A DNA stretch of 64,000 nucleotides from Ruminiclostridium papyrosolvens DSM 2782 (GTDB taxonomy: Bacteria > Bacillota > Clostridia > Acetivibrionales > DSM-1351). Below, piece after piece: positions 1 through 64,000 of the stretch. The stretch spans positions 4,083,001 through 4,147,000 of the forward strand of contig NZ_CP119677.1 of assembly GCF_029318685.1 (NCBI RefSeq). The letters are read 5' to 3'. The position numbers and the translations under genes were made by a program. The notes beneath the pieces are model-generated. The model was not told the origin of the DNA. It did no database searches and was given only the letters and a program-made list of their open reading frames with translations. Each line of letters opens with the position of its first letter. Within the stretch, counting starts at the first letter, position 1.

Positions 1-715
1 TCAGCCCGGTTCCTATGGCAGTACCTCCTAAATTTACATATTTCATCTCATCCATTGCTCTTTGCATACGGGATAAATCTCTTTTAATCGCTTCGCTGTA
101 TGCCTTGAACTCCTGACCCAGCCGAATAGGAACTGCATCTTGAAGCTGCGTCCTTCCCATTTTAATCACATCATCAAACTCAATCGCCTTTTCTATTAAT
201 GCATCATGCAGACGCTTTAGCTGTGCCTCTAATTTTATCAGCAATTTGTATGCTGTCATTTTGCCGCATGTTGGGAATACATCATTAGTAGACTGTCCAT
301 AATTTACATGGTCATTAGGATTTACAATAGAATAATCGCCTTTTTTCCCGCCTAAAATCTCAATTGCACGATTAGCAATCACTTCGTTTGCATTCATATT
401 GATAGAAGTACCTGCTCCGCCTTGTATCTGATCTACGATAAATTGATCTCTAAATTTTCCGGAAATTATTTCATCACAAGCCTTAACAATGGCATCAGTA
501 GTTTTTTTACTAATTAAACCCACTTCACAATTTGTAATAGCCGATGCTTTTTTGATTTCAACTATGCTGACAATCATATCCTGATGCATTGTCAATCCTG
601 TAATTTGAAAATTTTCTAATGCACGCAAGGATTGTATGCCGTAATAAGCCTCTTCAGGTACTTGTTTTTCACCGATAGAATCTCTTTCTATTCGGTACTT
701 AATATTATCTGCCAC
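1..715 (-). CDS. aspA: Aspartate ammonia-lyase, N-terminal half (runs off window)
   Basis: Interconverts L-aspartate with fumarate plus ammonia in the cytosol. I read it from a GTG at 715 (MADNIKYRIERDSIGEKQ...), preceded on the minus strand by a GAGGGG ribosome binding site; about 238 codons lie inside the window. It carries fumarase/aspartase-superfamily segments GAGTSINMNANEV and HVNYGQSTND. The wording of both favours aspartase over fumarase. The conserved GSSxMPxKxN signature would lie beyond the edge, so the 3' half cannot be checked. It is the last visible gene of the amino-acid operon that begins near 7.33 kb, which fits a role in deaminating imported aspartate. Family assignment is firm; substrate is inferred from motif wording and context. 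Confidence 0.88.
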   Translation of the reverse strand, partial: MADNIKYRIERDSIGEKQVPEEAYYGIQSLRALENFQITGLTMHQDMIVSIVEIKKASAITNCEVGLISKKTTDAIVKACDEIISGKFRDQFIVDQIQGGAGTSINMNANEVIANRAIEILGGKKGDYSIVNPNDHVNYGQSTNDVFPTCGKMTAYKLLIKLEAQLKRLHDALIEKAIEFDDVIKMGRTQLQDAVPIRLGQEFKAYSEAIKRDLSRMQRAMDEMKYVNLGGTAIGTGL

Positions 716-787
716 ATTAACCCCTCTATTCTTAATATAAATGATTACTTATCCATTTTTCTTAAACTCACTAAGCCGTTGATTCCA

Positions 788-1561
788 TTACTTCAATATT
801 TGTGACAGGAAAAGCTTTGTACGTTCATGCTTAGGATTTTCAAAGACTTGTGCGGGAGGTCCCGACTCAACTATATTTCCACCATCAAAGAAAATAACCC
901 TATCAGCAACTTCACGCGCAAACTTCATTTCATGCGTTACGACAAGTAACGTTTTGTCAGATTTGGCTAAAGTTTTCATAACATCAAGAACTTCCTTAAT
1001 CATTTCGGGATCAAGCGCAGAAGTCGGTTCATCAAAAAGTATAATTTCCGGCTGCATTGCCAATGTTCTGGCTATAGCCACACGCTGCTGCTGGCCTCCG
1101 GATAACTGTCCGGGATATTTTTTTGCCTGATCATGGATACCAACACGTTCCAATAACTCCAACGCAATTTTTTCAGCCTTGCTCTTAGGCCATTTCCTAA
1201 CCCATATCGGTGCAAGAGTTAAATTATCCAAAATTGTCATATGGGGAAAAAGATTAAACTGCTGAAATACCATACCGGTCTCTTTTCTTATTGCTTCTAT
1301 ATCAGAAACATTATCGGACAATTTTATACCGTTAACTGTAATTTCACCATTTTGTATTTCCTCCAAAACATTAATTGTACGAATAAATGTTGATTTTCCT
1401 GATCCCGACGGGCCTATGATAACTATTACTTCTCCACGCTTAACATCCAGTGAAACATCACGTAATACATGATGACTCCCAAACCACTTATTAATATTTT
1501 TGCATGTTATAATAGGTTCCTCATTACCAGCACTCATAACTGCTTCTTTTTCAGTCGCCAT
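788..1561 (-). CDS. aapP: Polar amino-acid ABC transporter ATPase (AapP/GlnQ type)
   Basis: Cytosolic ATPase that powers the AapJQMP-like uptake system. Of its 257 residues, Walker A (GPSGSGKST) spans about 50-58, the Q-loop glutamine is Q100, the LSGGQ signature is at 153-157, Walker B (ILFDE) at 174-178 and the switch histidine is H210. All are intact. The ATG at 1561 has AAAGGGG upstream. It follows the two permeases with an 18-nt gap, so co-translation is likely. Length and motif wording match the HisP/GlnQ/AapP subfamily. The gene symbol rests on the long permeases next to it rather than on the ATPase alone. Confidence 0.9.
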
Positions 1562-1579
1562 TTGAATCCCCTTTCTACG

Positions 1580-2755
1580 TTAAACTTTACCGTAACTAGA
1601 TGATACTTCCATGCGCTTGCTTATTTTAGATATTACTGTACATATAACAAAGAATACTGCAGCAACAAACAAGAACACTTCCATTTGCCTGCCTAAAAAT
1701 TGAGGATTTGCAACAACCCTTTTAGCAATACCCAGTAAGTCCATCAAACTTACAATAGCTACAAGCGAAGTATCCTTAAATACTTCTATTACACTGCCTA
1801 CCAAAGCCGGCACCACACTTCTCAATGCTTGAGGCATAATAACGAACGTAATTCTTTGTACATAATTTAAACCAAGTGCCTGAGCGGCCTCATACTGTCC
1901 CTGAGGGATTATTTGCATGCCGCCTCGAACCGTTTCGGCAACATACGCAGCATTAAACAAAGTAAATCCAATCATTACTCTCAAAACATTATTTAATTCC
2001 AAACCATTGCCAAGAAATAAAGGAAGAAGTAATTGTGCCCCAAACAGCACAGTTATCAATGGAACTCCGCGAATAACTTCAATATATATAATACAGAACC
2101 AACGTATTACCACAAGTTTACTACGACGACCCAGTGCCAATAAAACACCAATAGGAAATGAAAGCACGATATCTACCACTGCAATAAGTACTGTCAGCAG
2201 GAATCCTCCCCAAAGGTTTGTATTAACATCCTTCATATTTCCCACACCGTTCAGAAGAATTAATATGATCGGAACAGATAGAAGCCAGCCTAAAAAATAA
2301 TACTTCTTTATAAATTTAAACTTGTGTCCTATCCAAAATCCTGCTAATGTAAGTAAAATTTGAGTAAATGCCCACACTCTTGTTGCAATTGATACAAATG
2401 GCAATAAAAGTGTTATTGCAAATATAGCAATTATAGAGAAAGAGACTGCCTTGATAATTCCTCTTTTAATTCCCCATAAAACTCCAAGTAAAAATACTAC
2501 TACAGATAACGACAGCCAAACCCTCCACACTTCAGAAGCCGTGTATTGTCCAACCATTAAAATTTTCAGGTTTGCAGGAATTACATCCCATTTTGCCGTA
2601 ACAAATATAAATTTCAAAACAGCTTTTGCAATAAAAATTGTTATTATTGCAAATAAGCAAGTTACTATTCCGCTTATCCAACTTCCAAATAAATTTTTCT
2701 TCAACCAATCTATAATTTTCGATTTCTGCTGTAAAAAAGACATTTTAATCTCCAT
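1580..2755 (-). CDS. aapM: General amino-acid ABC permease, long AapM-type
   Basis: Membrane subunit of the amino-acid importer. At 391 residues it is much longer than the roughly 220-residue GlnP/ArtQ permeases. The long N-terminal part with several hydrophobic segments is what AapM/BztC-type subunits have. The inner-membrane component signature is in the C-terminal third (EVIRGVPLITVLF, then AAYVAETVRGGMQIIPQGQYEAAQALGL), including the EAA loop that docks the ATPase. It lies 9 nt after the other permease, so the two are probably translationally coupled and form a heterodimer. Substrate specificity cannot be read from the permease. Confidence 0.88.
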   Translation of the reverse strand: MEIKMSFLQQKSKIIDWLKKNLFGSWISGIVTCLFAIITIFIAKAVLKFIFVTAKWDVIPANLKILMVGQYTASEVWRVWLSLSVVVFLLGVLWGIKRGIIKAVSFSIIAIFAITLLLPFVSIATRVWAFTQILLTLAGFWIGHKFKFIKKYYFLGWLLSVPIILILLNGVGNMKDVNTNLWGGFLLTVLIAVVDIVLSFPIGVLLALGRRSKLVVIRWFCIIYIEVIRGVPLITVLFGAQLLLPLFLGNGLELNNVLRVMIGFTLFNAAYVAETVRGGMQIIPQGQYEAAQALGLNYVQRITFVIMPQALRSVVPALVGSVIEVFKDTSLVAIVSLMDLLGIAKRVVANPQFLGRQMEVFLFVAAVFFVICTVISKISKRMEVSSSYGKV

Positions 2756-2764
2756 ATCCTCTAT

Positions 2765-3934
2765 TTACCTTTCCACCAGCTTGTAATAATTATTAAAGCA
2801 ATTCATTAAAAATGATATCACCAAGCTGACTATCAAATAGATTGACGCCATCAAAATCATAATTTGTATAGACTGACCTGTTTGATTTATAATGGTATTT
2901 CCTATCGAAAATAAATCTGTATACCCAACTGCTATCGCCAACGTACTGTTTTTGAACAAATTTAAAAACTGGCTTGTGACTGAGGGTATTATTACACGGA
3001 AGGCTTGAGGAAGAATAACCAGACGCATAGTGGCTCCCTTTTTCATACCGAGTGCCTTTGTAGCCTCTATTTGTCCTTTAGGTACAGCCATTATACCGGC
3101 TCTTACTATTTCAGCTATAAAAGCGGAGTGGTAAATAAACAGTCCACATAAGATAGAAGCAAACTCAGAGCTGAGAACATATCCTCCTCTAAATGCCATC
3201 TTATTGATTTCAGGAATGCTTATCTGCAGAGGAGGGCTATTTGTTACCACATAAGCGACAATAACAGTAATTAAAACTGCTCCGATGCTCCAAGCCATAG
3301 GATGCATGTTTTTTCCGATTTCAACCTGTTTTTTCAGCACCACCTTCCACAATACAATTGCCGCTGCCAGACCAATCATGGCAAAGATCAGCCATATACC
3401 TGAGGATTGGTTGGTTGTAAACCATGGAATTGCCGTTCCGCGATTACTGAAAAAAATTATATTTTTAAAGTTTATATTTCTTTCAATTTGAGGAAATGGT
3501 AAAAATACTGCAAAGTAAAGAATAAAAATTTGTATTAATAAAGGGGTATTACGTATTACTTCTACATACCCTCCGGTAAGTTTCTTAACCAGCCAATTGT
3601 TTGACAATCGTCCTATACCTATAAACAATCCCAGAATTCCTGATATTACAATGCCAACCAATCCCACTTTTAATGTGTTAAACAAGCCTACCAAAAGGGC
3701 TCTTCCATAACTATCAGATGGAGTATAATTAATTAATCTGTCATCAATTGAAAAACCTGCCGTTGAATTTAAAAAATCAAATCCCAGCTTAATACCAATC
3801 TTTTGGAGACCCTTACTAGCATTTGAAATAAAGAACACAGACAATAGGATGAGTACAATCAAAAATACTGCCTGAAGAATAATTGGAATCACTTTTTTAT
3901 TATTCCATAATGGAGTCGTAGTCTTTCTATTCAT
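2765..3934 (-). CDS. aapQ: General amino-acid ABC permease, long AapQ-type
   Basis: Partner permease of the importer, about 389 residues from the chosen start (MNRKTTTPLWNNKK...). The reading frame stays open to 3961, but GGAGGTGAT lies just upstream of the ATG at 3934, which decides the start. It has an N-terminal membrane segment, a long extracytoplasmic insert, and the permease core with EVIRNTPLLIQIFIL and the EAA loop SAFIAEIVRAGIMAVPKGQIEATKALG. Such large inserts are typical of AapQ/BztB. A stem-loop separates it from the binding-protein gene upstream, which probably lowers permease levels relative to the binding protein. Confidence 0.88.
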   Translation of the reverse strand: MNRKTTTPLWNNKKVIPIILQAVFLIVLILLSVFFISNASKGLQKIGIKLGFDFLNSTAGFSIDDRLINYTPSDSYGRALLVGLFNTLKVGLVGIVISGILGLFIGIGRLSNNWLVKKLTGGYVEVIRNTPLLIQIFILYFAVFLPFPQIERNINFKNIIFFSNRGTAIPWFTTNQSSGIWLIFAMIGLAAAIVLWKVVLKKQVEIGKNMHPMAWSIGAVLITVIVAYVVTNSPPLQISIPEINKMAFRGGYVLSSEFASILCGLFIYHSAFIAEIVRAGIMAVPKGQIEATKALGMKKGATMRLVILPQAFRVIIPSVTSQFLNLFKNSTLAIAVGYTDLFSIGNTIINQTGQSIQIMILMASIYLIVSLVISFLMNCFNNYYKLVER

Positions 3935-3963
3935 GCAAAGCATCACCTCCGATGCAACCAACT

Positions 3964-4014
3964 TCCGGTATGGAGAAGGAATTTAAGCTATAAATTTAAG
4001 CACTACATACCGGA
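3964..4014 (-). promoter_or_regulatory. Stem-loop between binding-protein and permease genes
   Basis: Perfect 9-bp inverted repeat: TCCGGTATG at 3964-3972 and CATACCGGA at 4006-4014, separated by 33 nt. It lies downstream of the binding-protein stop and upstream of the aapQ ribosome binding site. No T-run follows on the minus strand, so it is more likely an mRNA-stabilising or attenuating hairpin than a full terminator. Such hairpins commonly protect the binding-protein message. Confidence 0.5.
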
Positions 4015-4053
4015 CGCCAGCTGATTCGTTCGTTTTTATTTTTATGTAGCTTA

Positions 4054-5145
4054 TCAGTTAAAAGGCGGTGAATACATCAGACCTCCGTCTGTCCACAATG
4101 CATTCAGACCACGATCAAGTTTAAATGCAGAACCCTGTCCGAGAGTTCTTTCATAAATTTCTCCGTAATTTCCGACACCTTTTATCAGCTTTACAACCCA
4201 GTCATTGCTAAGTCCTAAATTTTTGCCTAAATCCCCTTCTGCTCCAAGTAAGCTACGAATTGACGGATCATCGGATTTAACCATTTCTTCTACATTAGCC
4301 TGTGTTATTCCCAATTCCTCTGCCTGCATCAGTGCATACAACGTCCATCTTGTTACATTAAACCATTGATCATCCCCAGCTTTTATTGCAGGTGTCAACG
4401 GTTCTTTTGACAATGTTTCTTCAAGAATAGCATGCTCGTCCTGCTTACTCATGCCTGCAAGTCTTGAAACAAGTCCTGATTTATCTGATGTCCATGCATC
4501 AATACTTCCTGCTTCATATGCGGATACAATTGAATCCTGATTTTCAAAAACTACTATATTTGCTTTTGCACCTACAGCAGCTAACTTTGTTGTCACATTC
4601 TTTTCCGTAGTTGTACCCTGTTCCACACCTATTCGCATTCCGTCAAGGTCTTTAAAGGTTTTAACGTTCTTGTTTTTCTTAACCATGATACCTTGTCCGT
4701 CATAAAAATCAGTTGGTAAGAATCTTATTCCCAGAGTTGTGTCCCTGGTAATGCTCATTGTAGTTGCACGGCTTAAAATATCAATTTCTCCGGTTTGAAG
4801 AGCTGTAAATCTGGTTTGTCCTGTAACCGGCTTCATTTCTGCAGCATTTGGATCCCCGAGAATTGCAGCGGCAAATGCCTTCCCGATTTCAATGTCAAAA
4901 CCGCTGTACTTTCCATCTGTTTCCAGAAATCCAAAGCCAGGAAGAACAGTATCACAACCAATGTAAACCTTACCTCTGGCCTTTACCTTCTGAAGTATTG
5001 ATTCACTGCCCTGTCCCTTTGTACCCGATTTACCACTTGTATCGCTTTGTTCATTCGAGCTGGAACATCCGGTAACCACCAATACACTTGCCACTAACAG
5101 CATTGCCACTTTGCCTAAAGCTTTTGCATTAAATATTTTTCTCAT
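4054..5145 (-). CDS. aapJ: General amino-acid ABC transporter substrate-binding lipoprotein
   Basis: Extracytoplasmic receptor of the importer, 363 residues. The N-terminus is a lipoprotein signal with lipobox VVTGC (Cys27), so it is membrane-anchored. The mature part is a family-3 solute-binding protein: GKVYIGCDTVLPGFGF, then SGFDIEIGKAFAAAI, TGQTRFTALQTGEIDIL and MRIGVEQGTTTEKN. The C-terminal RGLNALWTDGGLMYSPP matches the ending typical of AapJ, which is why I prefer AapJ over GlnH or FliY. In its gram-negative relatives the protein is periplasmic and not a lipoprotein; the lipobox here fits a monoderm host. Broad L-amino-acid specificity is inferred from the family. Confidence 0.88.
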   Translation of the reverse strand: MRKIFNAKALGKVAMLLVASVLVVTGCSSSNEQSDTSGKSGTKGQGSESILQKVKARGKVYIGCDTVLPGFGFLETDGKYSGFDIEIGKAFAAAILGDPNAAEMKPVTGQTRFTALQTGEIDILSRATTMSITRDTTLGIRFLPTDFYDGQGIMVKKNKNVKTFKDLDGMRIGVEQGTTTEKNVTTKLAAVGAKANIVVFENQDSIVSAYEAGSIDAWTSDKSGLVSRLAGMSKQDEHAILEETLSKEPLTPAIKAGDDQWFNVTRWTLYALMQAEELGITQANVEEMVKSDDPSIRSLLGAEGDLGKNLGLSNDWVVKLIKGVGNYGEIYERTLGQGSAFKLDRGLNALWTDGGLMYSPPFN

Positions 5146-5225
5146 TTTTTCAACTCCTTAAATTTTTAAAAATATTTTACCTTTTGACTTTAGTTATACA
5201 TTTTTAAAGTATCCACTGCTTATAT

Positions 5226-6380
5226 TTATTTGCTGTGCCTGCTAATAAAGCTGCAAAGCCTTCTCACACCTTCAAGCAATTTAGATTCTTCAGTAGCATA
5301 GGATATACGTATCATCCTTGCAGTCGTTTTCCCAAAAGTAGCTCCCGGGGCAACCGATACCTTTTCTTCATTAAGCAAAGCTATTGAAAAGTCATCAGAG
5401 TCCATTCCTGTGCTTGAAATATCCACCATCATATAAAATGCACCTTTAGGATAGTAAGCCTTAATCCCTGCCTCACAAAACAAGTCATATACCTTGTCCC
5501 TACGGTTCTTATAGCTTAATCTTGCTTTTTCAACAAAGTCCTGCGGTCCCGTTATTGCTTCTTCATACGCTTTTTGTGCTACTGATGTTGCATTACCTAC
5601 CAGCGTAATCATTATCTGTGACATTGATGCAGTGATATCCTTATTCGCTACAGCATATCCGATTCTCCATCCTGTCATTGCATACTTCTTCGATGCAGCC
5701 ATAATAGTAATTACTCTGCCGTCAGTATCATATGTTTTCAATGAAACATGCTTTCCGTCAAAAATAATAGAGTCATATACTTCGTCTGAAATAATATACA
5801 AGTCATGCTTTTGAGCAAATTCAATTATCTTTTTGACTGTTGCTTCATCATAAACAGCTCCGGTAGGATTTGAAGGAGAATTAACCATAATTGCCTTTGT
5901 CTTATCAGTTATCCTGCTCTCAAGTTCACTCCAGTTGGGAGTAAACCCGGCATCCGGTTCAAGCTTATAGCTGACAGGAGTAAAGCCTTGTGCAATCAAT
6001 ATCATTTCATATACAGGCCATGCGGGATCAGGCATAAGAACTTCATCACCATGATCTGCTATAGCCATAAGTGCTGCTGTTATTGCACATACTGCACCGG
6101 AAGTTACAATTATCTCGTTTATATCTATAGAAGTGTTATAGTCCTTATTGAAATCTTCCTGAATAGCTTTTCTCAGAGTAATATAACCAGGAACGGGCGT
6201 GTATTTTGTAAAGCCTTCAAGCGCCGCTTTAGCTGCCGCCTCACTTATATTTGAGGGTGTAATAAAATCAGGTTCTCCTGTTTCCAAACGAATCGCTTCC
6301 GGAATTGCAGAAGCTAAGTTTTGCAGCTTACGTATCCCCGACTCCGGCATGCTGTTTCTTGCGATAGATAATTTTTTCAT
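5226..6380 (-). CDS. PLP-dependent class I/II aminotransferase
   Basis: Cytosolic fold-type I aminotransferase of 384 residues, aspartate-aminotransferase-like (AspC/PatA group). Visible features are the N-terminal substrate loop (IRLETGEPDF), the cofactor-binding SPSNPTGAVYD, the DEVYDSI segment and the Schiff-base lysine in AASKKYAMTGWRIGY (first K at about 231), followed by the substrate carboxylate-binding arginine region near the C-terminus (MIRISYA). It lies 54 nt downstream of the DapA-like gene and upstream of the transporter, so it probably processes an amino acid imported by AapJQMP or a keto acid released by the aldolase. The exact substrate is unknown. Confidence 0.88.
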   Translation of the reverse strand: MKKLSIARNSMPESGIRKLQNLASAIPEAIRLETGEPDFITPSNISEAAAKAALEGFTKYTPVPGYITLRKAIQEDFNKDYNTSIDINEIIVTSGAVCAITAALMAIADHGDEVLMPDPAWPVYEMILIAQGFTPVSYKLEPDAGFTPNWSELESRITDKTKAIMVNSPSNPTGAVYDEATVKKIIEFAQKHDLYIISDEVYDSIIFDGKHVSLKTYDTDGRVITIMAASKKYAMTGWRIGYAVANKDITASMSQIMITLVGNATSVAQKAYEEAITGPQDFVEKARLSYKNRRDKVYDLFCEAGIKAYYPKGAFYMMVDISSTGMDSDDFSIALLNEEKVSVAPGATFGKTTARMIRISYATEESKLLEGVRRLCSFISRHSK

Positions 6381-6434
6381 TTTAATCTCCTTTCTTTAAA
6401 CACATAATTGTAAAAATATATTTTATGGCAAGTA

Positions 6435-7328
6435 CTATTTTTTATAGCCTATCCTATTCAATTGCTCATTAAGCAGCTCAACCTCATCTTTAGTTATGTC
6501 CAATTGAGGAGCTCTCATATATCCTGCATCTATTCCTCTAAGCTTCAGAGCCTCTTTGAAAAACGACATGTTACTTCCGCCTTTTAATGTCTCAACATAC
6601 CTTACCGCAATTTTTTGAATTCTCGCAGCCTCCTCAATATTTCCGTCCATAAAGGCTTTGTAAATATCGACAAACGGTTCAGGATAAACGCACGATACTC
6701 CCGATACTACACCTGAGCATCCCATAGCAAGTGCGACATTTAACAGCCTATCAGCTCCTATAAGTACGGAAAAATTGCCTTCTCTAATCCCGAGATACTG
6801 CTGTGTTCTGACAAAATCAGGATAGCTGTATTTTATTCCCACAACATTTTCACATCTTTCCGCTATCCTCTGCGCAACATCTGCCTTAAGATCATTTGCT
6901 GAGCACTGCGGAATATTGTAAAGATAAATCGGAAAATCGGCCGGTACGCTTTTGGCAACAGCCACATAATATTCTTCTATTTCTCTGTCATTCACACCGA
7001 AAAACGATGGCGTTACAACGCCAATTCCGTCAGCACCGATTTCATTAGCATGCTTCGCAAGCTCAATCGTGTCATTTTGACACATCGCGCCAACATGGAT
7101 ATATACTGTTACTCTTCCATTTGCACTCTTAACAACCGTTTCTGCAACAGCCTTCCTTTCTTCAACCGACAAATGATACATTTCTCCGGTTGTCCCCAAA
7201 GGATACAAGCAGTTCACACCTTTTGAAATTAAAAATTCTACGATTCCGCTGACTGCCTTAATATCAACATTTCCATTTCTGTCAAAGGGCGTTACCATTG
7301 CCGTTGTAACACCATACAATTTTTTCAT
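6435..7328 (-). CDS. DapA/NanA-family aldolase (dihydrodipicolinate synthase-like)
   Basis: TIM-barrel class I aldolase of 297 residues. The Schiff-base lysine is in VGIKYSYPD (about K166), the phosphate/carboxylate loop is LGTTGEMYHLS, and the catalytic tyrosine is in the IYLYNIPQ segment. I chose the ATG at 7328 over the GTG three bases earlier because GGAGGT sits 6 nt before it. It is the first gene of the operon, diverges from the LacI regulator, and lies next to an aminotransferase and amino-acid transporter rather than lysine-biosynthesis genes. That suggests a catabolic family member (for example a 2-keto-3-deoxy- or 4-hydroxy-2-oxo acid lyase) rather than biosynthetic DapA. Substrate unknown. 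Confidence 0.85.
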   Translation of the reverse strand: MKKLYGVTTAMVTPFDRNGNVDIKAVSGIVEFLISKGVNCLYPLGTTGEMYHLSVEERKAVAETVVKSANGRVTVYIHVGAMCQNDTIELAKHANEIGADGIGVVTPSFFGVNDREIEEYYVAVAKSVPADFPIYLYNIPQCSANDLKADVAQRIAERCENVVGIKYSYPDFVRTQQYLGIREGNFSVLIGADRLLNVALAMGCSGVVSGVSCVYPEPFVDIYKAFMDGNIEEAARIQKIAVRYVETLKGGSNMSFFKEALKLRGIDAGYMRAPQLDITKDEVELLNEQLNRIGYKK

Positions 7329-7522
7329 CACATGACCTCCATTTTTATATGTACATTACGTTTACATAACCTTCAAAGCAAACAATACGGCTCTTTATCC
7401 CGTCTGTTTTTCAGATAGTGCTTTATGCTGTAGAAAATTCAGATGTTCTAAAGAAAAAACAGAAAGTAATACTCATTATTTACACATTACTTATATAATC
7501 CAACATTTGTAATAAAAATAGT

Positions 7523-7540
7523 TGTGTAAACGTTTTCACA
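7523..7540. promoter_or_regulatory. LacI-family operator in the divergent intergenic region
   Basis: TGTGTAAACGTTTTCACA is a near-perfect palindrome centred on CG (AAACGTTT core), the classic LacI/PurR/CcpA-type operator shape. It lies between the divergent DapA-like operon and the LacI-family gene, about 200 bp from each start. The encoded regulator probably binds here, controlling the operon and possibly itself. A CcpA/cre role is an alternative because the motif shape overlaps. The rest of the 7329-7743 interval is AT-rich and I see no convincing gene in it. Confidence 0.7.
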
Positions 7541-7743
7541 AGATGATAATAGCATATACACATAAATTAATCAATAATAATATACAAAAAATATTTAAAT
7601 TCGACATATTTTTTTATGTATTATGCCTACTTTATAATTCCTTCCATATTAACATGCGAATCTATCAATTAAAAATTATTGAATTTTTATACTTATTATG
7701 GTACCGTATACATGTGTAAAATAACTGAACAGGTGATTATTAA

Positions 7744-8763
7744 ATGAAAAACCCAACTATAAAAGACGTTGCTACTAAAGCCAATGTCTCAACAGCTACA
7801 GTATCACGCTATTTGAACAACAGCAGCTATGTAAGCAAGGAAGTACAGCAAAAGATAAGCAAGGTTATAGACGAACTGGATTTCGTTCCTAACTGTGTAG
7901 CCAGAAGCCTTAAGAGGACAGAAACCAATACCATAGGAATAGTTGTACCCGATCTGTCAAACGTGTCTTTTATGGATACAGTTAAGGCTATCAGTGATGT
8001 TGTTACGGCAAGTGATTACCAGCCCATCATATTAAATACCGAAGAAAGCATTGAAAAAGAGGAGAAGATTCTTGATGTTTTAGTCTCTAAGCGAGTTGAC
8101 GGTATTATAATAGCTTCTGCCGGAAAAAATGAGAAGCTGCTGAAGATCAACAGCACTAAGCTGCCGATTGTATTGTTTGACAGGGATTTTTGCAACTCAG
8201 ATGATGACATTATTATAGATTCAGTGATTAATGACAACTTCATAGGGTCATATCAGATGATAAACTACCTTATATCTCTTGGTCATAAAAAAATAGCTAT
8301 ATTGTGCAGCGAAAACAATCCAATCCTTAAAAACGACAGATTACGAGGATATATCAAAGCCCTTGAACACAATAACATAGCAATTGATGAAAACTATATA
8401 TTATATGGAAACTATGCATTCGAATCAGGTTATGAGCTAACCAAAAAGCTCATAATGCAGCCTTTGCAGCCAACAGCTATTTTTTCAGTAAACAATCTGA
8501 TGGCATTGGGCACAGTTGCAGCCTTGAACGAAATGAATATCAGCATACCCGATAAAATGTCAGTATGTGCTTTTGGAGTGTTTAAATACCATACTATCCT
8601 TAAGCCAGATTTAACGGTTGTAAATCAGAAGCCTTCCGAATTAGGGAGGATAGCTGCCGAATTGCTGATCAGCAGAATAAAGAATCCTCATGATTGGAAA
8701 CCTAAAAAGGTGGTTCTTGAAGCCGATATCATTATGCAGAACTCTTGTGCAAGACCCCGTTAG
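7744..8763 (+). CDS. LacI-family transcriptional regulator
   Basis: DNA-binding repressor of 339 residues. The N-terminal helix-turn-helix and hinge are textbook LacI: PTIKDVATKANVSTATVSRYLN, then VSKEVQQKISKVIDELDFVPN and CVARSLKRTETNTIGIVVPDLSN. The remainder is the periplasmic-binding-protein-like effector domain (VDGIIIASA, LPIVLFDRDF, AIFSVNNLMALG). The ATG has AGGTGAT upstream. It is divergent from the aldolase/aminotransferase/AapJQMP/aspA operon with a LacI-type operator between, so it most likely represses that operon. The effector ligand cannot be read from sequence. Confidence 0.92.
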   Translation: MKNPTIKDVATKANVSTATVSRYLNNSSYVSKEVQQKISKVIDELDFVPNCVARSLKRTETNTIGIVVPDLSNVSFMDTVKAISDVVTASDYQPIILNTEESIEKEEKILDVLVSKRVDGIIIASAGKNEKLLKINSTKLPIVLFDRDFCNSDDDIIIDSVINDNFIGSYQMINYLISLGHKKIAILCSENNPILKNDRLRGYIKALEHNNIAIDENYILYGNYAFESGYELTKKLIMQPLQPTAIFSVNNLMALGTVAALNEMNISIPDKMSVCAFGVFKYHTILKPDLTVVNQKPSELGRIAAELLISRIKNPHDWKPKKVVLEADIIMQNSCARPR

Positions 8764-8823
8764 AAATACAGATTACTGAGATTTTAGTCTTGGCCCGATG
8801 TATTAGCAGAGCCTTATATAAAA

Positions 8824-8916
8824 AGGGATGCCTCATAAGCATATTCCAACTATATCTGTGTTTGACCGCTTAGGTTTTACATTTTATATAGTCGTGAATT
8901 GTTTTTTAGCATCCCT
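8824..8916. repeat. Inverted repeat between convergent genes
   Basis: AGGGATGC at 8824-8831 pairs perfectly with GCATCCCT at 8909-8916 across a 77-nt loop. It sits between the ends of the convergent LacI and RbsD-like genes and may contribute to termination from both sides, but the loop is long and the T-run weak. Confidence 0.3.
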
Positions 8917-8926
8917 GCTTTACTTT

Positions 8927-9340
8927 TTATACAACACCAACAGTAATCAGAATGTTAGCAAATACTCTCTGTTCTCCGGTGGAAATGGCTATTTTTATAT
9001 TATCTTTTTTACACACATCATAAAAATCATATCGTTCAAGCTTACTAAGTTTTATCCCATCAGGTAAAAGTTCCTGAAACTCTGCAAATATCTCCGGCTC
9101 ATCGCCGCTTTCAGGAACCATTACTTCTGCACCCTCTATGGCAATAGTCTTGCCAAGTACTTCAAGAACTTGCGTAGCCAGAGGAATTCCGTGAGTCAAT
9201 CCCAAATACATCTTTGCGGTATTATTCGCTGTTTTTGATTCAAGAGGGTAATTTCCATCTGCTATGAGTACTTTATCGCCATGTCCGCAAGCAGCAAGAA
9301 GACCAATTAAGTCAGGATTTATACACGCTGTTTTTAGCAT
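8927..9340 (-). CDS. RbsD/FucU-family sugar mutarotase
   Basis: Cytosolic protein of 137 residues that, by family, interconverts anomers of ribose or fucose. The diagnostic segment is LLAACGHGDKVLIADGNYP near residue 14, which includes the active-site histidine of the CGHGD motif. The C-terminal part ends in the expected short strands (IAISTGEQRVFANILITVG). It is the last gene of an operon with a SIS isomerase and a ribokinase-family kinase, so it probably converts a freshly imported or released sugar into the form the kinase accepts. The overall wording is a little closer to FucU than to RbsD. Confidence 0.82.
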   Translation of the reverse strand: MLKTACINPDLIGLLAACGHGDKVLIADGNYPLESKTANNTAKMYLGLTHGIPLATQVLEVLGKTIAIEGAEVMVPESGDEPEIFAEFQELLPDGIKLSKLERYDFYDVCKKDNIKIAISTGEQRVFANILITVGVV

Positions 9341-9370
9341 AATACTTCTCCTTAATTTTTACAAAATTTG

Positions 9371-10015
9371 TTAACTGATTTTTTTCTCATCGTCTCTCAA
9401 TTTTCCTAATGCTCCTCCCGGATGCCACTTAATATACTGCTCGGGGGTTACATTCTTTTTACATTGCAATAGTATGCTAAGTCCTTGGAGAATAAATATC
9501 TCTGCAAGTATAGAGGCTCTCGGAGCCCTGTTCAAATAATCTCCTTCGCTTGAAACCCCTGCATATAAAAAGACTTCACTATTTTTTGCCAGCCAAGATT
9601 CCTTTTTACCTGTTACCGATATAATTTTAGCTCCGTTATTTTTTAAAGTTGTTACAGTCCCTACTAATTCAGCCGTCTCTCCGCTGTTAGATATAGCAAT
9701 AACCACATCCCCCGGCTTTACCTGACCCGATGAACCGTGTACCGCTTCAGTCCCATGCAATTCATAAGCAGGTGTCCCCGTGGACGATAATAGGGAGGCA
9801 ATATATCCGGCAACATGAGCCGGTTTTCCAATTCCGGTAATATGAACTCTGTTTCCATTACTCTCTGCGCCTAGTATTAATTCAACAGCTTCAGAGTAAA
9901 TGTCGAAATTTACATCTTCAATAAGGGCATGCATTTCTTTCATGGAAATGTTCACAAACTCTTTTAGCATAGTTTCTAATGACTGCTCTGAATCATATCG
10001 CATATTGTTGTCCAT
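9371..10015 (-). CDS. SIS-domain phosphosugar isomerase (KpsF/GutQ-like, no CBS domains)
   Basis: Single sugar-isomerase domain of 214 residues. Seen are GIGKPAHVAGYIASLLSSTGTPAYELHGTEA (sugar-phosphate loop), then the SIS Ser/Thr motif VVIAISNSGETAEL and SSEGDYLNRAPRASILAE. KpsF/KdsD-type enzymes convert ribulose-5-phosphate to arabinose-5-phosphate but carry two C-terminal CBS domains, absent here. The reaction is therefore likely another ketose/aldose phosphate isomerisation. It sits between the kinase gene (14 nt gap) and the mutarotase gene (30 nt gap), forming one operon. Confidence 0.85.
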   Translation of the reverse strand: MDNNMRYDSEQSLETMLKEFVNISMKEMHALIEDVNFDIYSEAVELILGAESNGNRVHITGIGKPAHVAGYIASLLSSTGTPAYELHGTEAVHGSSGQVKPGDVVIAISNSGETAELVGTVTTLKNNGAKIISVTGKKESWLAKNSEVFLYAGVSSEGDYLNRAPRASILAEIFILQGLSILLQCKKNVTPEQYIKWHPGGALGKLRDDEKKIS

Positions 10016-10028
10016 ATGTATCTCCTTT

Positions 10029-10997
10029 TTACTTGTAATTATTCTTCTTCATCAATGCCTGCACTTCTTCCATGGTAGGCAACGAAGTAATTGCCCCCAT
10101 TTTTGAAACAGTTACGGTCGCGGTGTAATTAGAAAAATCAAGCGCTTTATCAGGTTCCATACCCTTACACACAGCTGCACAGAAAGCACCTGTGAAAGAA
10201 TCTCCAGCTGCAGTCGGATCTACTACATCAACAATATCTATACAAGGCTTTATAACAAACATATCCTTATTCATGAATGCTACACCGTTACTGCCCAATG
10301 TAATAATTACGTTTTTCACGCCTTTTGCCAGCAAAGCATTTGCAGCCTTCTCCACCTTTTCCGTGTCAATACTGCCATCATTCTTAGTTGTCTTTATGCC
10401 TGTCAAACCATATGCCTCATGCTCATTCGGTGAAATATAAGTCAGTTTTGAAAGCAAGTCATCGTCTAATTCCTGATATGGAGCAGAATTAAGCATAACA
10501 GGAACTCCCTTTGCATATGCAAAGTCTATTACTGTCTTATTAACCTCCAGCGGAATTTCTAATTGCAAGATAACAAGGTCATACTCTGTTATTTTTTCTC
10601 TTAAAAATTCCACGTCATCAACAGTCAGTTTCATATTTGCACCAGGTACTACAATTATTCTGTTCTTTGCCTTTTTTCCGCGTGCTACTTCTAAAATGAT
10701 ATTACTGACAGCAGATGAGCAGGTTTCATCTCTCAATATATTATCAGTGTTTATCCCAGCATCCTTAATTGTTTTTAATAATTGATCCCCAAACATGTCT
10801 GTTCCAATTTTTCCAACCATGGTAACGTTTACATCAAGTCTAGAAGCCTGTACTGCCTGATTTGCTCCCTTCCCACCTGGTGCAGATGTAAATGACAAAC
10901 CATCGTTTACTGTTTCTCCTTCATTCGGAACCCTTGAAGTAGTGTAAATTAAATCCATCACAAGACTGCCTACCACTAGTATTCTAGGTGTTTTCAT
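10029..10997 (-). CDS. rbsK: Ribokinase-like PfkB-family carbohydrate kinase
   Basis: ATP-dependent sugar kinase of 322 residues. The N-terminal PfkB signature is GGKGANQAVQASRL, with the GD/N lid region VNDGLSFTSAPGG. The C-terminal signature is VVDPTAAGDSFTGAFCAAV, where the GD aspartate is the catalytic base; the usual DTT/DTxGAGD reads DPTAAGD here. Length matches ribokinase. It is transcribed after an IclR regulator and before a SIS isomerase and an RbsD/FucU mutarotase. No sugar transporter is adjacent, so the substrate may be an intracellularly released pentose or deoxysugar. Ribose is the default reading, not proven. Confidence 0.82.
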   Translation of the reverse strand: MKTPRILVVGSLVMDLIYTTSRVPNEGETVNDGLSFTSAPGGKGANQAVQASRLDVNVTMVGKIGTDMFGDQLLKTIKDAGINTDNILRDETCSSAVSNIILEVARGKKAKNRIIVVPGANMKLTVDDVEFLREKITEYDLVILQLEIPLEVNKTVIDFAYAKGVPVMLNSAPYQELDDDLLSKLTYISPNEHEAYGLTGIKTTKNDGSIDTEKVEKAANALLAKGVKNVIITLGSNGVAFMNKDMFVIKPCIDIVDVVDPTAAGDSFTGAFCAAVCKGMEPDKALDFSNYTATVTVSKMGAITSLPTMEEVQALMKKNNYK

Positions 10998-11172
10998 AGC
11001 AAATTACCGCCTTTGGTTTAAATTTTTTATATTTAAATTCTTATAACATATCGTAAATTTATATCCGTCAAGCATATATACGCTTTTTTGTAATACATTA
11101 TCCTACTTAGAATGTATGCGACGGCTTAAACACTTAGATAAACCATTGCCTATTCATCTGTCCCTTATATTG

Positions 11173-11931
11173 CTAAATTCTTCTTTCTATCATTTTAATA
11201 TACCGCTTTTCAATTTCTGCCACTTCTGCAATAAAGCTCTCCGTAAACTTGATGGACGCACCGCTTACGCTCATTGCTGCAACAACCTTGTGCTGAGCAT
11301 TAAAAATAGGCAATGCCACACATTTAACACCAAATTCATGTTCCATATTATCAATTGCATAGCCTCTCATTTTTGTAGTCCGAAGCTCTTCTCTCAGTCT
11401 GTCTTTATCTATAATCGTTTGCTCGGTATATCGTACAAAATCACGCTCTAAATACTTTGAAATATATTCCTCAGGCATATTGGAAAGAATAGCCTTACCA
11501 ATTCCCGTACAATACATATTTGCTCTTTCACCAAACAAAGAACGCATTAAATGTGTCGCCTGGGCCGGATAGGTAGCTTCCAGATACAGTACCTGATTAT
11601 CATGCGGAACTGCCAAATACACATTCTCATTTGTAATATTTGATATTTCCTGCATATAGGGTTGTGCAATTTTTGTTATAATAAAAGTATTGCCTAATGC
11701 CCTGCTTAAATCAAAAATACCTATCCCCAAACTGTATTTCTTAGTTTCTTCATCCTGCTCCACATAACCCATCTGCTGAAACGTTTCCAATATGTTGTGA
11801 ACATTACTTTTATACAAGCCTAATGTCTCACTGATTTCACTAACTCCAAGCATAGGTTTTTTAACAAAGCAGTTTAAAACATTAATTGCTTTTTGAAGAC
11901 TTTTTATTTTTACTTCCACATTATCATGCAT
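11173..11931 (-). CDS. IclR-family transcriptional regulator
   Basis: About 252 residues from the chosen ATG (MHDNVEVKIKSLQKAINVL...). The frame stays open to 12003, but AAAGGTG lies 9 nt before the ATG at 11931; an ATG at 11940 directly abuts that site and is less likely. Residues 10-70 form the winged helix (GVSEISETLGLYKSNVHNILETF), and the rest is the IclR GAF-like effector domain (CTGIGKAILSNMPEEYI, MRGYAIDNMEHEFGVKCVALPIF). It precedes the kinase/isomerase/mutarotase operon in the same direction and is its likely regulator. Effector unknown. Confidence 0.9.
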   Translation of the reverse strand: MHDNVEVKIKSLQKAINVLNCFVKKPMLGVSEISETLGLYKSNVHNILETFQQMGYVEQDEETKKYSLGIGIFDLSRALGNTFIITKIAQPYMQEISNITNENVYLAVPHDNQVLYLEATYPAQATHLMRSLFGERANMYCTGIGKAILSNMPEEYISKYLERDFVRYTEQTIIDKDRLREELRTTKMRGYAIDNMEHEFGVKCVALPIFNAQHKVVAAMSVSGASIKFTESFIAEVAEIEKRYIKMIERRI

Positions 11932-12052
11932 AATACTCATCACCTTTTGTTCTCTATTGTGGAACATCGTTCTAATTTTTTTATTACAATAAAATACTAT
12001 CACATTATTTTATCGTATTCAACATTTTTTGCATTCATTTCTATATCATTTT

Positions 12053-12389
12053 TGAAAGTCTTTTTATTTGTATCAAACAGGTAGCCTGCGTCGTCAACCA
12101 TAGCGTACAGCTTTCCTCCGCTGATATAATAATTATGCTTGTTACCTTTTAACACTGTCTTTTTTCCAGTATCTGTATCATAAACATTTAGCTGACTTGT
12201 AAACATATCCGTCATACCCATTGGCTGAATACCTGATTCGTAAACCAGATAGTTTTTAAAATAAGTAATATGAGTAGCGTCAGTACTTAAATAAGTACTT
12301 TTTTCCTTGCTGCCTACATAGGTTAGATCTGTTGCCCACTGCTATTGAGCACCTTTACTAATATTGTAAAGCAGTAATATACTTTTGTT
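12053..12389 (-). pseudogene. 337-bp broken duplicate of the propeller-like secreted protein gene
   Basis: Base-for-base colinear with 14748-15084 inside the 518-residue secreted-protein gene, same length and orientation, with only scattered differences. In the copy one of two consecutive glutamine codons (CAG CAG in the parent) has become TAG (CAA TAG), so the frame is interrupted. Both ends stop abruptly; beyond them the flanks are unrelated. It carries residues such as GMTDMFTSQLNVYDTDTGKK but no signal peptide or N-terminus. This is a partial segmental duplication, not a gene. The rest of 12004-12442 is AT-rich with nothing else recognisable except a 32-bp repeat at 12427. Confidence 0.85.
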
Positions 12390-12426
12390 CATATTTAGTA
12401 CATCTCAATATCTGTAAATTATTCAG

Positions 12427-12458
12427 ATTGTATTTTTTCGTATCATTTTGTATTAATT
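12427..12458. repeat. 32-bp direct repeat, left copy
   Basis: Differs at only two positions from 29491-29522, same orientation. Shared core is ATTGTATTTTTTC then TATCAT then TTGTATTAATT. The left copy overlaps the end of the MATE reading frame at 12443; the right copy abuts the stop of the rubrerythrin gene. The two bracket the 17-kb accessory block, so they could be att-like or recombination-derived flanks. Confidence 0.55.
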
Positions 12459-13771
12459 AAAAGGCAAACGCCCACTACACATGCACAAAATTCAGATGCG
12501 GTCAGCGACCAAATTACACCATCCAATCCAAATATTATGTTTCCTGCAATAATGATAGGAATTAGTGCAATTCCTCTTGCTACGGACATAATATTGGACT
12601 TCACACCTTTACCAAAAGCTTGAAATATACTTGTGATAAACCCCGATAGTCCGGCGAACAAAGTAGATAGGAGTAGTGCTGTTAAAATTTCTTTACCTAC
12701 ACGAATTACATTAGTATCAGAGCTGAACAAACTAAGTAGTTGTGTCCGAAATGCAAACAAGATAGCCGCAATTCCCAAAACAATGCAAACAAGATAGGTT
12801 ACTGTTGTTTTAATCAATTTACTCAAACGTTCGGTATCTGCTGCCGCATAAGAAAATGCTATCAAAGGCACCACCCCCATATACAGACCCATACCAATCA
12901 TATCGGAAATCTGACACATTCGGTTGGCTACACCAAAAGCAGCAACCACATAATCACCATACATCATCGAGTAGTTATTAAACAAAAGACTCGATACAAT
13001 TAAAAAACATGAAAGTAGAAATGCAGATACACCAATCTTGAAAATGTTGCCAAGTATATCTTTTGTAGGTTTAAAATCCTGTAGTGACACACTCTGAACA
13101 GGACTTTTTGAGTTCATATACCAAACATAGTATACAACCGCACAAATATTGCCAATCACAGTTGCGATAGCCGCACCCATCACACCCATGCCAAGTGTAA
13201 AAATTAAAATTGGGTCAAGTATGATATTAACAACCACGCTAATAACCATTCCAATCATAGATTCCTTTGCCGCACCTTCACCCCGAATAGTTTGACCTAA
13301 AGTAAAATTTGCTATCAAGAACGGTGCACCAATCAAAAAAGGCAGAATATAATCCATTGTTGGAGCAAATGCGTCACCGGTCGCACCTAAGACATTTAAA
13401 ACTGACGTTAAAAACGGAATACAAATTATAGAAAATACAACACCTGCCAACAACGACAAATAAAAATTGACAGAGGATGCAATTTTTACGCCAATCATAT
13501 TTTTTTCGCCTAGTAGACGTGAAATGTAGGTACTTCCACCGGTGCCAAACAGTTCTCCAAGTGCCATGAGAATAGTAACAAACGGTAGCGCGAGTGTTAC
13601 AGCGGCCAATGCAGACGTATTATTCAACAGACCTATGAAATAGGCGTCTGTGATATTATAAATCATATTGGCGACCATACCCATAATCATTGGTACTGCC
13701 ATGTGCATAATCGCTTTAGGTACGGGTGCTTTCTCAAAATAATACATTTCATTATTCTCTTCATTGTTCAT
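12443..13771 (-). CDS. MATE-family multidrug/cation efflux transporter (MepA-like)
   Basis: Integral membrane antiporter of 442 residues with about twelve hydrophobic segments in two homologous halves. MATE hallmarks are the N-terminal APVPKAIMHMAVPMIMGMVANMIYNITDAYFIG and the second-half counterpart around residues 240-270. It probably exports toxic cations or drugs using a Na+ or H+ gradient. It lies 57 nt downstream of a MarR regulator with an operator-like palindrome between them, the MepR-MepA arrangement. The last residues (LINTK) are encoded inside the 32-bp repeat, so the extreme C-terminus may have been reshaped by recombination. Confidence 0.9.
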   Translation of the reverse strand: MNNEENNEMYYFEKAPVPKAIMHMAVPMIMGMVANMIYNITDAYFIGLLNNTSALAAVTLALPFVTILMALGELFGTGGSTYISRLLGEKNMIGVKIASSVNFYLSLLAGVVFSIICIPFLTSVLNVLGATGDAFAPTMDYILPFLIGAPFLIANFTLGQTIRGEGAAKESMIGMVISVVVNIILDPILIFTLGMGVMGAAIATVIGNICAVVYYVWYMNSKSPVQSVSLQDFKPTKDILGNIFKIGVSAFLLSCFLIVSSLLFNNYSMMYGDYVVAAFGVANRMCQISDMIGMGLYMGVVPLIAFSYAAADTERLSKLIKTTVTYLVCIVLGIAAILFAFRTQLLSLFSSDTNVIRVGKEILTALLLSTLFAGLSGFITSIFQAFGKGVKSNIMSVARGIALIPIIIAGNIIFGLDGVIWSLTASEFCACVVGVCLLINTK

Positions 13772-13788
13772 AATAACATCTCCTTTTA

Positions 13789-13809
13789 ATTAGTAGAATT
13801 CTACCTAAT
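13789..13809. promoter_or_regulatory. MarR-type operator in front of the MATE gene
   Basis: Near-perfect palindrome with core TAGTAGAATTCTACCTA, centred on GAATTC, overlapping the upstream region of the MATE start at 13771. Two variants of the same motif lie upstream of marR at 14284 and 14310. The repetition of GGTAGAnTTCTAC at both promoters strongly suggests it is the MarR binding site. Confidence 0.75.
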
Positions 13810-13828
13810 TTTGCAAAAGAAAGCGCTT

Positions 13829-14266
13829 TTAAGCGCGATTACTAGCACCTACGTTTTCATATGCTTTTACCAGTAATTCCAAAAATGCTTTCTTCTGTTC
13901 ATCCGTAAATCCCTGCAACAGTTTACGTTCGGTTTCCGCAAAGATGTTTTCAGTTTCATCTATCAACTGCATGGACTTTGCCGTAATTTCAATCTTCATT
14001 GTACGCCCGTCCTCATCACCCTGCTGCCGGATAATAAATCCGTTTTTCTCAAGTCCATTCAGAAGGCTTGTGATTGACGGGCCACTTAGTCCCATAGTCT
14101 CACTTAATGCCTTGCGGCTTATTTCGCTTTTGTTTTTTATACTATCATGAATGTCTCCAAGAAGCCGGGCTTGTTGATTTGTTATTCCGTAATCGGCTAG
14201 GCTTTGGTCGTTGGAATAGCGCATACCGAATGCAATAGCCCGAATGTAGTAGCCGTAACCCTCCAT
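13829..14266 (-). CDS. MarR-family repressor of the adjacent MATE pump
   Basis: Winged-helix regulator of about 145 residues starting MEGYGYYIRAIAFGMRY. The frame opens at a TTG at 14281, but GGAGGTG with 6-nt spacing points to the ATG at 14266. The DNA-binding part is ISRKALSETMGLSGPSITSLLNGLEKNGFIIRQQGDEDGRTMKIEIT, with the D/E-D-x-R wing. It lies immediately upstream of the MATE gene, and its own promoter region carries two copies of the palindrome seen before the pump, implying autorepression and pump repression relieved by the pump's substrate. Confidence 0.9.
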   Translation of the reverse strand: MEGYGYYIRAIAFGMRYSNDQSLADYGITNQQARLLGDIHDSIKNKSEISRKALSETMGLSGPSITSLLNGLEKNGFIIRQQGDEDGRTMKIEITAKSMQLIDETENIFAETERKLLQGFTDEQKKAFLELLVKAYENVGASNRA

Positions 14267-14283
14267 TCTATTCACCTCCAAAA

Positions 14284-14328
14284 TTAGGTTGAGTTCTACT
14301 TAACAATATATAGGTAGAGTTCTACTTT
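14284..14328. promoter_or_regulatory. Two MarR-type operators upstream of marR
   Basis: TTAGGTTGAGTTCTACTTAA at 14284-14303 and ATAGGTAGAGTTCTACTTT at 14310-14328 are imperfect palindromes sharing GGTwGAGTTCTAC with the site at 13789. They lie immediately upstream of the marR ribosome binding site, consistent with autorepression. Confidence 0.72.
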
Positions 14329-14427
14329 GTCAAGACCTACACAGATATTTTCCTACAATGTTGATTGAAATGGAGTTCCCTTCGACCTAAGTCAACCCCT
14401 GAGCCTTAATGGTTCGCTATTTGTATT

Positions 14428-15984
14428 TCAGACTTTAAGTATCCTTATATAGGTATAGGTTACCCCTTTTACAACAATCGGGTAGCTGTATGATATATAT
14501 CCGTCGCAGATCTTGATATCACAGGATTTTGTAAATCTCTTAGTATCAGGTAATGTTATGGCTTTCAAGATTATTCCGTCATATAAAAAGCCTTTTGTAT
14601 ACCCGGGCAATATTGCACAAATAGGTTCATTCGGTAAACTATATCGGTTAACTGCTCCGTTATTTTTATCTACAAAACTGACATCTGCCCCCAATTTAAC
14701 CATATATATTCCATTTCCTATATATTTTTTCACTTTGGTCTGAACAGTGAAAGTCTTTTTATTTGTATCAAACAGGTAGCATGCATCGTCTACCATAGCG
14801 TACAGCTTTCCTCCGCTGATATAATAATTATGCACGTTACCTTTTAACACTGTCTTTTTTCCAGTGTCTGTATCATAAACATTTAGCTGACTTGTAAACA
14901 TATCCGTCATGCCCATTGGCTGAATACCTGATTCGTAAACCAGATAGTTTTTAAAATAAGTAATATGAGTAGCGTCAGTACTTAAATAAGTACTTTTTTC
15001 CTTGCTGTCTACATAGGTTAGATCTGTTGCCCACTGCTGCTGAGCACCTTTACTAATATTGTAAAGCAGTGATATACTTTTGTTATCCGGGCCGAACATC
15101 ATGCTCTGAAATGGCTTTGACATACCAAAGCTCTTGAATTTACCTGATTTGAGGTCTATAACTACATAACTTGCGGGTGAATTGATAATATAAATTGCAT
15201 TTCCTGATGTATTAAAGCCATATTGCTTATAAGAGGGTATATATTCGCTTATATTATCATCAATCTTCTGGTACGAACATACCTTTATCAGACTTTCATC
15301 AGGTTTCTGCCAATATACTGAATCATCCTTTATATAAAGAAACCCGTATTTTTCAGACTTAAGTATATACTCCCCTGCACCGTCTATATTTTGATATTCG
15401 GAAAGAGACAGGGTTTTAGGATTGAAAATATAATTCTTCCCCCCTATTTCACAGCTCGATTCCACCAGATTATCTGAAAAATAATCATGTATATTTTTAA
15501 CATTAGTCTGAGAAAACTTCCTGTCGAAATCATAAATTGCATCTCCAAACATAAAAACAGAATTATTATAAACATGGCCTATACTTGACTCCCAGCCAAT
15601 TTTAGTTGCAAGCACCTGCTTTTTCCCGGTTTTGACGTCGTAAACAATCCTGTCATATACTTCTTTACCGCCATTATCCACTCCACTAGGAGTATGCACA
15701 ATAAAATAGTTTTCACCAAGTACGGGGAGTCCTGCGCATTTGTCAATGGCTACATTACATTTCTGCTTCATAGTTGCGGCATCAAAATATCTTATAAACA
15801 TCCCACCGGTATAATTATTCCCAACATATATAAGTGAATTATTAATTTTTACCAGATCGTTAACAGAATCCTGCCCTTTGCTTATCTCAAAGGTAGCACT
15901 GCTGCCAGCGGCACTCACATATGTAGGAACAGTGCACAAAAAGGTAAAACAAATTATAATAATTTTTAAAGCTATTTTTTTCAT
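14428..15984 (-). CDS. Secreted protein of unknown function, probable beta-propeller
   Basis: 518 residues with an N-terminal signal peptide (KKIALKIIIICFTFLCTVPTYVSAAG; likely cleavage after about residue 25) and an AAGGGG-type site before the ATG at 15984. The mature part consists of repeated strand-rich units with short turn motifs (SLIYVGNNYTGG, NYFIVHTPSG, KYGFLYIKDDSVYWQKP, GGKLYAMVDDACYLFDTNKKTF), which looks like a WD40/PQQ-like propeller, but I cannot name a family. A 337-bp piece of it is duplicated at 12053. Its position next to the RHS toxin locus may make it part of that locus, but nothing proves this. Confidence 0.7.
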   Translation of the reverse strand: MKKIALKIIIICFTFLCTVPTYVSAAGSSATFEISKGQDSVNDLVKINNSLIYVGNNYTGGMFIRYFDAATMKQKCNVAIDKCAGLPVLGENYFIVHTPSGVDNGGKEVYDRIVYDVKTGKKQVLATKIGWESSIGHVYNNSVFMFGDAIYDFDRKFSQTNVKNIHDYFSDNLVESSCEIGGKNYIFNPKTLSLSEYQNIDGAGEYILKSEKYGFLYIKDDSVYWQKPDESLIKVCSYQKIDDNISEYIPSYKQYGFNTSGNAIYIINSPASYVVIDLKSGKFKSFGMSKPFQSMMFGPDNKSISLLYNISKGAQQQWATDLTYVDSKEKSTYLSTDATHITYFKNYLVYESGIQPMGMTDMFTSQLNVYDTDTGKKTVLKGNVHNYYISGGKLYAMVDDACYLFDTNKKTFTVQTKVKKYIGNGIYMVKLGADVSFVDKNNGAVNRYSLPNEPICAILPGYTKGFLYDGIILKAITLPDTKRFTKSCDIKICDGYISYSYPIVVKGVTYTYIRILKV

Positions 15985-16167
15985 ATAATCCCCTTATTTT
16001 AACCCATAAATCATTTCTATTGAACATTTTAGCATAATACACAGCATTATCCAATTACGTAAGTATTACGATTGTATATTTTTTAAGCTATGTCATAGCA
16101 GATACGCTGATTGCTAAATTATGAGAGTGTTGTCATATAGCCTCTTGGTGAGGGTTAATACAGAGAA

Positions 16168-16203
16168 AAAGCCCTGACAGAGTGGAAGCTTTGCCAGGGC
16201 TTT
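16168..16203 (-). terminator. Rho-independent terminator after the CxxC protein gene
   Basis: AAAGCCCTG at 16168-16176 and CAGGGCTTT at 16195-16203 form a perfect 9-bp stem (18-nt loop), flanked by A/T tracts. It follows the stop of the minus-strand gene at 16221. Confidence 0.8.
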
Positions 16204-16220
16204 CATAATAAATGAAATAC

Positions 16221-17030
16221 TTACTTTAATATATTTACAATATCGAACTTAACTCCTTTAATCTTGTTAGCCTTTAATAATTTGTAAACCTTTTTGCTTA
16301 CAATTATATAAGGCCTACCACTAAACCCTGCCCCGAAATATTCATAAGTATAGTTTACATCTTTTGCATTTTTTAAATTTTCCATATTATAGTATGGAAG
16401 TGAATGTAAAAACAATCCGCTCTTTTTGCAGCACTCACAAAATTTTTCTTTAAAGAATACTGACTTTTCATTAAGGGGAGGTAACGTATTACTTGACTTT
16501 AACTGATACAGTAGAGGCTCACTTTTTATTTTTCCATTTTTCTTATGATGAACATTTCCAAATTCAACACCTGTAATTCCATTTTCAATAAATAAACGAT
16601 AAATCTTATCACTTATAACCCAAACCAGATCATACGTAACAGAAATTTCTTTTTTACCCATTTTGGATTTGTCTATATACAAATCTGAAATTTGGGTTCT
16701 TCCTGACCCGCAACAGGAACATTTATTATCATAGCTGTATTCGGTATCATATTCATCAGAAAATTCACTACAATATGAATTAACATTCAGTACAAAGTAT
16801 TCTGCTCTTTCTAAATCTGACTTTGTGTATTCCATTTCAAAACTTCTAAAAAATAAATCTATATTTCTATTTTTACATTCATTTATCAGTCTCAAATATT
16901 CTGGTGTGTCTGTATATATGTTTTCAATAATACCTAATTCAGGACTTAAACTATCAGGAAAAATAGTAATCATAACATCTTTTATATCACTTTCATTTCC
17001 TTTCAAATAAAACTTTTCTTTTCTTCTCAT
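16221..17030 (-). CDS. Double-CxxC protein, candidate immunity protein (SitI6-like)
   Basis: 269 residues, no signal peptide, so cytosolic. Two zinc-knuckle-like pairs are visible, CSCCG at about residue 104 and CECCKKSG at about residue 199, each followed by a similar region (SDLYIDKSKMGKKEISVTYDLVWVISDKIYRLF and the FSGRPYIIVSKKVYKLLKANKIKGVKF ending). This resembles the double-CxxCG family known as SitI6-type immunity proteins in myxobacteria. It starts 29 nt downstream of the orphan RHS toxin cassette whose tip has an HHIIE motif, the standard toxin-immunity order. Immunity function is inferred from position and family resemblance. Confidence 0.65.
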   Translation of the reverse strand: MRRKEKFYLKGNESDIKDVMITIFPDSLSPELGIIENIYTDTPEYLRLINECKNRNIDLFFRSFEMEYTKSDLERAEYFVLNVNSYCSEFSDEYDTEYSYDNKCSCCGSGRTQISDLYIDKSKMGKKEISVTYDLVWVISDKIYRLFIENGITGVEFGNVHHKKNGKIKSEPLLYQLKSSNTLPPLNEKSVFFKEKFCECCKKSGLFLHSLPYYNMENLKNAKDVNYTYEYFGAGFSGRPYIIVSKKVYKLLKANKIKGVKFDIVNILK

Positions 17031-17059
17031 ATTCTAAAATACCACCTTTACTTATTTTA

Positions 17060-18874
17060 CTATTTACTTTGAAGTTCAATTGCTCTGTTAATTATCTTAA
17101 TTATCTCAGGAAAATCTTTATAAATTTTTAATGCTGTATTATAAACATCCATCATATTAGTAGGAGTTGTTCCATAAGGAATAGCTGTTCTCCATGCATT
17201 TGTAAATAATTGATGCTGTTGCGGAGTAACTGCCATTGAATACATTATATCGGTATTTTTAATTCCTAATAATGGTGCAAATCTTTTTTCTATAATATGA
17301 TGTGCTTGTAAACCAGTGTTTTTTAAAAGTATAGTCATATCCTTATAAGCTTCAAGCCCCCAGCTTTTGATGTTATCTTTAATTTTGCTACAAGCAGCAG
17401 TAATTAACGTTATTCTTTCTGCAAGTGTTGGCTTAGGAGGTTTTGGGGGCTTTGGTGATATTTCATTTTTATGTTGCTCCGCCCATTTTTTTATTTCTGC
17501 CTGTTCATATTTAGTAGTAGCTGTACTAGTTGGTTTAAACAATACCCAAGTAGCTACTCCTAAGGGAGTAACTCTTTTTAATACTGTATATCCAGTGACA
17601 CCGGCTTCAATAATAAATTCTCCAGCAGCAATTCCTGCCTCCACATACTTACCTAACGTGCTTGCAATTTGGCTGGCTGTTAACCAATGTCCGCTAGGAT
17701 CCATATACCTTACTGGGTCATTCTGGCAGTAAGTATAGAGATTTAGGCTCAATGGGTCAGCATCTTTCCCCCAATATGAATCCTCTGAAATAAATCTCCC
17801 AATTGTCGGATCATAGTATCTGGCCCGTAGATAATACAGTCCTGTTTCCTTATCAAAGTACTCACCACAGTACTTGAACGGATTCTCTATTCCTTCTGTC
17901 TGACTCTTTGTATTTCCCCACTCATCATATGTATAATTATTTACAATATTTCCATTTTGGTCAACCATCTGCACTACATTTCCGTGTGCATCAAACAGGT
18001 AGTAGTACATCTGTCCGTTCTTTTTCATACATATGAGGTTGATTCCACGGACATATTCGGTTTTGTCCGCACCTGTAATGTCTGCCGCTACATCTGTTCC
18101 GTCCAGTACATGGGTTGTAGTGATACCGTCTACCGTCTTGCTTTGCCTTATTCCGTCAGCATCGTACTGATATGTCGCTTTTGTGAGCCTGTTAAGTCCG
18201 TCGTACTCATAGCCCATGTCTTCCATGTTTTCGTATAGCGGTCCGCTTGTGGTGACAGATGAACGGTTGTTTCTGTCATCATAGGTATATGCTCTTTGTA
18301 CGTTTCCGGGTTCTGCTGTTGTTTTAAGCCTGCCAGGTCCGTCATATTCATAAGCCGTTTCACCTTGCGGGTCTGTTTTTGTGGCTTCGTTTGCATCCAG
18401 ATAGTAGGTGTAGCTGAATTGGGATAGTGCAGTTCCATCAGCATTTTTGTTTACTAATGTTTTTATTCTGTTTCCAAGATTGTAAGTGTAGTCTACGGTT
18501 ACGTTGTTTCCGTATGTAATTGAACTGCGGTTTCCATTTTGGTCATATGTGTATTGTGCTACCTGCTGTCCATCTTCCTTTACATTTCGGAGTCTGCCCA
18601 TATTGTCATATTCATATGCTGAGTCGTTTATTGTTTCGGTTCCCTGCTGTGATACCAAGGTTGACCTTGTACCATTGTCATTGTAGGTGTACTGTTTTGT
18701 GATTGATCCGGGTACGGTTTCTTTTAAAAGATTTCCTTTACCGTCGTATTCAAGTGTTGTTGTTTCACCATTTGTTGTTTTTGTGACCTTACGGTTTATG
18801 TCGTCGTAAGTTTTGCTTACAGTGTAAAAGACGTTCAATCCATACTTTTGATAAGCGATTACCCACTCTCTCAC
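17060..18874 (-). CDS. Orphan RHS core with alternative HNH/HHIIE-like toxin tip
   Basis: 604 codons. After a short unrelated N-terminus (MREWVIAYQKYGLN), it repeats the last YD units and core-closing segment of the 2309-residue RHS protein almost identically up to GRFISEDSYWG and the DPSG motif near residue 390. From there the sequence is unique: a hydrophobic stretch, a KPPKPPKP linker, then a tip with LQAHHIIEKRFA (H525, H526) and VTPQQHQLFTNAW (H554), resembling AHH/HNH-superfamily nuclease toxins. It has no signal peptide, starts at GTG and lacks a recognisable ribosome binding site, so it is probably a silent donor cassette that can replace the tip of the full-length gene by homologous recombination. 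Confidence 0.8.
   Translation of the reverse strand: MREWVIAYQKYGLNVFYTVSKTYDDINRKVTKTTNGETTTLEYDGKGNLLKETVPGSITKQYTYNDNGTRSTLVSQQGTETINDSAYEYDNMGRLRNVKEDGQQVAQYTYDQNGNRSSITYGNNVTVDYTYNLGNRIKTLVNKNADGTALSQFSYTYYLDANEATKTDPQGETAYEYDGPGRLKTTAEPGNVQRAYTYDDRNNRSSVTTSGPLYENMEDMGYEYDGLNRLTKATYQYDADGIRQSKTVDGITTTHVLDGTDVAADITGADKTEYVRGINLICMKKNGQMYYYLFDAHGNVVQMVDQNGNIVNNYTYDEWGNTKSQTEGIENPFKYCGEYFDKETGLYYLRARYYDPTIGRFISEDSYWGKDADPLSLNLYTYCQNDPVRYMDPSGHWLTASQIASTLGKYVEAGIAAGEFIIEAGVTGYTVLKRVTPLGVATWVLFKPTSTATTKYEQAEIKKWAEQHKNEISPKPPKPPKPTLAERITLITAACSKIKDNIKSWGLEAYKDMTILLKNTGLQAHHIIEKRFAPLLGIKNTDIMYSMAVTPQQHQLFTNAWRTAIPYGTTPTNMMDVYNTALKIYKDFPEIIKIINRAIELQSK
17712..18808 (-). repeat. RHS core repeat, orphan copy (1097 bp)
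   Basis: Nearly identical to 20961-22075 in the full-length RHS gene, same orientation, with few substitutions and one 18-bp in-frame deletion in the orphan (the full-length copy has GSHTA-encoding bases near 21430). It ends abruptly at TCGTCGTA (18808 versus 22075) and at ACTGGGTCAT on the toxin side. Recombination between the copies would exchange toxin tips. Confidence 0.92.
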
Positions 18875-18960
18875 TGTTCAGTAATTTCTTTTTTAATTAA
18901 TATACTGTAGTTTCACCTATAAATTTTTAAAATACTGCTTTGTCAAACTTTTATCTATAG
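18810..18960 (-). pseudogene. Possible IS3-type orfA remnant fused upstream of the orphan RHS
   Basis: The first 14 residues of the orphan frame, VREWVIAYQKYGLN, resemble the end of the helix-turn-helix of IS3-family OrfA proteins, and one frame away the preceding DNA reads IKKEITEQ, as expected for that protein with a 1-nt frameshift. The evidence is short, so this is a weak call. The rest of 18875-19024 is AT-rich with no gene. Confidence 0.3.
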
Positions 18961-19024
18961 GCCATTGGCTCCCTCTATGGTTTTATTGTATAAGGGTTCA
19001 CTATGTAGACAAGCCTTACTGAGA

Positions 19025-20254
19025 TTAGACATCTCCTATTGCGTGTATTTCCCATTTTACATTCATTTTATCTTTCCAACCCTTTTTACTATAGGTATGA
19101 CAATTAGAAAGAATATAAATTAGGTTATTATTCGCTAATACAGAAGAAACAATAGTTCCGTTTAACTCAAAATCCCAAAGTTTTTGACCGTCTTTCGTAA
19201 ACGCCTCAACCCACGATACATATTGGGGATACCTTTGCATAAAACTTTCTTGATAAATTTTATTACAGCTTCCAACAATAGGTGGAACATTTGCAGCACC
19301 TTTTACAACCGTCCTCCATCTTTCTTTTCCAGCAATATTAAGTGAAGCGATTTCAAAATCAGTTAAATTCAAGTAAAGATTAGCCATATTATCAACTGCA
19401 GGTGTAGATGCTACATAGCCTTCGCCAGGCATATAATCCCATAAAACCTCTCCATTTTTATTTAGCGCAAATAATTTACTAGATAAGCAAGCATATATTG
19501 TACCGTCATCTTTCAAATACATAGGATATTCTCCTAATCCTTGTCCTAGCTTTTTCTCCCATATAGTTTCACCTTTTTTATTTAATGCACATAAAGTATG
19601 ATGAACATTCAATCCAATTAGAATTAATCCTTCTTTTGTTATTATAGGTTCATACCAGTTAACAGAATTGAATTTCCGTTGCCAATTTAAACTACCCTCT
19701 AGACTAATGCTAAATAATGTCCCCATATCACTATAAGTATATATATATACATTCCCATCAGAATCTAAAACTGGTTTTGAGTATGCTTCTTCATCGATAT
19801 CAAATTCCCACTTTACATTACCATCAGGTAATATCGAAAACAATTTATGTCCTTTTGATTTTATTGCACCTGTTGTGGTTATATATATACATCCATTTTT
19901 CCCAATAACAGGCGATTTTAATTGCCTGTTATTTCGAAACAGTTCCTCTATCTCTCCATTGGTTTTTATTTTCATAAGTCTACCAAAATGTGGCTCTAGA
20001 ATGTTATTATCACAGTCTGAAACTATTATATTTCTATCTCTATCAACAACAAACGAGCCATGAACTATACTTTCATTTACAAAAGCATTGTCAACACTTA
20101 CTTTCCATAGTAATTGAGGATTGTTAGGTATAGTATATTTTGACTGCCTTGTCCAGTTGACATCTACAGGGTGTATAGCATTTTCATCATATCCGCCACT
20201 CTCATAACCGCCAAGTCCATCATTATTATCAAACAGAAATTCGTCTTGCAACAC
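19025..20254 (-). CDS. PQQ-like beta-propeller protein, candidate immunity/accessory to RHS toxin
   Basis: 409 residues, no signal peptide, from GTG at 20254 (AGGAG about 10 nt upstream). It consists of repeated PQQ/quinoprotein-like blades: LWKVSVDNAF, VKWEFDIDEEAYSKPVLDSDGNVYIYT, LNWQRKFN, TIWEKKLGQGLGEYPMYLKDDGTIYACL, VLWDYMPGEGYVASTPAVDNMANLYL, RWRTVVKGAANVPPIVG and LWDFELNGTIVSSVL. That is about seven or eight blades. It starts 27 nt after the 2309-residue RHS gene, the slot normally taken by the cognate immunity gene. A propeller is unusual as an immunity protein, so it could instead be an accessory protein. No catalytic residues are recognised. Confidence 0.75.
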   Translation of the reverse strand: MLQDEFLFDNNDGLGGYESGGYDENAIHPVDVNWTRQSKYTIPNNPQLLWKVSVDNAFVNESIVHGSFVVDRDRNIIVSDCDNNILEPHFGRLMKIKTNGEIEELFRNNRQLKSPVIGKNGCIYITTTGAIKSKGHKLFSILPDGNVKWEFDIDEEAYSKPVLDSDGNVYIYTYSDMGTLFSISLEGSLNWQRKFNSVNWYEPIITKEGLILIGLNVHHTLCALNKKGETIWEKKLGQGLGEYPMYLKDDGTIYACLSSKLFALNKNGEVLWDYMPGEGYVASTPAVDNMANLYLNLTDFEIASLNIAGKERWRTVVKGAANVPPIVGSCNKIYQESFMQRYPQYVSWVEAFTKDGQKLWDFELNGTIVSSVLANNNLIYILSNCHTYSKKGWKDKMNVKWEIHAIGDV

Positions 20255-20281
20255 AGTTCATCATCTCCTATTTTTGCATTA

Positions 20282-23200
20282 TTAAAATCCTAAAATTGCC
20301 TGAGCAGCTTTTGCTGCAGCAAGTGCGCTTGCAGCATCATCTGCTATTCCAGCTCCACCTGTAAGTATGTCCTCTGCAATAGTCGCTCCTGTAATAGCAC
20401 CTGCTGCTAACATTGCTAATACAGCTCTTTTAGTATATGCCTTTTTAACTTCTGATGAAGTTACCCCAACTCTTTTACCATCATCGTTATATTTATAAAA
20501 AGAGTAACTTGCCAATCCATTATTGTCAAAGACTATGCGCATATTATAATTTCCTATAACGGCTATATCTTCAATTGGACTCATTGTAAATCCCGCTCTT
20601 AAGTTACCATCCTTCATATATTTTGCCAACTGTGCCGAACCATCTGTCCCAGCTGGTTTTACTTCCCATACTAAATTACCTGCCACAATATCAGCTTCAT
20701 ATTTTTTTGCTCCACCCCACCAATTTTTTTCAGTTTTTGATGTAATTGAATACTCTAAAGTGGAACAATACCCCATCTCATGTAACTTCTTTGCAACATT
20801 AAGTTGCGCTATTTCATGAAAAGCAGTCCATACACCAAACCCATTTGCCACCAAAGTAAAAGTGGATGCTAATCTATCATCAAATGTTCCTTTATTGTAT
20901 AAACCACTTGCAGCCCTTAAAGCATATACAGGCATATTTCCACTAGGGTCTGTATTCATTACTGGGTCATTATAACAATAAGTATAGAGATTTAGGCTCA
21001 ATGGGTCAGCATCTTTCCCCCAATATGAATCCTCTGAAATAAATCTCCCAATTGTCGGATCATAGTATCTGGCCCGTAGATAATACAGTCCTGTTTCCTT
21101 ATCAAAGTACTCACCACAGTACTTGAACGGATTCTCTATTCCTTCTGTCTGACTCTTTGTATTTCCCCACTCATCATATGTATAATTATTTACAATATTT
21201 CCATTTTGGTCAACCATCTGCACTACATTTCCGTGTGCATCAAACAGGTAGTAGTACATCTGTCCGTTCTTTTTCATACATATGAGGTTGATTCCACGAA
21301 CATATTCGGTTTTGTCCGCACCTGTAATGTCTGCCGCTACATCTGTTCCGTCCAGTACATGGGTTGTGGTTAGACCGTCTACCGTCTTGCTTTGCCTTAT
21401 TCCGTCAGCATCGTACTGATATGTCGCTGTATGTGAGCCTGTTGCTTTTGTGAGCATGTTAAGTCCGTCGTACTCATAGCTCATGTTTTCCATGTTTTCG
21501 TATAGCGGTCCGCTTGTGGTGACAGATGAACGGTTGTTTCTGTCATCATAGGTATATGCTCTTTGTACGTTTCCGGGTTCTGCTGTTGTTTTGAGCCTGC
21601 CAAGTCCGTCGTATTCATAAGCCGTTTCACCTTGCGGGTCTGTTTTTGTGGCTTCGTTTGCATCCAGATAGTAGGTGTAGCTGAATTGGGATAATGCAGT
21701 TCCATCAGCATTTTTGTTTACTAATGTTTTTATTCTGTTTCCAAGATTGTAAGTGTAGTCTACGGTTACGTTGTTTCCGTATGTAATTGAACTGCGGTTT
21801 CCATTTTGGTCATATGTGTATTGTGCTACCTGCTGTCCATCTTCCTTTACATTTCGGAGTCTGCCCATATTGTCATATTCATATGCTGAGTCGTTTATTG
21901 TTTCGGTTCCCTGCTGTGATACGAAGGTTGACCTTGTACCATTGTCATTGTAGGTGTACTGTTTTGTGATTGATCCGGGTACGGTTTCTTTTAAAAGATT
22001 TCCTTTACCGTCATATTCAAGTGTCGTTGTTTCACCGTTTCTTGTTTTTGTGACCTTACGGTTTATGTCGTCGTAGCTGTAGGTGGTTGACACATTTCCT
22101 TTTCCGTCTGCTGTTGTTACGGTTTCTGTCATTGGCCTGTTTAGATTGTCATAGGTCATAGCAATGCTGTTGCCGTTTCTGTCCGTCCTGTGTGCAAGAT
22201 TTCCGTTAAGGTCATAGCTGTCGTAAAGGTCTTCCTTGCCTGTGGAGTCAGTTACCTTGCTGAGTCTGTTATTAGTGTCATAATCATATTTGGTTACTGT
22301 GTATGTGCTGTCTCCACCGGGTACTACACTGTCAAGTCCGTTTATTGTCAGAGGGCTTGTCAGTCCCTGATACATTCTTAGCTTGTTTCCGTCTGCATCG
22401 TAGTAGTACTGGAATATGTTTTCTACTGCTCCGTTGTTGTAGGAGGTTACCTTGATGAGTTTGTTCGTCTTGTCGTATTCATAGCGGGTTTCTTTTACCT
22501 TTTCAGGCTCTCCGGGCTTGTTTGACGTTACTGTGGTTTTTGTGACATTCCCGTTTTTGTCGTAGTAGGTTTTGCTTACAGTGTAATGGGTTACTTCGTT
22601 TATTTCTTCAAATGGTGTTTTTACTATGTCATATTTATCTGATCCTTCAATTTGATTATATATATACTCTGTTTTATTTCCCTTTGGGTCCGTTGCACTT
22701 TTTATTTCCCCATCTTTGTAGTATTCGTTTGTTATCTTTGTTCCATCACCGTTAAGCTGCTCTATTTGCCTTCCGGCATAATCGTAGGTATATGTAATTG
22801 TTATTGCTTTGGTACTGTTTTCATAAGTTTTTTGGATTTTTTGTGTTTTACCTCCTGAAAGTATATTGTAGGTGTATTCTTCAAGAAGTTTTTTTGCTGC
22901 TCCTGCCTTGTCTGTATAGTATACCTTTGATAACCTGTTCATTATGTCATATTCATATTCGAATATTGCACCGTTTGGTTTTGTTTCCTTTTTCAGATTA
23001 CCGTACTGGTCATAATCATCGTATGTTGTTGTATTGTTTTCCGCATCTGTTTCAGTCCTGACCTTGCCGGAAGAATAGTACGTATACCTTACACCGTGAT
23101 TTCCTCTGTAAGTATGTGTTGATAGATTATCCAGAGATTCATCGTATTGCTTTGGCAATACCTCCTGGGTCTTCCTTCCCATTGCATCATAGGTGGTTCT

Positions 23201-26200
23201 TGTTGTTTCTGTTCCATTGCATACGGTTTTCTCCAGTCTGCCATTATGATCATAGTTATAATCGATCCTAAAACCTTTTGGGGTTATTGCAGATTTGATT
23301 AACCCAGTGCTGTAATATTCCGACTTTGAAACATTACCCTCTGCATCGGTAGCTGTGCTTACATTTCCATTTGCATCATACGTATAGTCAGTTGAATTGC
23401 CGTTTGGATCTTTTTTTGTTTTTAATAGTCCCTTTATGGTGTACCCTTTCTCAGCCCTTTCTTCTTCTGAGTAGTATACATACTGTGTTATTGCAAATTT
23501 TGATGTATCGCTTTGACCTTCTATATATATATCCGTACCATTCAAGGGAACAGCAGTTTTCAAAAGATTTATGCCATCAGCATCATATACATAGAATGTA
23601 TACTTCCCTTCTGCATCTTTTTCGCTTAATATATTATTCTTTGAATCGTATGTGTATTCTTCGCAGCCACCGTCGGGGTTTATTGTTTTTATGATGTTAC
23701 CTCTTTTGTCTCTTTCATACTGATACACATTTCCCGAGCGGTCTGTAACCTTCTTTTCTTCCCCGTAATAGTTTACCTGTTTTGTGGTAGTATAGTTTCC
23801 CTGATATACATAAAGGTTAGGTTCCTCCAGATAAGCAAAAACTTCAGCCATTTCAGTATTTGGGTTATATGTTGCACTGTGCCAGGTTGTGTATCCGCAA
23901 ATAGTATAAATATTACCATTGCTTACTGCTGCTCTGAAAGAGTTAAAATATGCCTGTCGCACATCAACATTATAATCAATACCTATACTGGAGGACATCA
24001 GTTCCCAGCATTTTTTGTTTATATCATACTTATATGCTGTCTGGTATCTTCCGTTCACAGAGTATATTGTATTATTCGCTACCACCATCTCCCCAACAGG
24101 AACATTTGTATCGAAAATACTCCATTGATCATTTACAGGATCATATAATTCAAGATTTCCGTTCTTATCACGTACATATAGCTTGCCTCCCAATACTACT
24201 GATATTCTGCCATAATCTAAGGCATTACAAGGAGCTAATGTACTGCTGACCTCTGTCCACCGGGTTCCATCAAATTTCTCAACAAGATTACTTGCATTAT
24301 ATGCATTATCAACCTGTCCTCCTATTGCATACAGATCATTATCTAAAGCAGCAAGCTCATGTCCGTATCTTATGTGAGGCATATCCGGCATTTTTGTCCA
24401 AACATTATTAGCCGGATTAAATTTATACATACTTTTCAAGCCAACTTCGTAATTATCTAAAGTATACTTCTGTATAGACTTTCCCCCGGCAACATATATT
24501 TCTCCATTTTTTACAGTAGCAGAAGCCTGACTGTATCCATTCGGAAAATACGAGGGCAAATTGAAATTTGACCATGTTTGTGTAGAAGAATCAAAGCTAC
24601 TTGCAGATGCTAATGAAAGAGGATAGATCGAACATGAATATGAATATGGTGATGAGTAATACAACCATTCTGTATTATAATACTGCCCACCAAAGTAATA
24701 AATTTTACCATTATATTCAGCTATTGCTGCATTTGACCTGGAAAGAGCCCAAGGTTTATAATTTCTAGGATAATGACCATCTGTTAAGTTCCATGAAAAA
24801 GGATTTGATGTGCTATACTCTACTTTTGTCTCTTTCCCTTCGGGATCTACCGAACTCGTAATAAACTGATAATCATCGTATTTTTTGGTTACAACCCTGT
24901 TATTGGAATCAGTTATCGTTGTTGTCTTATTTGACGTATTATACCTGTATGTATATGTATTCGACTTTTGTGGAGTAATATACTTGGTATTCTGATACAC
25001 TATGCCTTTATTACCTGTGGTGCCACTATTATAGGTAATTGTCTCTATGGTATTTCCTGAGTAATCTTTTACAGAACTCAGCAGTCCGTTACTATCGTAA
25101 GTGTATGTGTATATTGTATTATTCATAGGATCAATTACACTTTTCAGTCTGTAATTCTCGTAACTATATGTAACAACCCTGTTATTGCTTGTATCCATAA
25201 TATGATCCACATATCCTATTGAATTGTAGCTAATTTCAAATTTACGGCCTTGTTGATCTGTAACACTTTTTATTTTACCGGCACCAAACTCTATTGTTAT
25301 TGCATTTTTGTTTTCGTCCTCTATTTTACATAAATACCCATTTGAGTTGAAATAATATACATGTTGATCCTTTGTGGTTAATTTGTAGGCACCATTTTCA
25401 ACTGTTAAAATAGAACCTTTAGAGCCATTTGATATATCTGACACATAGGTGTTTGGTCCGTATGATACAAAGTTTTCCCTTACTCCCCCAGGGAGCATTA
25501 CATTTACCCTCCCAAAATAAGTATCATCATTTGTTATATTTCCACTGTATGAAAAAGTCCAGCCCGCACCAAAATAAGAATAGTTTCCAACTTCCATAGA
25601 ATTGTATGTCCTTGTCACCGCAATCCCATCTATTGGTGATTCCAGTGACATATCAACATATGAACGTGAGAAGTTTCCTGAAGCGGCACTTACACCGTCT
25701 TCTCCGTAATGAAGCTGCTCTACCAGTAGTTTAGATACCCCCGCGGTGAGCATTTCCAATTCCTGATCATCATATATTTTCTTATTACTATCTTCCACCG
25801 GCAGTTCCGCTCCGTTACTGTATATCTTTATGTTGTCAAAAGCTTCTGAGACATTTGCTAATTTTATATTTGTGTCCGTAACACTTTTTTCAGCATTGGC
25901 CTTTATCGTTAATGCTATATCGTTTGGCATCAGACTTTGCCTGTAGCTTTCAAGGAGAGCTGCCATTCCTGTAACTTGTGGTGCTGCCGATGATGTCCCA
26001 CTGTAGTAATCATACCCATTGTTAGCGGCTATACTTAGTATTTTCACTCCCGGTGCAGCTACATCAACACTTTCATTATAGTTTGAAAAACTTGCAAGCC
26101 CCCCCTTATTATCTACTGCTGCCACCGATAATACGTTCGGCAGTTCAAAGGCAGCCGGATAAATAGGCTCCGCGCTTCCGTTATTTCCTGCGGCACACAC

Positions 26201-27211
26201 GAAAAGGATACCCGTACTCTTCATTTCATCTGATAATGCGGGGTTATAATTACTTGCTCCAAAGCTGCAATTGATTATCCTTACACCCATTTTTTTAGCA
26301 TATTCTATGGCCTCAATTACAGAAGAAGTACGTCCTTTTCCATCCTCAGAGAATTTAAGAGGCAGTATTTTTACATTTGGAGCAATTCCCTTTATTCCAC
26401 CGTTTCCTTCCTTTGCTCCTATAATTCCAGCTATATGTGTTCCATGATTTTCATCTGATGTGTTGTCATTTACACTATTATCATCGTTAACGAAATCCCA
26501 TCCGTTTACATCGTCTATGTACCCGTTATTATCATCATCTATTCCGTTTCCCGGAATCTCCAGTGGGTTTGTAAATATGTTATCTTTTATTTCAGGGTTG
26601 TTTATATCTATTGCTGTGTCAATAACACCTATGACTACATCTTCAGAACCCTTTGTTTTCGACCAAGCTTCTTTAACATTTATATCAACTCCGTCTGTGC
26701 CTTCTTGCCCCAATATATCCTGGCCATCATTTTCAAGCGCCCATTGAAGACTATATTTTTCGTCTTCCTGTTGTTCCCCTAATAATCCGAGTTCAAAATC
26801 TGTCTGTACATACTCAACATTCGGATCTTTGACTAATTCCTCTTTGACTTTTGTGATATCTGCATTTGAGTCTACTTCTATCACATCCATTCTTGATCTT
26901 TTAAACTGCTTTCTAATTTCTACCTTACTTAGCTTAATTTTCTTCTTTATGCTACTTTTTAATGTCTGTGCACTCTGATTATCCTTATACTTTATGAGTA
27001 ACCTTTGATCTTTTTTAGATAGACTACTTGTACTCTTTCCATTCGTTGACGGTGATTCAACGCTTTTTTTACCTACTGATAGAACTCCTTGACTTTTACT
27101 ATCCTGCTTTATCAATTGATTTTTATTCAAAGCAGCCTGCACTGATAAAATACCCATAAAAAGCACAGCTACTGATATTATTGTTAACAATATAGCCCTA
27201 ATCTTTGGCAT
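20282..27211 (-). CDS. Secreted subtilisin-RHS-kelch polymorphic toxin with PD-(D/E)XK-like tip
   Basis: 2309 residues. A Sec signal peptide (KIRAILLTIISVAVLFMGILSVQA) is followed by a fervidolysin-type prodomain (about 65-140). A complete S8 protease domain follows: D198 in VIGVIDTAID, H256 in NHGTHIAG, S407 in SGTSSAAP. From about 510, GVSAASGNFSRSYVDMSLESP opens an RHS/YD-repeat region. At about 805-1110 this is interrupted by kelch repeats (GKIYYFGG, EIYVAGG, DLYAIGG, KLYVRD, TIYSVNG). YD repeats then continue to the core-closing GRFISEDSYWG (about 2058) and DPSGN (about 2087). The variable tip (2091-2309) contains EADIVAGNLVWEVKP, a D2174-x8-E2183-x-K2185 pattern typical of PD-(D/E)XK nucleases, and then an Ala-rich hydrophobic tail. 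Confidence 0.85.
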   Translation of the reverse strand: MPKIRAILLTIISVAVLFMGILSVQAALNKNQLIKQDSKSQGVLSVGKKSVESPSTNGKSTSSLSKKDQRLLIKYKDNQSAQTLKSSIKKKIKLSKVEIRKQFKRSRMDVIEVDSNADITKVKEELVKDPNVEYVQTDFELGLLGEQQEDEKYSLQWALENDGQDILGQEGTDGVDINVKEAWSKTKGSEDVVIGVIDTAIDINNPEIKDNIFTNPLEIPGNGIDDDNNGYIDDVNGWDFVNDDNSVNDNTSDENHGTHIAGIIGAKEGNGGIKGIAPNVKILPLKFSEDGKGRTSSVIEAIEYAKKMGVRIINCSFGASNYNPALSDEMKSTGILFVCAAGNNGSAEPIYPAAFELPNVLSVAAVDNKGGLASFSNYNESVDVAAPGVKILSIAANNGYDYYSGTSSAAPQVTGMAALLESYRQSLMPNDIALTIKANAEKSVTDTNIKLANVSEAFDNIKIYSNGAELPVEDSNKKIYDDQELEMLTAGVSKLLVEQLHYGEDGVSAASGNFSRSYVDMSLESPIDGIAVTRTYNSMEVGNYSYFGAGWTFSYSGNITNDDTYFGRVNVMLPGGVRENFVSYGPNTYVSDISNGSKGSILTVENGAYKLTTKDQHVYYFNSNGYLCKIEDENKNAITIEFGAGKIKSVTDQQGRKFEISYNSIGYVDHIMDTSNNRVVTYSYENYRLKSVIDPMNNTIYTYTYDSNGLLSSVKDYSGNTIETITYNSGTTGNKGIVYQNTKYITPQKSNTYTYRYNTSNKTTTITDSNNRVVTKKYDDYQFITSSVDPEGKETKVEYSTSNPFSWNLTDGHYPRNYKPWALSRSNAAIAEYNGKIYYFGGQYYNTEWLYYSSPYSYSCSIYPLSLASASSFDSSTQTWSNFNLPSYFPNGYSQASATVKNGEIYVAGGKSIQKYTLDNYEVGLKSMYKFNPANNVWTKMPDMPHIRYGHELAALDNDLYAIGGQVDNAYNASNLVEKFDGTRWTEVSSTLAPCNALDYGRISVVLGGKLYVRDKNGNLELYDPVNDQWSIFDTNVPVGEMVVANNTIYSVNGRYQTAYKYDINKKCWELMSSSIGIDYNVDVRQAYFNSFRAAVSNGNIYTICGYTTWHSATYNPNTEMAEVFAYLEEPNLYVYQGNYTTTKQVNYYGEEKKVTDRSGNVYQYERDKRGNIIKTINPDGGCEEYTYDSKNNILSEKDAEGKYTFYVYDADGINLLKTAVPLNGTDIYIEGQSDTSKFAITQYVYYSEEERAEKGYTIKGLLKTKKDPNGNSTDYTYDANGNVSTATDAEGNVSKSEYYSTGLIKSAITPKGFRIDYNYDHNGRLEKTVCNGTETTRTTYDAMGRKTQEVLPKQYDESLDNLSTHTYRGNHGVRYTYYSSGKVRTETDAENNTTTYDDYDQYGNLKKETKPNGAIFEYEYDIMNRLSKVYYTDKAGAAKKLLEEYTYNILSGGKTQKIQKTYENSTKAITITYTYDYAGRQIEQLNGDGTKITNEYYKDGEIKSATDPKGNKTEYIYNQIEGSDKYDIVKTPFEEINEVTHYTVSKTYYDKNGNVTKTTVTSNKPGEPEKVKETRYEYDKTNKLIKVTSYNNGAVENIFQYYYDADGNKLRMYQGLTSPLTINGLDSVVPGGDSTYTVTKYDYDTNNRLSKVTDSTGKEDLYDSYDLNGNLAHRTDRNGNSIAMTYDNLNRPMTETVTTADGKGNVSTTYSYDDINRKVTKTRNGETTTLEYDGKGNLLKETVPGSITKQYTYNDNGTRSTFVSQQGTETINDSAYEYDNMGRLRNVKEDGQQVAQYTYDQNGNRSSITYGNNVTVDYTYNLGNRIKTLVNKNADGTALSQFSYTYYLDANEATKTDPQGETAYEYDGLGRLKTTAEPGNVQRAYTYDDRNNRSSVTTSGPLYENMENMSYEYDGLNMLTKATGSHTATYQYDADGIRQSKTVDGLTTTHVLDGTDVAADITGADKTEYVRGINLICMKKNGQMYYYLFDAHGNVVQMVDQNGNIVNNYTYDEWGNTKSQTEGIENPFKYCGEYFDKETGLYYLRARYYDPTIGRFISEDSYWGKDADPLSLNLYTYCYNDPVMNTDPSGNMPVYALRAASGLYNKGTFDDRLASTFTLVANGFGVWTAFHEIAQLNVAKKLHEMGYCSTLEYSITSKTEKNWWGGAKKYEADIVAGNLVWEVKPAGTDGSAQLAKYMKDGNLRAGFTMSPIEDIAVIGNYNMRIVFDNNGLASYSFYKYNDDGKRVGVTSSEVKKAYTKRAVLAMLAAGAITGATIAEDILTGGAGIADDAASALAAAKAAQAILGF
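20961..22075 (-). repeat. RHS core repeat, full-length-gene copy (1115 bp)
   Basis: Partner of the orphan copy at 17712-18808. The region is visibly richer in G+C than the toxin tip just downstream, the usual RHS pattern of conserved core and AT-rich, horizontally exchanged tip. Confidence 0.92.
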
Positions 27212-27226
27212 TTCTTTACCCCCAGT

Positions 27227-29017
27227 TTAAAGTTTTTGTTTGCGTATAAGATTTCCGTTGTTGTCATATATGAACTTGTATATTTGTGCATTACCTTTCC
27301 ATATTTCTATTAAGCGATTATTATCGTCGTATACATATGTTATGACTGATTCCACAGGAATTTCATATGAAGAATTATCATCCTCAGAAAATTCCTTTTC
27401 CCCAATATCCAATTGTTCAGTCAACACAATACCGTTTTGTACTACACTAATATCTGGGACATCTATAATTTTGTCTGTTGAATGATTATTAAGAGAATTA
27501 ACACAATTTATTTTTGAACTGCCGCTTACTTTTCCAGATAAACTTGATAAATGGTCTGAACATCGAATTATTCCTTCTTTCAAATCTACTGAGTTTATAT
27601 CAGGTATATTAGCGGACATCAACGCAGCTTCACCTGAAACAAATGCCGTTGCCATTGATGTCCCACTCATTTCACCATACGAATTACTGGGTAATGTACT
27701 AATAATTCCATCTCCTGGTGCAGCAACGTCAACATTCTTCTCTCCATAATTTGAAAATCCAGACAATATACCGTTTTTGTTCACAGAAGCTACCACTATT
27801 ATGTTAGGGCAGTCAAAGTCTGCCGGATACACTGGTACATTGTCGATATCTGCGCTACTATTCCCTGCTGCACACACAAAGAGCATACTTGAGTTTTGTA
27901 TTACTTCTTCCAACGACGGATTTTTGTCAGTGCTTCCCCAACTACAATTCACTATTTTTACACCAATATTTTCAGCGTATTGTATTGCAAGCATAATATC
28001 ACTGGTGTATGCTTTTCCATTGTTGAATACCTTAAGAGGCAATATTTTTGCAGAAGGTGCAACCCCTGCTATACCCTTACCATTATCCTTTACTGCAGCA
28101 ATAATTCCCGCAATATGTGTGCCATGATTTTCATCACTGATATTTAATGTATCATATACTGCATTGCTGTTATCAATAAAATTCCATCCATTAATATCAT
28201 CTATTTTACCGTTGCCGTCATCATCAATTCCATTGCCTGGAATTTCTTTAGTATTAACCCATATATTCTGTGCCAAATCTTCATGTGTAGCTTCCACACC
28301 TGTATCAATCACAGCGATTACTGCTCCATTGCCAGTTGACTTTCTCCAAGCTTCTACTATATTGGAATCACAAATGTAACTATTAATTTGTTCCGAAGAT
28401 TTTTCGTCGTATACAACCAAGTTATTTTCTACTCCCCACTGACTACTATAGTAAGAATCATTAGTTGATAAGCTTAACTGATAATCAGGCTGTATATATT
28501 GGATATCGTTGTTCAAATCTTGTTTTTTTATATCATCAGCTAAATCATTAAGTTTACACTTTTTATCAAGTACTATAAATTCGAAATTATTATGTTTATA
28601 ATCTTTTTTTATTTTCAATTTTAGTTCTTTATCAACTTTTTCAAAAAACTCATCTGCATTGAAATTACTGTCTTTATTCTTATATTTAATAATTAGCCTA
28701 TCTGTTTCAAAATCTGAGTAACTCTCTGTTTTCGAGTCTCCGAATTGGTTAACAGCAGTTGATTCAGAATAATTTTTTGTTGGTTGTGTATCTTCGCTGC
28801 TAGTCTCTTCTATTTCAATTTGCATTTGATTTTGTTTTTTCTCTGTTGTATTCCTTTCTTTAATTGCCGTTTTAGTCTTGTTTTTAGCCACTATTTTGTT
28901 ATTGTAATTTGCATTCTGTGAAGTTTCCAAGCCAGTAGATGCTACTGTAAACAAATTAGTGTGAAGAAGGAAGATCACCATTATTACAAATGAAAAACAT
29001 TTTATAGCTTTTGACAT
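27227..29017 (-). CDS. Secreted S8 subtilisin-like protease with a YD-repeat stub
   Basis: 596 residues, with signal peptide (KCFSFVIMVIFLLHTNLFTVAS), a low-complexity K/T/E/Q-rich spacer, a prodomain (about 105-180) and an S8 domain with D238 (VIAVIDTGVE), H298 (NHGTHIAG) and S454 (SGTSMATAF). The catalytic domain closely parallels that of the next gene, so the two arose by duplication. The C-terminus contains only about one and a half YD units (TYVYDDNNRLIEIWKGN, KFIYDNNGNLIRKQ) before the stop, 15 nt before the RHS giant. It may be a dedicated processing protease for the RHS protein, or a giant copy that lost its RHS part. Confidence 0.88.
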   Translation of the reverse strand: MSKAIKCFSFVIMVIFLLHTNLFTVASTGLETSQNANYNNKIVAKNKTKTAIKERNTTEKKQNQMQIEIEETSSEDTQPTKNYSESTAVNQFGDSKTESYSDFETDRLIIKYKNKDSNFNADEFFEKVDKELKLKIKKDYKHNNFEFIVLDKKCKLNDLADDIKKQDLNNDIQYIQPDYQLSLSTNDSYYSSQWGVENNLVVYDEKSSEQINSYICDSNIVEAWRKSTGNGAVIAVIDTGVEATHEDLAQNIWVNTKEIPGNGIDDDGNGKIDDINGWNFIDNSNAVYDTLNISDENHGTHIAGIIAAVKDNGKGIAGVAPSAKILPLKVFNNGKAYTSDIMLAIQYAENIGVKIVNCSWGSTDKNPSLEEVIQNSSMLFVCAAGNSSADIDNVPVYPADFDCPNIIVVASVNKNGILSGFSNYGEKNVDVAAPGDGIISTLPSNSYGEMSGTSMATAFVSGEAALMSANIPDINSVDLKEGIIRCSDHLSSLSGKVSGSSKINCVNSLNNHSTDKIIDVPDISVVQNGIVLTEQLDIGEKEFSEDDNSSYEIPVESVITYVYDDNNRLIEIWKGNAQIYKFIYDNNGNLIRKQKL

Positions 29018-29144
29018 AAAATTGCCCCTTTCGGAAAATAAATAAAATTCAGGCTATATTATAGTATAATAAATGTTAATCTTACTATATTTCTACTCAT
29101 ATTATGATATTTTCTAAAAATAGAGTTTTATTTTAAAAAAGGAA

Positions 29145-29342
29145 TTATTTTATATAAATTTGATGTTTGCCAACTATCTGAGCGATTCTGTTCAGGGATG
29201 GAAAACAGGTTTGATTGGTATTATCACCATGCTTACATAGACAAAGATGTACGAACCTTGCACTTTGGGATAGAATACTTCCTTTAAACTCTATCCCCTT
29301 CTGGTCTACACTCCATTTGTGGGAAAAGATCAGAGCTGCGGA
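29145..29342 (-). pseudogene. Fragment of a helix-turn-helix (HTH_36/replication-initiator-like) gene
   Basis: A minus-strand open stretch of about 65 codons without a start codon reads DQKGIEFKGSILSQSARFV and then CFPSLNRIAQIVGKHQIYIK before TAA at 29145. The CFPSLNRIAQIVGK part is typical of HTH_36 domains found in plasmid/phage replication and regulatory proteins. It is cut upstream by a TAG near 29345. This is a decayed mobile-element gene. The rest of 29018-29523 (506 bp) is AT-rich; apart from the 32-bp repeat at 29491 I see nothing else in it. Confidence 0.45.
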
Positions 29343-29490
29343 CTAATTTCGATGAATTTCCCACCGTTTTCCCACCAAAAATAAATACACGTTAAAACAA
29401 ACAAAAGTACAAAAAAATACAATCCTCAAAATCAGTTTCGTGAACTGTAGCACAAAAGCCTTAGTATTCAACGGTTTACCGATAGTAAGA

Positions 29491-29522
29491 ATTGTATTTT
29501 TTCATATCATATTGTATTAATT
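29491..29522. repeat. 32-bp direct repeat, right copy
   Basis: Matches 12427-12458 at 30 of 32 positions in the same orientation and ends one base before the stop codon of the reverse rubrerythrin gene (29524). Attachment sites at gene 3' ends are common for integrating elements; here no intact integrase is visible. Confidence 0.55.
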
Positions 29523-29523
29523 T

Positions 29524-30069
29524 TTATTTAAAATATCTGTTCAAAAGTCCTTTAAATCCTGCTCCATGTCTTGCTTCATCCTTACACATTTCATGAACTG
29601 TATCGTGAATTGCGTCAAGGTTGAGCTGTTTTGCACGAGTTGCAAGATCCTTCTTACCCTTACATGCTCCTGCTTCTGCTTCTGCTCTCAACTCAAGGTT
29701 TTTCTTAGTATCAGCATGAACTACTTCACCAAGCAATTCTGCAAACTTTGCAGCGTGTTCAGCTTCTTCCCATGCAGCAAGCTTATAAAAAGCGCCGATT
29801 TCAGGATATCCTTCACGTTCAGCCTGTCTTGCCATAGCGAGGTACATACCAACCTCTGTACATTCACCCGTAAAGTTTGCTCTCAAACCTTCAAGTATCT
29901 CGGCATCAACACCCTGTGCAACACCAATTCTATGTTCATCAGCCCATTGTTCTGATGTTTCTGACTGCTCAATAAATTTTGCCTTTGGTGCTTTACACTG
30001 AGGACAAACATCTGGTGCCTCACCACCGGTGTGTACGTATCCGCAAACTGAACAAACAAATTTCTTCAT
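29524..30069 (-). CDS. Reverse rubrerythrin (N-terminal rubredoxin plus diiron domain)
   Basis: 181 residues from the ATG at 30069 (GGAGG upstream; the frame opens six codons earlier without a good site). It begins with a rubredoxin FeCys4 domain ([10 protein letters not shown]...CPQCKAPK), followed by a ferritin-like diiron domain with E/ExxH motifs ([52 protein letters not shown]). The rubredoxin-first order is that of clostridial reverse rubrerythrins, which reduce H2O2 and O2 with electrons from NADH via a reductase. It protects anaerobes under oxidative stress. Monocistronic as far as seen. Confidence 0.92.
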
Positions 30070-30178
30070 AGTCAAAAATCCTCCCAATACAATTTTTTAT
30101 CTTATTTTTTATTTTATTTGATATCTTAACGACAATTATATATGTACCCTATGATGTTGACTTAAAACAAAAATTTTT

Positions 30179-31036
30179 TTAACACGGATTAATATGAACC
30201 ACTGCATCCTTTATTCCTTTAATGTCCTTAACTTTTGCCTTAATTACTCCGGCAATCTTATGACTCTCGTTTACAGACAGTTCTCCGTCCACAGACACTT
30301 TAATAATCAGTATAAACCCCTCTCCAACAGGCTTTGCATTGATTGAATCAATATGGTCAACTCCGCTGATGCTTTGAATCAGATTATGGGCATTTTCCTT
30401 AAAGGCAGGGTCAATATTAGTGTCCATGAGAACCTTAAATGACGAAATAAATATTTTGATTCCGGTATAAAAAATCCACAGAGAAATAATTATACCCACA
30501 GCACCGTCTACCCATGCAAATCCGAGGTATCCCATGATAATGCCAAGAATGGTACCGGAGGTAACAAAAACATCATTTCTATGGTCTTCAGAATTAGCAA
30601 TAACAAGAAGGTTATCCATTTTCTTTCCGACACGACTGGTATAAATAAATAGTGAAAGTTTAACGGCTATGGTAATTATTGCTGCTACTATCAGAAACCA
30701 AGATACTGTAAAAGAAGACCTGTCTAATATTGAGGACAGTGAACTCTTAAAAATTGTAAATGAAACAAACATAAGAGAAATACTAATAATCATGGAAAAA
30801 ATATATTCAGCTTTGCCATGTCCGTATGGATGGTCGCTATCTTCGGGTTTACTGGCGATACTGTTCCCCACAAGTGTCATAACCGAAGCGAAAACGTCCC
30901 CGGCACTGTTAAAACCGTCAGCAATCATAGCCTGACTACGGCTTATGAAACCCGCTGCAAGCTTTATGCAAAGAAGAAAAATATTTGCTGCAATACCAAG
31001 TATTGCAACAAGCCGGGTGATTTTGAACCTATCCAT
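30179..31036 (-). CDS. Cation diffusion facilitator, Mn-type signature
   Basis: 285 residues with six membrane helices and a C-terminal cytosolic dimer domain (DHIDSINAKPVGEGFILIIKVSVDGELSV). The metal-site residues are N43xxxD47 in helix 2 (ADGFNSAGD) and D151xxxD155 in helix 5 (NSEDHRND), plus the HPYGHGKAEY loop. The N-D/D-D set is that of manganese-exporting CDF proteins such as MneP/MneS, rather than H-D/H-D zinc exporters. It probably exports Mn2+ (possibly Fe2+) in exchange for protons. It is 25 nt downstream of the DUF445 gene and likely co-transcribed with it and engB. Confidence 0.87.
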   Translation of the reverse strand: MDRFKITRLVAILGIAANIFLLCIKLAAGFISRSQAMIADGFNSAGDVFASVMTLVGNSIASKPEDSDHPYGHGKAEYIFSMIISISLMFVSFTIFKSSLSSILDRSSFTVSWFLIVAAIITIAVKLSLFIYTSRVGKKMDNLLVIANSEDHRNDVFVTSGTILGIIMGYLGFAWVDGAVGIIISLWIFYTGIKIFISSFKVLMDTNIDPAFKENAHNLIQSISGVDHIDSINAKPVGEGFILIIKVSVDGELSVNESHKIAGVIKAKVKDIKGIKDAVVHINPC

Positions 31037-31060
31037 AATTAAACCTCTCTAAACAAAATA

Positions 31061-32314
31061 TTAAAATAACTGAGTCAGAAGATGAATAACCAGTCCCGCC
31101 AAGCCACCTATAACTGTTCCGTTAATTCTGATATATTGCAGGTCCGCTCCAACCTGAACCTCCAACTTATCCACCATATCTTTTGTTTCCCAGCCTTCCA
31201 TAGTATCGTATATAAGAGAACCCACTCTGTCGCCATACTGGGAAACTATACTTTCAATACCGCCGATTACTGAATTGTCAATTGTTTCACGCAGTATATC
31301 ATTATTATTGATTCCACTTATAATCATATCAATCAGCAGGCTGACCTTTTCATTAAGCTTCTCTTCATTTTCAAAATATGAATTTTTGTAATCAACTATT
31401 ACTTCCGTCAACATATTTACGGCTTTATTATAAACCTCTGAGTCCAATATCTGACCTTTGAGCGTCTCACCTTTTTCAATAAGCTCCTGAGAATTTTTCA
31501 TATCATTAATAAGCTTAGGAATAACTGACATTATTAATTTATTTATTTCAGCCTCTTCGTTTGTATCTATTTCTTCGGTCTGCCTGTTTAAGAATTCAAG
31601 TATCTTTCGGTAAACCAAATCCCCAATAAAAGGCATAGTAAGAGTTTTATTTATTCCACCAAGTACAAGGATTGTCTTTTCTTTATTTTCACTGATAAAT
31701 TTATATGTAGCGTTAAGAATTCCCTTTACGATAGGTTTGTGATAACCTGATTCAACAAGTGGAGTCAAACTCTTGCCCAATAAAGGGTACAGGCATATAT
31801 CCTTGGCTTTGGTATTGAGCTGTACTTTTATATAATTACCGACTTTTTCATCATTTATAAAGGAATCAGCTAAATAAGGAAGTCTCACAGCTATAGCTTT
31901 TACAATCATCTCTCTGTTTTTGGCTACATAGGCTGAAACTGTCTTTGAAATACTTACCTTGTCCAGCTTTGACTTAATAATGTCAGGCGTAAAAAAGTTA
32001 GAGACAACGAAATTTGACAAAGCCTTGGCTATTCTTGATTTATTCTCTGCAATGATGGCTGTATGAGGAATAATCCTAAGTCCTAAAGGGTGCTTGAAAA
32101 GTGCCACAACAGCAAACCAGTCTGCAAGGGCACCTACCATGGAGGCTTCTGCAAAAGCAGCTATAGACGAATACAGAAGTCCTCGCCCCTCTAATCTTCT
32201 GAAAATAATAAATACAAGTGTCATAAATACTAATAGAGACGTTGCAATTATTTTCATCGTTCTCAATTTTTTTCTAAGCTTTTCATTTTCATCTGTATAA
32301 GAATACTTTTCCAT
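31061..32314 (-). CDS. DUF445-family membrane protein
   Basis: 417 residues with an N-terminal hydrophobic segment (IIATSLLVFMTLVFIIF) and a C-terminal one (VIGGLAGLVIHLLTQLF) around a helical cytosolic body. DUF445 hallmarks are AEASMVGALADWFAVVALFKHPLGLRIIPHTAII and VGADLQYIRINGTVIGGL. The family (YjiN/YheB-like) has no established biochemical role. The gene lies between engB (16 nt gap) and a Mn-type exporter. Confidence 0.87.
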   Translation of the reverse strand: MEKYSYTDENEKLRKKLRTMKIIATSLLVFMTLVFIIFRRLEGRGLLYSSIAAFAEASMVGALADWFAVVALFKHPLGLRIIPHTAIIAENKSRIAKALSNFVVSNFFTPDIIKSKLDKVSISKTVSAYVAKNREMIVKAIAVRLPYLADSFINDEKVGNYIKVQLNTKAKDICLYPLLGKSLTPLVESGYHKPIVKGILNATYKFISENKEKTILVLGGINKTLTMPFIGDLVYRKILEFLNRQTEEIDTNEEAEINKLIMSVIPKLINDMKNSQELIEKGETLKGQILDSEVYNKAVNMLTEVIVDYKNSYFENEEKLNEKVSLLIDMIISGINNNDILRETIDNSVIGGIESIVSQYGDRVGSLIYDTMEGWETKDMVDKLEVQVGADLQYIRINGTVIGGLAGLVIHLLTQLF

Positions 32315-32329
32315 ATAAAAATCCCCATC

Positions 32330-32944
32330 CTAAGCCTTCTGTTCTTCACCCGTAACATTCAATACATTATCAAACTCTGCCCATACCTGTTCAAGACCTA
32401 ACCGATTTGAAGTAGAAAACGGGATAACCTTTTCGTCTCCATCCAGTTGTAAAACCTTACGTATATCATTTATGCGAGGATTTATCTGTCCTCTGGTTAT
32501 CTTGTCAGCCTTGTTGGCAATGATAAGAGTCTTGAGCCCAAAACCCTTTAACCATTGATACATCGTAATATCGTCTTTACTTGGAGAATGTCTGATATCT
32601 ACAAGTAATACAACCATTTTAAGAAAATTTTCTTTCCTTGAATACAGATAAGTTTCGATAATATTCGACCATGATGCCTTCATTTCTTTTGATACACTGG
32701 CAAAGCCATATCCCGGCAAGTCCACTAAATAAAAATTCTCATTAACACTAAAGAAATTTATCTGTCTGGTCTTACCCGGTGTTGAACCCACTCTTGCAAG
32801 ACTTTTTCTGTTAACCAAAGTGTTAATTATTGAAGACTTGCCTACATTTGACCTTCCTGCAAAAGCAATCTCCGAAAAGCCTGTAACCGGGTATTGGTTA
32901 GGCTTTACAGCCGTTATTTCATGTGCAGCATTCTTAATATTCAT
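32330..32944 (-). CDS. engB: Ribosome-biogenesis GTP-binding protein EngB (YsxC/YihA)
   Basis: 204-residue TRAFAC GTPase needed for assembly of the large ribosomal subunit. Visible are G1 GRSNVGKS (30-37), the G2 region ARVGSTPGKT, G3 DLPG (75-78, in DLPGYGFA) and G4 NKAD (144-147). Length and motif wording match EngB precisely. It is commonly next to lonA/clpX, but here it lies with DUF445 and a CDF exporter. This is a core gene and marks chromosomal context on this side of the island. Confidence 0.95.
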   Translation of the reverse strand: MNIKNAAHEITAVKPNQYPVTGFSEIAFAGRSNVGKSSIINTLVNRKSLARVGSTPGKTRQINFFSVNENFYLVDLPGYGFASVSKEMKASWSNIIETYLYSRKENFLKMVVLLVDIRHSPSKDDITMYQWLKGFGLKTLIIANKADKITRGQINPRINDIRKVLQLDGDEKVIPFSTSNRLGLEQVWAEFDNVLNVTGEEQKA

Positions 32945-33004
32945 AAAACCTCCGATATTTCACAATTTTATTATTATAATGCCCAATAATTCATCTGAAC
33001 AAAA

Positions 33005-34366
33005 TTAAATTTCTCTGACAACATTTTTTATCCACTTATTAGACCTTAATCTGGTAACACCACAAATCATTTTCACAATTTCTTCAGCCATTACCATGAG
33101 TACTACCCACTGAACATCAAGTCTTAGAACCAATGCTCCTATAAAAGAAAGAGGAACACCTATAAGCCACATAGTAATGCTTTCAGCAACAAAAGCAAAT
33201 GTGGCATCTCCACCTCCACGTAAAACTCCCACAATTACAACTATATTTGTAAATCTTATTGGCAAAATAATGGCATTCATTGCCATAAGAATTATAGCTG
33301 TCTCAATAACATCACCGCTTACCTTAAACAAACTTACAATGGATGGAGCGAACAGATATAAAAGACCTCCCAGCAAAAAGCCTCCGACTATGCAAAGCCG
33401 CACAAAACTCCATGCATACTGCCTTACCTTCTTTTCCTCTCCCGCACCTATAACATGTCCCGTCATAACCGCTGAAGCGCCGGCCATACCAAAAGCAGCA
33501 ACCATAAACAGGTTTACTACGTTGTTTGTAATCTGTACCGCATCAAATGCCTCAGTACTTATTCTGCCATATGCAATTGAATATACCGCAACACCAAGAC
33601 CCCAGCACATTTCATTAAGAATTACCGGTATCATAGTCTTAGTAACCCTGCTAAACAAATCTTTCGTAACCTTCCTAAGTTCACTTAATCTTAATTTAAG
33701 GAGAGGAAAGTACTTTGATACAACAACTAAAAATATAATTAATTCAACTATTCTGGCAATTAACGTACCTGTTGCAGCACCTCTCACTCCCATTGCCGGT
33801 ATACCGAATCTTCCGTATATCAGTACATAGTTCAGAAGCGTATTTAATCCCAGTGCCGTCGCACTTATAATCATTGGCATAGCAGACTTCCCAATACTTC
33901 TGAGAGCCACACTGAAGCCAAAACTTATTGACGCAAATACAAAACTCACACTTAGTATTCTTAAAAAACCTGCACCCTGACTAATAACCACAGGATCGGT
34001 GTTGAAAATAGAAATAATCTGTTCCGGCAGGAGTATGCCTATTGTCGCCATAATAAAAGCCGTCCCTGCTGCTATTGCAATATCCAGATTTACAACCCTG
34101 CCTATATTACTGTGGTCATTCTTACCCCAGAATTGAGCAACATAAATACTGCAGCCACTATGTATAGCATTATAAAGTAAAAATACTATCAAACCGTACT
34201 GGTTGGCAACACCAACAGCTGCTAATGCCTGATTCCCCAAAGAACCAACCATAACAGAGTCCACAACCCCAAGAGATGAAGAAATTAAGCTCTGAATAGT
34301 TATCGGTAATGCCAGTGTAAGGAGCTTCGAATAAAATTCCCTGTTTTTACCTAATAGTCTTTGCAT
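33005..34366 (-). CDS. MATE-family efflux transporter
   Basis: 453 residues, about twelve membrane helices in two repeats. MATE features are LALPITIQSLISSSLGVVDSVMVGSLGNQALAAVGVANQ in the first half and AFDAVQITNNVVNLFMVAAFGMAGASAVMTGHVIGAGEE in the second. It is distinct from the MepA-like pump at 12.4-13.8 kb. Substrate unknown; DinF/NorM-like export of cationic compounds or metabolites is likely. It stands 60 bp upstream of engB, same direction, with a strong hairpin on its far side. Confidence 0.88.
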   Translation of the reverse strand: MQRLLGKNREFYSKLLTLALPITIQSLISSSLGVVDSVMVGSLGNQALAAVGVANQYGLIVFLLYNAIHSGCSIYVAQFWGKNDHSNIGRVVNLDIAIAAGTAFIMATIGILLPEQIISIFNTDPVVISQGAGFLRILSVSFVFASISFGFSVALRSIGKSAMPMIISATALGLNTLLNYVLIYGRFGIPAMGVRGAATGTLIARIVELIIFLVVVSKYFPLLKLRLSELRKVTKDLFSRVTKTMIPVILNEMCWGLGVAVYSIAYGRISTEAFDAVQITNNVVNLFMVAAFGMAGASAVMTGHVIGAGEEKKVRQYAWSFVRLCIVGGFLLGGLLYLFAPSIVSLFKVSGDVIETAIILMAMNAIILPIRFTNIVVIVGVLRGGGDATFAFVAESITMWLIGVPLSFIGALVLRLDVQWVVLMVMAEEIVKMICGVTRLRSNKWIKNVVREI

Positions 34367-34430
34367 TTATCCCCCTGTTTAAATACCCATAATTATCCTC
34401 ACGTGATTATACTACACCAGAAAAAAAAAA

Positions 34431-34461
34431 GCAAAAGACCAGTTATTCACTGGTCTTTTGC
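34431..34461. terminator. Bidirectional rho-independent terminator
   Basis: GCAAAAGACCAGT (34431-34443) and ACTGGTCTTTTGC (34449-34461) form a perfect 13-bp stem with a 5-nt loop, extended by A-tract/T-tract pairing on both sides. It lies between the transposase remnant and the MATE gene, insulating the latter from upstream reading. Confidence 0.9.
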
Positions 34462-34501
34462 TTTTTTTTATTTGTATTTAATAAGATGATTGCTTTTATT
34501 A

Positions 34502-34996
34502 CTAAATTGTTTCATCAATTTCATAAACTGATTTACGCAGTTTTTTTGAACAGTCTTGAAGAATTTCTCTAGGTGATTTTTGATTATAACGTGCCTTGGT
34601 ATGGGTTGAATCAACTATAACAGACTTAGATTTTATAATCCCTTTTTCAATTGAAATGGATACTGTCTTGTTAATTAGCATATCCAACAAATTTACGTCT
34701 TTTAACCTTAATTTTCGGAATTTAGTCAAAGAACTTGGATCAATAACAGTATCTTCTGGTGCTATATCGAGAAAATACTTGAAAGACATATCATATTTTG
34801 AACGTTCAACAATATCCACATCTGATAAATCAAAGATAGATTTTAATAAAAGATATTTAAACATACGTATTGGACTAATAGCATTTCTACCATTATCCAA
34901 GCAATATTAATCTATTAATTCGTCATATACAAAAGAAAAGTCTATAGTCTGCCTCAAAAAATTATCTTTGGAAACAACTAAATCATATATTTCCAT
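34502..34996 (-). pseudogene. Truncated IS1182/IS5-group transposase (DUF772 N-terminus)
   Basis: Reading from ATG at 34996 gives MEIYDLVVSKDNFLRQTIDF and 9 more residues, then an in-frame TAA at 34907-34909, after which the frame continues with NGRNAISPIRMFKYLLLKSIFDLSD, the DUF772 start of IS1182-like transposases. It ends at 34502 after about 164 codons, where full-length enzymes have over 400. It includes DPSSLTKFRKLRL and the start of the catalytic domain (SVIVDSTHTKARY) but lacks the other catalytic residues. So it is doubly broken. The upstream bases to about 35100 probably include the outer end of the element. Confidence 0.75.
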
Positions 34997-35265
34997 GTAT
35001 GGACTTAAAATCATAGTTTGTGTCTTGTAATTGCAGTATTAATAAGCATTTACAAGGCTTTTTTATCTTTTTTTAGGAAAAGGACTTTTTCAGTAGCCTC
35101 CTATTACTCTCACCCACGGCGAAGTGATCAGAGAGATAATAAACGCCAGTCACAGAGTCACTTGTAGAAGCAATATCCAATTGTATTTTGACACAAGTTG
35201 TATTTAAGTTTGCAAGCTTTATTAAAAAATATTGGCCTAGATATTATAATTTAGGCTTTGGACGA

Positions 35266-35307
35266 ATGCCTTACCATTTATTGGATTAAACTGCATAAGT
35301 CCTGTTA
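35266..35307. repeat. Imperfect repeat flanking the 347-residue gene, left copy
   Basis: ATGCC, then ACCATTTATTGG, then AACTGCATAAGTCCTG recur in the same order and orientation at 36853-36896. The copies flank 35524-36567. They may be remnants of one repeated element or insertion ends. Otherwise 34997-35523 holds old insertion-sequence DNA and a promoter. Confidence 0.5.
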
Positions 35308-35398
35308 TTAATAAACAATTTAACTTAGTGGTTAGAGGGTGCGCTAACAATTTGATTATATAAATATAATATTAATGCGCTTTAATTAGTAAACTTTG

Positions 35399-35426
35399 TT
35401 GACATTATATTTGATTGTGATAATAT
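35399..35426 (+). promoter_or_regulatory. Putative sigma-A promoter for the 347-residue gene
   Basis: TTGACA at 35399-35404 (perfect -35), 16-nt spacer, TAATAT at 35421-35426 as -10. It is 98 nt upstream of the gene start, which has GGGGGAG before its ATG. Confidence 0.5.
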
Positions 35427-35523
35427 AAAAGCAAAAAACGTAATATTGTGAAATATTTAGTAATTATATGTAATAAATAAAAATGCATAAAATAACAAAC
35501 AATATTTAGGGGGAGATGTAGCG

Positions 35524-36567
35524 ATGGATAAAAAAGACAAGGTTATTCTTTCGGTTGATTATCCTCAAATAACATCATGGCAATGGCATGCTGCTTTATT
35601 TTCAATACTTGGCAAGGAAAACTATGCTCAAGACTGGATTTATAGTAATTACATTCAAATAAGAAGTTATTTTGACAAAGATGCAAATTCAAAAAGTGAT
35701 ATATTATTTGTAGATTGCATGCCAAGTGATAATTCACTAAAAGATTGTCCGTACCTACTTGCCCAACCAATTACCCAGCAACAGATATTAACTTATTCTG
35801 GGGATTTCCTTCAATTCCTTTTAAAATCATTAGATATGTCTTACTATATATTTGGAATATGTGATGAGACAGATATGTTAAATAGAGAATGGAGAATTTT
35901 GCATCAAATATTTATTTACGGCTATGATTTAGAAAAGCAAGTATTTCACGTTGGAGATTTTACTTTTACTGGAAAGTTTTCATATACTACAGTTCCGTTT
36001 AATACTTTGGTTGAAGGCTTCTTAAAGGTTAAACCAGGTGAGGACTTTGTTTTCGATGCTGAGCATAAAGATATGTATGGTCTATATCTCCTTTCAAAAA
36101 ATTTAGGGAAAAAGTATTATAGCTTTGATGCAAAATATGTGAAACGCAATATTAATGAATACTTAAATTGTACTAATACAGAGGAGCATTACAGACATAA
36201 TCGAAATTATGAGGATAAGTTTATTTTTGGAGTTGATGTATATACTGCAATTGTTAAACAGATTACCCTTCTAGAGGAAGGAATTGTGCAAAGGTATGAT
36301 TACAGACCGTTTCATGTTATATACGATCACAAAGTATTAATGAAGGATAGGCTTCAATATATGATGGATAATAATTACATACCAAATGATCATGCGATAT
36401 TAGATGATTATGAGGAAGTAAAGAAAACAGTATTATTCACAAGAAATAGCTTTTTAAGGGCATCAAATAAAAGGGACTTATCATTATTAAGTAAGGTAAA
36501 GACTCATTTAATGAATGCGAAGGAGAAGGAAATTGAAGTGTTAACGAGGGTAGAAGGGTTGTTGTAA
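35524..36567 (+). CDS. Unrecognised 347-residue protein
   Basis: Soluble, no signal peptide or membrane segment, ATG preceded by a GGGGGAG site at 35510. The sequence opens LSVDYPQITSWQWHAALFSILG and contains aromatic-rich segments (YYIFGICDETDML, HVGDFTFTGKFSYTTVPFNTLVEGFLKV) and a charged helical C-terminus. The general feel is of the BtrH/C39-like papain-fold proteins seen near peptide or aminoglycoside pathways, but I do not see a convincing catalytic Cys/His pair, so function is open. It stands alone, flanked by imperfect repeats and insertion-sequence debris, suggesting it arrived as a cargo gene. Confidence 0.7.
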   Translation: MDKKDKVILSVDYPQITSWQWHAALFSILGKENYAQDWIYSNYIQIRSYFDKDANSKSDILFVDCMPSDNSLKDCPYLLAQPITQQQILTYSGDFLQFLLKSLDMSYYIFGICDETDMLNREWRILHQIFIYGYDLEKQVFHVGDFTFTGKFSYTTVPFNTLVEGFLKVKPGEDFVFDAEHKDMYGLYLLSKNLGKKYYSFDAKYVKRNINEYLNCTNTEEHYRHNRNYEDKFIFGVDVYTAIVKQITLLEEGIVQRYDYRPFHVIYDHKVLMKDRLQYMMDNNYIPNDHAILDDYEEVKKTVLFTRNSFLRASNKRDLSLLSKVKTHLMNAKEKEIEVLTRVEGLL

Positions 36568-36852
36568 GGGAGAGGTATAAGGATTAAGTAGATGCTATAA
36601 TGGCATCTATTTTTTTTAGTAAATAAGTGACTTGTATTATTATTTTTTATTATAGTATTACTAAATACTTTACATTCCAGTATGGATAGATTAATTATGG
36701 TTAATATAAATATAAAGTAAAAGTTTTTATTGACTATATGGCTAAGTCATCCATATTTAATATTGAATTCATGTCAATTACTTCACATGACACTTTCTGC
36801 TTGAGCATTTGATGTGATCCCAAAAAAAATTGATGCGATTATTAAACAACTT

Positions 36853-36896
36853 ATGCCACACCATTTATTGGGAGTAACTGCATAAGTCCTGGTTAA
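36853..36896. repeat. Imperfect repeat flanking the 347-residue gene, right copy
   Basis: Second copy of the ATGCC / ACCATTTATTGG / AACTGCATAAGTCCTG pattern at 35266. The 634-bp interval 36568-37201 otherwise holds a candidate structured RNA near 36957-37041 and an inverted repeat at 37121-37163. Confidence 0.5.
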
Positions 36897-36956
36897 AATC
36901 ATTTAGAGAGTATCTATATGTTATTTTTAATAAAAATAAGAGTAGCAATACAGAGA

Positions 36957-37041
36957 ATCCCTAGCGCTCTCGTGCTTGACAGACCGAGAGCGGCGAGTGA
37001 ACCGTATGATGTGTGGAGGAGATAGGACACATACCTAGGAT
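36957..37041. ncRNA. Candidate structured RNA with a three-way-junction fold
   Basis: An outer stem pairs ATCCCTAG (36957-36964) with CTAGGAT (37035-37041), one base bulged. Inside are a perfect 8-bp hairpin CGCTCTCG/CGAGAGCG (36965-36972 and 36985-36992) and a hairpin ATGTGT/ACACAT (37009-37014 and 37027-37032). The segment is much more GC-rich than its surroundings and is not coding. It does not match a riboswitch I can name; part of a group II intron or insertion-element RNA is possible. Strand is undetermined. Confidence 0.4.
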
Positions 37042-37120
37042 ATATAAAGAAAATGTTTGGAAGCGTGCTGTGATATTTTTAGCTCTTTACTATCCTTGGT
37101 TTTAAAGCGAATACAAAAAA

Positions 37121-37163
37121 GTGGTAAATTGTCCCTTTAATCTTTACAAGAGAAATTTACCAC
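37121..37163. terminator. Inverted repeat downstream of acyl-CoA synthetase
   Basis: GTGGTAAATT (37121-37130) pairs perfectly with AATTTACCAC (37154-37163) across a 23-nt loop. It lies beyond the stop at 37202 of the minus-strand gene and could act as a terminator, though the loop is long. Confidence 0.5.
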
Positions 37164-37201
37164 ACTTATCTATTTATATTAATGTTTATTTAAGGTACTG
37201 C

Positions 37202-39034
37202 TTATCTTCTCTCTAAAAAAAGCTTTCCATTAGCCTTTCTCATATTTAGCCCTGCCTCGTCAAGCACTTGCGTTACTTTTTTGTGCTCAACGGGTCTTTT
37301 AATTTTAAGAGTAGTTGTTTTAATCAATTCATCGTAGCTCATAATAAAATATCTTATAATTTTATACTGTGGAATATCCTTGTTTAGGTTTTTTATCTCC
37401 TGCTGCATAATGTCTGCTAACTCGCTTTCGGAAGGAAGCCTTCCGTATTTGTCTTTTAAAACAGCTTCATTAAGCACCAGCTTTGCACATACCTGTATAT
37501 CTCCGTCAGGGGCTTCATTCCCCCATACAAAGGATTCTTTTATGCCTTCAATATTATTCAGAAGTATTTCATACTCTTCCGGGAAGGCTTTTTTCCCGTT
37601 GGTGAGGACAATCATAGATTTAGCTCTGCCTGTAATTGTTATAAAGCCTTCATTGTCAATATGTCCCAAGTCTCCTGTGTGAAACCAGCCTTCCTCATCA
37701 ATGGCTTCTTTCGTTCCGGCTTCGTCATTATAGTAACCAAGCATTACATTCCGACCCCTTGTGATAATTTCACCCATGCCATTTTCATCAGGATTACTAA
37801 TAGCTGCCTCAATACCATATAAAGGCTGTCCTACGGTTCCAGCCCTATTATAAAAGTCATTATTGGCTGCAACAACAGGTGACGTCTCAGTTAAGCCATA
37901 GCCTTGTATAACCTTTAAGCCCAGCATGTCAAAGCCCTCTATTATTTCCTTGTCTATAGGTGCGGCACCTGACACGGCAAGCCTCAACCCCGGTCCCAAT
38001 TGCTCTAAAATTCTTTTGAATAGCTTTCTTCTTATATCTATTTTAATGCTGCTGAGTCCTTTTGAAACCTTAGCAAGCATTGCAATCTGCTTCGCCTTTC
38101 CTGACTTTTTAATGCCGTCCTTCATTTTTTTATACATGGCTTCCAATATTGCAGGAACTACTACTAAAATAGTTACATTAAATTCCTTCAAATTTTTAGC
38201 AATATGCTTTATTCCCTCGCTATAAGCAATGCATACACCGTTTTTTACCATAAATAGCATTCCTATAGATAATTCAAAAGTGTGATGCAAAGGTAATACT
38301 GAAAGATGCACGTCATTAGGAAGAACTTTTATTGCAGAAGAAACAGCACTTACGTCTGAGCAAATATTACGCTGGTTCAGCATTACACCCTTTGACATGC
38401 TGGTTGTACCTGAGGTAAAAAGCAGAACAGACAGCTTTTCTGAATCTACCGCTGCATCCGTAAAGCTTCTGTCGCCATTTTTCATAAGGTCTTCACCCTG
38501 TGCAACAAGTCGGTCTATAGTTGTAAAGGAAGAAGGGTAATCTTCACCTATATTATCCATACATATAAAGTATCTGATGCTTTTCATCCTATCTGCCAGA
38601 CTGCGCATCTGAGCGTCAAAGTGACTGCTGTAAAATATTGCATCTACTTCTCCTCTGATAATAAGCTTCTCAATTTCAACTTCAGGAAGGTGCTTATCCA
38701 AGGGGACTGCTATTCCCGTACCACATGTAATTGAGAAAAAACTAACTGCCCATTCATAACGGTTTTCGCCTATCACTGCTATCCTTTTGTCCTTTAAGCC
38801 CAGCTTATGCAGTGCTGTACCTATGGCAGCTACTTCAGCCCCAAAGCTCTTGTATGATTTGGTAATGGTGTCTGCCCCTGATTTATATATAAATGCAGTT
38901 TTATCCCCGAATGTGTTTATGCTTGTTTTAAGTAGTTCCTTGATATTATCTACGGGACTGATTTCATAATACCCGAGACCCTTTACAATTCTTTTTTCCT
39001 TTTCGTTAGTTATGGAGATTCCCTTTTTGGCCAT
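37202..39034 (-). CDS. Long-chain acyl-CoA synthetase (AMP-binding enzyme)
   Basis: 610-residue ANL-superfamily ligase that activates fatty acids with ATP and CoA. Key motifs are the P-loop-like TSGTTSMSKG (207-216), the GYGLTETSP motif (about 375), the GWFHTGDLG motif (about 455) and the C-terminal swivelling domain with a hinge GRAKSMIVLTNGKKAFPEE. The gene has GGAGG before its ATG. It is single, with a large perfect inverted repeat just upstream that is likely a regulator site. Chain-length preference cannot be read. Confidence 0.88.
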   Translation of the reverse strand: MAKKGISITNEKEKRIVKGLGYYEISPVDNIKELLKTSINTFGDKTAFIYKSGADTITKSYKSFGAEVAAIGTALHKLGLKDKRIAVIGENRYEWAVSFFSITCGTGIAVPLDKHLPEVEIEKLIIRGEVDAIFYSSHFDAQMRSLADRMKSIRYFICMDNIGEDYPSSFTTIDRLVAQGEDLMKNGDRSFTDAAVDSEKLSVLLFTSGTTSMSKGVMLNQRNICSDVSAVSSAIKVLPNDVHLSVLPLHHTFELSIGMLFMVKNGVCIAYSEGIKHIAKNLKEFNVTILVVVPAILEAMYKKMKDGIKKSGKAKQIAMLAKVSKGLSSIKIDIRRKLFKRILEQLGPGLRLAVSGAAPIDKEIIEGFDMLGLKVIQGYGLTETSPVVAANNDFYNRAGTVGQPLYGIEAAISNPDENGMGEIITRGRNVMLGYYNDEAGTKEAIDEEGWFHTGDLGHIDNEGFITITGRAKSMIVLTNGKKAFPEEYEILLNNIEGIKESFVWGNEAPDGDIQVCAKLVLNEAVLKDKYGRLPSESELADIMQQEIKNLNKDIPQYKIIRYFIMSYDELIKTTTLKIKRPVEHKKVTQVLDEAGLNMRKANGKLFLERR

Positions 39035-39053
39035 ATGCCCTCCTGAAATTAAG

Positions 39054-39098
39054 ATACAATAATATAATTATTACCTGGTTATAATTATATTATTGTAT
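39054..39098. promoter_or_regulatory. Perfect 18-bp-arm inverted repeat upstream of acyl-CoA synthetase
   Basis: ATACAATAATATAATTAT (39054-39071) and its exact reverse complement (39081-39098) are separated by TACCTGGTT. It begins 20 bp before the start codon. The length and perfection suggest an operator for a dimeric regulator or a 5'-UTR hairpin. Confidence 0.6.
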
Positions 39099-39273
39099 TC
39101 CTTTTCAATCAATACTACAACAAAATATATTTACTTATAACTTTCCAAATTTACGGAAATAATATTCAATGTAATATGATACCGGATTATCTGCTGTTAT
39201 CCCTTGCAGACATTAAAAGAATTACGTTTTAAAGGGCCTCAATGAATCTATTATTAAAATAATGCACTACCTT

Positions 39274-39684
39274 TTAGTCATGTTTTCCGGTATCGTAACT
39301 CCATTTTGCTATTTCAGCAATAAGCAGGAGTGGTAATGGTTTGTTGTAAGGAAACTGTATAGCGCCTTTGCTTGTTTTATATTCTGTGAGCCTGTCACTG
39401 AAATGTGCAACAGCCTTATCACCCGGGTATAGCCCCATGTGCTTTTTGAATGCCGCAAAGTGGACTATATTTTGTTTACGCCAGTAAGTTGGCATACTCC
39501 AAGCGATACGTTCTTCAGCATTTGGGAGTGTGGCACGAAGCGTATCTCTTACCTGATTTAATAACGGTTGAACCTCCTCCGTTTGCGCAGCAATATAAGC
39601 ATCAATAGTTTTAGGCGGTTCACCGCAAAAGTGGTCTTGATTTGTTTTCTTAAACTCTCGTTTACAATCGGTGCATTGCCACAT
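39274..39684 (-). CDS. DUF1801/YdhG-like protein with N-terminal zinc-binding segment
   Basis: 136 residues. The N-terminus has WQCTDCKREFKKTNQDHFC, a Cys/His cluster probably binding zinc, followed by the DUF1801 domain: IDAYIAAQTEEVQPLLNQVRDTLRATLPNAEERIAWSMPTYWRKQNIVHFAAFKKHMGLYPG and KGAIQFPYNKPLPLLLIAEI. The family includes small soluble proteins proposed as iron chaperones (frataxin-like YdhG), but its function is uncertain. Single gene. Confidence 0.82.
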   Translation of the reverse strand: MWQCTDCKREFKKTNQDHFCGEPPKTIDAYIAAQTEEVQPLLNQVRDTLRATLPNAEERIAWSMPTYWRKQNIVHFAAFKKHMGLYPGDKAVAHFSDRLTEYKTSKGAIQFPYNKPLPLLLIAEIAKWSYDTGKHD

Positions 39685-39767
39685 AGTACCTTCACCTTCC
39701 CTCTCTCTAAAAATACATCCTCCATATTTTTACCCACAAAAAATCTTTAATACCAAACCCTGCATTG

Positions 39768-40020
39768 TTAATCTTTTCTTATTTCCATTTCTTTTGCTAA
39801 TACAGCAAGTTTGCTTAGTGTTTTCCAATTACGCACAGTTGTTGTTCCATCCAATTTATGAAGATTATTGGCAAGTTTTGAATTTCGAATACTATGATGG
39901 AATAAAAGATATACATCTCTCCCTACAATATGATATTTATCATTTTCGCTTCTATAAACATCTATATTCTCAATCTTTTGTTCAATTTTGTCACAAAGAG
40001 ATTGCTCTTCTTCATTTGAT
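39768..40020 (-). pseudogene. Open-frame fragment without start codon
   Basis: The minus strand is open for about 85 codons to a TAA at 39768 (VYRSENDKYHIVGRDVYLLF, then NLHKLDGTTTVRNWKTLSKL). Composition looks coding, but no initiation codon is in frame before the upstream stop at 40044. I do not recognise the family. It is probably the remnant 3' end of a gene truncated when the neighbouring DNA was rearranged. Nothing else is visible in 39685-40020. Confidence 0.3.
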
Positions 40021-40446
40021 TTAAAAAGAACATTTCCTGTATATTACTATTTTTACTCCATCCTCTGCCGAAAATCCTTCTCCGACCAGAATATCCCTGT
40101 TCATAAACTCTAAAGCCTTACTGTCCGTTATTATTTTTGGATAGGTTCTGAAAAGTGCACCTTGCAGATTTTTGTTCATATTGCCATTATTCTCTATGAA
40201 CATCTTGCAGGGTTCACCTGTATAGTCCTTTCCTTCAAGCATATATCTTGCAGACAAGGTATGTCTGTCACCGGACTTTCCTATAATTTGAGTATCAATT
40301 CCCCCCGGAAGTACTTGTCCTTCAAAGTACTTGCTATTGGCATCGCCTGTAAAAGAAATCATTACAACTGAATCACCATTGTCATTCTTTAAATCAATTG
40401 CACTTTGTATTTTAACATTTATTGTTAATATTTCTTCAAAATTCAT
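40021..40446 (-). CDS. DUF3237-family protein
   Basis: About 141 residues from the ATG at 40446 (GAGG 9 nt upstream; the frame opens at a TTG 15 nt earlier). Small beta-barrel-type protein: FEGQVLPGGIDTQIIGKSGDRHTLSARYMLEGKDYTGEPCKMFIENNG and the conserved TYPKIITDSKALEFMNRDILVGEG are typical of DUF3237. Function of the family is unknown. It lies 47 nt downstream of an esterase gene and probably forms an operon with it and the flavin oxidoreductase. Confidence 0.82.
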   Translation of the reverse strand: MNFEEILTINVKIQSAIDLKNDNGDSVVMISFTGDANSKYFEGQVLPGGIDTQIIGKSGDRHTLSARYMLEGKDYTGEPCKMFIENNGNMNKNLQGALFRTYPKIITDSKALEFMNRDILVGEGFSAEDGVKIVIYRKCSF

Positions 40447-40492
40447 ATGATTATTCCTCAACTTGTTGATATCAAATTCTTTGACACCTCAA

Positions 40493-41398
40493 TCAAAGTT
40501 TATCATGCCGTTTAAGATTTGCAGATAAAAACTGTTCGGTTATATTAAGTACCTGAGGATTCCATATTCCTGTGCCATGGTCTGCACCAACAACCTTATA
40601 AAATATAACATTCTGGCCATTTTCTTTTAGCGCCTTATACATTTCAATACTCTGATTGATGTGAACTATCTTATCACTGTCTCCATGTATAATGAGAAAT
40701 GAAGGAAGTTTTTTTGTCAAATCCTGATGAGCAGGACTGGCCTTCTTTGACAGTTCAATATTATCCTTTACTCTACCGCCAATAAGCAACCCTTCAGGAG
40801 AATCAGCAGAATCATGGTCCAGAATATCATTGTATTTGCCTAAAGTAAGTAAATCTGAAACTCCATAATAATCCACTACGGCAGATACTTCATCTGATTG
40901 TTCACCGTAAAGTCCGTTATTGTACTCTCCACCGGTAAGTCCCGTCATTAATGAAAGATGTCCCCCTGACGAGTCTCCCCATACTGCAACTCTCTCAGGG
41001 TCAATTCCGTAGGTGTCTTGATTCTCACGCATAAACCTTACAGCACACTTTACGTCTTCCAAAGCCGACGGGAACTGAGCTTTATCGGTATCTCTTATTT
41101 CAACACTTGCTATTACATATCCCTTTGCCGCAACATGCGACAGATTTGGTATAGCACAATATAAGTCCTGATTTCTCCATGCTGAACCTTGCACATAAAC
41201 TACAAGAGGAAATTTTTTACCATCCTGACAAGGCTTTATTACTTGCAATTTCAATTCCAACTCACCATACTTAGCATAAGTAATATCCTTTAGGTATGTA
41301 CATGAATAGTACTTCCCGCCTTCAGAAAATTCACCGAATAAAACCTGTGTGCCTTCCGGCATTTCATTTGCTGCAAAACAGGCTGCTTGCTTATCCAC
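40493..41398 (-). CDS. Alpha/beta-hydrolase, esterase/lipase (BD-FAE/HSL-like)
   Basis: About 301 residues, cytosolic. The nucleophile serine is in VAVWGDSSGGHLSLMTG, the oxyanion segment is VVYVQGSAW in place of HGGG, and the acid and histidine are in IIHGDSDKIVH and GADHGTGIW. This is the BD-FAE (carboxylesterase, feruloyl-esterase-like) type. I prefer a GTG at 41398 because AAAGGG is 8 nt upstream; a GTG at 41407 is the alternative. It follows the flavin oxidoreductase by 31 nt and may hydrolyse esters that the latter then reduces. Substrate unknown. Confidence 0.83.
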   Translation of the reverse strand: MDKQAACFAANEMPEGTQVLFGEFSEGGKYYSCTYLKDITYAKYGELELKLQVIKPCQDGKKFPLVVYVQGSAWRNQDLYCAIPNLSHVAAKGYVIASVEIRDTDKAQFPSALEDVKCAVRFMRENQDTYGIDPERVAVWGDSSGGHLSLMTGLTGGEYNNGLYGEQSDEVSAVVDYYGVSDLLTLGKYNDILDHDSADSPEGLLIGGRVKDNIELSKKASPAHQDLTKKLPSFLIIHGDSDKIVHINQSIEMYKALKENGQNVIFYKVVGADHGTGIWNPQVLNITEQFLSANLKRHDKL

Positions 41399-41429
41399 AC
41401 TAAACACCCTTTCATTCTAAATTTTAGCC

Positions 41430-43427
41430 CTATATGTTTCTGGCAACTTCATAAGCATCCCAAATAGCATACATTATGTTAGATACCTTACGTGCATCTC
41501 CTATCAAATGAATATCCCCAATATCATATTTAAGCTGTTCATAAACCGACTTTTCGGAATTGTAGCCTACAGCTAAAACTATACTATCAGCGGATATCTC
41601 CCTGATATCTCCGGCAGCATCTACCAAAGCACCTTTTTCGGTTGTTTTTATTATTTTAGAAGAAGTAAGTACTTCAATGCCTTTGTACGGTATTAATCTC
41701 TCCAGCATTTCTGAATTTGCATGACACAGAGGGCCGTTCAATGCAAGGAGTTTCTTTTGGATTTCGACTATTGTGACTTTTTTGCCTTTTTGTGCAAGCC
41801 AGAGTGCAAGCTCACAACCAACCAAGCCACCTCCCACAACAATCACTTCATTGCCTGAATTTACTTTTTCCAGAAGAACATCTTCCGCAGTAAACACATT
41901 ATTATATTCTCCAAGATTGAATATCTTGGGTTTTGAACCCGTGGCAATTATAACTGTATCTGCTTCACTGCTTTTTATAATCTCAGCTGTTAACTCAGTA
42001 TTACAGTTCACCTCTACTCCCAAATCTTTAAGAGTTTCCTCATACCAAGCTACCAATAAAAGATCATCTTCTTTAAAGTCCGGCGTACCTCCGGGTATCA
42101 AATTGCCTCCCAGACGGCTGCGCTTTTCGTACACAACAGGCTTGTGTCCACGAAGTGCAAGAACTCTGGCTGCTTCACAACCCGCTACTCCCCCACCTGC
42201 TATAAGCACTGTTTTGCTCTTTAAAGCCGGAGTCAAGCCATGTATGGTCTCCCTGCATGCCTCAGGATTTACTGCACAGTTCAGAGCCGAATACTCCTGA
42301 ATACGTCCCATGCATCCTTCTTGGCAGGATAGACAAGGCCTTATGGATTTTAGTTTACCCCCTCTAAGCTTGTTCACCAAATCCGAATCTGCAAGTAACG
42401 GACGTCCAAGACTGATAATATCACAAGCGCCGTCCTCAATAGCCTTTAACGCCAAGTCAGGATTATCCATACGCCCGGCACATAGAACAGGAACATTTAC
42501 GGCCTCTTTTACAATTTTAGCGTAAGGTATATATAGTCCCTTTTCCTGATACATTGGAGGATGACTCCACCACCAGGAATCATATGAACCGACATCTACG
42601 TCAAGGGCATCATACCCATAGGAAACCAACAATTTTGCAGCTTCAATACCTTCGGGTATATCTCTGCCTTTTTCCTCAAACTCTTCCCCTGGCAAAGCTC
42701 CTTCACGCCAATCTTTAATAAAGCTCTTAGGACTGTACCTCAATGTAACGGGAAAGTCCTCGCCGCATCTCTTCTTAATCTCTTCAACAATTTCTCTGGC
42801 AAACCTAAGCCTGTTCTCAAGACATCCTCCGTATTCATCGGTACGATGATTGAAAAAAGAAATTGCAAACTGGTCGATAAGATAGCCTTCGTGTACGGCA
42901 TGTATCTGAACACCGTCAAACCCTGCACGTTTTGCGTTATAGGCACCGTCTCCGAATTTCTTAATTATGGACTTTATCTCCTCAACAGTCAGTTCACGGC
43001 AAGTCTTATCCAACCACCTGTGTTTAATCGGTGAAGGTGCAACAGGAGGATATTCCCCCAAGTTCGTCGGAATGGTTACTCTGCCAAAGCCTCCGCTAAG
43101 TTGTAAAAAAATCTTAGCGTCATAAGCGTGAATGCGCTCTGTCATCTCTCTGGAAGTACGAATAAAATGTACAGGATTGTGAGTAGAACATGGTACATTT
43201 GGCATTCCATGTTCTTCAATCTCATTATCTACGAAGGTAACTCCGGTAATAATCAATCCTGTTCCGCCTTTGGCACGAGCAGTGTAGTAGTCGATGCCCC
43301 TATGATTGAAACCGCCCTCCGCATCTGCCAAACCTAAAGGCCCCATTGGAGCCATAGCAAACCGATTTTTCATTTCTACAGAACCAATTTTAATAGTTTC
43401 AAATAATTTCTGATATTTTTTTAACAT
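41430..43427 (-). CDS. NADH:flavin oxidoreductase / 2,4-dienoyl-CoA reductase-type Fe-S flavoenzyme
   Basis: 665 residues from the ATG at 43427. It has three parts: an Old Yellow Enzyme TIM barrel binding FMN (APMGPLG, QLSGGFGR, HAVHEGYLIDQF with NHRTDEYGG, ISLGRPLLAD); a 4Fe-4S cluster (C365, C368, C372, C384 in CLSCQEGCMGR...NC); and a C-terminal FAD/NAD module (VLIAGGGVAGCEAARVLALRG and VIVVGGGLVGCELA). The architecture matches FadH, BaiCD and clostridial enoate reductases, which reduce C=C bonds of unsaturated acids. Substrate is open. The downstream esterase and DUF3237 gene likely belong to the same pathway. Confidence 0.9.
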   Translation of the reverse strand: MLKKYQKLFETIKIGSVEMKNRFAMAPMGPLGLADAEGGFNHRGIDYYTARAKGGTGLIITGVTFVDNEIEEHGMPNVPCSTHNPVHFIRTSREMTERIHAYDAKIFLQLSGGFGRVTIPTNLGEYPPVAPSPIKHRWLDKTCRELTVEEIKSIIKKFGDGAYNAKRAGFDGVQIHAVHEGYLIDQFAISFFNHRTDEYGGCLENRLRFAREIVEEIKKRCGEDFPVTLRYSPKSFIKDWREGALPGEEFEEKGRDIPEGIEAAKLLVSYGYDALDVDVGSYDSWWWSHPPMYQEKGLYIPYAKIVKEAVNVPVLCAGRMDNPDLALKAIEDGACDIISLGRPLLADSDLVNKLRGGKLKSIRPCLSCQEGCMGRIQEYSALNCAVNPEACRETIHGLTPALKSKTVLIAGGGVAGCEAARVLALRGHKPVVYEKRSRLGGNLIPGGTPDFKEDDLLLVAWYEETLKDLGVEVNCNTELTAEIIKSSEADTVIIATGSKPKIFNLGEYNNVFTAEDVLLEKVNSGNEVIVVGGGLVGCELALWLAQKGKKVTIVEIQKKLLALNGPLCHANSEMLERLIPYKGIEVLTSSKIIKTTEKGALVDAAGDIREISADSIVLAVGYNSEKSVYEQLKYDIGDIHLIGDARKVSNIMYAIWDAYEVARNI

Positions 43428-43502
43428 AGAATTCCCCAACCTTACTTAGTTATTTATATATTATGTAAATTTTATCTTATACTAGTTATATTATTACTAA
43501 AA

Positions 43503-44336
43503 TTATATATCATTAGACATATTTTCCAGTACCTTTGCAGATAAAGTCAACTCTTCCACTGAAGCCACTATCTCTTCAAAAGAAGTTGCTTGGGATTGAT
43601 AAATATCATTTGCAGTATTTATCTTTGTACTTATTTCTTTAATAGAATTTTTAATTTGCTTTAGTACAAAATCAATTTGCTTTATGGAATCATTTGTTGA
43701 GCTTGCTAATTTACGAATCTCCTGAGCAACTATATTAAACCCTTTTCCGTGTTCTCCGGCTCGTGCTGCTTCAATGGCTGCATTTAGGCCCAACAAATTT
43801 GTCTGTGATGCAATACCCCTTATAAAACTAAGTATTTCATCAGTAGTCCCTGTATTCTCATCTGCTTCATTAGCTTCTTTCTGAATTTCATTGCTCATTG
43901 CCACAACATCCTGCAACCCGGAGGATACCTCATTAATTGCGCCGGAAATATGATGTAATGCTAAAGATTGATTTTTATAGGCCTCATTTAAATCAGAGCT
44001 TTTTTGCAAACTTTTGCCCAATAAAATACAACCAACTACAGTATCATTTTCTTTTATTGGTAATGCATACGACTTGAATGGTACACCATAAACTTCCTTA
44101 GGAACAACACTTGTAGTCATCTTGCCTGTTTGAATTGCCTTATAGGCAGCCCCGCCCTCGGGTATAGGATCACCCGGCTCTGCCTTTAGCTGAAGACCGG
44201 GGCAGCTTTGATTAATTATGTACCTTTCTCGATCCGTTATAGCTATTGATGCTGCATTGTCAAAAAATACGGCCATATAAGGAATAACCTTTGTGAATGC
44301 AGCTAAGATCTCGTTATCGATGACAATTGTTGGCAT
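43503..44336 (-). CDS. Soluble methyl-accepting chemotaxis-type signalling protein
   Basis: 277 residues, no membrane segment. Residues 1-115 form a ligand-sensing domain ([56 protein letters not shown]), PAS/Cache-like. The C-terminus is an MCP signalling hairpin whose tip is [39 protein letters not shown], somewhat short for a full receptor. It probably signals cytoplasmic metabolite or redox state to CheA/CheW. Isolated gene; no che genes nearby. Confidence 0.87.
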
Positions 44337-44521
44337 AGTATCATATCCTTTACAATATATTTATATCAACAATTGTATACTTGATTTGTATATTAAGTAA
44401 AGTTCCTATTTTAAAGTAAAATTACTGATTAAATAAAGAATATGTGCCTAGTTTGGCTACACATAACTTCTTGGACAAATTCATTATATTTTTACTAATA
44501 ATTCCTTATAAGATGTAAAAA

Positions 44522-44557
44522 AACAGCAGTTGTATAAAGATACAACTACTGTTTTTT
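44522..44557 (-). terminator. Rho-independent terminator after Fe-ADH
   Basis: AACAGCAGTTGTAT (44522-44535) pairs with ATACAACTACTGTT (44540-44553) with one mismatch and a 4-nt loop, flanked by A- and T-tracts. It lies 25 bp past the Fe-ADH stop. Confidence 0.88.
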
Positions 44558-44582
44558 AAATAATAAGTTATTATATAATTTA

Positions 44583-45782
44583 TTAAAGTGAGTTTACATA
44601 AATGTTTCTAACTGATTCCTTTGTTGCCTTAACAGGTGCAATAGCAAGCAAGCCGTCAAGACTAGGTGTTTCAAATGCAAGGTTAACAAGCTTATCAACA
44701 ACACTGTCATCAAAGCCTTCATCTCTCAGGTGAGACTTTATACCTACACTCTCAATCCAGTTTCTTAAGCCTGTATATGCCTTGTCAGCTTCATCAGCGG
44801 TACCTTTAAAGTCAGGAAGAATTGGTTCAAAAATCTCTGCCAAAACTTCTCCTGATGCAGGGTAAATTTCTTTTACAACTGCAGGAAGCAGCATTGCAAG
44901 TCCAAGTCCGTGTGCAAGGTCAGGTCTTACTGCACTCAAAGGATGTTCCAGTGCATGTGTGTAATGCAGCAAACCGTTGTCAAAGGAAGTTCCTGCTATC
45001 AATGAAGCATATAAAAGATAGTATCTTGCAGTAAGATTTTCAGGTTCTTTTATGGCGATTGGCAAATATTTTGCAACCAATCTTATTGTTTCTTTTGCCA
45101 AAAGTATAGCCAACGGATTTGTAACTACTGTTGTTGAAGCCTCAACAACGTGGTTTATAGCATCAACTGATACATAAATTGTCTGTTCAGCCGGTAATTT
45201 AGTCATCAATGCAGGGTCGTCAATAGCAAACAAAGGATAAATGCAATCATATGCTATTGCAGGCTTGTATTCTTTAGAAGGAATACTTACAACTGCAAAC
45301 CTGTCAACTTCAGTTCCTGTTCCATGAGTGAGGTTTATAGCAATAACAGGAGCCGCCTTTTCAGGAACAAAGCTGAGTTCATAAAGCTCTGTAGCATTTT
45401 TTTCAGGATAAGCCAATAGTATTGCAACACTCTTCGCTGCATCAATAGGGCTTCCTCCGCCAATTGCAATAACCGCCTCAGCGCTAAATGCTTTTGCTTC
45501 TGCAGTTGCTTCATCAACATGATCAACTGTAGGGTTTGGAGTAACTTTGCTGTACAATAAGTACTTTATTCCATTATCTTCAAGAGCTTTCTTTGTTACG
45601 TCCCATGCACCTGTCTTAATGTGCGAACTTTTACCTGTCATAACTATAACTTTTGTTATACCTCTTCCGGACAAGTTTGCTGCAACATCAGCCATTTTAT
45701 TGATAGCTCCCACACCAAAAAACGCTGTTGTTTTAGCTCTTATTTCCACTACCTGATTAATATCAATCTTGTTTTCCCACAT
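44583..45782 (-). CDS. Iron-containing alcohol dehydrogenase
   Basis: About 399 residues from ATG at 45782 (GGAGGG upstream; an in-frame ATG 15 nt earlier overlaps that site). Type III ADH: the NAD-binding glycine motif is VIAIGGGSPIDAAKS, with metal-ligand regions THGTGTEVDRFAVVS and HYTHALEHPLSAVRPDLAHGLGLA supplying Asp and His ligands. It interconverts alcohols and aldehydes with NAD(P)H, probably as part of fermentation. Three TTGTTAA half-sites upstream suggest control by the redox regulator Rex. Substrate range is unknown. Confidence 0.9.
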   Translation of the reverse strand: MWENKIDINQVVEIRAKTTAFFGVGAINKMADVAANLSGRGITKVIVMTGKSSHIKTGAWDVTKKALEDNGIKYLLYSKVTPNPTVDHVDEATAEAKAFSAEAVIAIGGGSPIDAAKSVAILLAYPEKNATELYELSFVPEKAAPVIAINLTHGTGTEVDRFAVVSIPSKEYKPAIAYDCIYPLFAIDDPALMTKLPAEQTIYVSVDAINHVVEASTTVVTNPLAILLAKETIRLVAKYLPIAIKEPENLTARYYLLYASLIAGTSFDNGLLHYTHALEHPLSAVRPDLAHGLGLAMLLPAVVKEIYPASGEVLAEIFEPILPDFKGTADEADKAYTGLRNWIESVGIKSHLRDEGFDDSVVDKLVNLAFETPSLDGLLAIAPVKATKESVRNIYVNSL

Positions 45783-45941
45783 ATTTTTACCCTCCATTTA
45801 TTATAATTTATTTGTTAACTTTAATTTATATGCTAATATTATATCTACTTTGTTAAAAAAACAACAATCATTATCTATATTTTATCACAATATTTCCTTG
45901 TTTGCTCTCTTTATCTCAATTTAATAGAGGAATACATAACT

Positions 45942-45959
45942 TTGTTAATATTTTAACCG
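45942..45959. promoter_or_regulatory. Rex-like redox operator upstream of Fe-ADH
   Basis: TTGTTAATATTTTAACCG matches the Rex consensus TTGTTAA-N4-TTAACAA at all but the last two positions. Further TTGTTAA half-sites lie near 45812 and 45850. It is about 160 bp upstream of Fe-ADH and just past the rubrerythrin stop. Rex control of alcohol dehydrogenases is well established in clostridia; binding here is inferred. Confidence 0.45.
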
Positions 45960-45966
45960 TTTTCCT

Positions 45967-46554
45967 TTAGGATTGCTTTGCTACTTCAAACCAACCCTGA
46001 GGATGTTTGCACACCGGGCATATTCCAGGTGCCTCAGCCCCCTCATGTATGTGGCCGCAGTTGGTACAAACCCACCTCACAGGGCCATTCTTACTATATA
46101 ATGTCTGATTTTCAAGTTCAGTTGCCATCTGTTTAAATTTTTTCTCATGTTCACCTTCGATTTTTGCTATCATTCTGAAAGCAGCTTCTACTTGCGGAAA
46201 GCCCTCTTCCTTGGCAACATCAGCAAAAGCAGGGTAAACATTTGAATTTTCTTCATGTTCACCATTAGCAGCAGCTTTTAGGTTTGAAAGTGTATCTCCA
46301 AGCTCGAAGGGGTAACCGCCGTCTACTTTAACGTTGTTCTCATCTGTCCCCATCCCGTCAATGAGTAAATCGTAGAACACCTTTGCGTGAGCTTCCTCAT
46401 TCTTTATTATTTGTCTGAACTCCTGTTCAATAACAACGTGCCCTTCTTTCCTTGCATAATTCGCATAAAAGGTATACCTGTTTTTTGCCTGTGATTCTCC
46501 GGCAAACCCCCTAGCAAGATTTTCAGAAGTTCTTGTACCTGATAACTTTCCCAT
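45967..46554 (-). CDS. rbr: Rubrerythrin (diiron domain plus C-terminal rubredoxin)
   Basis: 195 residues in the classical order: ferritin-like diiron domain (ENLARGFAGESQAKNRYTFYANYARKEGHVVIEQEF, NEEAHAKVFYDLL, IAKIEGEHEKKFKQMA) followed by a FeCys4 rubredoxin module (CTNCGHIHEGAEAPGICPVCKHPQGWFEV). It reduces hydrogen peroxide in the anaerobe's cytosol. Its domain order is the reverse of the protein at 29.5-30.1 kb, so the window encodes both types. Confidence 0.94.
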   Translation of the reverse strand: MGKLSGTRTSENLARGFAGESQAKNRYTFYANYARKEGHVVIEQEFRQIIKNEEAHAKVFYDLLIDGMGTDENNVKVDGGYPFELGDTLSNLKAAANGEHEENSNVYPAFADVAKEEGFPQVEAAFRMIAKIEGEHEKKFKQMATELENQTLYSKNGPVRWVCTNCGHIHEGAEAPGICPVCKHPQGWFEVAKQS

Positions 46555-46677
46555 AGCTGTCCTCCTATAATAAAATTTAATGTATATTGTTTCCTCTGAA
46601 AAGCAATTTATGCAGTATATCCAGAAATGTATTTAAAATTCCATTATTATAGATAGGGTAATTATCTTTCAAAAACA

Positions 46678-46727
46678 AAAAGCCCAATGGACAGACTTAT
46701 TTTTATTAGTCGTCCCATTAGGCTTTT
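46678..46727 (-). terminator. Rho-independent terminator after potD
   Basis: AAAAGCCCAATGGACAGACT (46678-46697) pairs with the reverse complement at 46708-46727 with a few mismatches around a T-rich loop, flanked by A/T tracts. It closes the pot operon. Confidence 0.85.
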
Positions 46728-46744
46728 TAACTTAAAAAATTAAT

Positions 46745-47794
46745 TTATCTGGAAGTAATTTCTGTCCATATCTTATCATAATCCTTGATAGAAGCATCCA
46801 AATCAACGAAAACCTCACAGCCCTTCATCTGTTCTTCGCTTGGATAAGCTGCAATGTCTTTTAATAAAGCAGGATCAAGCTTTTTCTTTACTTCGGTCTG
46901 TGGAGTTGAGTATCCTATATAGTTGGTATTTTTAAGAGCAATCTCAGTATCGCACATAAAGTTTATAAATTCTTCTGCTTCCTTCTGGTGCTTTGCGGTA
47001 CTGGGAATAACCATTGAGTCAAACCACAGATTACTTCCTTCCTTTGGTATAGCGTATTCAAGATCTTTGTTCTGGTTCTTCATGTATACTGCATCCCCTG
47101 ACCAAACTACAGCCAAAGCTCCCTCGCCCATTATCATCTTGTCCTTGACTTCGTCTCCAACATAGGCCTGTACAATATCCTTCTGTTTTATTAATTCATT
47201 CTTTGCTTTTTCTAGTTCAGCCTTATTTTTAGTATTAAGAGAATATCCAAGTTTCTTTAAGGCTACTGCTATAGAATCCCTTTGACTGTCCAGCATGAAT
47301 ATCTGTTTGTCATATTTTTTGTCCCAGAGTATATTCCAGCTGTTTACAGGTTCTTTAACCATTGTTTTATTGTAAATAATACCTACGGTCCCCCACATAT
47401 AAGGAACAGAGTACTCATTTTTGGGGTCAAAGGAAAGATTCTTGAACTTTTCTTCAATATACTTGTAGTTTGGTATATTATTCAGATTTATTTTATTAAC
47501 CATACCTTCATTTATCATTTTCTTTATCATATAGTCTGATGGAATGGCAACATCATAATCGCTTCCACCTGCTTTAAGCTTTACATACATTTCTTCATTC
47601 GTAGGAAATGTATCATAAACAACGTTTATGTTGAATTTATCTTCAAATTTCTTAATTACATCTTCTCCGATGTAATCTCCCCAATTGTATACCTTTAGTG
47701 TTGTTTTATCGCTTGAAGCTCCTCCGCAGCCTGTTAAAGCTGCACTGCCAGCAATCACAGCTGCTGCCAAAATACCTGCTAATATTCTCTTCAT
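46745..47794 (-). CDS. potD: Spermidine/putrescine ABC transporter substrate-binding lipoprotein
   Basis: 349 residues from ATG at 47794 (TGGAGG upstream, inside the end of potC). Lipoprotein signal with lipobox LTGC (Cys23). The mature protein has PotD features: KVYNWGDYIGEDVIKKFEDKFNINVVYDTFPTNEEMYVKLKAGGSDYDVAIPSDYM, VPYMWGTVGIIYNK and WSGDAVYM. It binds polyamines outside the cell and delivers them to PotBC. Last gene of the operon, followed by a terminator. Confidence 0.94.
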   Translation of the reverse strand: MKRILAGILAAAVIAGSAALTGCGGASSDKTTLKVYNWGDYIGEDVIKKFEDKFNINVVYDTFPTNEEMYVKLKAGGSDYDVAIPSDYMIKKMINEGMVNKINLNNIPNYKYIEEKFKNLSFDPKNEYSVPYMWGTVGIIYNKTMVKEPVNSWNILWDKKYDKQIFMLDSQRDSIAVALKKLGYSLNTKNKAELEKAKNELIKQKDIVQAYVGDEVKDKMIMGEGALAVVWSGDAVYMKNQNKDLEYAIPKEGSNLWFDSMVIPSTAKHQKEAEEFINFMCDTEIALKNTNYIGYSTPQTEVKKKLDPALLKDIAAYPSEEQMKGCEVFVDLDASIKDYDKIWTEITSR

Positions 47795-47795
47795 A

Positions 47796-48617
47796 TTAAA
47801 CCTCCATGCCACCAGTTTTAATTGACTTCCTTTTCTTTGTCTCTCTGTCTGAACGTATATTTATTATAAAAAGAAGAAGCAATACGCCGCCAAACATAAG
47901 AGTGGATAATGCGTTAATTGTTGGTTTTACCCCTGTTCTTGCCATCGAATATATGGTGATGGACAAGTTTGAAACTCCCGAACCGGTAGTAAAGTAGCTT
48001 ATAACAAAATCATCTATTGAAAGAGTTATTGCCATAAGAAATCCTGAAATAATACCAGGCATTATTTCAGGTATTATTACTTTTCTAAGTGCATACGACG
48101 AACCTGCACCTAAATCCAAAGCCGCCTCATATAAATTTGTATTCATTTGTTTTAGCTTTGGCAAAACAGATAAAATAACGTATGGTATATTAAATGTCAC
48201 ATGAGCAAGAAGCATTGTAAAAAAGCCCATTTGCATTTTGACAAAAGTACCTATGAATACAAACATCAGCATAAGGGAAACCCCCGTAACTATGTCTGGA
48301 TTCAGAACAGGCAGATAAGTCAGATTCATTACAGCGGTCCTTTTTGCTTTCTTCATGCTATGTATTCCTATTGCTGCCAATGTACCTATTACAACAGCAA
48401 TTACAGAAGAAAGCAGAGCTATTATAATAGTGTTGTAAAAAGCATCCTTAATCTGGGAATTTCTGAACAATTCCTCATACCATTTGAAGGTAAACCCCGT
48501 CCAGTTACCACGGGACTTGGACTTGTTAAACGAGAAGGCAATCAGAACTACTATGGGTAGATACATAAAAAGCAGTATCAGCCCAAGATATGTCTTCATA
48601 ATAATCTTTTTTACCAT
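47796..48617 (-). CDS. potC: Spermidine/putrescine ABC permease PotC
   Basis: 273-residue membrane permease with about six helices (LGLILLFMYLPIVVLIAFSFNKSKS at the N-terminus) and the EAA loop LYEAALDLGAGSSYALRKVIIPEIMPGIISGF that contacts PotA. Overlaps the end of potB by 7 bp and ends just before the potD start, so the operon is tightly coupled. Forms a heterodimer with PotB. Confidence 0.93.
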   Translation of the reverse strand: MVKKIIMKTYLGLILLFMYLPIVVLIAFSFNKSKSRGNWTGFTFKWYEELFRNSQIKDAFYNTIIIALLSSVIAVVIGTLAAIGIHSMKKAKRTAVMNLTYLPVLNPDIVTGVSLMLMFVFIGTFVKMQMGFFTMLLAHVTFNIPYVILSVLPKLKQMNTNLYEAALDLGAGSSYALRKVIIPEIMPGIISGFLMAITLSIDDFVISYFTTGSGVSNLSITIYSMARTGVKPTINALSTLMFGGVLLLLFIINIRSDRETKKRKSIKTGGMEV

Positions 48618-49438
48618 AGTGCTGCCCCTCCTCCCTTATCTTCGTCAAATCTGGACATAATTGCTATACTAATTAATATGAATATCATCATTATGATAGA
48701 TATCGCTGCGCCAAAGTTCCAATCGTACACCGTCAGGAACTGTCTCTCGATGAGATTTCCTATCAGGGTATATTGTGCCCCTCCCAGTAGCTTTGATATT
48801 ACAAAAGTAGTAACTGCAGGCATAAATACCATGGTAAGCCCTGACATAACTCCGGGCAGACTCAAAGGCAAAATTACTTTTTTGAACACAGTAACCCAGT
48901 TCCCCCCCAAATCCTGTGCAGCCTCTACCAACTTGTTATCCACTTTCATTAATACTGAATATATGGGAAGTATCATAAATGGAAGGAAGTTATACACCAT
49001 TCCTAAAACAACAGCCCCATTTGTGTACAAAATATTAATTGTCGGGAGATGAAAAAATGATAGTATGGAGTTTATTATCCCATGTTTTTCCAGCAGTGTC
49101 AGCCAAGCATATGTACGAAGCAGGAAGTTCATCCACATGGGTATAATAAAAAGCATTGACATAGTAGTCTTCTTACTATACTCCTTACTGGCAAGTATAA
49201 GTGCAACCGGATAACCTATAATAAGACACACAAAGGTACTTAAAAGAGCCAGCCAGAGTGACTTGAACAAAACACTAAAAAATATGGGGTCGCAAAATCT
49301 GTAAAAATTTTGCAGTGAAAATCTGAAACCTTGCTCATCCTTTATGGTGAAAGCATAGAAAAGGATGAGCAAGGAAGGTATAATTATAAAAATAGCCATC
49401 CATACAAGGTATGGATAAGACAACCACTTCTTTTTCAT
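48611..49438 (-). CDS. potB: Spermidine/putrescine ABC permease PotB
   Basis: 275-residue membrane permease, six predicted helices, with N-terminal LVWMAIFIIIPSLLILFYAF and EAA loop LVEAAQDLGGNWVTVFKKVILPLSLPGVMSGL. Starts two bases after the potA stop and overlaps potC. Partner of PotC in the polyamine importer. Confidence 0.93.
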   Translation of the reverse strand: MKKKWLSYPYLVWMAIFIIIPSLLILFYAFTIKDEQGFRFSLQNFYRFCDPIFFSVLFKSLWLALLSTFVCLIIGYPVALILASKEYSKKTTMSMLFIIPMWMNFLLRTYAWLTLLEKHGIINSILSFFHLPTINILYTNGAVVLGMVYNFLPFMILPIYSVLMKVDNKLVEAAQDLGGNWVTVFKKVILPLSLPGVMSGLTMVFMPAVTTFVISKLLGGAQYTLIGNLIERQFLTVYDWNFGAAISIIMMIFILISIAIMSRFDEDKGGGAALW

Positions 49439-49440
49439 TA

Positions 49441-50487
49441 TCAGCCCATCCTTTTCATAATATGAATATCATTAGGGTTCATTACCATACCTACTCTTGA
49501 GCCGTTCTCTACCATCTGAGTACTGTGGATTGTCCAGACATAATCCTGTGCTTCCACCAGCATTTCATAATGAACTCCTTTAAAGGTAACTGACTTTACC
49601 TCCCCCGATATCATACCTTTGTCTTCACTTACAATCCCAATATCTTCAGGCCGTACCACAGCATCTATTTCTTCATTCTCTGAAAAGCCTTTGTCAAGAC
49701 ATTCAAAGACCCTGTTTGCAAATTCAACTGTAAAATCCTTTATCATCTTGCCTTTAATAATATTGCTCTCACCTATAAAATCAGCTACAAATGCATTCTT
49801 AGGCTCGTTGTAAATCATTTGAGGCGTGCCTATCTGCTGTATACTGCCTGCATTCATAACTACTATGGTATCAGACATTGTAAGGGCTTCTTCCTGATCA
49901 TGAGTAACATATACAAAGGTTATACCTGTTTGCTTATGTATATTTTTCAGCTCTATCTGCATCTCTTTGCGAAGTTTTAAATCCAGCGCTCCAAGAGGTT
50001 CGTCAAGTAATAAAACCTCCGGTTGGTTAACAAGAGCTCTTGCAATTGCAACTCTCTGCTGCTGTCCTCCTGACAAAGAATCCACCGACCTCTTATGAAA
50101 GCCTTTAAGATTTACAAGTTCCAGCATCTCGTCTACTTTTTTACTTATAGTCGCTTTGTCCATTTTTTTAATTTTCAGTCCAAATGCTATATTCTCATAT
50201 ACATTCATGTGAGGAAAAAGCGCATACTTCTGAAAAACAGTATTGACCTTCCTTTGATATGGAGGTAAGTCATTTATCCTTTTGCCTTCAAAAAAAACAT
50301 CTCCGCTGTCAGGCTTTTCAAAACCGCCTATTATTCTAAGAGTAGTTGTCTTTCCACAGCCGCTAGGTCCTAAAAAGGTAATGAACTCATTTTTTAGTAT
50401 GTATAAATTTATATTGTTTAGTACGTGACTATCATCGAAACTTTTATTAACATCCTTTAGTAATATAATTGGTTGATTTTCGCTCAT
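49441..50487 (-). CDS. potA: Spermidine/putrescine ABC transporter ATPase PotA
   Basis: 348 residues from the ATG at 50487, chosen because GGAGG lies 6 nt before it; the frame is open 72 nt further and would overlap the regulator gene. Walker [10 protein letters not shown] (40-48), LSGGQ (138-142), Walker B LLLDE (159-163), switch His196, and a C-terminal TOBE regulatory domain ([24 protein letters not shown]). It energises PotBC-mediated polyamine import. It lies 37 nt downstream of the XRE-cupin regulator. Confidence 0.94.
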
Positions 50488-50524
50488 TCTTTTCCTCCAA
50501 CAATTGTTCCTCATTAACTTACTT

Positions 50525-51064
50525 TTAAAAACTAGGCGGTGATGATACCCATAAAACAACGGACTGGCTCTTGGCTGAATTAACTATTTTATGGGTTGTG
50601 ACAGGTTTAAAGTAGAAACATTCTCCTTTTTTTACCTTGTACTTCTGTGTACCCAGATAAACAGTCACACCTCCGCTGACAACATATCCGAATTCCTCAC
50701 CATCGTGGGGGTTATCAAGCTCTGAACTCCCTCCCGGGTCCAACTTTATAAGAATAGGCTCCATGGCATTCTTCTGAGCATTTGAAACAAGCCAGTGTAT
50801 CACGTAACCAGAATCCTTGTCTTCTTTAGTAAAAACATCATCTTTTTTAAAAACAACCTTTTCATTTACAGACTCGTTGAAGAAGTCCTTTATGTTGGTT
50901 CCCAGTGATTCCAGAATATCAATCAGGGTTGCAATCGACGGAGAAGTCAAATCCCTCTCTAGCTGGGATATAAAGCCTTTTGACAATTCACACCTTCCGG
51001 CAAGTTCTTCTTGCGTAAGACCATTTTTTACTCTTAGCTGTTTTATTTTTTCACCGATATTCAT
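50525..51064 (-). CDS. XRE-cupin regulator of the pot operon
   Basis: 179 residues from ATG at 51064 (GAGGA upstream). N-terminal helix-turn-helix ([49 protein letters not shown]) plus a C-terminal cupin sensor ([40 protein letters not shown]). PuuR-type regulators of polyamine genes have this build. It directly precedes potABCD, so it very likely senses polyamine levels and represses the operon. A perfect inverted repeat lies just upstream of its start. Confidence 0.9.
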
Positions 51065-51082
51065 TGACATTCCTCATTTAGC

Positions 51083-51103
51083 ATAAGTAAACTTTTTGTT
51101 TAC
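51083..51103. promoter_or_regulatory. Probable operator of the XRE-cupin regulator
   Basis: Perfect 8-bp inverted repeat AAGTAAAC (51083-51090) / GTTTACTT (51096-51103) with a TTTTT spacer, 19 bp upstream of the regulator start. Consistent with autoregulation of the regulator-pot operon. Confidence 0.6.
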
Positions 51104-51220
51104 TTCAATTAAACAACAAATAAATGTATATCACATTCTATTAACAGTGTCAATAAAATCTAACATTTTTTTGCATAAATATACACTCTACACTAAAATG
51201 ATAGCTTTTTAACCGCTAAA

Positions 51221-51257
51221 AAAGCAGTTACACGTATTTTAAACGCGCAACTGCTTT
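51221..51257 (-). terminator. Terminator after the amino-acid ABC ATPase
   Basis: AAAGCAGTT (51221-51229) and AACTGCTTT (51249-51257) form a perfect 9-bp stem with further partial pairing inside; it lies 18 bp past the ATPase stop. Confidence 0.7.
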
Positions 51258-51274
51258 ACATAAATTTACATTTA

Positions 51275-52036
51275 CTACCCGATGAAACCTCTTATAAATG
51301 CCCTTGTTCTTTCCTTCTTAGGATTAGTAAATATGTCCTCCGGCTTACCTTCTTCTACAATAATGCCACCATCCATAAAAATAACTCTGTCTGCAACTTC
51401 CCTTGCAAAATTCATTTCATGGGTTACAACCACCATTGTCATATGTTCTTCAGCAAGCTGTCTGATAACTTTAAGCACCTCGTTTGTAAGCTGTGGGTCA
51501 AGCGCAGATGTTGGCTCATCAAAAAACAGAACATCAGGTTTGAGTGCAAGTGCCCTTGCTATAGCAACTCTCTGGCACTGACCTCCTGACAGATTACATG
51601 GATATGCATTTGCTTTGTCTTCAAGACCCATCTTTACAAGGAGCTCCATGGCTGTTTTTTGGGCTTCTTCCTTGCTCACCCCTGCAACGCTTACAGGTGC
51701 CGCCATAATGTTGTCCAAAACGCTATAATGAGGAAAAAGATTGAAGCTCTGAAATACAAGACCTAATTTCAAGCGTATGTTTCTTAGCTTCTTTTTATCT
51801 GCATAGACTGCTCTGCCTTGTGCATTGGTAGAAACCATTACGTCATCCTCTACGGTAATTAAACCCATATCTACTTTTTCCAAAAGATTAATACATCTGA
51901 GCAGTGTACTCTTCCCGGAACCTGACGGGCCTATTACTGCAACGACCTCACCTTTATTAACCTCAAATGAGATTCCTGAAAGCACCACATTTCCATCGAA
52001 GCTTTTATATATATCTGTTGCTTTTATCATTTCCAT
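51275..52036 (-). CDS. Polar amino-acid ABC transporter ATPase
   Basis: 253 residues. Walker [10 protein letters not shown] (36-44), Q-loop [13 protein letters not shown] (149-153), Walker B LFFDE (170-174), switch His in [16 protein letters not shown]. GlnQ/ArtP/TcyC type. It follows the permease by 29 nt and completes a three-gene importer with the binding protein at 52.9 kb. The sequence between Walker A and Q-loop is slightly longer ([13 protein letters not shown]), as in cystine and arginine importers. Substrate not determined. Confidence 0.92.
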
Positions 52037-52065
52037 ATATTACCTCCGGATAAATCCCTTTTTAC

Positions 52066-52698
52066 CTATCTATAATAATTAAGCTTTTTCTCTGCAAATG
52101 AAAACGCCTGAGCCACAATAAGATTCATAATAAAATAGAAGACTCCTGCAACAAACAAGGGCTGTACCGAGGACACCCTGCTGGAAGCGTTTTGGGCAAC
52201 TCTGAACATTTCTTCCACAGCGATTGCTGAAACAAGTGCAGTATCCTTAACAAGGGTGATTACTTCGTTGCTGATAGGCGGCAATACTCTCTTGATGACC
52301 TGAGGTAAAACAATCTTAAAAAACACCTGCAGTTTAGTAAAGCCAAGAACTTCTCCAGCTTCATACTGCCCTTTAGGAATAGACTCGATTCCGCCTCTGA
52401 ATATCTCAGCAAAGTAAGCCGCATAATTAAGTACAAATGCAATAACGGCAGCAGTAAATCTTCCCACTTTAGCATCAAAAAGATAGGACGGTGCAAAATA
52501 AACCACCAGTAGCTGCAGTATTAATGGCGTTCCTCTCATTATTGAGATATAAATACTTGTAATCCATCTAATAAATATATTTTTTGTTCTTCTACCAAAG
52601 GATATAATAAGTCCTAAAGGTATTGAAAAAATAAGTGTTAATGCAAATATTTGTAAAGAAACTACCATTCCATCCAATAACAATAATACCAGCTTCAC
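52066..52698 (-). CDS. Polar amino-acid ABC transporter permease
   Basis: 210 residues, standard short permease with about five helices: LDGMVVSLQIFALTLIFSIPLGLIISFG, ISIMRGTPLILQLLVVYFA and the EAA loop YFAEIFRGGIESIPKGQYEAGEVLGFTKLQVF. His/Glu/Gln/Arg/opine family. It lies between its binding protein (terminator-like hairpin between) and its ATPase. Probably forms a homodimer, unlike the AapQ/AapM pair at 1.6-3.9 kb. Confidence 0.92.
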   Translation of the reverse strand: MKLVLLLLDGMVVSLQIFALTLIFSIPLGLIISFGRRTKNIFIRWITSIYISIMRGTPLILQLLVVYFAPSYLFDAKVGRFTAAVIAFVLNYAAYFAEIFRGGIESIPKGQYEAGEVLGFTKLQVFFKIVLPQVIKRVLPPISNEVITLVKDTALVSAIAVEEMFRVAQNASSRVSSVQPLFVAGVFYFIMNLIVAQAFSFAEKKLNYYR

Positions 52699-52832
52699 TG
52701 ATAAATCCCCTCTCCGTCATTAACTAAGCCGGGTTTTACACCCATGCCTATCTATTTTATATTACAATAGAGTAATTTTCTACATTTATATTGCATTATT
52801 TACTGCCATATCACAATTTATCACCTAAAAAC

Positions 52833-52865
52833 AGGGCCGATATATATTATATCAGCCCTTTTTTG
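52833..52865 (-). terminator. Terminator-like hairpin between binding protein and permease
   Basis: AGGGCCGATAT pairs with ATATCAGCCCT (one mismatch), followed on the minus-strand-proximal side by T/A tracts (TTTTTT at the far arm on the plus strand). It lies downstream of the binding-protein stop (52906) and upstream of the permease start (52698), so it probably attenuates readthrough. Confidence 0.65.
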
Positions 52866-52905
52866 AAGTCTACGAATATGATCAATTTTCTTATAAGCAT
52901 TTAAA

Positions 52906-53790
52906 TTACTTTCCTATAATGGATATATCCTTACCAAACCATACGTTTGATATTTCAGCTATTTTGCCCTCTTTTGCCATTGTCTTTAAGGTATCATTTA
53001 CTTTTGTCATCAATTGAACGTCAGCTTTTCTGAAACCAACTCCATACTCCTCGGCAGCCAGTGATTCATCCAATATTCTGTATTTTTCACTATTCATCTT
53101 AATCTGATATCTCGCTACTATCTCATCCATAACAACACCATCGGTATTGCCGGTTTTAAGATCCATAAGACATAGTGTGTTGTCCTTGAGTTCTACTACA
53201 TCTTTTAGTGATTTTTTGAAATCTGTATTTTTATCTATTGCATCAGCAGCACTTGATTGTGCCTGAAGGGAAACTGACTTTCCTTTCAGATCCGCCAGAG
53301 TTTTGAACTTTGAATCTGCTGCTACAACAACTACCTGATTGTTTTTCATGTAAGGGTCTGAAAACAGTATATTTGCCTTTCTTTCTTCGTTAATGGAAAA
53401 ACCGTTCCATATGCAATCGATGTTTCCGGTATTCAATTCCTGATCCTTTGAATCCCAATTAATTGGCTGAATTTTAAGCTTAACACCTAAACGTGCTGCA
53501 ACTTCCTTTGCAAGGTCTATATCATATCCTACTATATTATTATTTCCGTCTCTGAATCCCATTGGAGGAAAATTCTCGTCCAAACCCAGTACAAGTTCGC
53601 CCTTGTCCTTTACCTTATCCCATGACTTCTCCCCAGTGGAAGTGTTTGAAACAGCTGTATTTTCAGCAACTTTACTTTCACTGGCTGTACTTGAACTGCT
53701 TGAAGAATCTCCGGGAGTCCCGCAACCTGCAATTAAAAACGTCAACGCCATGGCGCTGGCTAAAACCTTGATTAATTTACCTTTTTTCAC
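52906..53790 (-). CDS. Amino-acid ABC transporter substrate-binding lipoprotein
   Basis: About 294 residues; I prefer GTG at 53790 (AAGGG about 10 nt upstream), though TTG at 53808 is possible. Lipobox LIAGC with Cys near 23, then a Ser/Thr-rich linker. The mature domain is a family-3 binding protein: GELVLGLDENFPPMGFRDGNNNIVGYDIDLAKEVAARLGVKL, CIWNGFSINEERKANILFSDPYM, LKGKSVSLQAQSSAAD. It captures a polar amino acid outside the cell for the permease/ATPase downstream. Confidence 0.9.
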   Translation of the reverse strand: MKKGKLIKVLASAMALTFLIAGCGTPGDSSSSSSTASESKVAENTAVSNTSTGEKSWDKVKDKGELVLGLDENFPPMGFRDGNNNIVGYDIDLAKEVAARLGVKLKIQPINWDSKDQELNTGNIDCIWNGFSINEERKANILFSDPYMKNNQVVVVAADSKFKTLADLKGKSVSLQAQSSAADAIDKNTDFKKSLKDVVELKDNTLCLMDLKTGNTDGVVMDEIVARYQIKMNSEKYRILDESLAAEEYGVGFRKADVQLMTKVNDTLKTMAKEGKIAEISNVWFGKDISIIGK

Positions 53791-54026
53791 AAATACCAAT
53801 CCCTTCAAATAAAATAATGTTTTTCTTTTTTTCTCTATCTCTCTATTTTCGTCTTTCTTCTACACATTATTTTACTTCATAACTTTATTAAAGTAAAGTA
53901 ATAAGTTAATAAATTTACTGGGATTTATTAACTTAAAACAATTTGCTAGGATATGTTGAGTTTGTACTGCATAGATTTAATTAGTAGATACTTGTCTTTG
54001 ATTAAACGGTTAAGAGGTGACTTTAT

Positions 54027-55055
54027 TTGGCTAAAACCAAGTTCTTTAAAATAATAATGTGTTTCGGTTTAATAGTTTGTATCCTTGCCGGATCAACTGC
54101 AATACTATTAAGGGATAATACAGGTCAGGTGTTATCAGTAAATAAAGAGGGCTATATTAAATGGGTGGAATATAATGTCCCCTATGAAGCAATGGAAAGG
54201 GCACTAAGTATAGATGTAAAATCCCATGAGAAGCCTATTCAACTTCATTGGGTTGAAATGCTGGCATATATCGCTACTAAATACGGCGGTAACTTTAAGA
54301 AATATAAAGCAAAGGATTTGGATGAGCTTGCCGATAAGCTGAATCAGGGTCAGACCATGGAGCAACTTACTGCAAATATGAAGCATTATAACTATTTTTA
54401 TCAGGCTTATGACGCCATCCTTGGTAACTTCGTAGGTGAATACGACATTCAGGTAAAAGACCCCGATAATAATGAAAAGACAATCTGGCAAAAAAAATAT
54501 GGTCTGAAAGTCTTTTCTCCTATAGCCAGAGGCTACAGCTTCAGTCATTATGATGATTTTGGCAGCAGCCGTTCTTTCGGCTTCTCCAGAAAGCACTTGG
54601 GGAACGACCTAATGGGCTCTATCGGAACTCCTATTATGGCAGTAGAATCCGGTGTTGTGGAGGTTATGGGCTGGAATATGTATGGTGGCTGGAGAATAGG
54701 CATACGCAGCTTTGACAAGAAAAGATACTACTATTACGCTCATTTAAGAAAAGACAGACCCTTCCATGCAGACCTTTATGAAGGAAAGACCGTAAAAGCC
54801 GGAGATGTTATAGGTTACCTTGGAATGACAGGCTACAGCACGCGTGAAAATGTTAACAATATTACCACACCCCATCTTCACTTTGGTATGCAGCTTATTT
54901 TCGATGAATCACAAAAGGAAAGCAATAATGAAATCTGGATTGATGTATATAATATTGTAAACCTTCTTCAAAAGAATCGTTCAGCAGTTACAAAGGACGA
55001 AGAAACCCGTGATTTTTACCGCACTTATGACATTATGGAATCAAATGTAAAATAA
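54027..55055 (+). CDS. M23-family (LytM-like) metallopeptidase, membrane-anchored
   Basis: 342 residues starting at TTG (GAGGTGA upstream). An N-terminal hydrophobic segment (FFKIIMCFGLIVCILAGSTAILL) anchors it; the C-terminal half is the LytM domain with zinc ligands H190 and D194 (KHLGNDLMG), H239 (YYYAHLRKD) and H283/H285 (TPHLHFGM). The motif set is complete, so it is likely an active peptidoglycan endopeptidase; related clostridial proteins act in sporulation. The deacetylase gene follows 38 nt later, so the pair may act together on the cell wall. Confidence 0.87.
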   Translation: MAKTKFFKIIMCFGLIVCILAGSTAILLRDNTGQVLSVNKEGYIKWVEYNVPYEAMERALSIDVKSHEKPIQLHWVEMLAYIATKYGGNFKKYKAKDLDELADKLNQGQTMEQLTANMKHYNYFYQAYDAILGNFVGEYDIQVKDPDNNEKTIWQKKYGLKVFSPIARGYSFSHYDDFGSSRSFGFSRKHLGNDLMGSIGTPIMAVESGVVEVMGWNMYGGWRIGIRSFDKKRYYYYAHLRKDRPFHADLYEGKTVKAGDVIGYLGMTGYSTRENVNNITTPHLHFGMQLIFDESQKESNNEIWIDVYNIVNLLQKNRSAVTKDEETRDFYRTYDIMESNVK

Positions 55056-55093
55056 CACTTTTAAAAAGTTTTATATAAAATGGAGGTATTTTT

Positions 55094-55990
55094 ATGTATG
55101 AATTGTTTAATAAAAAAATCATTAAATACATTTTAATTGTTTTTGCCGTTTTTTTAATCCTGATACTGCCTTTGGCTCTTATCCTGTCCTCTACAACCAG
55201 CGTTTTTGAGGACGCACTTGAAAGCTTGGGTAAAGATAATGGAATTAAAGTACCAATAGTAATGTATCATGGCACGATCCCCAAATCCAAGGATTTAGGC
55301 AAATTTGTTATTACTCCCGCAGAACTGGAAAGTGATATTAAGTATCTGAAGAATCACGGGTATACCTCAATTACAATGACGGACCTTATAAACTATGTGC
55401 ATAATGACGGTGAACTACCGACTAAGCCTGTTATGCTTACCTTTGATGACGGATATTACAATAACTACATATATGCAACACCTATTCTCAAAAACTACGA
55501 TATGAAAGGAGTTATATCCGTTGTTGGGGAATTTACCGAAGCCTCTACAAGAATACCTGAAAACAATGTACAGTATTCCTATGTAACCTGGGAACAAATA
55601 AAAAATATGAATGACTCAGGTATATATGAAATACAAAATCATACATTTAATCTTCACAAATACGGAAAAAACAGATCTGGAGCAAAAAAGAACAAGGGTG
55701 AATCCATTGAAGCCTACAAAAACCTTTTGAACTCTGACGTTGGACTACTTCAGCAAAGGCTAAAGGAAACTATGGGTATTGAGCCAAATACCTTTACATA
55801 CCCCTTTGGTTATATGTGCAGTGATTCAGTACCTATTTTAAAGGATATGGGCTTTAAGGCAACTTTGTCCTGCTCTGAAGGTGTTAATATCATCAATAAA
55901 AATAAAAAAGATGTTCTTTACGGCTTAAAGAGAAAAAACCGTCCTCACGGAGTTTCGACAGAAAGTTTCTTTAAAAAATTCTGTCCATAG
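55094..55990 (+). CDS. Polysaccharide deacetylase (NodB domain), membrane-anchored
   Basis: 298 residues with an N-terminal membrane helix (YILIVFAVFLILILPLALIL). NodB motifs: VPIVMYHG, MT1 MLTFDDGYYNN (TFDDG at 116-120, with the catalytic Asp and metal Asp), MT2 EIQNHTFNLHKY (H183, H188), MT3 TFTYPFGYM. CE4 enzymes remove N-acetyl groups from GlcNAc in peptidoglycan or biofilm polysaccharide. In the same operon as the M23 peptidase, suggesting peptidoglycan remodelling. Confidence 0.9.
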   Translation: MYELFNKKIIKYILIVFAVFLILILPLALILSSTTSVFEDALESLGKDNGIKVPIVMYHGTIPKSKDLGKFVITPAELESDIKYLKNHGYTSITMTDLINYVHNDGELPTKPVMLTFDDGYYNNYIYATPILKNYDMKGVISVVGEFTEASTRIPENNVQYSYVTWEQIKNMNDSGIYEIQNHTFNLHKYGKNRSGAKKNKGESIEAYKNLLNSDVGLLQQRLKETMGIEPNTFTYPFGYMCSDSVPILKDMGFKATLSCSEGVNIINKNKKDVLYGLKRKNRPHGVSTESFFKKFCP

Positions 55991-56069
55991 ATACCCATTT
56001 TTCTTCCAGTGGTGTATAATTATCAAGGCAGAAGACACATTTTTTAGAGAATCAGGAGAATAATCACAT

Positions 56070-56339
56070 ATGAGTATTTTTGAAGCACTAATGCTCTTAA
56101 GTTTCGGTGCGGCATGGCCTGCGCAGATTTATAGGTCTTATAAATCCAGAAAGACAGCAGGAAAAAGCATTGCCTTCCTTTACATTCTGATATTCGGCTA
56201 CCTGTGCGGTATAACAAACAAAATTTTGTATCAGAGAGATATTGTTTTGGCACTTTACATAATCAACCTTTTTATGGTGTCTACAGATATTTGTCTATAC
56301 TATAGGAATAAAAAAATTGAAAAAACAGAAAATCAATAG
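56070..56339 (+). CDS. SemiSWEET/PQ-loop small membrane protein
   Basis: 89 residues, three predicted helices. The PQ-loop-like segment is LLSFGAAWPAQIYRSYKSRKTAGKSIAFLYILIFGYLCGITNKIL, and the single three-helix unit is what bacterial SemiSWEETs have; the canonical PQ reads PAQ. SemiSWEETs are dimeric sugar facilitators, but this family also includes uncharacterised members. The ATG at 56070 has AGGAG upstream; its stop lies in the terminator stem. Confidence 0.8.
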   Translation: MSIFEALMLLSFGAAWPAQIYRSYKSRKTAGKSIAFLYILIFGYLCGITNKILYQRDIVLALYIINLFMVSTDICLYYRNKKIEKTENQ

Positions 56340-56356
56340 AGATTTTCTGTTTTTTT
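56321..56356 (+). terminator. Rho-independent terminator after the PQ-loop gene
   Basis: AAAAACAGAAAATC pairs with GATTTTCTGTTTTT around AATAGA, followed by a T-run. The stem overlaps the stop codon. Confidence 0.9.
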
Positions 56357-56459
56357 AGGCATATTTCACTCCTAATTATGTAACCTTTTGTAGTTTTTCT
56401 TAATATTATATATTATAAATGATTATGTAAATCACAAAATATTTAAAGGAGTGAATTTT

Positions 56460-56960
56460 ATGCCACATGGTGACAACTATTTCCATTCTAGTGGGTCAGC
56501 AGGAACTGATAGTTCGTCCGGCTCCTGGTCGAGAAATAATGTCGTATTAAGTTCAAATACAGGAGGACTTGGCCCTCTACCCGTAATCACCACCCTTTTT
56601 GCCGATCCGATTAATGTAGTATCTACTACCATTGACACAAACGGCCTGAGAAGAACTACTAATTTACTTCATTTTACAAGTATTATAAACCTTCCCTTGG
56701 GGGTTTCAGTAACCTTCAACTTTGAGATTTTGCGTTCATCTGAAGATGGTTCAGCTGTTAAAGTCGGCCCTACCTATACGTTCTCAACTATTGTTGACGT
56801 ATTGGAGGCAGAATCCTTCAGTTTCCAATTTGTTGATACAATGTTGACTCCCGGCAATTACACTTATTCTGTACAACTCTCTACTAATTCCATAATTGAT
56901 ATAACTCCCGGAGCCTCAATTATGAATGCAACGTTAAGTGTATTAGCAGTCGAGAGCTAA
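56460..56960 (+). CDS. Small beta-rich protein of unknown function (DUF4489-like)
   Basis: 166 residues from the ATG at 56460 (AAAGGAG 9 nt upstream). The N-terminus is Ser/Gly-rich (HGDNYFHSSGSAGTDSSSGS), with no signal peptide. The rest is strand-rich (VVSTTIDTNGLRRTTNLLHFTSIINLP, VTFNFEILRSSEDGSAVKVGPTYTFSTIV, PGNYTYSVQLSTNSIIDITPGASIMNATLSVLA), resembling clostridial DUF4489 and exosporium/spore-surface-like beta proteins. A spore-surface role is a guess. Monocistronic with its own terminator. Confidence 0.7.
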   Translation: MPHGDNYFHSSGSAGTDSSSGSWSRNNVVLSSNTGGLGPLPVITTLFADPINVVSTTIDTNGLRRTTNLLHFTSIINLPLGVSVTFNFEILRSSEDGSAVKVGPTYTFSTIVDVLEAESFSFQFVDTMLTPGNYTYSVQLSTNSIIDITPGASIMNATLSVLAVES

Positions 56961-56981
56961 CCACCATCCACTTCTCCTTCT

Positions 56982-57017
56982 GGCTGCTGCAAAATAAATT
57001 GCAGCGGCCTCTTTTTA
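56982..57017 (+). terminator. Rho-independent terminator after the DUF4489-like gene
   Basis: GGCTGCTGC (56982-56990) pairs with GCAGCGGCC (57001-57009) with one wobble/mismatch, followed by TCTTTTT. Confidence 0.85.
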
Positions 57018-57166
57018 ATGCACATATATAACAAAAATTATTAAAATTTACTTGTTATAATTTGCCATTTGTGATATTAATAGTAAAAGCGGTTAAAGCG
57101 TGACCAGTAAAAAAACTCAATTTGCTACAAACTAACAACTACATACATTTAAGGAGAATACAATTA

Positions 57167-57442
57167 ATGAAAATAGTATGCCCTATATGTAAGCAAAAAC
57201 AGGAATTTAATTTTAAGCTATTATTTAGAGAGAGATGTAATTCCTGTAATGAAAAATATTATCTCCATTATAGCAAACCAATTAAATTATTCCGTTTTTT
57301 AATGCAATCTTTTATTATCTCTATTGGAATTTATATTTCTACTACTAATTACCAAAAACTACTACTCATCCCTCTTTTTTTTATTTCTTTTATGTTAATC
57401 GAAATTTTATGCCTATTATCTTTAAAAGAACAATGTAAATAA
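57167..57442 (+). CDS. Small CxxC...CxxC zinc-ribbon membrane protein
   Basis: 91 residues from the ATG at 57167 (AAGGAG upstream), rather than the further upstream alternative start at 57122, which lacks a site. Two Cys pairs, CPIC and CNSC, 15 residues apart, form a probable zinc ribbon; two hydrophobic helices follow (FLMQSFIISIGIYISTT, LLLIPLFFISFMLIEIL). It resembles the cxxc_20_cxxc group of small clostridial proteins. Function unknown. An 8-bp inverted repeat (CATGGTGT/ACACCATG, 57465-57485) follows. Confidence 0.65.
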   Translation: MKIVCPICKQKQEFNFKLLFRERCNSCNEKYYLHYSKPIKLFRFLMQSFIISIGIYISTTNYQKLLLIPLFFISFMLIEILCLLSLKEQCK

Positions 57443-57694
57443 AGCCTTTGGTGTACCTAAATTACATGGTGTAGACAACACCATGCTCCAGTCTATTTGT
57501 TATACCCATGCCTACCAGCGTTAACTGTCCACTATTACACATACAGTAACACCACTTTCGTTAATATCTGCAAACCAGTTATGGCTTTTTGTTAAAAAAG
57601 TCTTCATGGTATTCATCCGAATAATCTCTTTCATTGCTTTAATTACATAATTCTTTAACCATTTCTGTATTATGTCAATATACTGTATTAAGAG

Positions 57695-57716
57695 TTTGTA
57701 TATAAATTTATACAAA
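57695..57716. promoter_or_regulatory. Palindrome at the start of the ABC operon
   Basis: TTTGTATA (57695-57702) and TATACAAA (57709-57716) form a perfect 8-bp inverted repeat with a 6-nt spacer, ending 4 bp before the GGGAGGTG ribosome binding site of the ATPase gene. Position suggests an operator for a dimeric repressor. The 57443-57733 interval has no convincing gene. Confidence 0.5.
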
Positions 57717-57733
57717 TGACGGGAGGTGTCTAA

Positions 57734-58504
57734 ATGTCATACATAGTTGAAATAAAAAATATTGGAATGAATTATCAATCACCAAATGGCGAAATCCCTG
57801 CCATAGCTGACATCAGTATGAATATATCCAAAGGCGAATTTATTTGTATTGTAGGTCCCAGCGGCTGCGGTAAGTCAACGCTGTTATCTATTATCGCAGG
57901 GCTGGTCAAACCTTCTTGCGGCAGTATTTTCATAAATGGCGGTGGTAACGATGAATGCTTGCAGAAGGTGGGTTATATGCTTCAAAAGGATTTTCTCTTT
58001 GAGTGGAGTACCATACTGGAGAATGTCATGCTGGGGCTTGATATAAAGAAAGCTCTTACCCCTGAAAACAAGGATTATGTTTATAATCTTCTTGATACAT
58101 ATGGACTCAGTGAATTTAAAGATAAATATCCTTCCCAGTTGTCAGGGGGAATGAGGCAGCGTGCCGCTCTGATTCGAACACTGGCTTTAAGACCTGAAAT
58201 ACTTCTTTTGGATGAAGCATTTTCTGCCTTGGATTACCAGACCAGACTGGCAGTTACAGAGGATATATATTATATTATCAAAAAAGAAAACAAAACTGCA
58301 ATTATGGTTACTCATGACATAGCTGAAAGCATAAGTATGGCTGACAGAATTATTGTTCTCACAGGCAGGCCATCCTCTATCAAAAGTGAGCATAACATTT
58401 TGTTATCCTGCAATGACGTAAGAACTCCATTCAACAGCCGTGAAGCTCCCGAATTCAGACAATACTTTAATTTGATTTGGAAGGAGCTGGATGTACATGT
58501 TTAA
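57734..58504 (+). CDS. Nitrate/sulfonate/taurine-type ABC transporter ATPase
   Basis: 256 residues. Walker A GPSGCGKST (41-49), signature LSGGM (136-140, with M for Q), Walker B LLLDE (157-161), H-loop VTHDIAE. The SSGxR/SGGMRQRAALIRTLAL wording is SsuB/TauB/ThiZ type. Overlaps the permease gene by 14 bp. Together with permease and binding protein it forms a complete importer, but the binding-protein gene is disrupted by an insertion. Confidence 0.9.
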   Translation: MSYIVEIKNIGMNYQSPNGEIPAIADISMNISKGEFICIVGPSGCGKSTLLSIIAGLVKPSCGSIFINGGGNDECLQKVGYMLQKDFLFEWSTILENVMLGLDIKKALTPENKDYVYNLLDTYGLSEFKDKYPSQLSGGMRQRAALIRTLALRPEILLLDEAFSALDYQTRLAVTEDIYYIIKKENKTAIMVTHDIAESISMADRIIVLTGRPSSIKSEHNILLSCNDVRTPFNSREAPEFRQYFNLIWKELDVHV

Positions 58505-59315
58505 GCATAAACAAGCAACAATTTTGTCTAAAGAAAGGTTTGAGTATCTTAAAGCAAAAAAGCGACGGAAAGTATCAGTACTTGTAACACAACTAGTTAT
58601 TCTTGTGGTTTTTTTTGCACAGTGGGAGCTTCTTGCAAGGCTGAATATTGTAGACTCCTTTATTACAAGTCAGCCTTCCCGTATTGTTAATACCATAATC
58701 AATCTTTACCGAGAAGGACAATTGTTTCATCACATTGGCATTACATGCTGGGAAACCTTTGTAGGCTTTGTAGCCGGTACAGTGTTGGGTACCTTGATAG
58801 CCGTTGTACTTTGGTGGTCGGAGTTTTTGTCAAAGGTTCTGGAGCCCTACCTAGTTATACTAAACAGTCTTCCTAAAATAGCTCTTGGACCTATTTTTAT
58901 CGTTTGGTTCGGAGCAGGGACTACTTCCATTATTATTATTGCCCTTGCCATATCTATTGTTGTGTCTATTCTGGAAGTTCTCAACGGCTTCACGGCAACC
59001 GACGAAGAGCAGATAAAGCTGGTTAAAACCTTCGGTGCCAGCAAATTTCAGGTTTTTACCAAAGTGGTTTTTCCTGCGAATCTTCCGGTAATAATTAACT
59101 CATTAAAAATAAATGTGGGGCTTTCATGGGTAGGAGTAATTGTTGGTGAATTTCTTGTATCCAAATCAGGACTTGGCTATCTCATAGTATATGGTGGGCA
59201 GGTCTTCAAGCTTGATTTAGTTATGGCAAGCGTTATTATACTATGTATTGCCGCAGGTATCATGTATCAGGCAGTTGTTCTGCTTCAAAAGCTTCTTATA
59301 AAAAAGCATATCTGA
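58491..59315 (+). CDS. Nitrate/sulfonate/taurine-type ABC transporter permease
   Basis: 274 residues with about six helices. The core is WELLARLNIVDSFITSQPSRIVNTIINLYREGQLFHHIGITCWETFVGFVAGTVLG and the EAA loop EEQIKLVKTFGASKFQVFTKVVFPANLPVIINSLK. AAGGAG is 4 nt before the ATG at 58491 (a second ATG at 58497 is also possible). SsuC/TauC/ThiX-like; the substrate is not evident. Confidence 0.9.
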   Translation: MYMFKHKQATILSKERFEYLKAKKRRKVSVLVTQLVILVVFFAQWELLARLNIVDSFITSQPSRIVNTIINLYREGQLFHHIGITCWETFVGFVAGTVLGTLIAVVLWWSEFLSKVLEPYLVILNSLPKIALGPIFIVWFGAGTTSIIIIALAISIVVSILEVLNGFTATDEEQIKLVKTFGASKFQVFTKVVFPANLPVIINSLKINVGLSWVGVIVGEFLVSKSGLGYLIVYGGQVFKLDLVMASVIILCIAAGIMYQAVVLLQKLLIKKHI

Positions 59316-59353
59316 TACTGCTTTAAGTTTTATAAAAGAAGGGGGAGTTGTTT

Positions 59354-60079
59354 ATGAAGAAATCAATTATTTTATTAGCTATATTAACATGTACCATTTT
59401 TGTACTGCCATCTTGCGGCAGTAAGGATAATTTAACTAAAGTTAGGTTAAGTGAAGTAACACATTCCGTTTTTTATGCTCCGCAGTATGTCGCATTAAAT
59501 AAAGGCTTTTTTAAGGATGCAGGACTGAATATCGAGCTTCAGAACGGTCAGGGAGCCGACAAGGTTATGACAGCAGTTTTGTCGGGACAATGTGACATAG
59601 GCTTGGCAGGCCCCGAAGCAAGTATATACGTATATAACGAGGGTAAAGCTGACTACGCACAGGTTTTTGCACAGGTTACAAAAAGAGACGGTTCTTTTCT
59701 TGTAGGCAGGAAGCCTGAACCCGGTTTCAAGTGGAGTGACTTAAAAGGCAAGAATATCGTGGGCGGAAGAAAAGGCGGAGTTCCCGAAATGACACTTGAG
59801 TATGTTCTCAATAAAAACGGCCTTGCTCCCGGAGCTGATGTAAATGTTGACACAAGTATACAGTTTGCACTTATGGCAGGCGCCTTTACCGGAGGCAAGG
59901 GCGATTATGTAACTTTATTCGAACCAGTTGCATCCTCTCTTGAAAAAGAAGGAAAAGGCTATATATTGGCTTCAGTAGGTCAAGAAAGCGGAGAGATACC
60001 GTACACGGCATATTTTGCTAAAAAGAGTTTTATAGATAAAAATAAAGATGTTATTCAGAAGTTTACCGATGCATGTTAA
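59354..60079 (+). pseudogene. Substrate-binding protein gene, 5' part, cut by IS21 insertion
   Basis: Starts at ATG 59354 (GGGGGAG upstream). Lipobox LPSC gives Cys21. The binding domain is SsuA/ThiY/NMT1-like: LSEVTHSVFYAPQYVALNKGFFKDAGLNIELQNGQGADKVMTAVLSGQCDIGLAGPEAS, and KGKNIVGGRKGGVPEM. The frame runs 240 codons to DA at 60073, then enters the insertion and stops after one Cys codon. Its 3' part resumes at 62496 in exactly the same frame, giving a 329-residue protein if the element were removed. The truncated product lacks about a quarter of the fold and is probably inactive. Confidence 0.9.
60068..60073. repeat. IS21 target-site duplication, left copy
   Basis: GATGCA, identical to 62490-62495 on the other side of the element. 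Confidence 0.88.
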
Positions 60080-60184
60080 TGCTATTCTAAAATTGTACCA
60101 CTTACCGGTAAAAAAATAGGCCACCTTAATCAAATTTTCCTGTATGATTTTGTTATCCAGACACTATCGTACAGGAGGAAAGGT

Positions 60185-61666
60185 ATGATTAAGATGGCAC
60201 AATTAGAAGATATCAGAAAAATGTACTTTATGGAAGACCTAAGTATCAGAGAAATAAGCCGCAGAACCGGAATTCACAGGGATACAATTTCAAAGTATTT
60301 ATCTCTGGAGGAGACAAAACCTCCTAAATATAAGCTAACCAAAGAACGCAACCATCCTGTTTTAGGACCATATATACCAATGATTCGGCAAATTATCGAA
60401 GATGATAAGCAAAGGCATCGTAAACAACGGCATACCGGAACAAAAATATTTGGAATTTTAAGGCAAGAAGGCTTTAGCGGTGGTTACAACACTGTTTCTG
60501 ACTTTCTCAGGCAGGAATACAGAAAACAAAAAGAAGCATTTCTTCCGTTGGAATTTGAGCTCGGAACTTATGCGGAAGTAGATTGGACAGAGGCATATTT
60601 CTATCTGAACGGTAAGGAAACAAAGGCTCATATTTTTGTTATGAAATTGAGAGGCTCTGGAGGCTTCTATGTAAGGGCATATCCCTTTGAGAAGCAGGAG
60701 GCATTCTTTGACGGACATATTAAATGTTTTGAGTTTATGAAGGGTGTACCCTACAAGATAGCCTATGACAATTTAAAAACAGCAGTTAAGAAGGTACTTC
60801 AGGGCAGTAATCGGGAAGAACAGGAGCAATTCATATCTCTTCGCACTCATTACCTTTATGAATCTACATTCTGCAGACCTGCTAGGGGTAATGAAAAAGG
60901 CGGAGTAGAAAATGCAGGTAAAGAAGTAGTCAGAAGATTCTTTGTACCTTATCCGGATGTAAATTCCTTTGAGGAATTAAATCATTACTTACATAATGAA
61001 TGTATTAAGCTATTAGAGAAAAACTCAAAATGGGAAGCTGAAAAATCCGCATTAAGGCCATTGCCCACAGTAAGGTTTGATGGAGCAAGGTATAAAGAGG
61101 CTAAAGTTAACCGATATTCAATGATACAATTTGAAACCAACCGCTACTCCGTCCCTACTTCATATGTTGGAGAAAAGGTGACAGTTAGGGCAACTGCTGA
61201 AGAGATTAAAATTATCTCAAAAGGCTCTACAATCGCAGAACATTTCAGAATACATGGCCGCAATAAGGATAGTATCATACTGGATCACTATCTGGAACTT
61301 TTGCTTTTCAAATCTCGAGCATTAGGAAATACAAAAGTATACAACCCTCAGACACTTCCCCCTATCTATGAACAATATCGCCGCTGCCTGTTAGCAAGGA
61401 ATCCCAGAGGTAACCGGGAATTTGTAAAAATACTTATGCTCCATAGAGATTACCATCCTTCACAGGTAACTGAAGCTATTGAAATAGCAATGGAATACAA
61501 TGTTTACGGATATGACGGGGTACTTAACATACTGGGGCAGACATTGGTTTTAAGCCATAAAGCAGATCCCATTAACAAGGACAAGCTTCAGAGCATTCCG
61601 GAAGTTATTGTAACACCTCCTAATCTTGATAAATATAGCATACTGATGACAGGGGGTGATCATTAA
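60185..61666 (+). CDS. istA: IS21-family transposase IstA
   Basis: 493 residues. N-terminal helix-turn-helix (EDLSIREISRRTGIHRDTISKYLSL), DDE catalytic core with D133 (EVDWTEAYF), D195 (IAYDNLKTAV) and E242 (GNEKGGVENAGKE), then the Mu-transposase-like C-terminal barrel (YSVPTSYVGEKVTVRATAEEIKI). The ATG at 60185 has AGGAGGAAAGG upstream. Carries out DNA cleavage and strand transfer, with IstB selecting the target. Confidence 0.95.
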   Translation: MIKMAQLEDIRKMYFMEDLSIREISRRTGIHRDTISKYLSLEETKPPKYKLTKERNHPVLGPYIPMIRQIIEDDKQRHRKQRHTGTKIFGILRQEGFSGGYNTVSDFLRQEYRKQKEAFLPLEFELGTYAEVDWTEAYFYLNGKETKAHIFVMKLRGSGGFYVRAYPFEKQEAFFDGHIKCFEFMKGVPYKIAYDNLKTAVKKVLQGSNREEQEQFISLRTHYLYESTFCRPARGNEKGGVENAGKEVVRRFFVPYPDVNSFEELNHYLHNECIKLLEKNSKWEAEKSALRPLPTVRFDGARYKEAKVNRYSMIQFETNRYSVPTSYVGEKVTVRATAEEIKIISKGSTIAEHFRIHGRNKDSIILDHYLELLLFKSRALGNTKVYNPQTLPPIYEQYRRCLLARNPRGNREFVKILMLHRDYHPSQVTEAIEIAMEYNVYGYDGVLNILGQTLVLSHKADPINKDKLQSIPEVIVTPPNLDKYSILMTGGDH

Positions 61667-62424
61667 TGGCCGTTAACAAAATGCTTCTAGAAGCATATTT
61701 TAAAAAACTAAAAATGCCTCAGGCTGCCAAGATCTACGAGTCTTTAGCGAGAGAAGCCGCAGATAACAATCTTGATTATGAGGGTTACTTGTTAGGAGTA
61801 TTGGAACAGGAAGTTCACCAGAGAGAAAACAACCGTATTCAAAGAGGCATACGTCAGGCATGCTTTCCAGTAATTAAAACACTTGAAAGTTTTGATTTTA
61901 AAGTAATCCCGTCCCTACGCAAGCCCAAAATATTGAAGTTAATGCAGGGGGAGTATATTGGGAACAGGGAAAACATAATACTTGTAGGTAGCTCTGGTGT
62001 AGGTAAAACACATATTGCAACGGCTCTAGGTTATGAAGCCTGCCGTCAGGGTATGAGAGTAAAATTCTATACGGCAGCAGGATTGATAAACGAATTACTT
62101 GCAGCACAACAGGAATATCGTTTAAACAAGCTTGAAAAACAGTGGTTGGGGCCACATTTAGTTATTCTGGATGAATTGGGATATGTACCATTCAGTAAGG
62201 TAGGTGCGGAATTGCTGTTTCAGTTTTGTTCTTCCCGATATGAAAGAGGTAGTCTAATCATAACTACAAATTTGGAATTTCCAAAATGGACGGAGGTGTT
62301 GGGAGATGAACAAATGACTGCGGCTTTATTGGATCGGATAACCCATAATGCCCATATATTAAATATTAATGGTGACAGTTATCGGTTTAAACAGGCCCTT
62401 GCCAAACAGACTGAGAATGTTTAA
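61666..62424 (+). CDS. istB: IS21-family helper ATPase IstB
   Basis: 252-residue AAA+ ATPase related to DnaC. Walker A VGSSGVGKTH (108-117), Walker B VILDELGYV (166-174), sensor region LIITTNLEF, arginine-finger region LLDRITHNA. Starts in the istA stop (TAATG). Complete. Assists transposition by loading IstA on target DNA. Confidence 0.95.
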   Translation: MAVNKMLLEAYFKKLKMPQAAKIYESLAREAADNNLDYEGYLLGVLEQEVHQRENNRIQRGIRQACFPVIKTLESFDFKVIPSLRKPKILKLMQGEYIGNRENIILVGSSGVGKTHIATALGYEACRQGMRVKFYTAAGLINELLAAQQEYRLNKLEKQWLGPHLVILDELGYVPFSKVGAELLFQFCSSRYERGSLIITTNLEFPKWTEVLGDEQMTAALLDRITHNAHILNINGDSYRFKQALAKQTENV

Positions 62425-62489
62425 ATTTTTATGTATAGGTGGCCTAAAATTTGACCAGCAAGTGGCCTAAATTTCGATTGACATTAACA

Positions 62490-62495
62490 GATGCA
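62490..62495. repeat. IS21 target-site duplication, right copy
   Basis: GATGCA, identical to 60068-60073. Confidence 0.88.
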
Positions 62496-62765
62496 CTTTA
62501 CAAAGGTCAAGTATGGGTAGACACCCATTCTCCCAAAGAAATTGCAGAAGTATTAAAACCGTCCTTTCCTGACACTGATACAGAGCTTCTGACAGTTGTT
62601 GCCGAAAGGTACAAAAAAATTGATGCCTGGTGTAAGGAACCTGATATGAAAAAGGAAGCCTTTGAACTGCTCCAGACTGTAATGAATAAGGCAGGTGAAC
62701 TAAAACAGAAAGTGCCCTATGACAAGGTGGTTGTTAACACCTACGCCCATAAGGCAATTAAGTAA
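62496..62765 (+). pseudogene. Substrate-binding protein gene, 3' part beyond IS21
   Basis: 89 codons in the frame of the 5' part (LYKGQVWVDTHSPKEIAEVLKPSFPDT...YDKVVVNTYAHKAIK). A TTG at 62451 inside the element could start a 104-residue fusion, but no ribosome binding site supports it. The sequence is the C-terminal helical part of an SsuA/NMT1-like binding protein. It shows no decay, so the insertion is recent. The following 62766-63038 has a short hairpin (AACCTT/AAGGTT near 62928) and no gene. Confidence 0.88.
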
Positions 62766-63038
62766 GTTATAAATTTCTGTTTCAGCATCTGTACTCCCGT
62801 ATAAAATTGTATCAATGATTGCTTATAAGATATTTGCAAGAGTTTATAACGGCTCATCTTAGGATTTTTTACCGTCGCTCACATTCATCGTCCATGATTC
62901 ATTGTGTCGCTAAAACCTTCATCGTAAAGGTTTTCCGGTAAAATATCCTTGCTTCGCCGATAAACATCTGCAAATATCTTTAACCAAGCTTCCATTGATA
63001 CAATTTATACTCTTAGTACAGGCTGAAAACATATAAGT

Positions 63039-63848
63039 TTAGAATAGTGGAACAACTGCTCCCTTGTACTTTTCTTCTATAAACTTCTTGACCTTTTCGC
63101 TTTTAAGAGCGTCCACCAAAGCTTTTATATCCTCTCTGTTCTCGTCACCCTTACGAATGGCAAGAATATTGATATATGTCTTTGCAGCTACTGAATTGGC
63201 TTCTTCTTTTGCAAGAGCGTCCTTTTCAACATTGAAGCCCGCCTGCAAGGCAAAGTTTCCGTTTATAACTGCCACATCCACATCAGGCAGAGTTCTTGCC
63301 AACTGAGCGGCTTCAAGTTCTTTGATTTTAATATTCTTTGGGTTTTGTGTTATATCCTTTACTGTTGCCTTGAATCCGGCAGTAGGATTTACTTTTATAA
63401 GTCCGGCAGTTTCCAGAAGTAAAAGAGCTCTTGCTTCATTTGTAGTGTCGTTTGGAACGGCAATAGTTGCCCCATCAGCAATAGCATCAAGTGACTTTAC
63501 CTTCCCGGGATATATTCCTAATGGCTCGTAATGGATTCCCGCTGCAGATACTAATTGTGTATTGTTTTCAACATTGAAATTATCCATGTACGGCTTATGC
63601 TGGAAATAGTTTGCATCCAGTGTTTTGTCTTGTAATGCAAGATTTGGCTGAACATAGTCCGTAAATTCTTTTATTTCAAGCTCATATCCTTTGTCTTTTA
63701 GTGCGCTCTGAACCTCTTTGAGTATCTCTGCATGAGGTGAAGGTGATGCTCCAACAACAAGCTTCTTAGATTGTGAACCGCAGCCTGATAATATGCCTGA
63801 GACTGCAAATACCGTTGTTAGTAATAATGCAAGTAATTTTTTCTTCAT
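63039..63848 (-). CDS. metQ: Methionine ABC transporter substrate-binding lipoprotein
   Basis: 269 residues. Lipobox ILSGC (Cys23) follows a signal segment; the NlpA/MetQ domain is unmistakable: LVVGASPSPHAEILKEVQSALKDKGYELEIKEFTDYVQPNLALQDKTLDANYFQHKPYMDNFN, and DVDVAVINGNFALQAGF. Captures methionine for MetNI. GGAGGT precedes the ATG. It directly follows the end of metI. Confidence 0.94.
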   Translation of the reverse strand: MKKKLLALLLTTVFAVSGILSGCGSQSKKLVVGASPSPHAEILKEVQSALKDKGYELEIKEFTDYVQPNLALQDKTLDANYFQHKPYMDNFNVENNTQLVSAAGIHYEPLGIYPGKVKSLDAIADGATIAVPNDTTNEARALLLLETAGLIKVNPTAGFKATVKDITQNPKNIKIKELEAAQLARTLPDVDVAVINGNFALQAGFNVEKDALAKEEANSVAAKTYINILAIRKGDENREDIKALVDALKSEKVKKFIEEKYKGAVVPLF

Positions 63849-63878
63849 TTTGTTACCTCCTTGTTTATATTAAATGTA

Positions 63879-64000
63879 TTAACTTTGTTTTCTCTTATCA
63901 CGTTTTCTGGCTATTCCTGTTCCCAATTCCTGCGCTATCTGTACAACAATAACAAGTAATGCAACAGTGACAAACATCATGTCATTCTGATACCTGTAAA
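63879..64000 (-). CDS. metI: Methionine ABC permease MetI, C-terminal end (runs off window)
   Basis: The last 40 codons, ending RYQNDMMFVTVALLVIVVQIAQELG then a basic tail (ARKRDKRKQS) and TAA at 63879. This is the characteristic MetI C-terminal helix. It lies 30 nt upstream of metQ, same direction, so the operon is metNIQ-like, with the ATPase and any leader beyond the window. Confidence 0.85.
   Translation of the reverse strand, partial: YRYQNDMMFVTVALLVIVVQIAQELGTGIARKRDKRKQS

Follow-up and report, generated by a model that had tools for sequence, protein, structure and literature searches.

The closest described transporters are AapJQMP of Rhizobium and BztABCD of Rhodobacter, general L-amino-acid ABC importers encoded in the order binding protein, Q, M and P, with two permeases of about 390 amino acids and a C-terminally extended binding protein; the Aap importers of rhizobia are broad-range. 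The closest described aldolases are DHDPS-family enzymes such as KDG aldolase, YagE, NanA and HOGA1, and HOG aldolase has the fold of this family. Both types meet in the window, by which we mean the whole 64,000-nucleotide stretch of Ruminiclostridium papyrosolvens DSM 2782 that was analysed (genome G000, 5.03 Mb). Positions 1 to 7743 carry, on the minus strand, aspA, an ABC ATPase, two long permeases, a lipoprotein binding protein, an aminotransferase and a DHDPS-family aldolase, and this set faces a plus-strand LacI gene across an 18-bp palindrome. Pfam and NCBIfam searches confirmed the families of the window genes, and all genes that the sequence-only reading had named were found where it had placed them. 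The extent it gave was too short, with the LacI-family gene (7744 to 8763; PF00356, PF00532) lying just outside its end and conserved partner genes running to about 12003. Promoter and terminator scans did no better than shuffled sequence (45 versus 45.6, and 10 versus 7.4 with sd 3.0).

The importer was correctly recognized earlier as being of the Aap/Bzt type. Its genes follow the order J-Q-M-P, and each subunit matches its namesake in the Methylobacterium and E. coli loci (L161, L162; 33-64%) and also in seven other Bacillota Aap loci, to which the ATPase is 62-72% identical. The AapP-like ATPase (788 to 1561; 257 aa; PF00005) is 62-64% identical to its Methylobacterium and E. coli counterparts, and the AapM-like permease (1580 to 2755; 391 aa; PF00528, HEQRo_perm_3TM) has the third gene of Aap-type loci as its best match. 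The AapQ-like permease (2765 to 3961; PF00528) is 398 aa as listed and 42% identical over 390 aa to the Methylobacterium Q-position gene; judged by eye, a likelier start is the ATG of MNRK behind GGAGGTGAT, 27 bases further in, which would give 389 aa. The AapJ/BztA-type binding protein (4054 to 5145; 363 aa; PF00497) aligns with PDB 4z9n across residues 50-361, a span that takes in the C-terminal extension (E 3e-91), and the lipoprotein character claimed for it agrees with a lipobox-like VTGC seen by eye. The locus departs from the described systems in two respects: its binding protein is a lipoprotein in a Gram-positive organism, and its operon also includes aldolase, aminotransferase and aspartase genes opposite a LacI gene. 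An AapQ-like permease occurred in 10 of 398 phylum genomes and 2 of 11 genus genomes; of the nine genomes other than the window's own, seven loci were read (gene content of GC-rich loci was taken from tblastn), and the aldolase, aminotransferase, aspartase and facing LacI gene were not found in any of these seven stretches.

The aldolase (minus strand, 6435 to 7331; 298 aa) scored 221.1 bits against PF00701 and aligns Lys167 at the Schiff-base place, suggesting a class I pyruvate aldolase of the DHDPS/NAL superfamily. It shares the fold family, the GTTGE motif and the Schiff-base lysine with KDG aldolase, YagE, NanA and HOGA1, and pyruvate-type chemistry would be expected, whereas its subfamily forms a clade of its own (52 rows, support 100/99, with long-branch warnings on parts of the tree) marked by the motifs CLYP-GTTGEM, IPQ and IKYS-D. 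The tree left out L008 (a repeat of L086), L019 (incomplete) and the repeats L001, L004-L007 and L085, the last being a duplicate of the window locus. The protein fell below the cut-off of all seven NCBIfam models reported. A second lysine-pathway DapA in an operon for lysine or diaminopimelate metabolism would accord with the homology to DapA and with the aminotransferase, whose class includes the N-acetyl-DAP aminotransferases; nevertheless, we consider this extremely improbable. Arg138 of DapA (E. coli numbering), which binds the semialdehyde carboxylate, is kept in the dapB-adjacent rows but replaced by Cys in the window enzyme, and by Cys, Leu, Asn, Ala or His across the aligned subfamily. 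Against TIGR00674, the window enzyme reached 189 bits (cut-off 206.15), compared with 330 for the G000 gene beside dapB. The sequence-only reading had named grouping with lysine-biosynthetic DapA as fatal to its proposal; that grouping was rejected (p-AU 9.11e-06) with 11 DapA reference rows, 10 of them next to a dapB-cluster gene (dapB model-confirmed for L003 only) and one, L023, added by its residues (TIGR00674 364.4).

The relatives of this aldolase mostly lie beside sugar importers and D-2-hydroxyacid dehydrogenases, and their further neighbors include IlvD/Edd dehydratases, ribokinase, FucI or DhaKL. Among three plasmid records of the subfamily, the annotated one (Klebsiella) is adjoined by genes for LacI, DhaK, a DAK2 protein and an MFS transporter. 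In the congeners G009 and G010, the operon reads LacI, aldolase, hydroxyacid dehydrogenase, DhaK, DhaL, sugar ABC importer, Zn-dehydrogenase and IlvD/Edd. It shares its head with the window, namely LacI (79-81%), ribokinase (74-81%), SIS (72-74%), the operator-like site and the aldolase as first gene, whereas the whole tail behind the aldolase differs. Inheritance of the aldolase together with LacI in the genus was disfavored, since the window aldolase did not form one clade with those of the congeners (p-AU 0.0007, a value weakened by the group having been named after the tree was seen). The conserved flank, all on the minus strand, comprises an RbsD/FucU-type sugar mutarotase (8927 to 9340; PF05025; 54% in the Anaerotruncus aldolase loci L047 and L048), a KpsF/GutQ-like SIS sugar-phosphate isomerase domain (9371 to 10015; TIGR00393 125 bits, under the cut-off of 203.7; 56-74% in L047, L048, L065, L082 and L083) and a ribokinase-type PfkB kinase (10029 to 10997; TIGR02152 296.9 bits against a cut-off of 299.65; 42-92% in L033, L047, L048, L065, L082, L083 and L084). 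An earlier guess that the inducer is sugar-acid-like would fit the neighbors of the relatives' aldolases.

The palindrome TGTGTAAACGTTTTCACA (7523 to 7540; 8 of 9 pairs) was the only site in the window, on both strands, when up to three mismatches were allowed (shuffles averaged 0.12, and 2 of 100 reached two matches). A looser form had a single location in the 5.03-Mb genome; a backwards control pattern, however, matched as often, and the rarity of the palindrome alone therefore proves nothing. Conservation upstream of the relatives' aldolases is the better evidence for an operator-like site. Among 11 related loci scanned at 8 of 9 pairs, L033, L054, L055 and L058 carry a palindrome immediately before the aldolase gene and L045 has one elsewhere, with none in the other six, and looser matches lie upstream of the aldolase in L082, L083 and L049. 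A central-CG palindrome thus stands upstream of the first gene and is kept in orthologous loci, the pattern of a LacI-regulated operon. The LacI gene proposed from the letters is accordingly present together with an operator-like site; control of the operon by LacI is something we infer, because the core TGAAAACGTTTACA also fits the CcpA cre consensus.

The aldolase stands beside an aminotransferase and an amino-acid importer in three lineages: the window and R. sufflavum (L033, genome G003), where the same operon is found; a Clostridia MAG; and two genomes of another family. The gene set is therefore not an oddity of the window, and its recurrence, new in this analysis, answers the earlier concern that the linkage might not be conserved elsewhere. 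Among the abstracts of the literature searched, plus PMC4016182, there was no paper on this gene set. Across 54 subfamily loci (L033-L080, L082-L084, L128, L129 and the window; L081, 31% identical, was left out and L085 dropped as a duplicate), amino-acid permeases were present in 5 of 5 loci with an aminotransferase and in 0 of 49 others (Fisher p 3e-7, with related loci treated as independent and L128 and L129 included). L033 and L072 were found through the aldolase, and L128 and L129 through the aminotransferase, so that the latter two test for the presence of importer and aldolase; without them, the counts are 3 of 3 and 0 of 49. The zero may miss one locus, because a gene for an amino-acid-type ABC ATPase (53%) lies at the contig end of L057, with no aminotransferase in view. 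Neighbors were counted within 8 kb, a radius that, like the thresholds, was our choice; flanks were shorter in several loci, among them L053, L056, L057, L067, L069 and L071 as well as L128 and L129, which had 2.3 kb and 4.6 kb, respectively, on one side, and IlvD, which in L082 and L083 lies just past 8 kb, went uncounted there. Related loci are few, coming from three lineages and in part from MAG genomes. A search of the class sample with the L072 aldolase found 4 of 391 genomes (G000, G003, G230 and G111), the latter two being loci L061 and L045 again.

An alternative explanation is that the aldolase acts on a sugar acid (a 2-keto-3-deoxy-aldonate) arriving by another route, and that importer, aminotransferase and aspartase form a general amino-acid or nitrogen module on the same promoter, for example aminating pyruvate to alanine. 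This is consistent with the sugar-importer marker in 41 of the 49 other loci, the LacI shared with the sugar-acid-type operon of G009 and G010, the adjoining ribokinase, SIS and RbsD genes, and the broad range of rhizobial Aap importers. However, in none of the five aminotransferase-linked loci was the marker seen within 8 kb, or within the available flank where this was shorter, and neither was the hydroxyacid dehydrogenase, which 30 of the 49 others have; that of G009 is matched in G000 at only 32-37%. The trio also recurs in three lineages with importers of different type (long Aap or short permeases) and constant enzymes. We therefore regard the sugar-acid explanation as rather unlikely, though far from negligible. 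In the aldolase tree, the aminotransferase-linked members occupy three branches, and parsimony required two changes in 52 rows, or three in 54 rows of a quick tree, gains and losses being indistinguishable. In the five binding proteins that were aligned, Asp216 and Asp221 are among the invariant residues.

The class I aminotransferase (minus strand, 5226 to 6380; 384 aa; PF00155; SKKYAMTGWR lysine motif by eye) has best PDB matches named aspartate aminotransferase. In a 40-row tree, the aminotransferases linked to a DHDPS gene grouped in a single clade of eight rows (100/99); two of the other three rows of this clade were read, both without linkage to a DHDPS gene. Among 391 class genomes, seven had a match at E 1e-80, and only G000 and G003 exceeded 43%. 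A close aminotransferase occurred in four phylum genomes other than the window's own, all of which were read: two have the trio with importer and aldolase, and two do not. Since close relatives in G806 and G702 occur where the aldolase is absent, the enzyme may serve in another step. The aspA gene (minus strand, 2 to 715) is cut by the window edge, which leaves its N-terminal part inside, and is complete at G000:C1:4082252-4083715 (488 aa); it scored 697.7 bits against PRK12273 (cut-off 510) and 662 against TIGR00839, just under its cut-off of 681.2, and is the sole match in G000 at E 1e-60. It lies nearby in three of the five aminotransferase-linked loci versus none of the 49 others. The aspartase linkage noted in the sequence-only reading thus recurs in L033 and L072, but not in the third lineage, where no aspartase was found in the L128 and L129 stretches, and for this reason it looks accessory.

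We propose, with prospects just short of even, that this is a LacI-controlled catabolic operon for a 4-hydroxylated amino acid, which would be brought into the cell, lose its amino group by transamination and then be cleaved by the aldolase. The Aap-type importer would take up an alpha-amino acid with a C4 hydroxyl, possibly polyhydroxylated and sugar-like; the aminotransferase would convert it to a 2-oxo-4-hydroxy acid, which the class I aldolase would split to give pyruvate plus an aldehyde. Oxaloacetate would accept the amino group, and aspartase would release fumarate and ammonia from the aspartate formed. In relatives, the same aldolase would work behind other front ends, a D-2-hydroxyacid dehydrogenase or an IlvD/Edd dehydratase, with sugar importers; in the window, front end and importer would have been swapped for amino-acid ones, with LacI, the operator-like site and the ribokinase-SIS-RbsD arm retained. 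To our knowledge, no sugar-like 4-hydroxy amino acid from nature readily suggests itself as the substrate. The neighboring ribokinase-SIS-RbsD arm would suit a sugar aldehyde, an observation that sits awkwardly with a 4-hydroxy amino acid pathway.

A bacterial counterpart to the human HOGA1 pathway, in which 4-hydroxyglutamate or its 4-methyl analogue would be taken up, transaminated to 4-hydroxy-2-oxoglutarate and cleaved to pyruvate and glyoxylate, is improbable in our assessment. An AapJ-type binding protein and an aspartate-aminotransferase-like enzyme would suit an acidic amino acid. The IclR-family gene (minus strand, 11173 to 12003; identified by NCBIfam profile search), 41% identical to the IclR gene opening the L128 aminotransferase-importer-aldolase cluster, has as its nearest NCBIfam model BhcR (173 bits against a cut-off of 350), a glyoxylate-related regulator. 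HOG aldolase performs such a cleavage, splitting 4-hydroxy-2-oxoglutarate into pyruvate and glyoxylate, according to PMC3188589. Yet the operon holds no glyoxylate-handling gene, the DapA-arginine position, able to meet a distal carboxylate, is occupied in the subfamily by the replacements listed above, and sugar kinases adjoin in two lineages.

Extending the proposed 4-hydroxy amino acid pathway to the whole subfamily gives a modular scheme, absent from the papers found, that we offer as a possibility, more doubtful than not: one aldolase subfamily would cut 2-oxo-3-deoxy-4-hydroxy acids supplied by dehydrogenase, dehydratase or aminotransferase front ends, each with a matching importer, and the window would carry the variant for amino acids, serving to degrade one that is sugar-like or 4-hydroxylated. 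In its boldest form, the aldehyde would be an aldopentose such as D-arabinose, as hinted by ribokinase and an arabinose-5-phosphate-isomerase-like SIS domain in the window and by FucI and ribulokinase elsewhere. Sugar-side members would then be 3-deoxyoctulosonate-type aldolases, an activity to which, as far as we know, no gene is assigned. If the scheme is true, hydroxylated amino acids would be broken down by a sugar-acid-type aldolase, and genes annotated as "dihydrodipicolinate synthase family protein" would gain an annotation rule, with front-end enzyme and importer telling the substrate class. A repressor gene and its site would, moreover, have been retained between congeners while the operon behind them came to differ, sugar-acid type in one and amino-acid type in the other.

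Every gene that the sequence-only reading had placed in the operon, namely aspA, an ATPase, two long permeases, a binding protein, an aminotransferase and a DHDPS-family aldolase, was confirmed in its stated position, on the minus strand of the window, as was the divergent LacI gene. The gaps between the minus-strand genes measure 9 to 92 bases, and by eye a purine-rich stretch precedes the start of each (an internal ATG in the case of the Q permease), features in keeping with a single transcript, from which we infer that the set is cotranscribed. The aspartase gene is truncated at the window edge and whole in the genome (G000), where it is the sole match at E 1e-60; matches occur in 3 of the 11 genus genomes, that of the congener G010 reaching only 46%. 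Behind LacI, an arm of IclR, ribokinase, KpsF/GutQ-like SIS and RbsD genes occupies 8927-12003 on the minus strand. Elsewhere in the window, a 2309-aa protein (20282-27211) combines a subtilase domain with Kelch-type and RHS repeats; its neighbours include one more gene for a subtilase (27227-29017) and one more with RHS repeats (17060-18874). Near the right end (60185-61666), a transposase-like gene encodes a C-terminal domain of the Mu type (PF22483).

The assignment of the importer to the Aap type was borne out, with each subunit matching its namesake, in the order J-Q-M-P, in a locus on a Methylobacterium nodulans plasmid and in one of E. coli. The search for an AapQ-like permease gave 10 of 398 genomes in the phylum, among them G000, and 2 of 11 in the genus. 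Of the other nine loci in the phylum, seven were compared over 10 to 19 kb each; all seven have Aap-type permeases and the ATPase, and six have the binding protein, the contig of the remaining locus (L112) starting at a permease. None of these seven stretches yielded the aldolase, the aminotransferase, aspartase or LacI, so the importer seems usually to stand without them, whereas in the window it forms part of an operon.

The window aldolase and its Ruminiclostridium sufflavum counterpart share 94% identity; genes in Paenibacillus, other Bacilli, some Clostridia and one spirochaete are at 53-72%, and a further set is at 42-50%. Among 100 relatives of G000, five (G000, R. sufflavum G003, G035 and the congeners G009 and G010) hold a match of at least 61%, the next being 35%. 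In a tree of 80 rows, 52 formed one clade (100/99) separate from 11 DapA rows. A role as the lysine-biosynthetic DapA was rejected: constraining the aldolases of the window and R. sufflavum (L033) to group with DapA gave p-AU 9e-6, the DapA arginine is missing, and the strain's own DapA is a separate gene adjoining dapB (L003).

The linkage of aldolase, aminotransferase and amino-acid importer recurs elsewhere, as the earlier reading's own refutation test required. In a Clostridia MAG (L072), aldolase (43%), aminotransferase (56%), binding protein, two short permeases and ATPase follow one another, with aspA (72%) upstream on the opposite strand. In G430 and G722, from another family of the phylum, the order is IclR, aminotransferase, ATPase, binding protein, two short permeases, aldolase, HpaI-type aldolase and XylB-type kinase, the last two scoring below curated cut-offs. 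The regulator's place is taken by LacI in the window, IclR in L128 (the G430/G722 lineage) and, in L072 (6567-8806, just upstream of the aldolase-aminotransferase set), LysR plus a regulator weakly matching the AdeR model and PucR-like by eye. Across 54 subfamily loci, amino-acid permeases occur in 5/5 with the aminotransferase and 0/49 others, although two of the five came via an aminotransferase search, leaving three to set against the 49. A caution on the 0/49 is that L057 (2-571 and 2678-3715) may be a further amino-acid-linked locus: beside its subfamily aldolase, on the other strand, an amino-acid-type ABC ATPase (53% to the window's) runs off the end of the contig. The trio requires two changes on the aldolase tree in 52 rows, or three in 54. 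All its aminotransferases fall within one 8-row clade (100/99) of a 40-row tree, those of the window, L033 and L072 forming one clade (100/100); for two of the clade's three non-trio rows, G806 and G702, no aldolase was found in the stretches compared, and the G806 neighbours look amino-acid-fermentation-like by eye. Aspartase lies near only three of the five trio loci.

Within 8 kb, the 49 aminotransferase-free loci carry a sugar-type importer marker (41), D-2-hydroxyacid dehydrogenase (30), ribokinase-type kinase (19), LacI of the window's kind (10), FucI (5), DhaK (5), SIS (5) and IlvD/Edd (3). L-fucose isomerase (FucI) is linked to the aldolase in L045, L050, L052, L059 and L061, with adjoining TRAP- or Tct-type importers and, in L045, L050 and L059, a ribulokinase-cluster gene; these neighbours make an aldopentose, D-arabinose for example, a candidate for the aldolase product. 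A Klebsiella michiganensis conjugative plasmid (L163, 5472-11270) carries LacI, DhaK, a DAK2-domain protein, a subfamily aldolase (65%), an MFS transporter and a YhcH-family protein.

The sugar-acid-type operon of G009 and G010 shares its head with the window, namely LacI (79-81% identical), ribokinase and SIS, but differs behind the aldolase (61-62%), where hydroxyacid dehydrogenase, DhaK, a DhaL-like gene, sugar ABC importer, zinc dehydrogenase and IlvD/Edd dehydratase follow. A single clade of the window, L033, G009 and G010 aldolases was rejected (p-AU 0.0007). Immediately upstream of their aldolases, L033 (CATGAAAACGTTTACATG), L054, L055 and L058 have sites resembling the window's palindrome (7523-7540), and L082 (TGTGAAAACGATTACACA), L083 and L049 have less perfect ones; with the stricter of the two settings, 6 of 11 loci scanned had no such site. 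Parts of the 8927-12003 arm recur beside subfamily aldolases in Anaerotruncus (L047 and L048, with ribokinase-SIS-RbsD), L065, G009, G010 and L033 (ribokinase alone within the available stretch); in L065, L082 and L083, ribokinase and SIS were present and RbsD was not detected. Since LacI, site and arm are kept while tails differ, both tails probably share the inducing metabolite, for which the substrate of the aldolase or its aldehyde product would be the candidate.

Cleavage by DHDPS-family aldolases needs a hydroxyl at C4 of a 2-oxo acid. The three front ends found with this aldolase could each supply the 2-oxo acid: the dehydrogenase from a 2-hydroxy acid, the IlvD/Edd dehydratase from a 2,3-dihydroxy acid, and the aminotransferase from a 2-amino acid. 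As all five trio loci carry an amino-acid importer, of two different types, the substrate there is likely an amino acid. Aspartase would free the amino group, provided oxaloacetate is the acceptor, and the adjoining kinase and isomerase may process the aldehyde. D-Arabinose would suit the window's ribokinase and arabinose-5-phosphate-isomerase-like SIS, and FucI with ribulokinase in L045, L050 and L059; counting against it, L128 and L129 (G430/G722 lineage) have a XylB-type kinase instead. Any single substrate is improbable. The nearest known chemistry is that of HOGA1 (PMC3188589). The component families are all known; their combination was not found in the open-licence papers searched. We give roughly even chances to a general scheme in which the aldolase would be fed by exchangeable front ends, with the window holding its amino-acid version.
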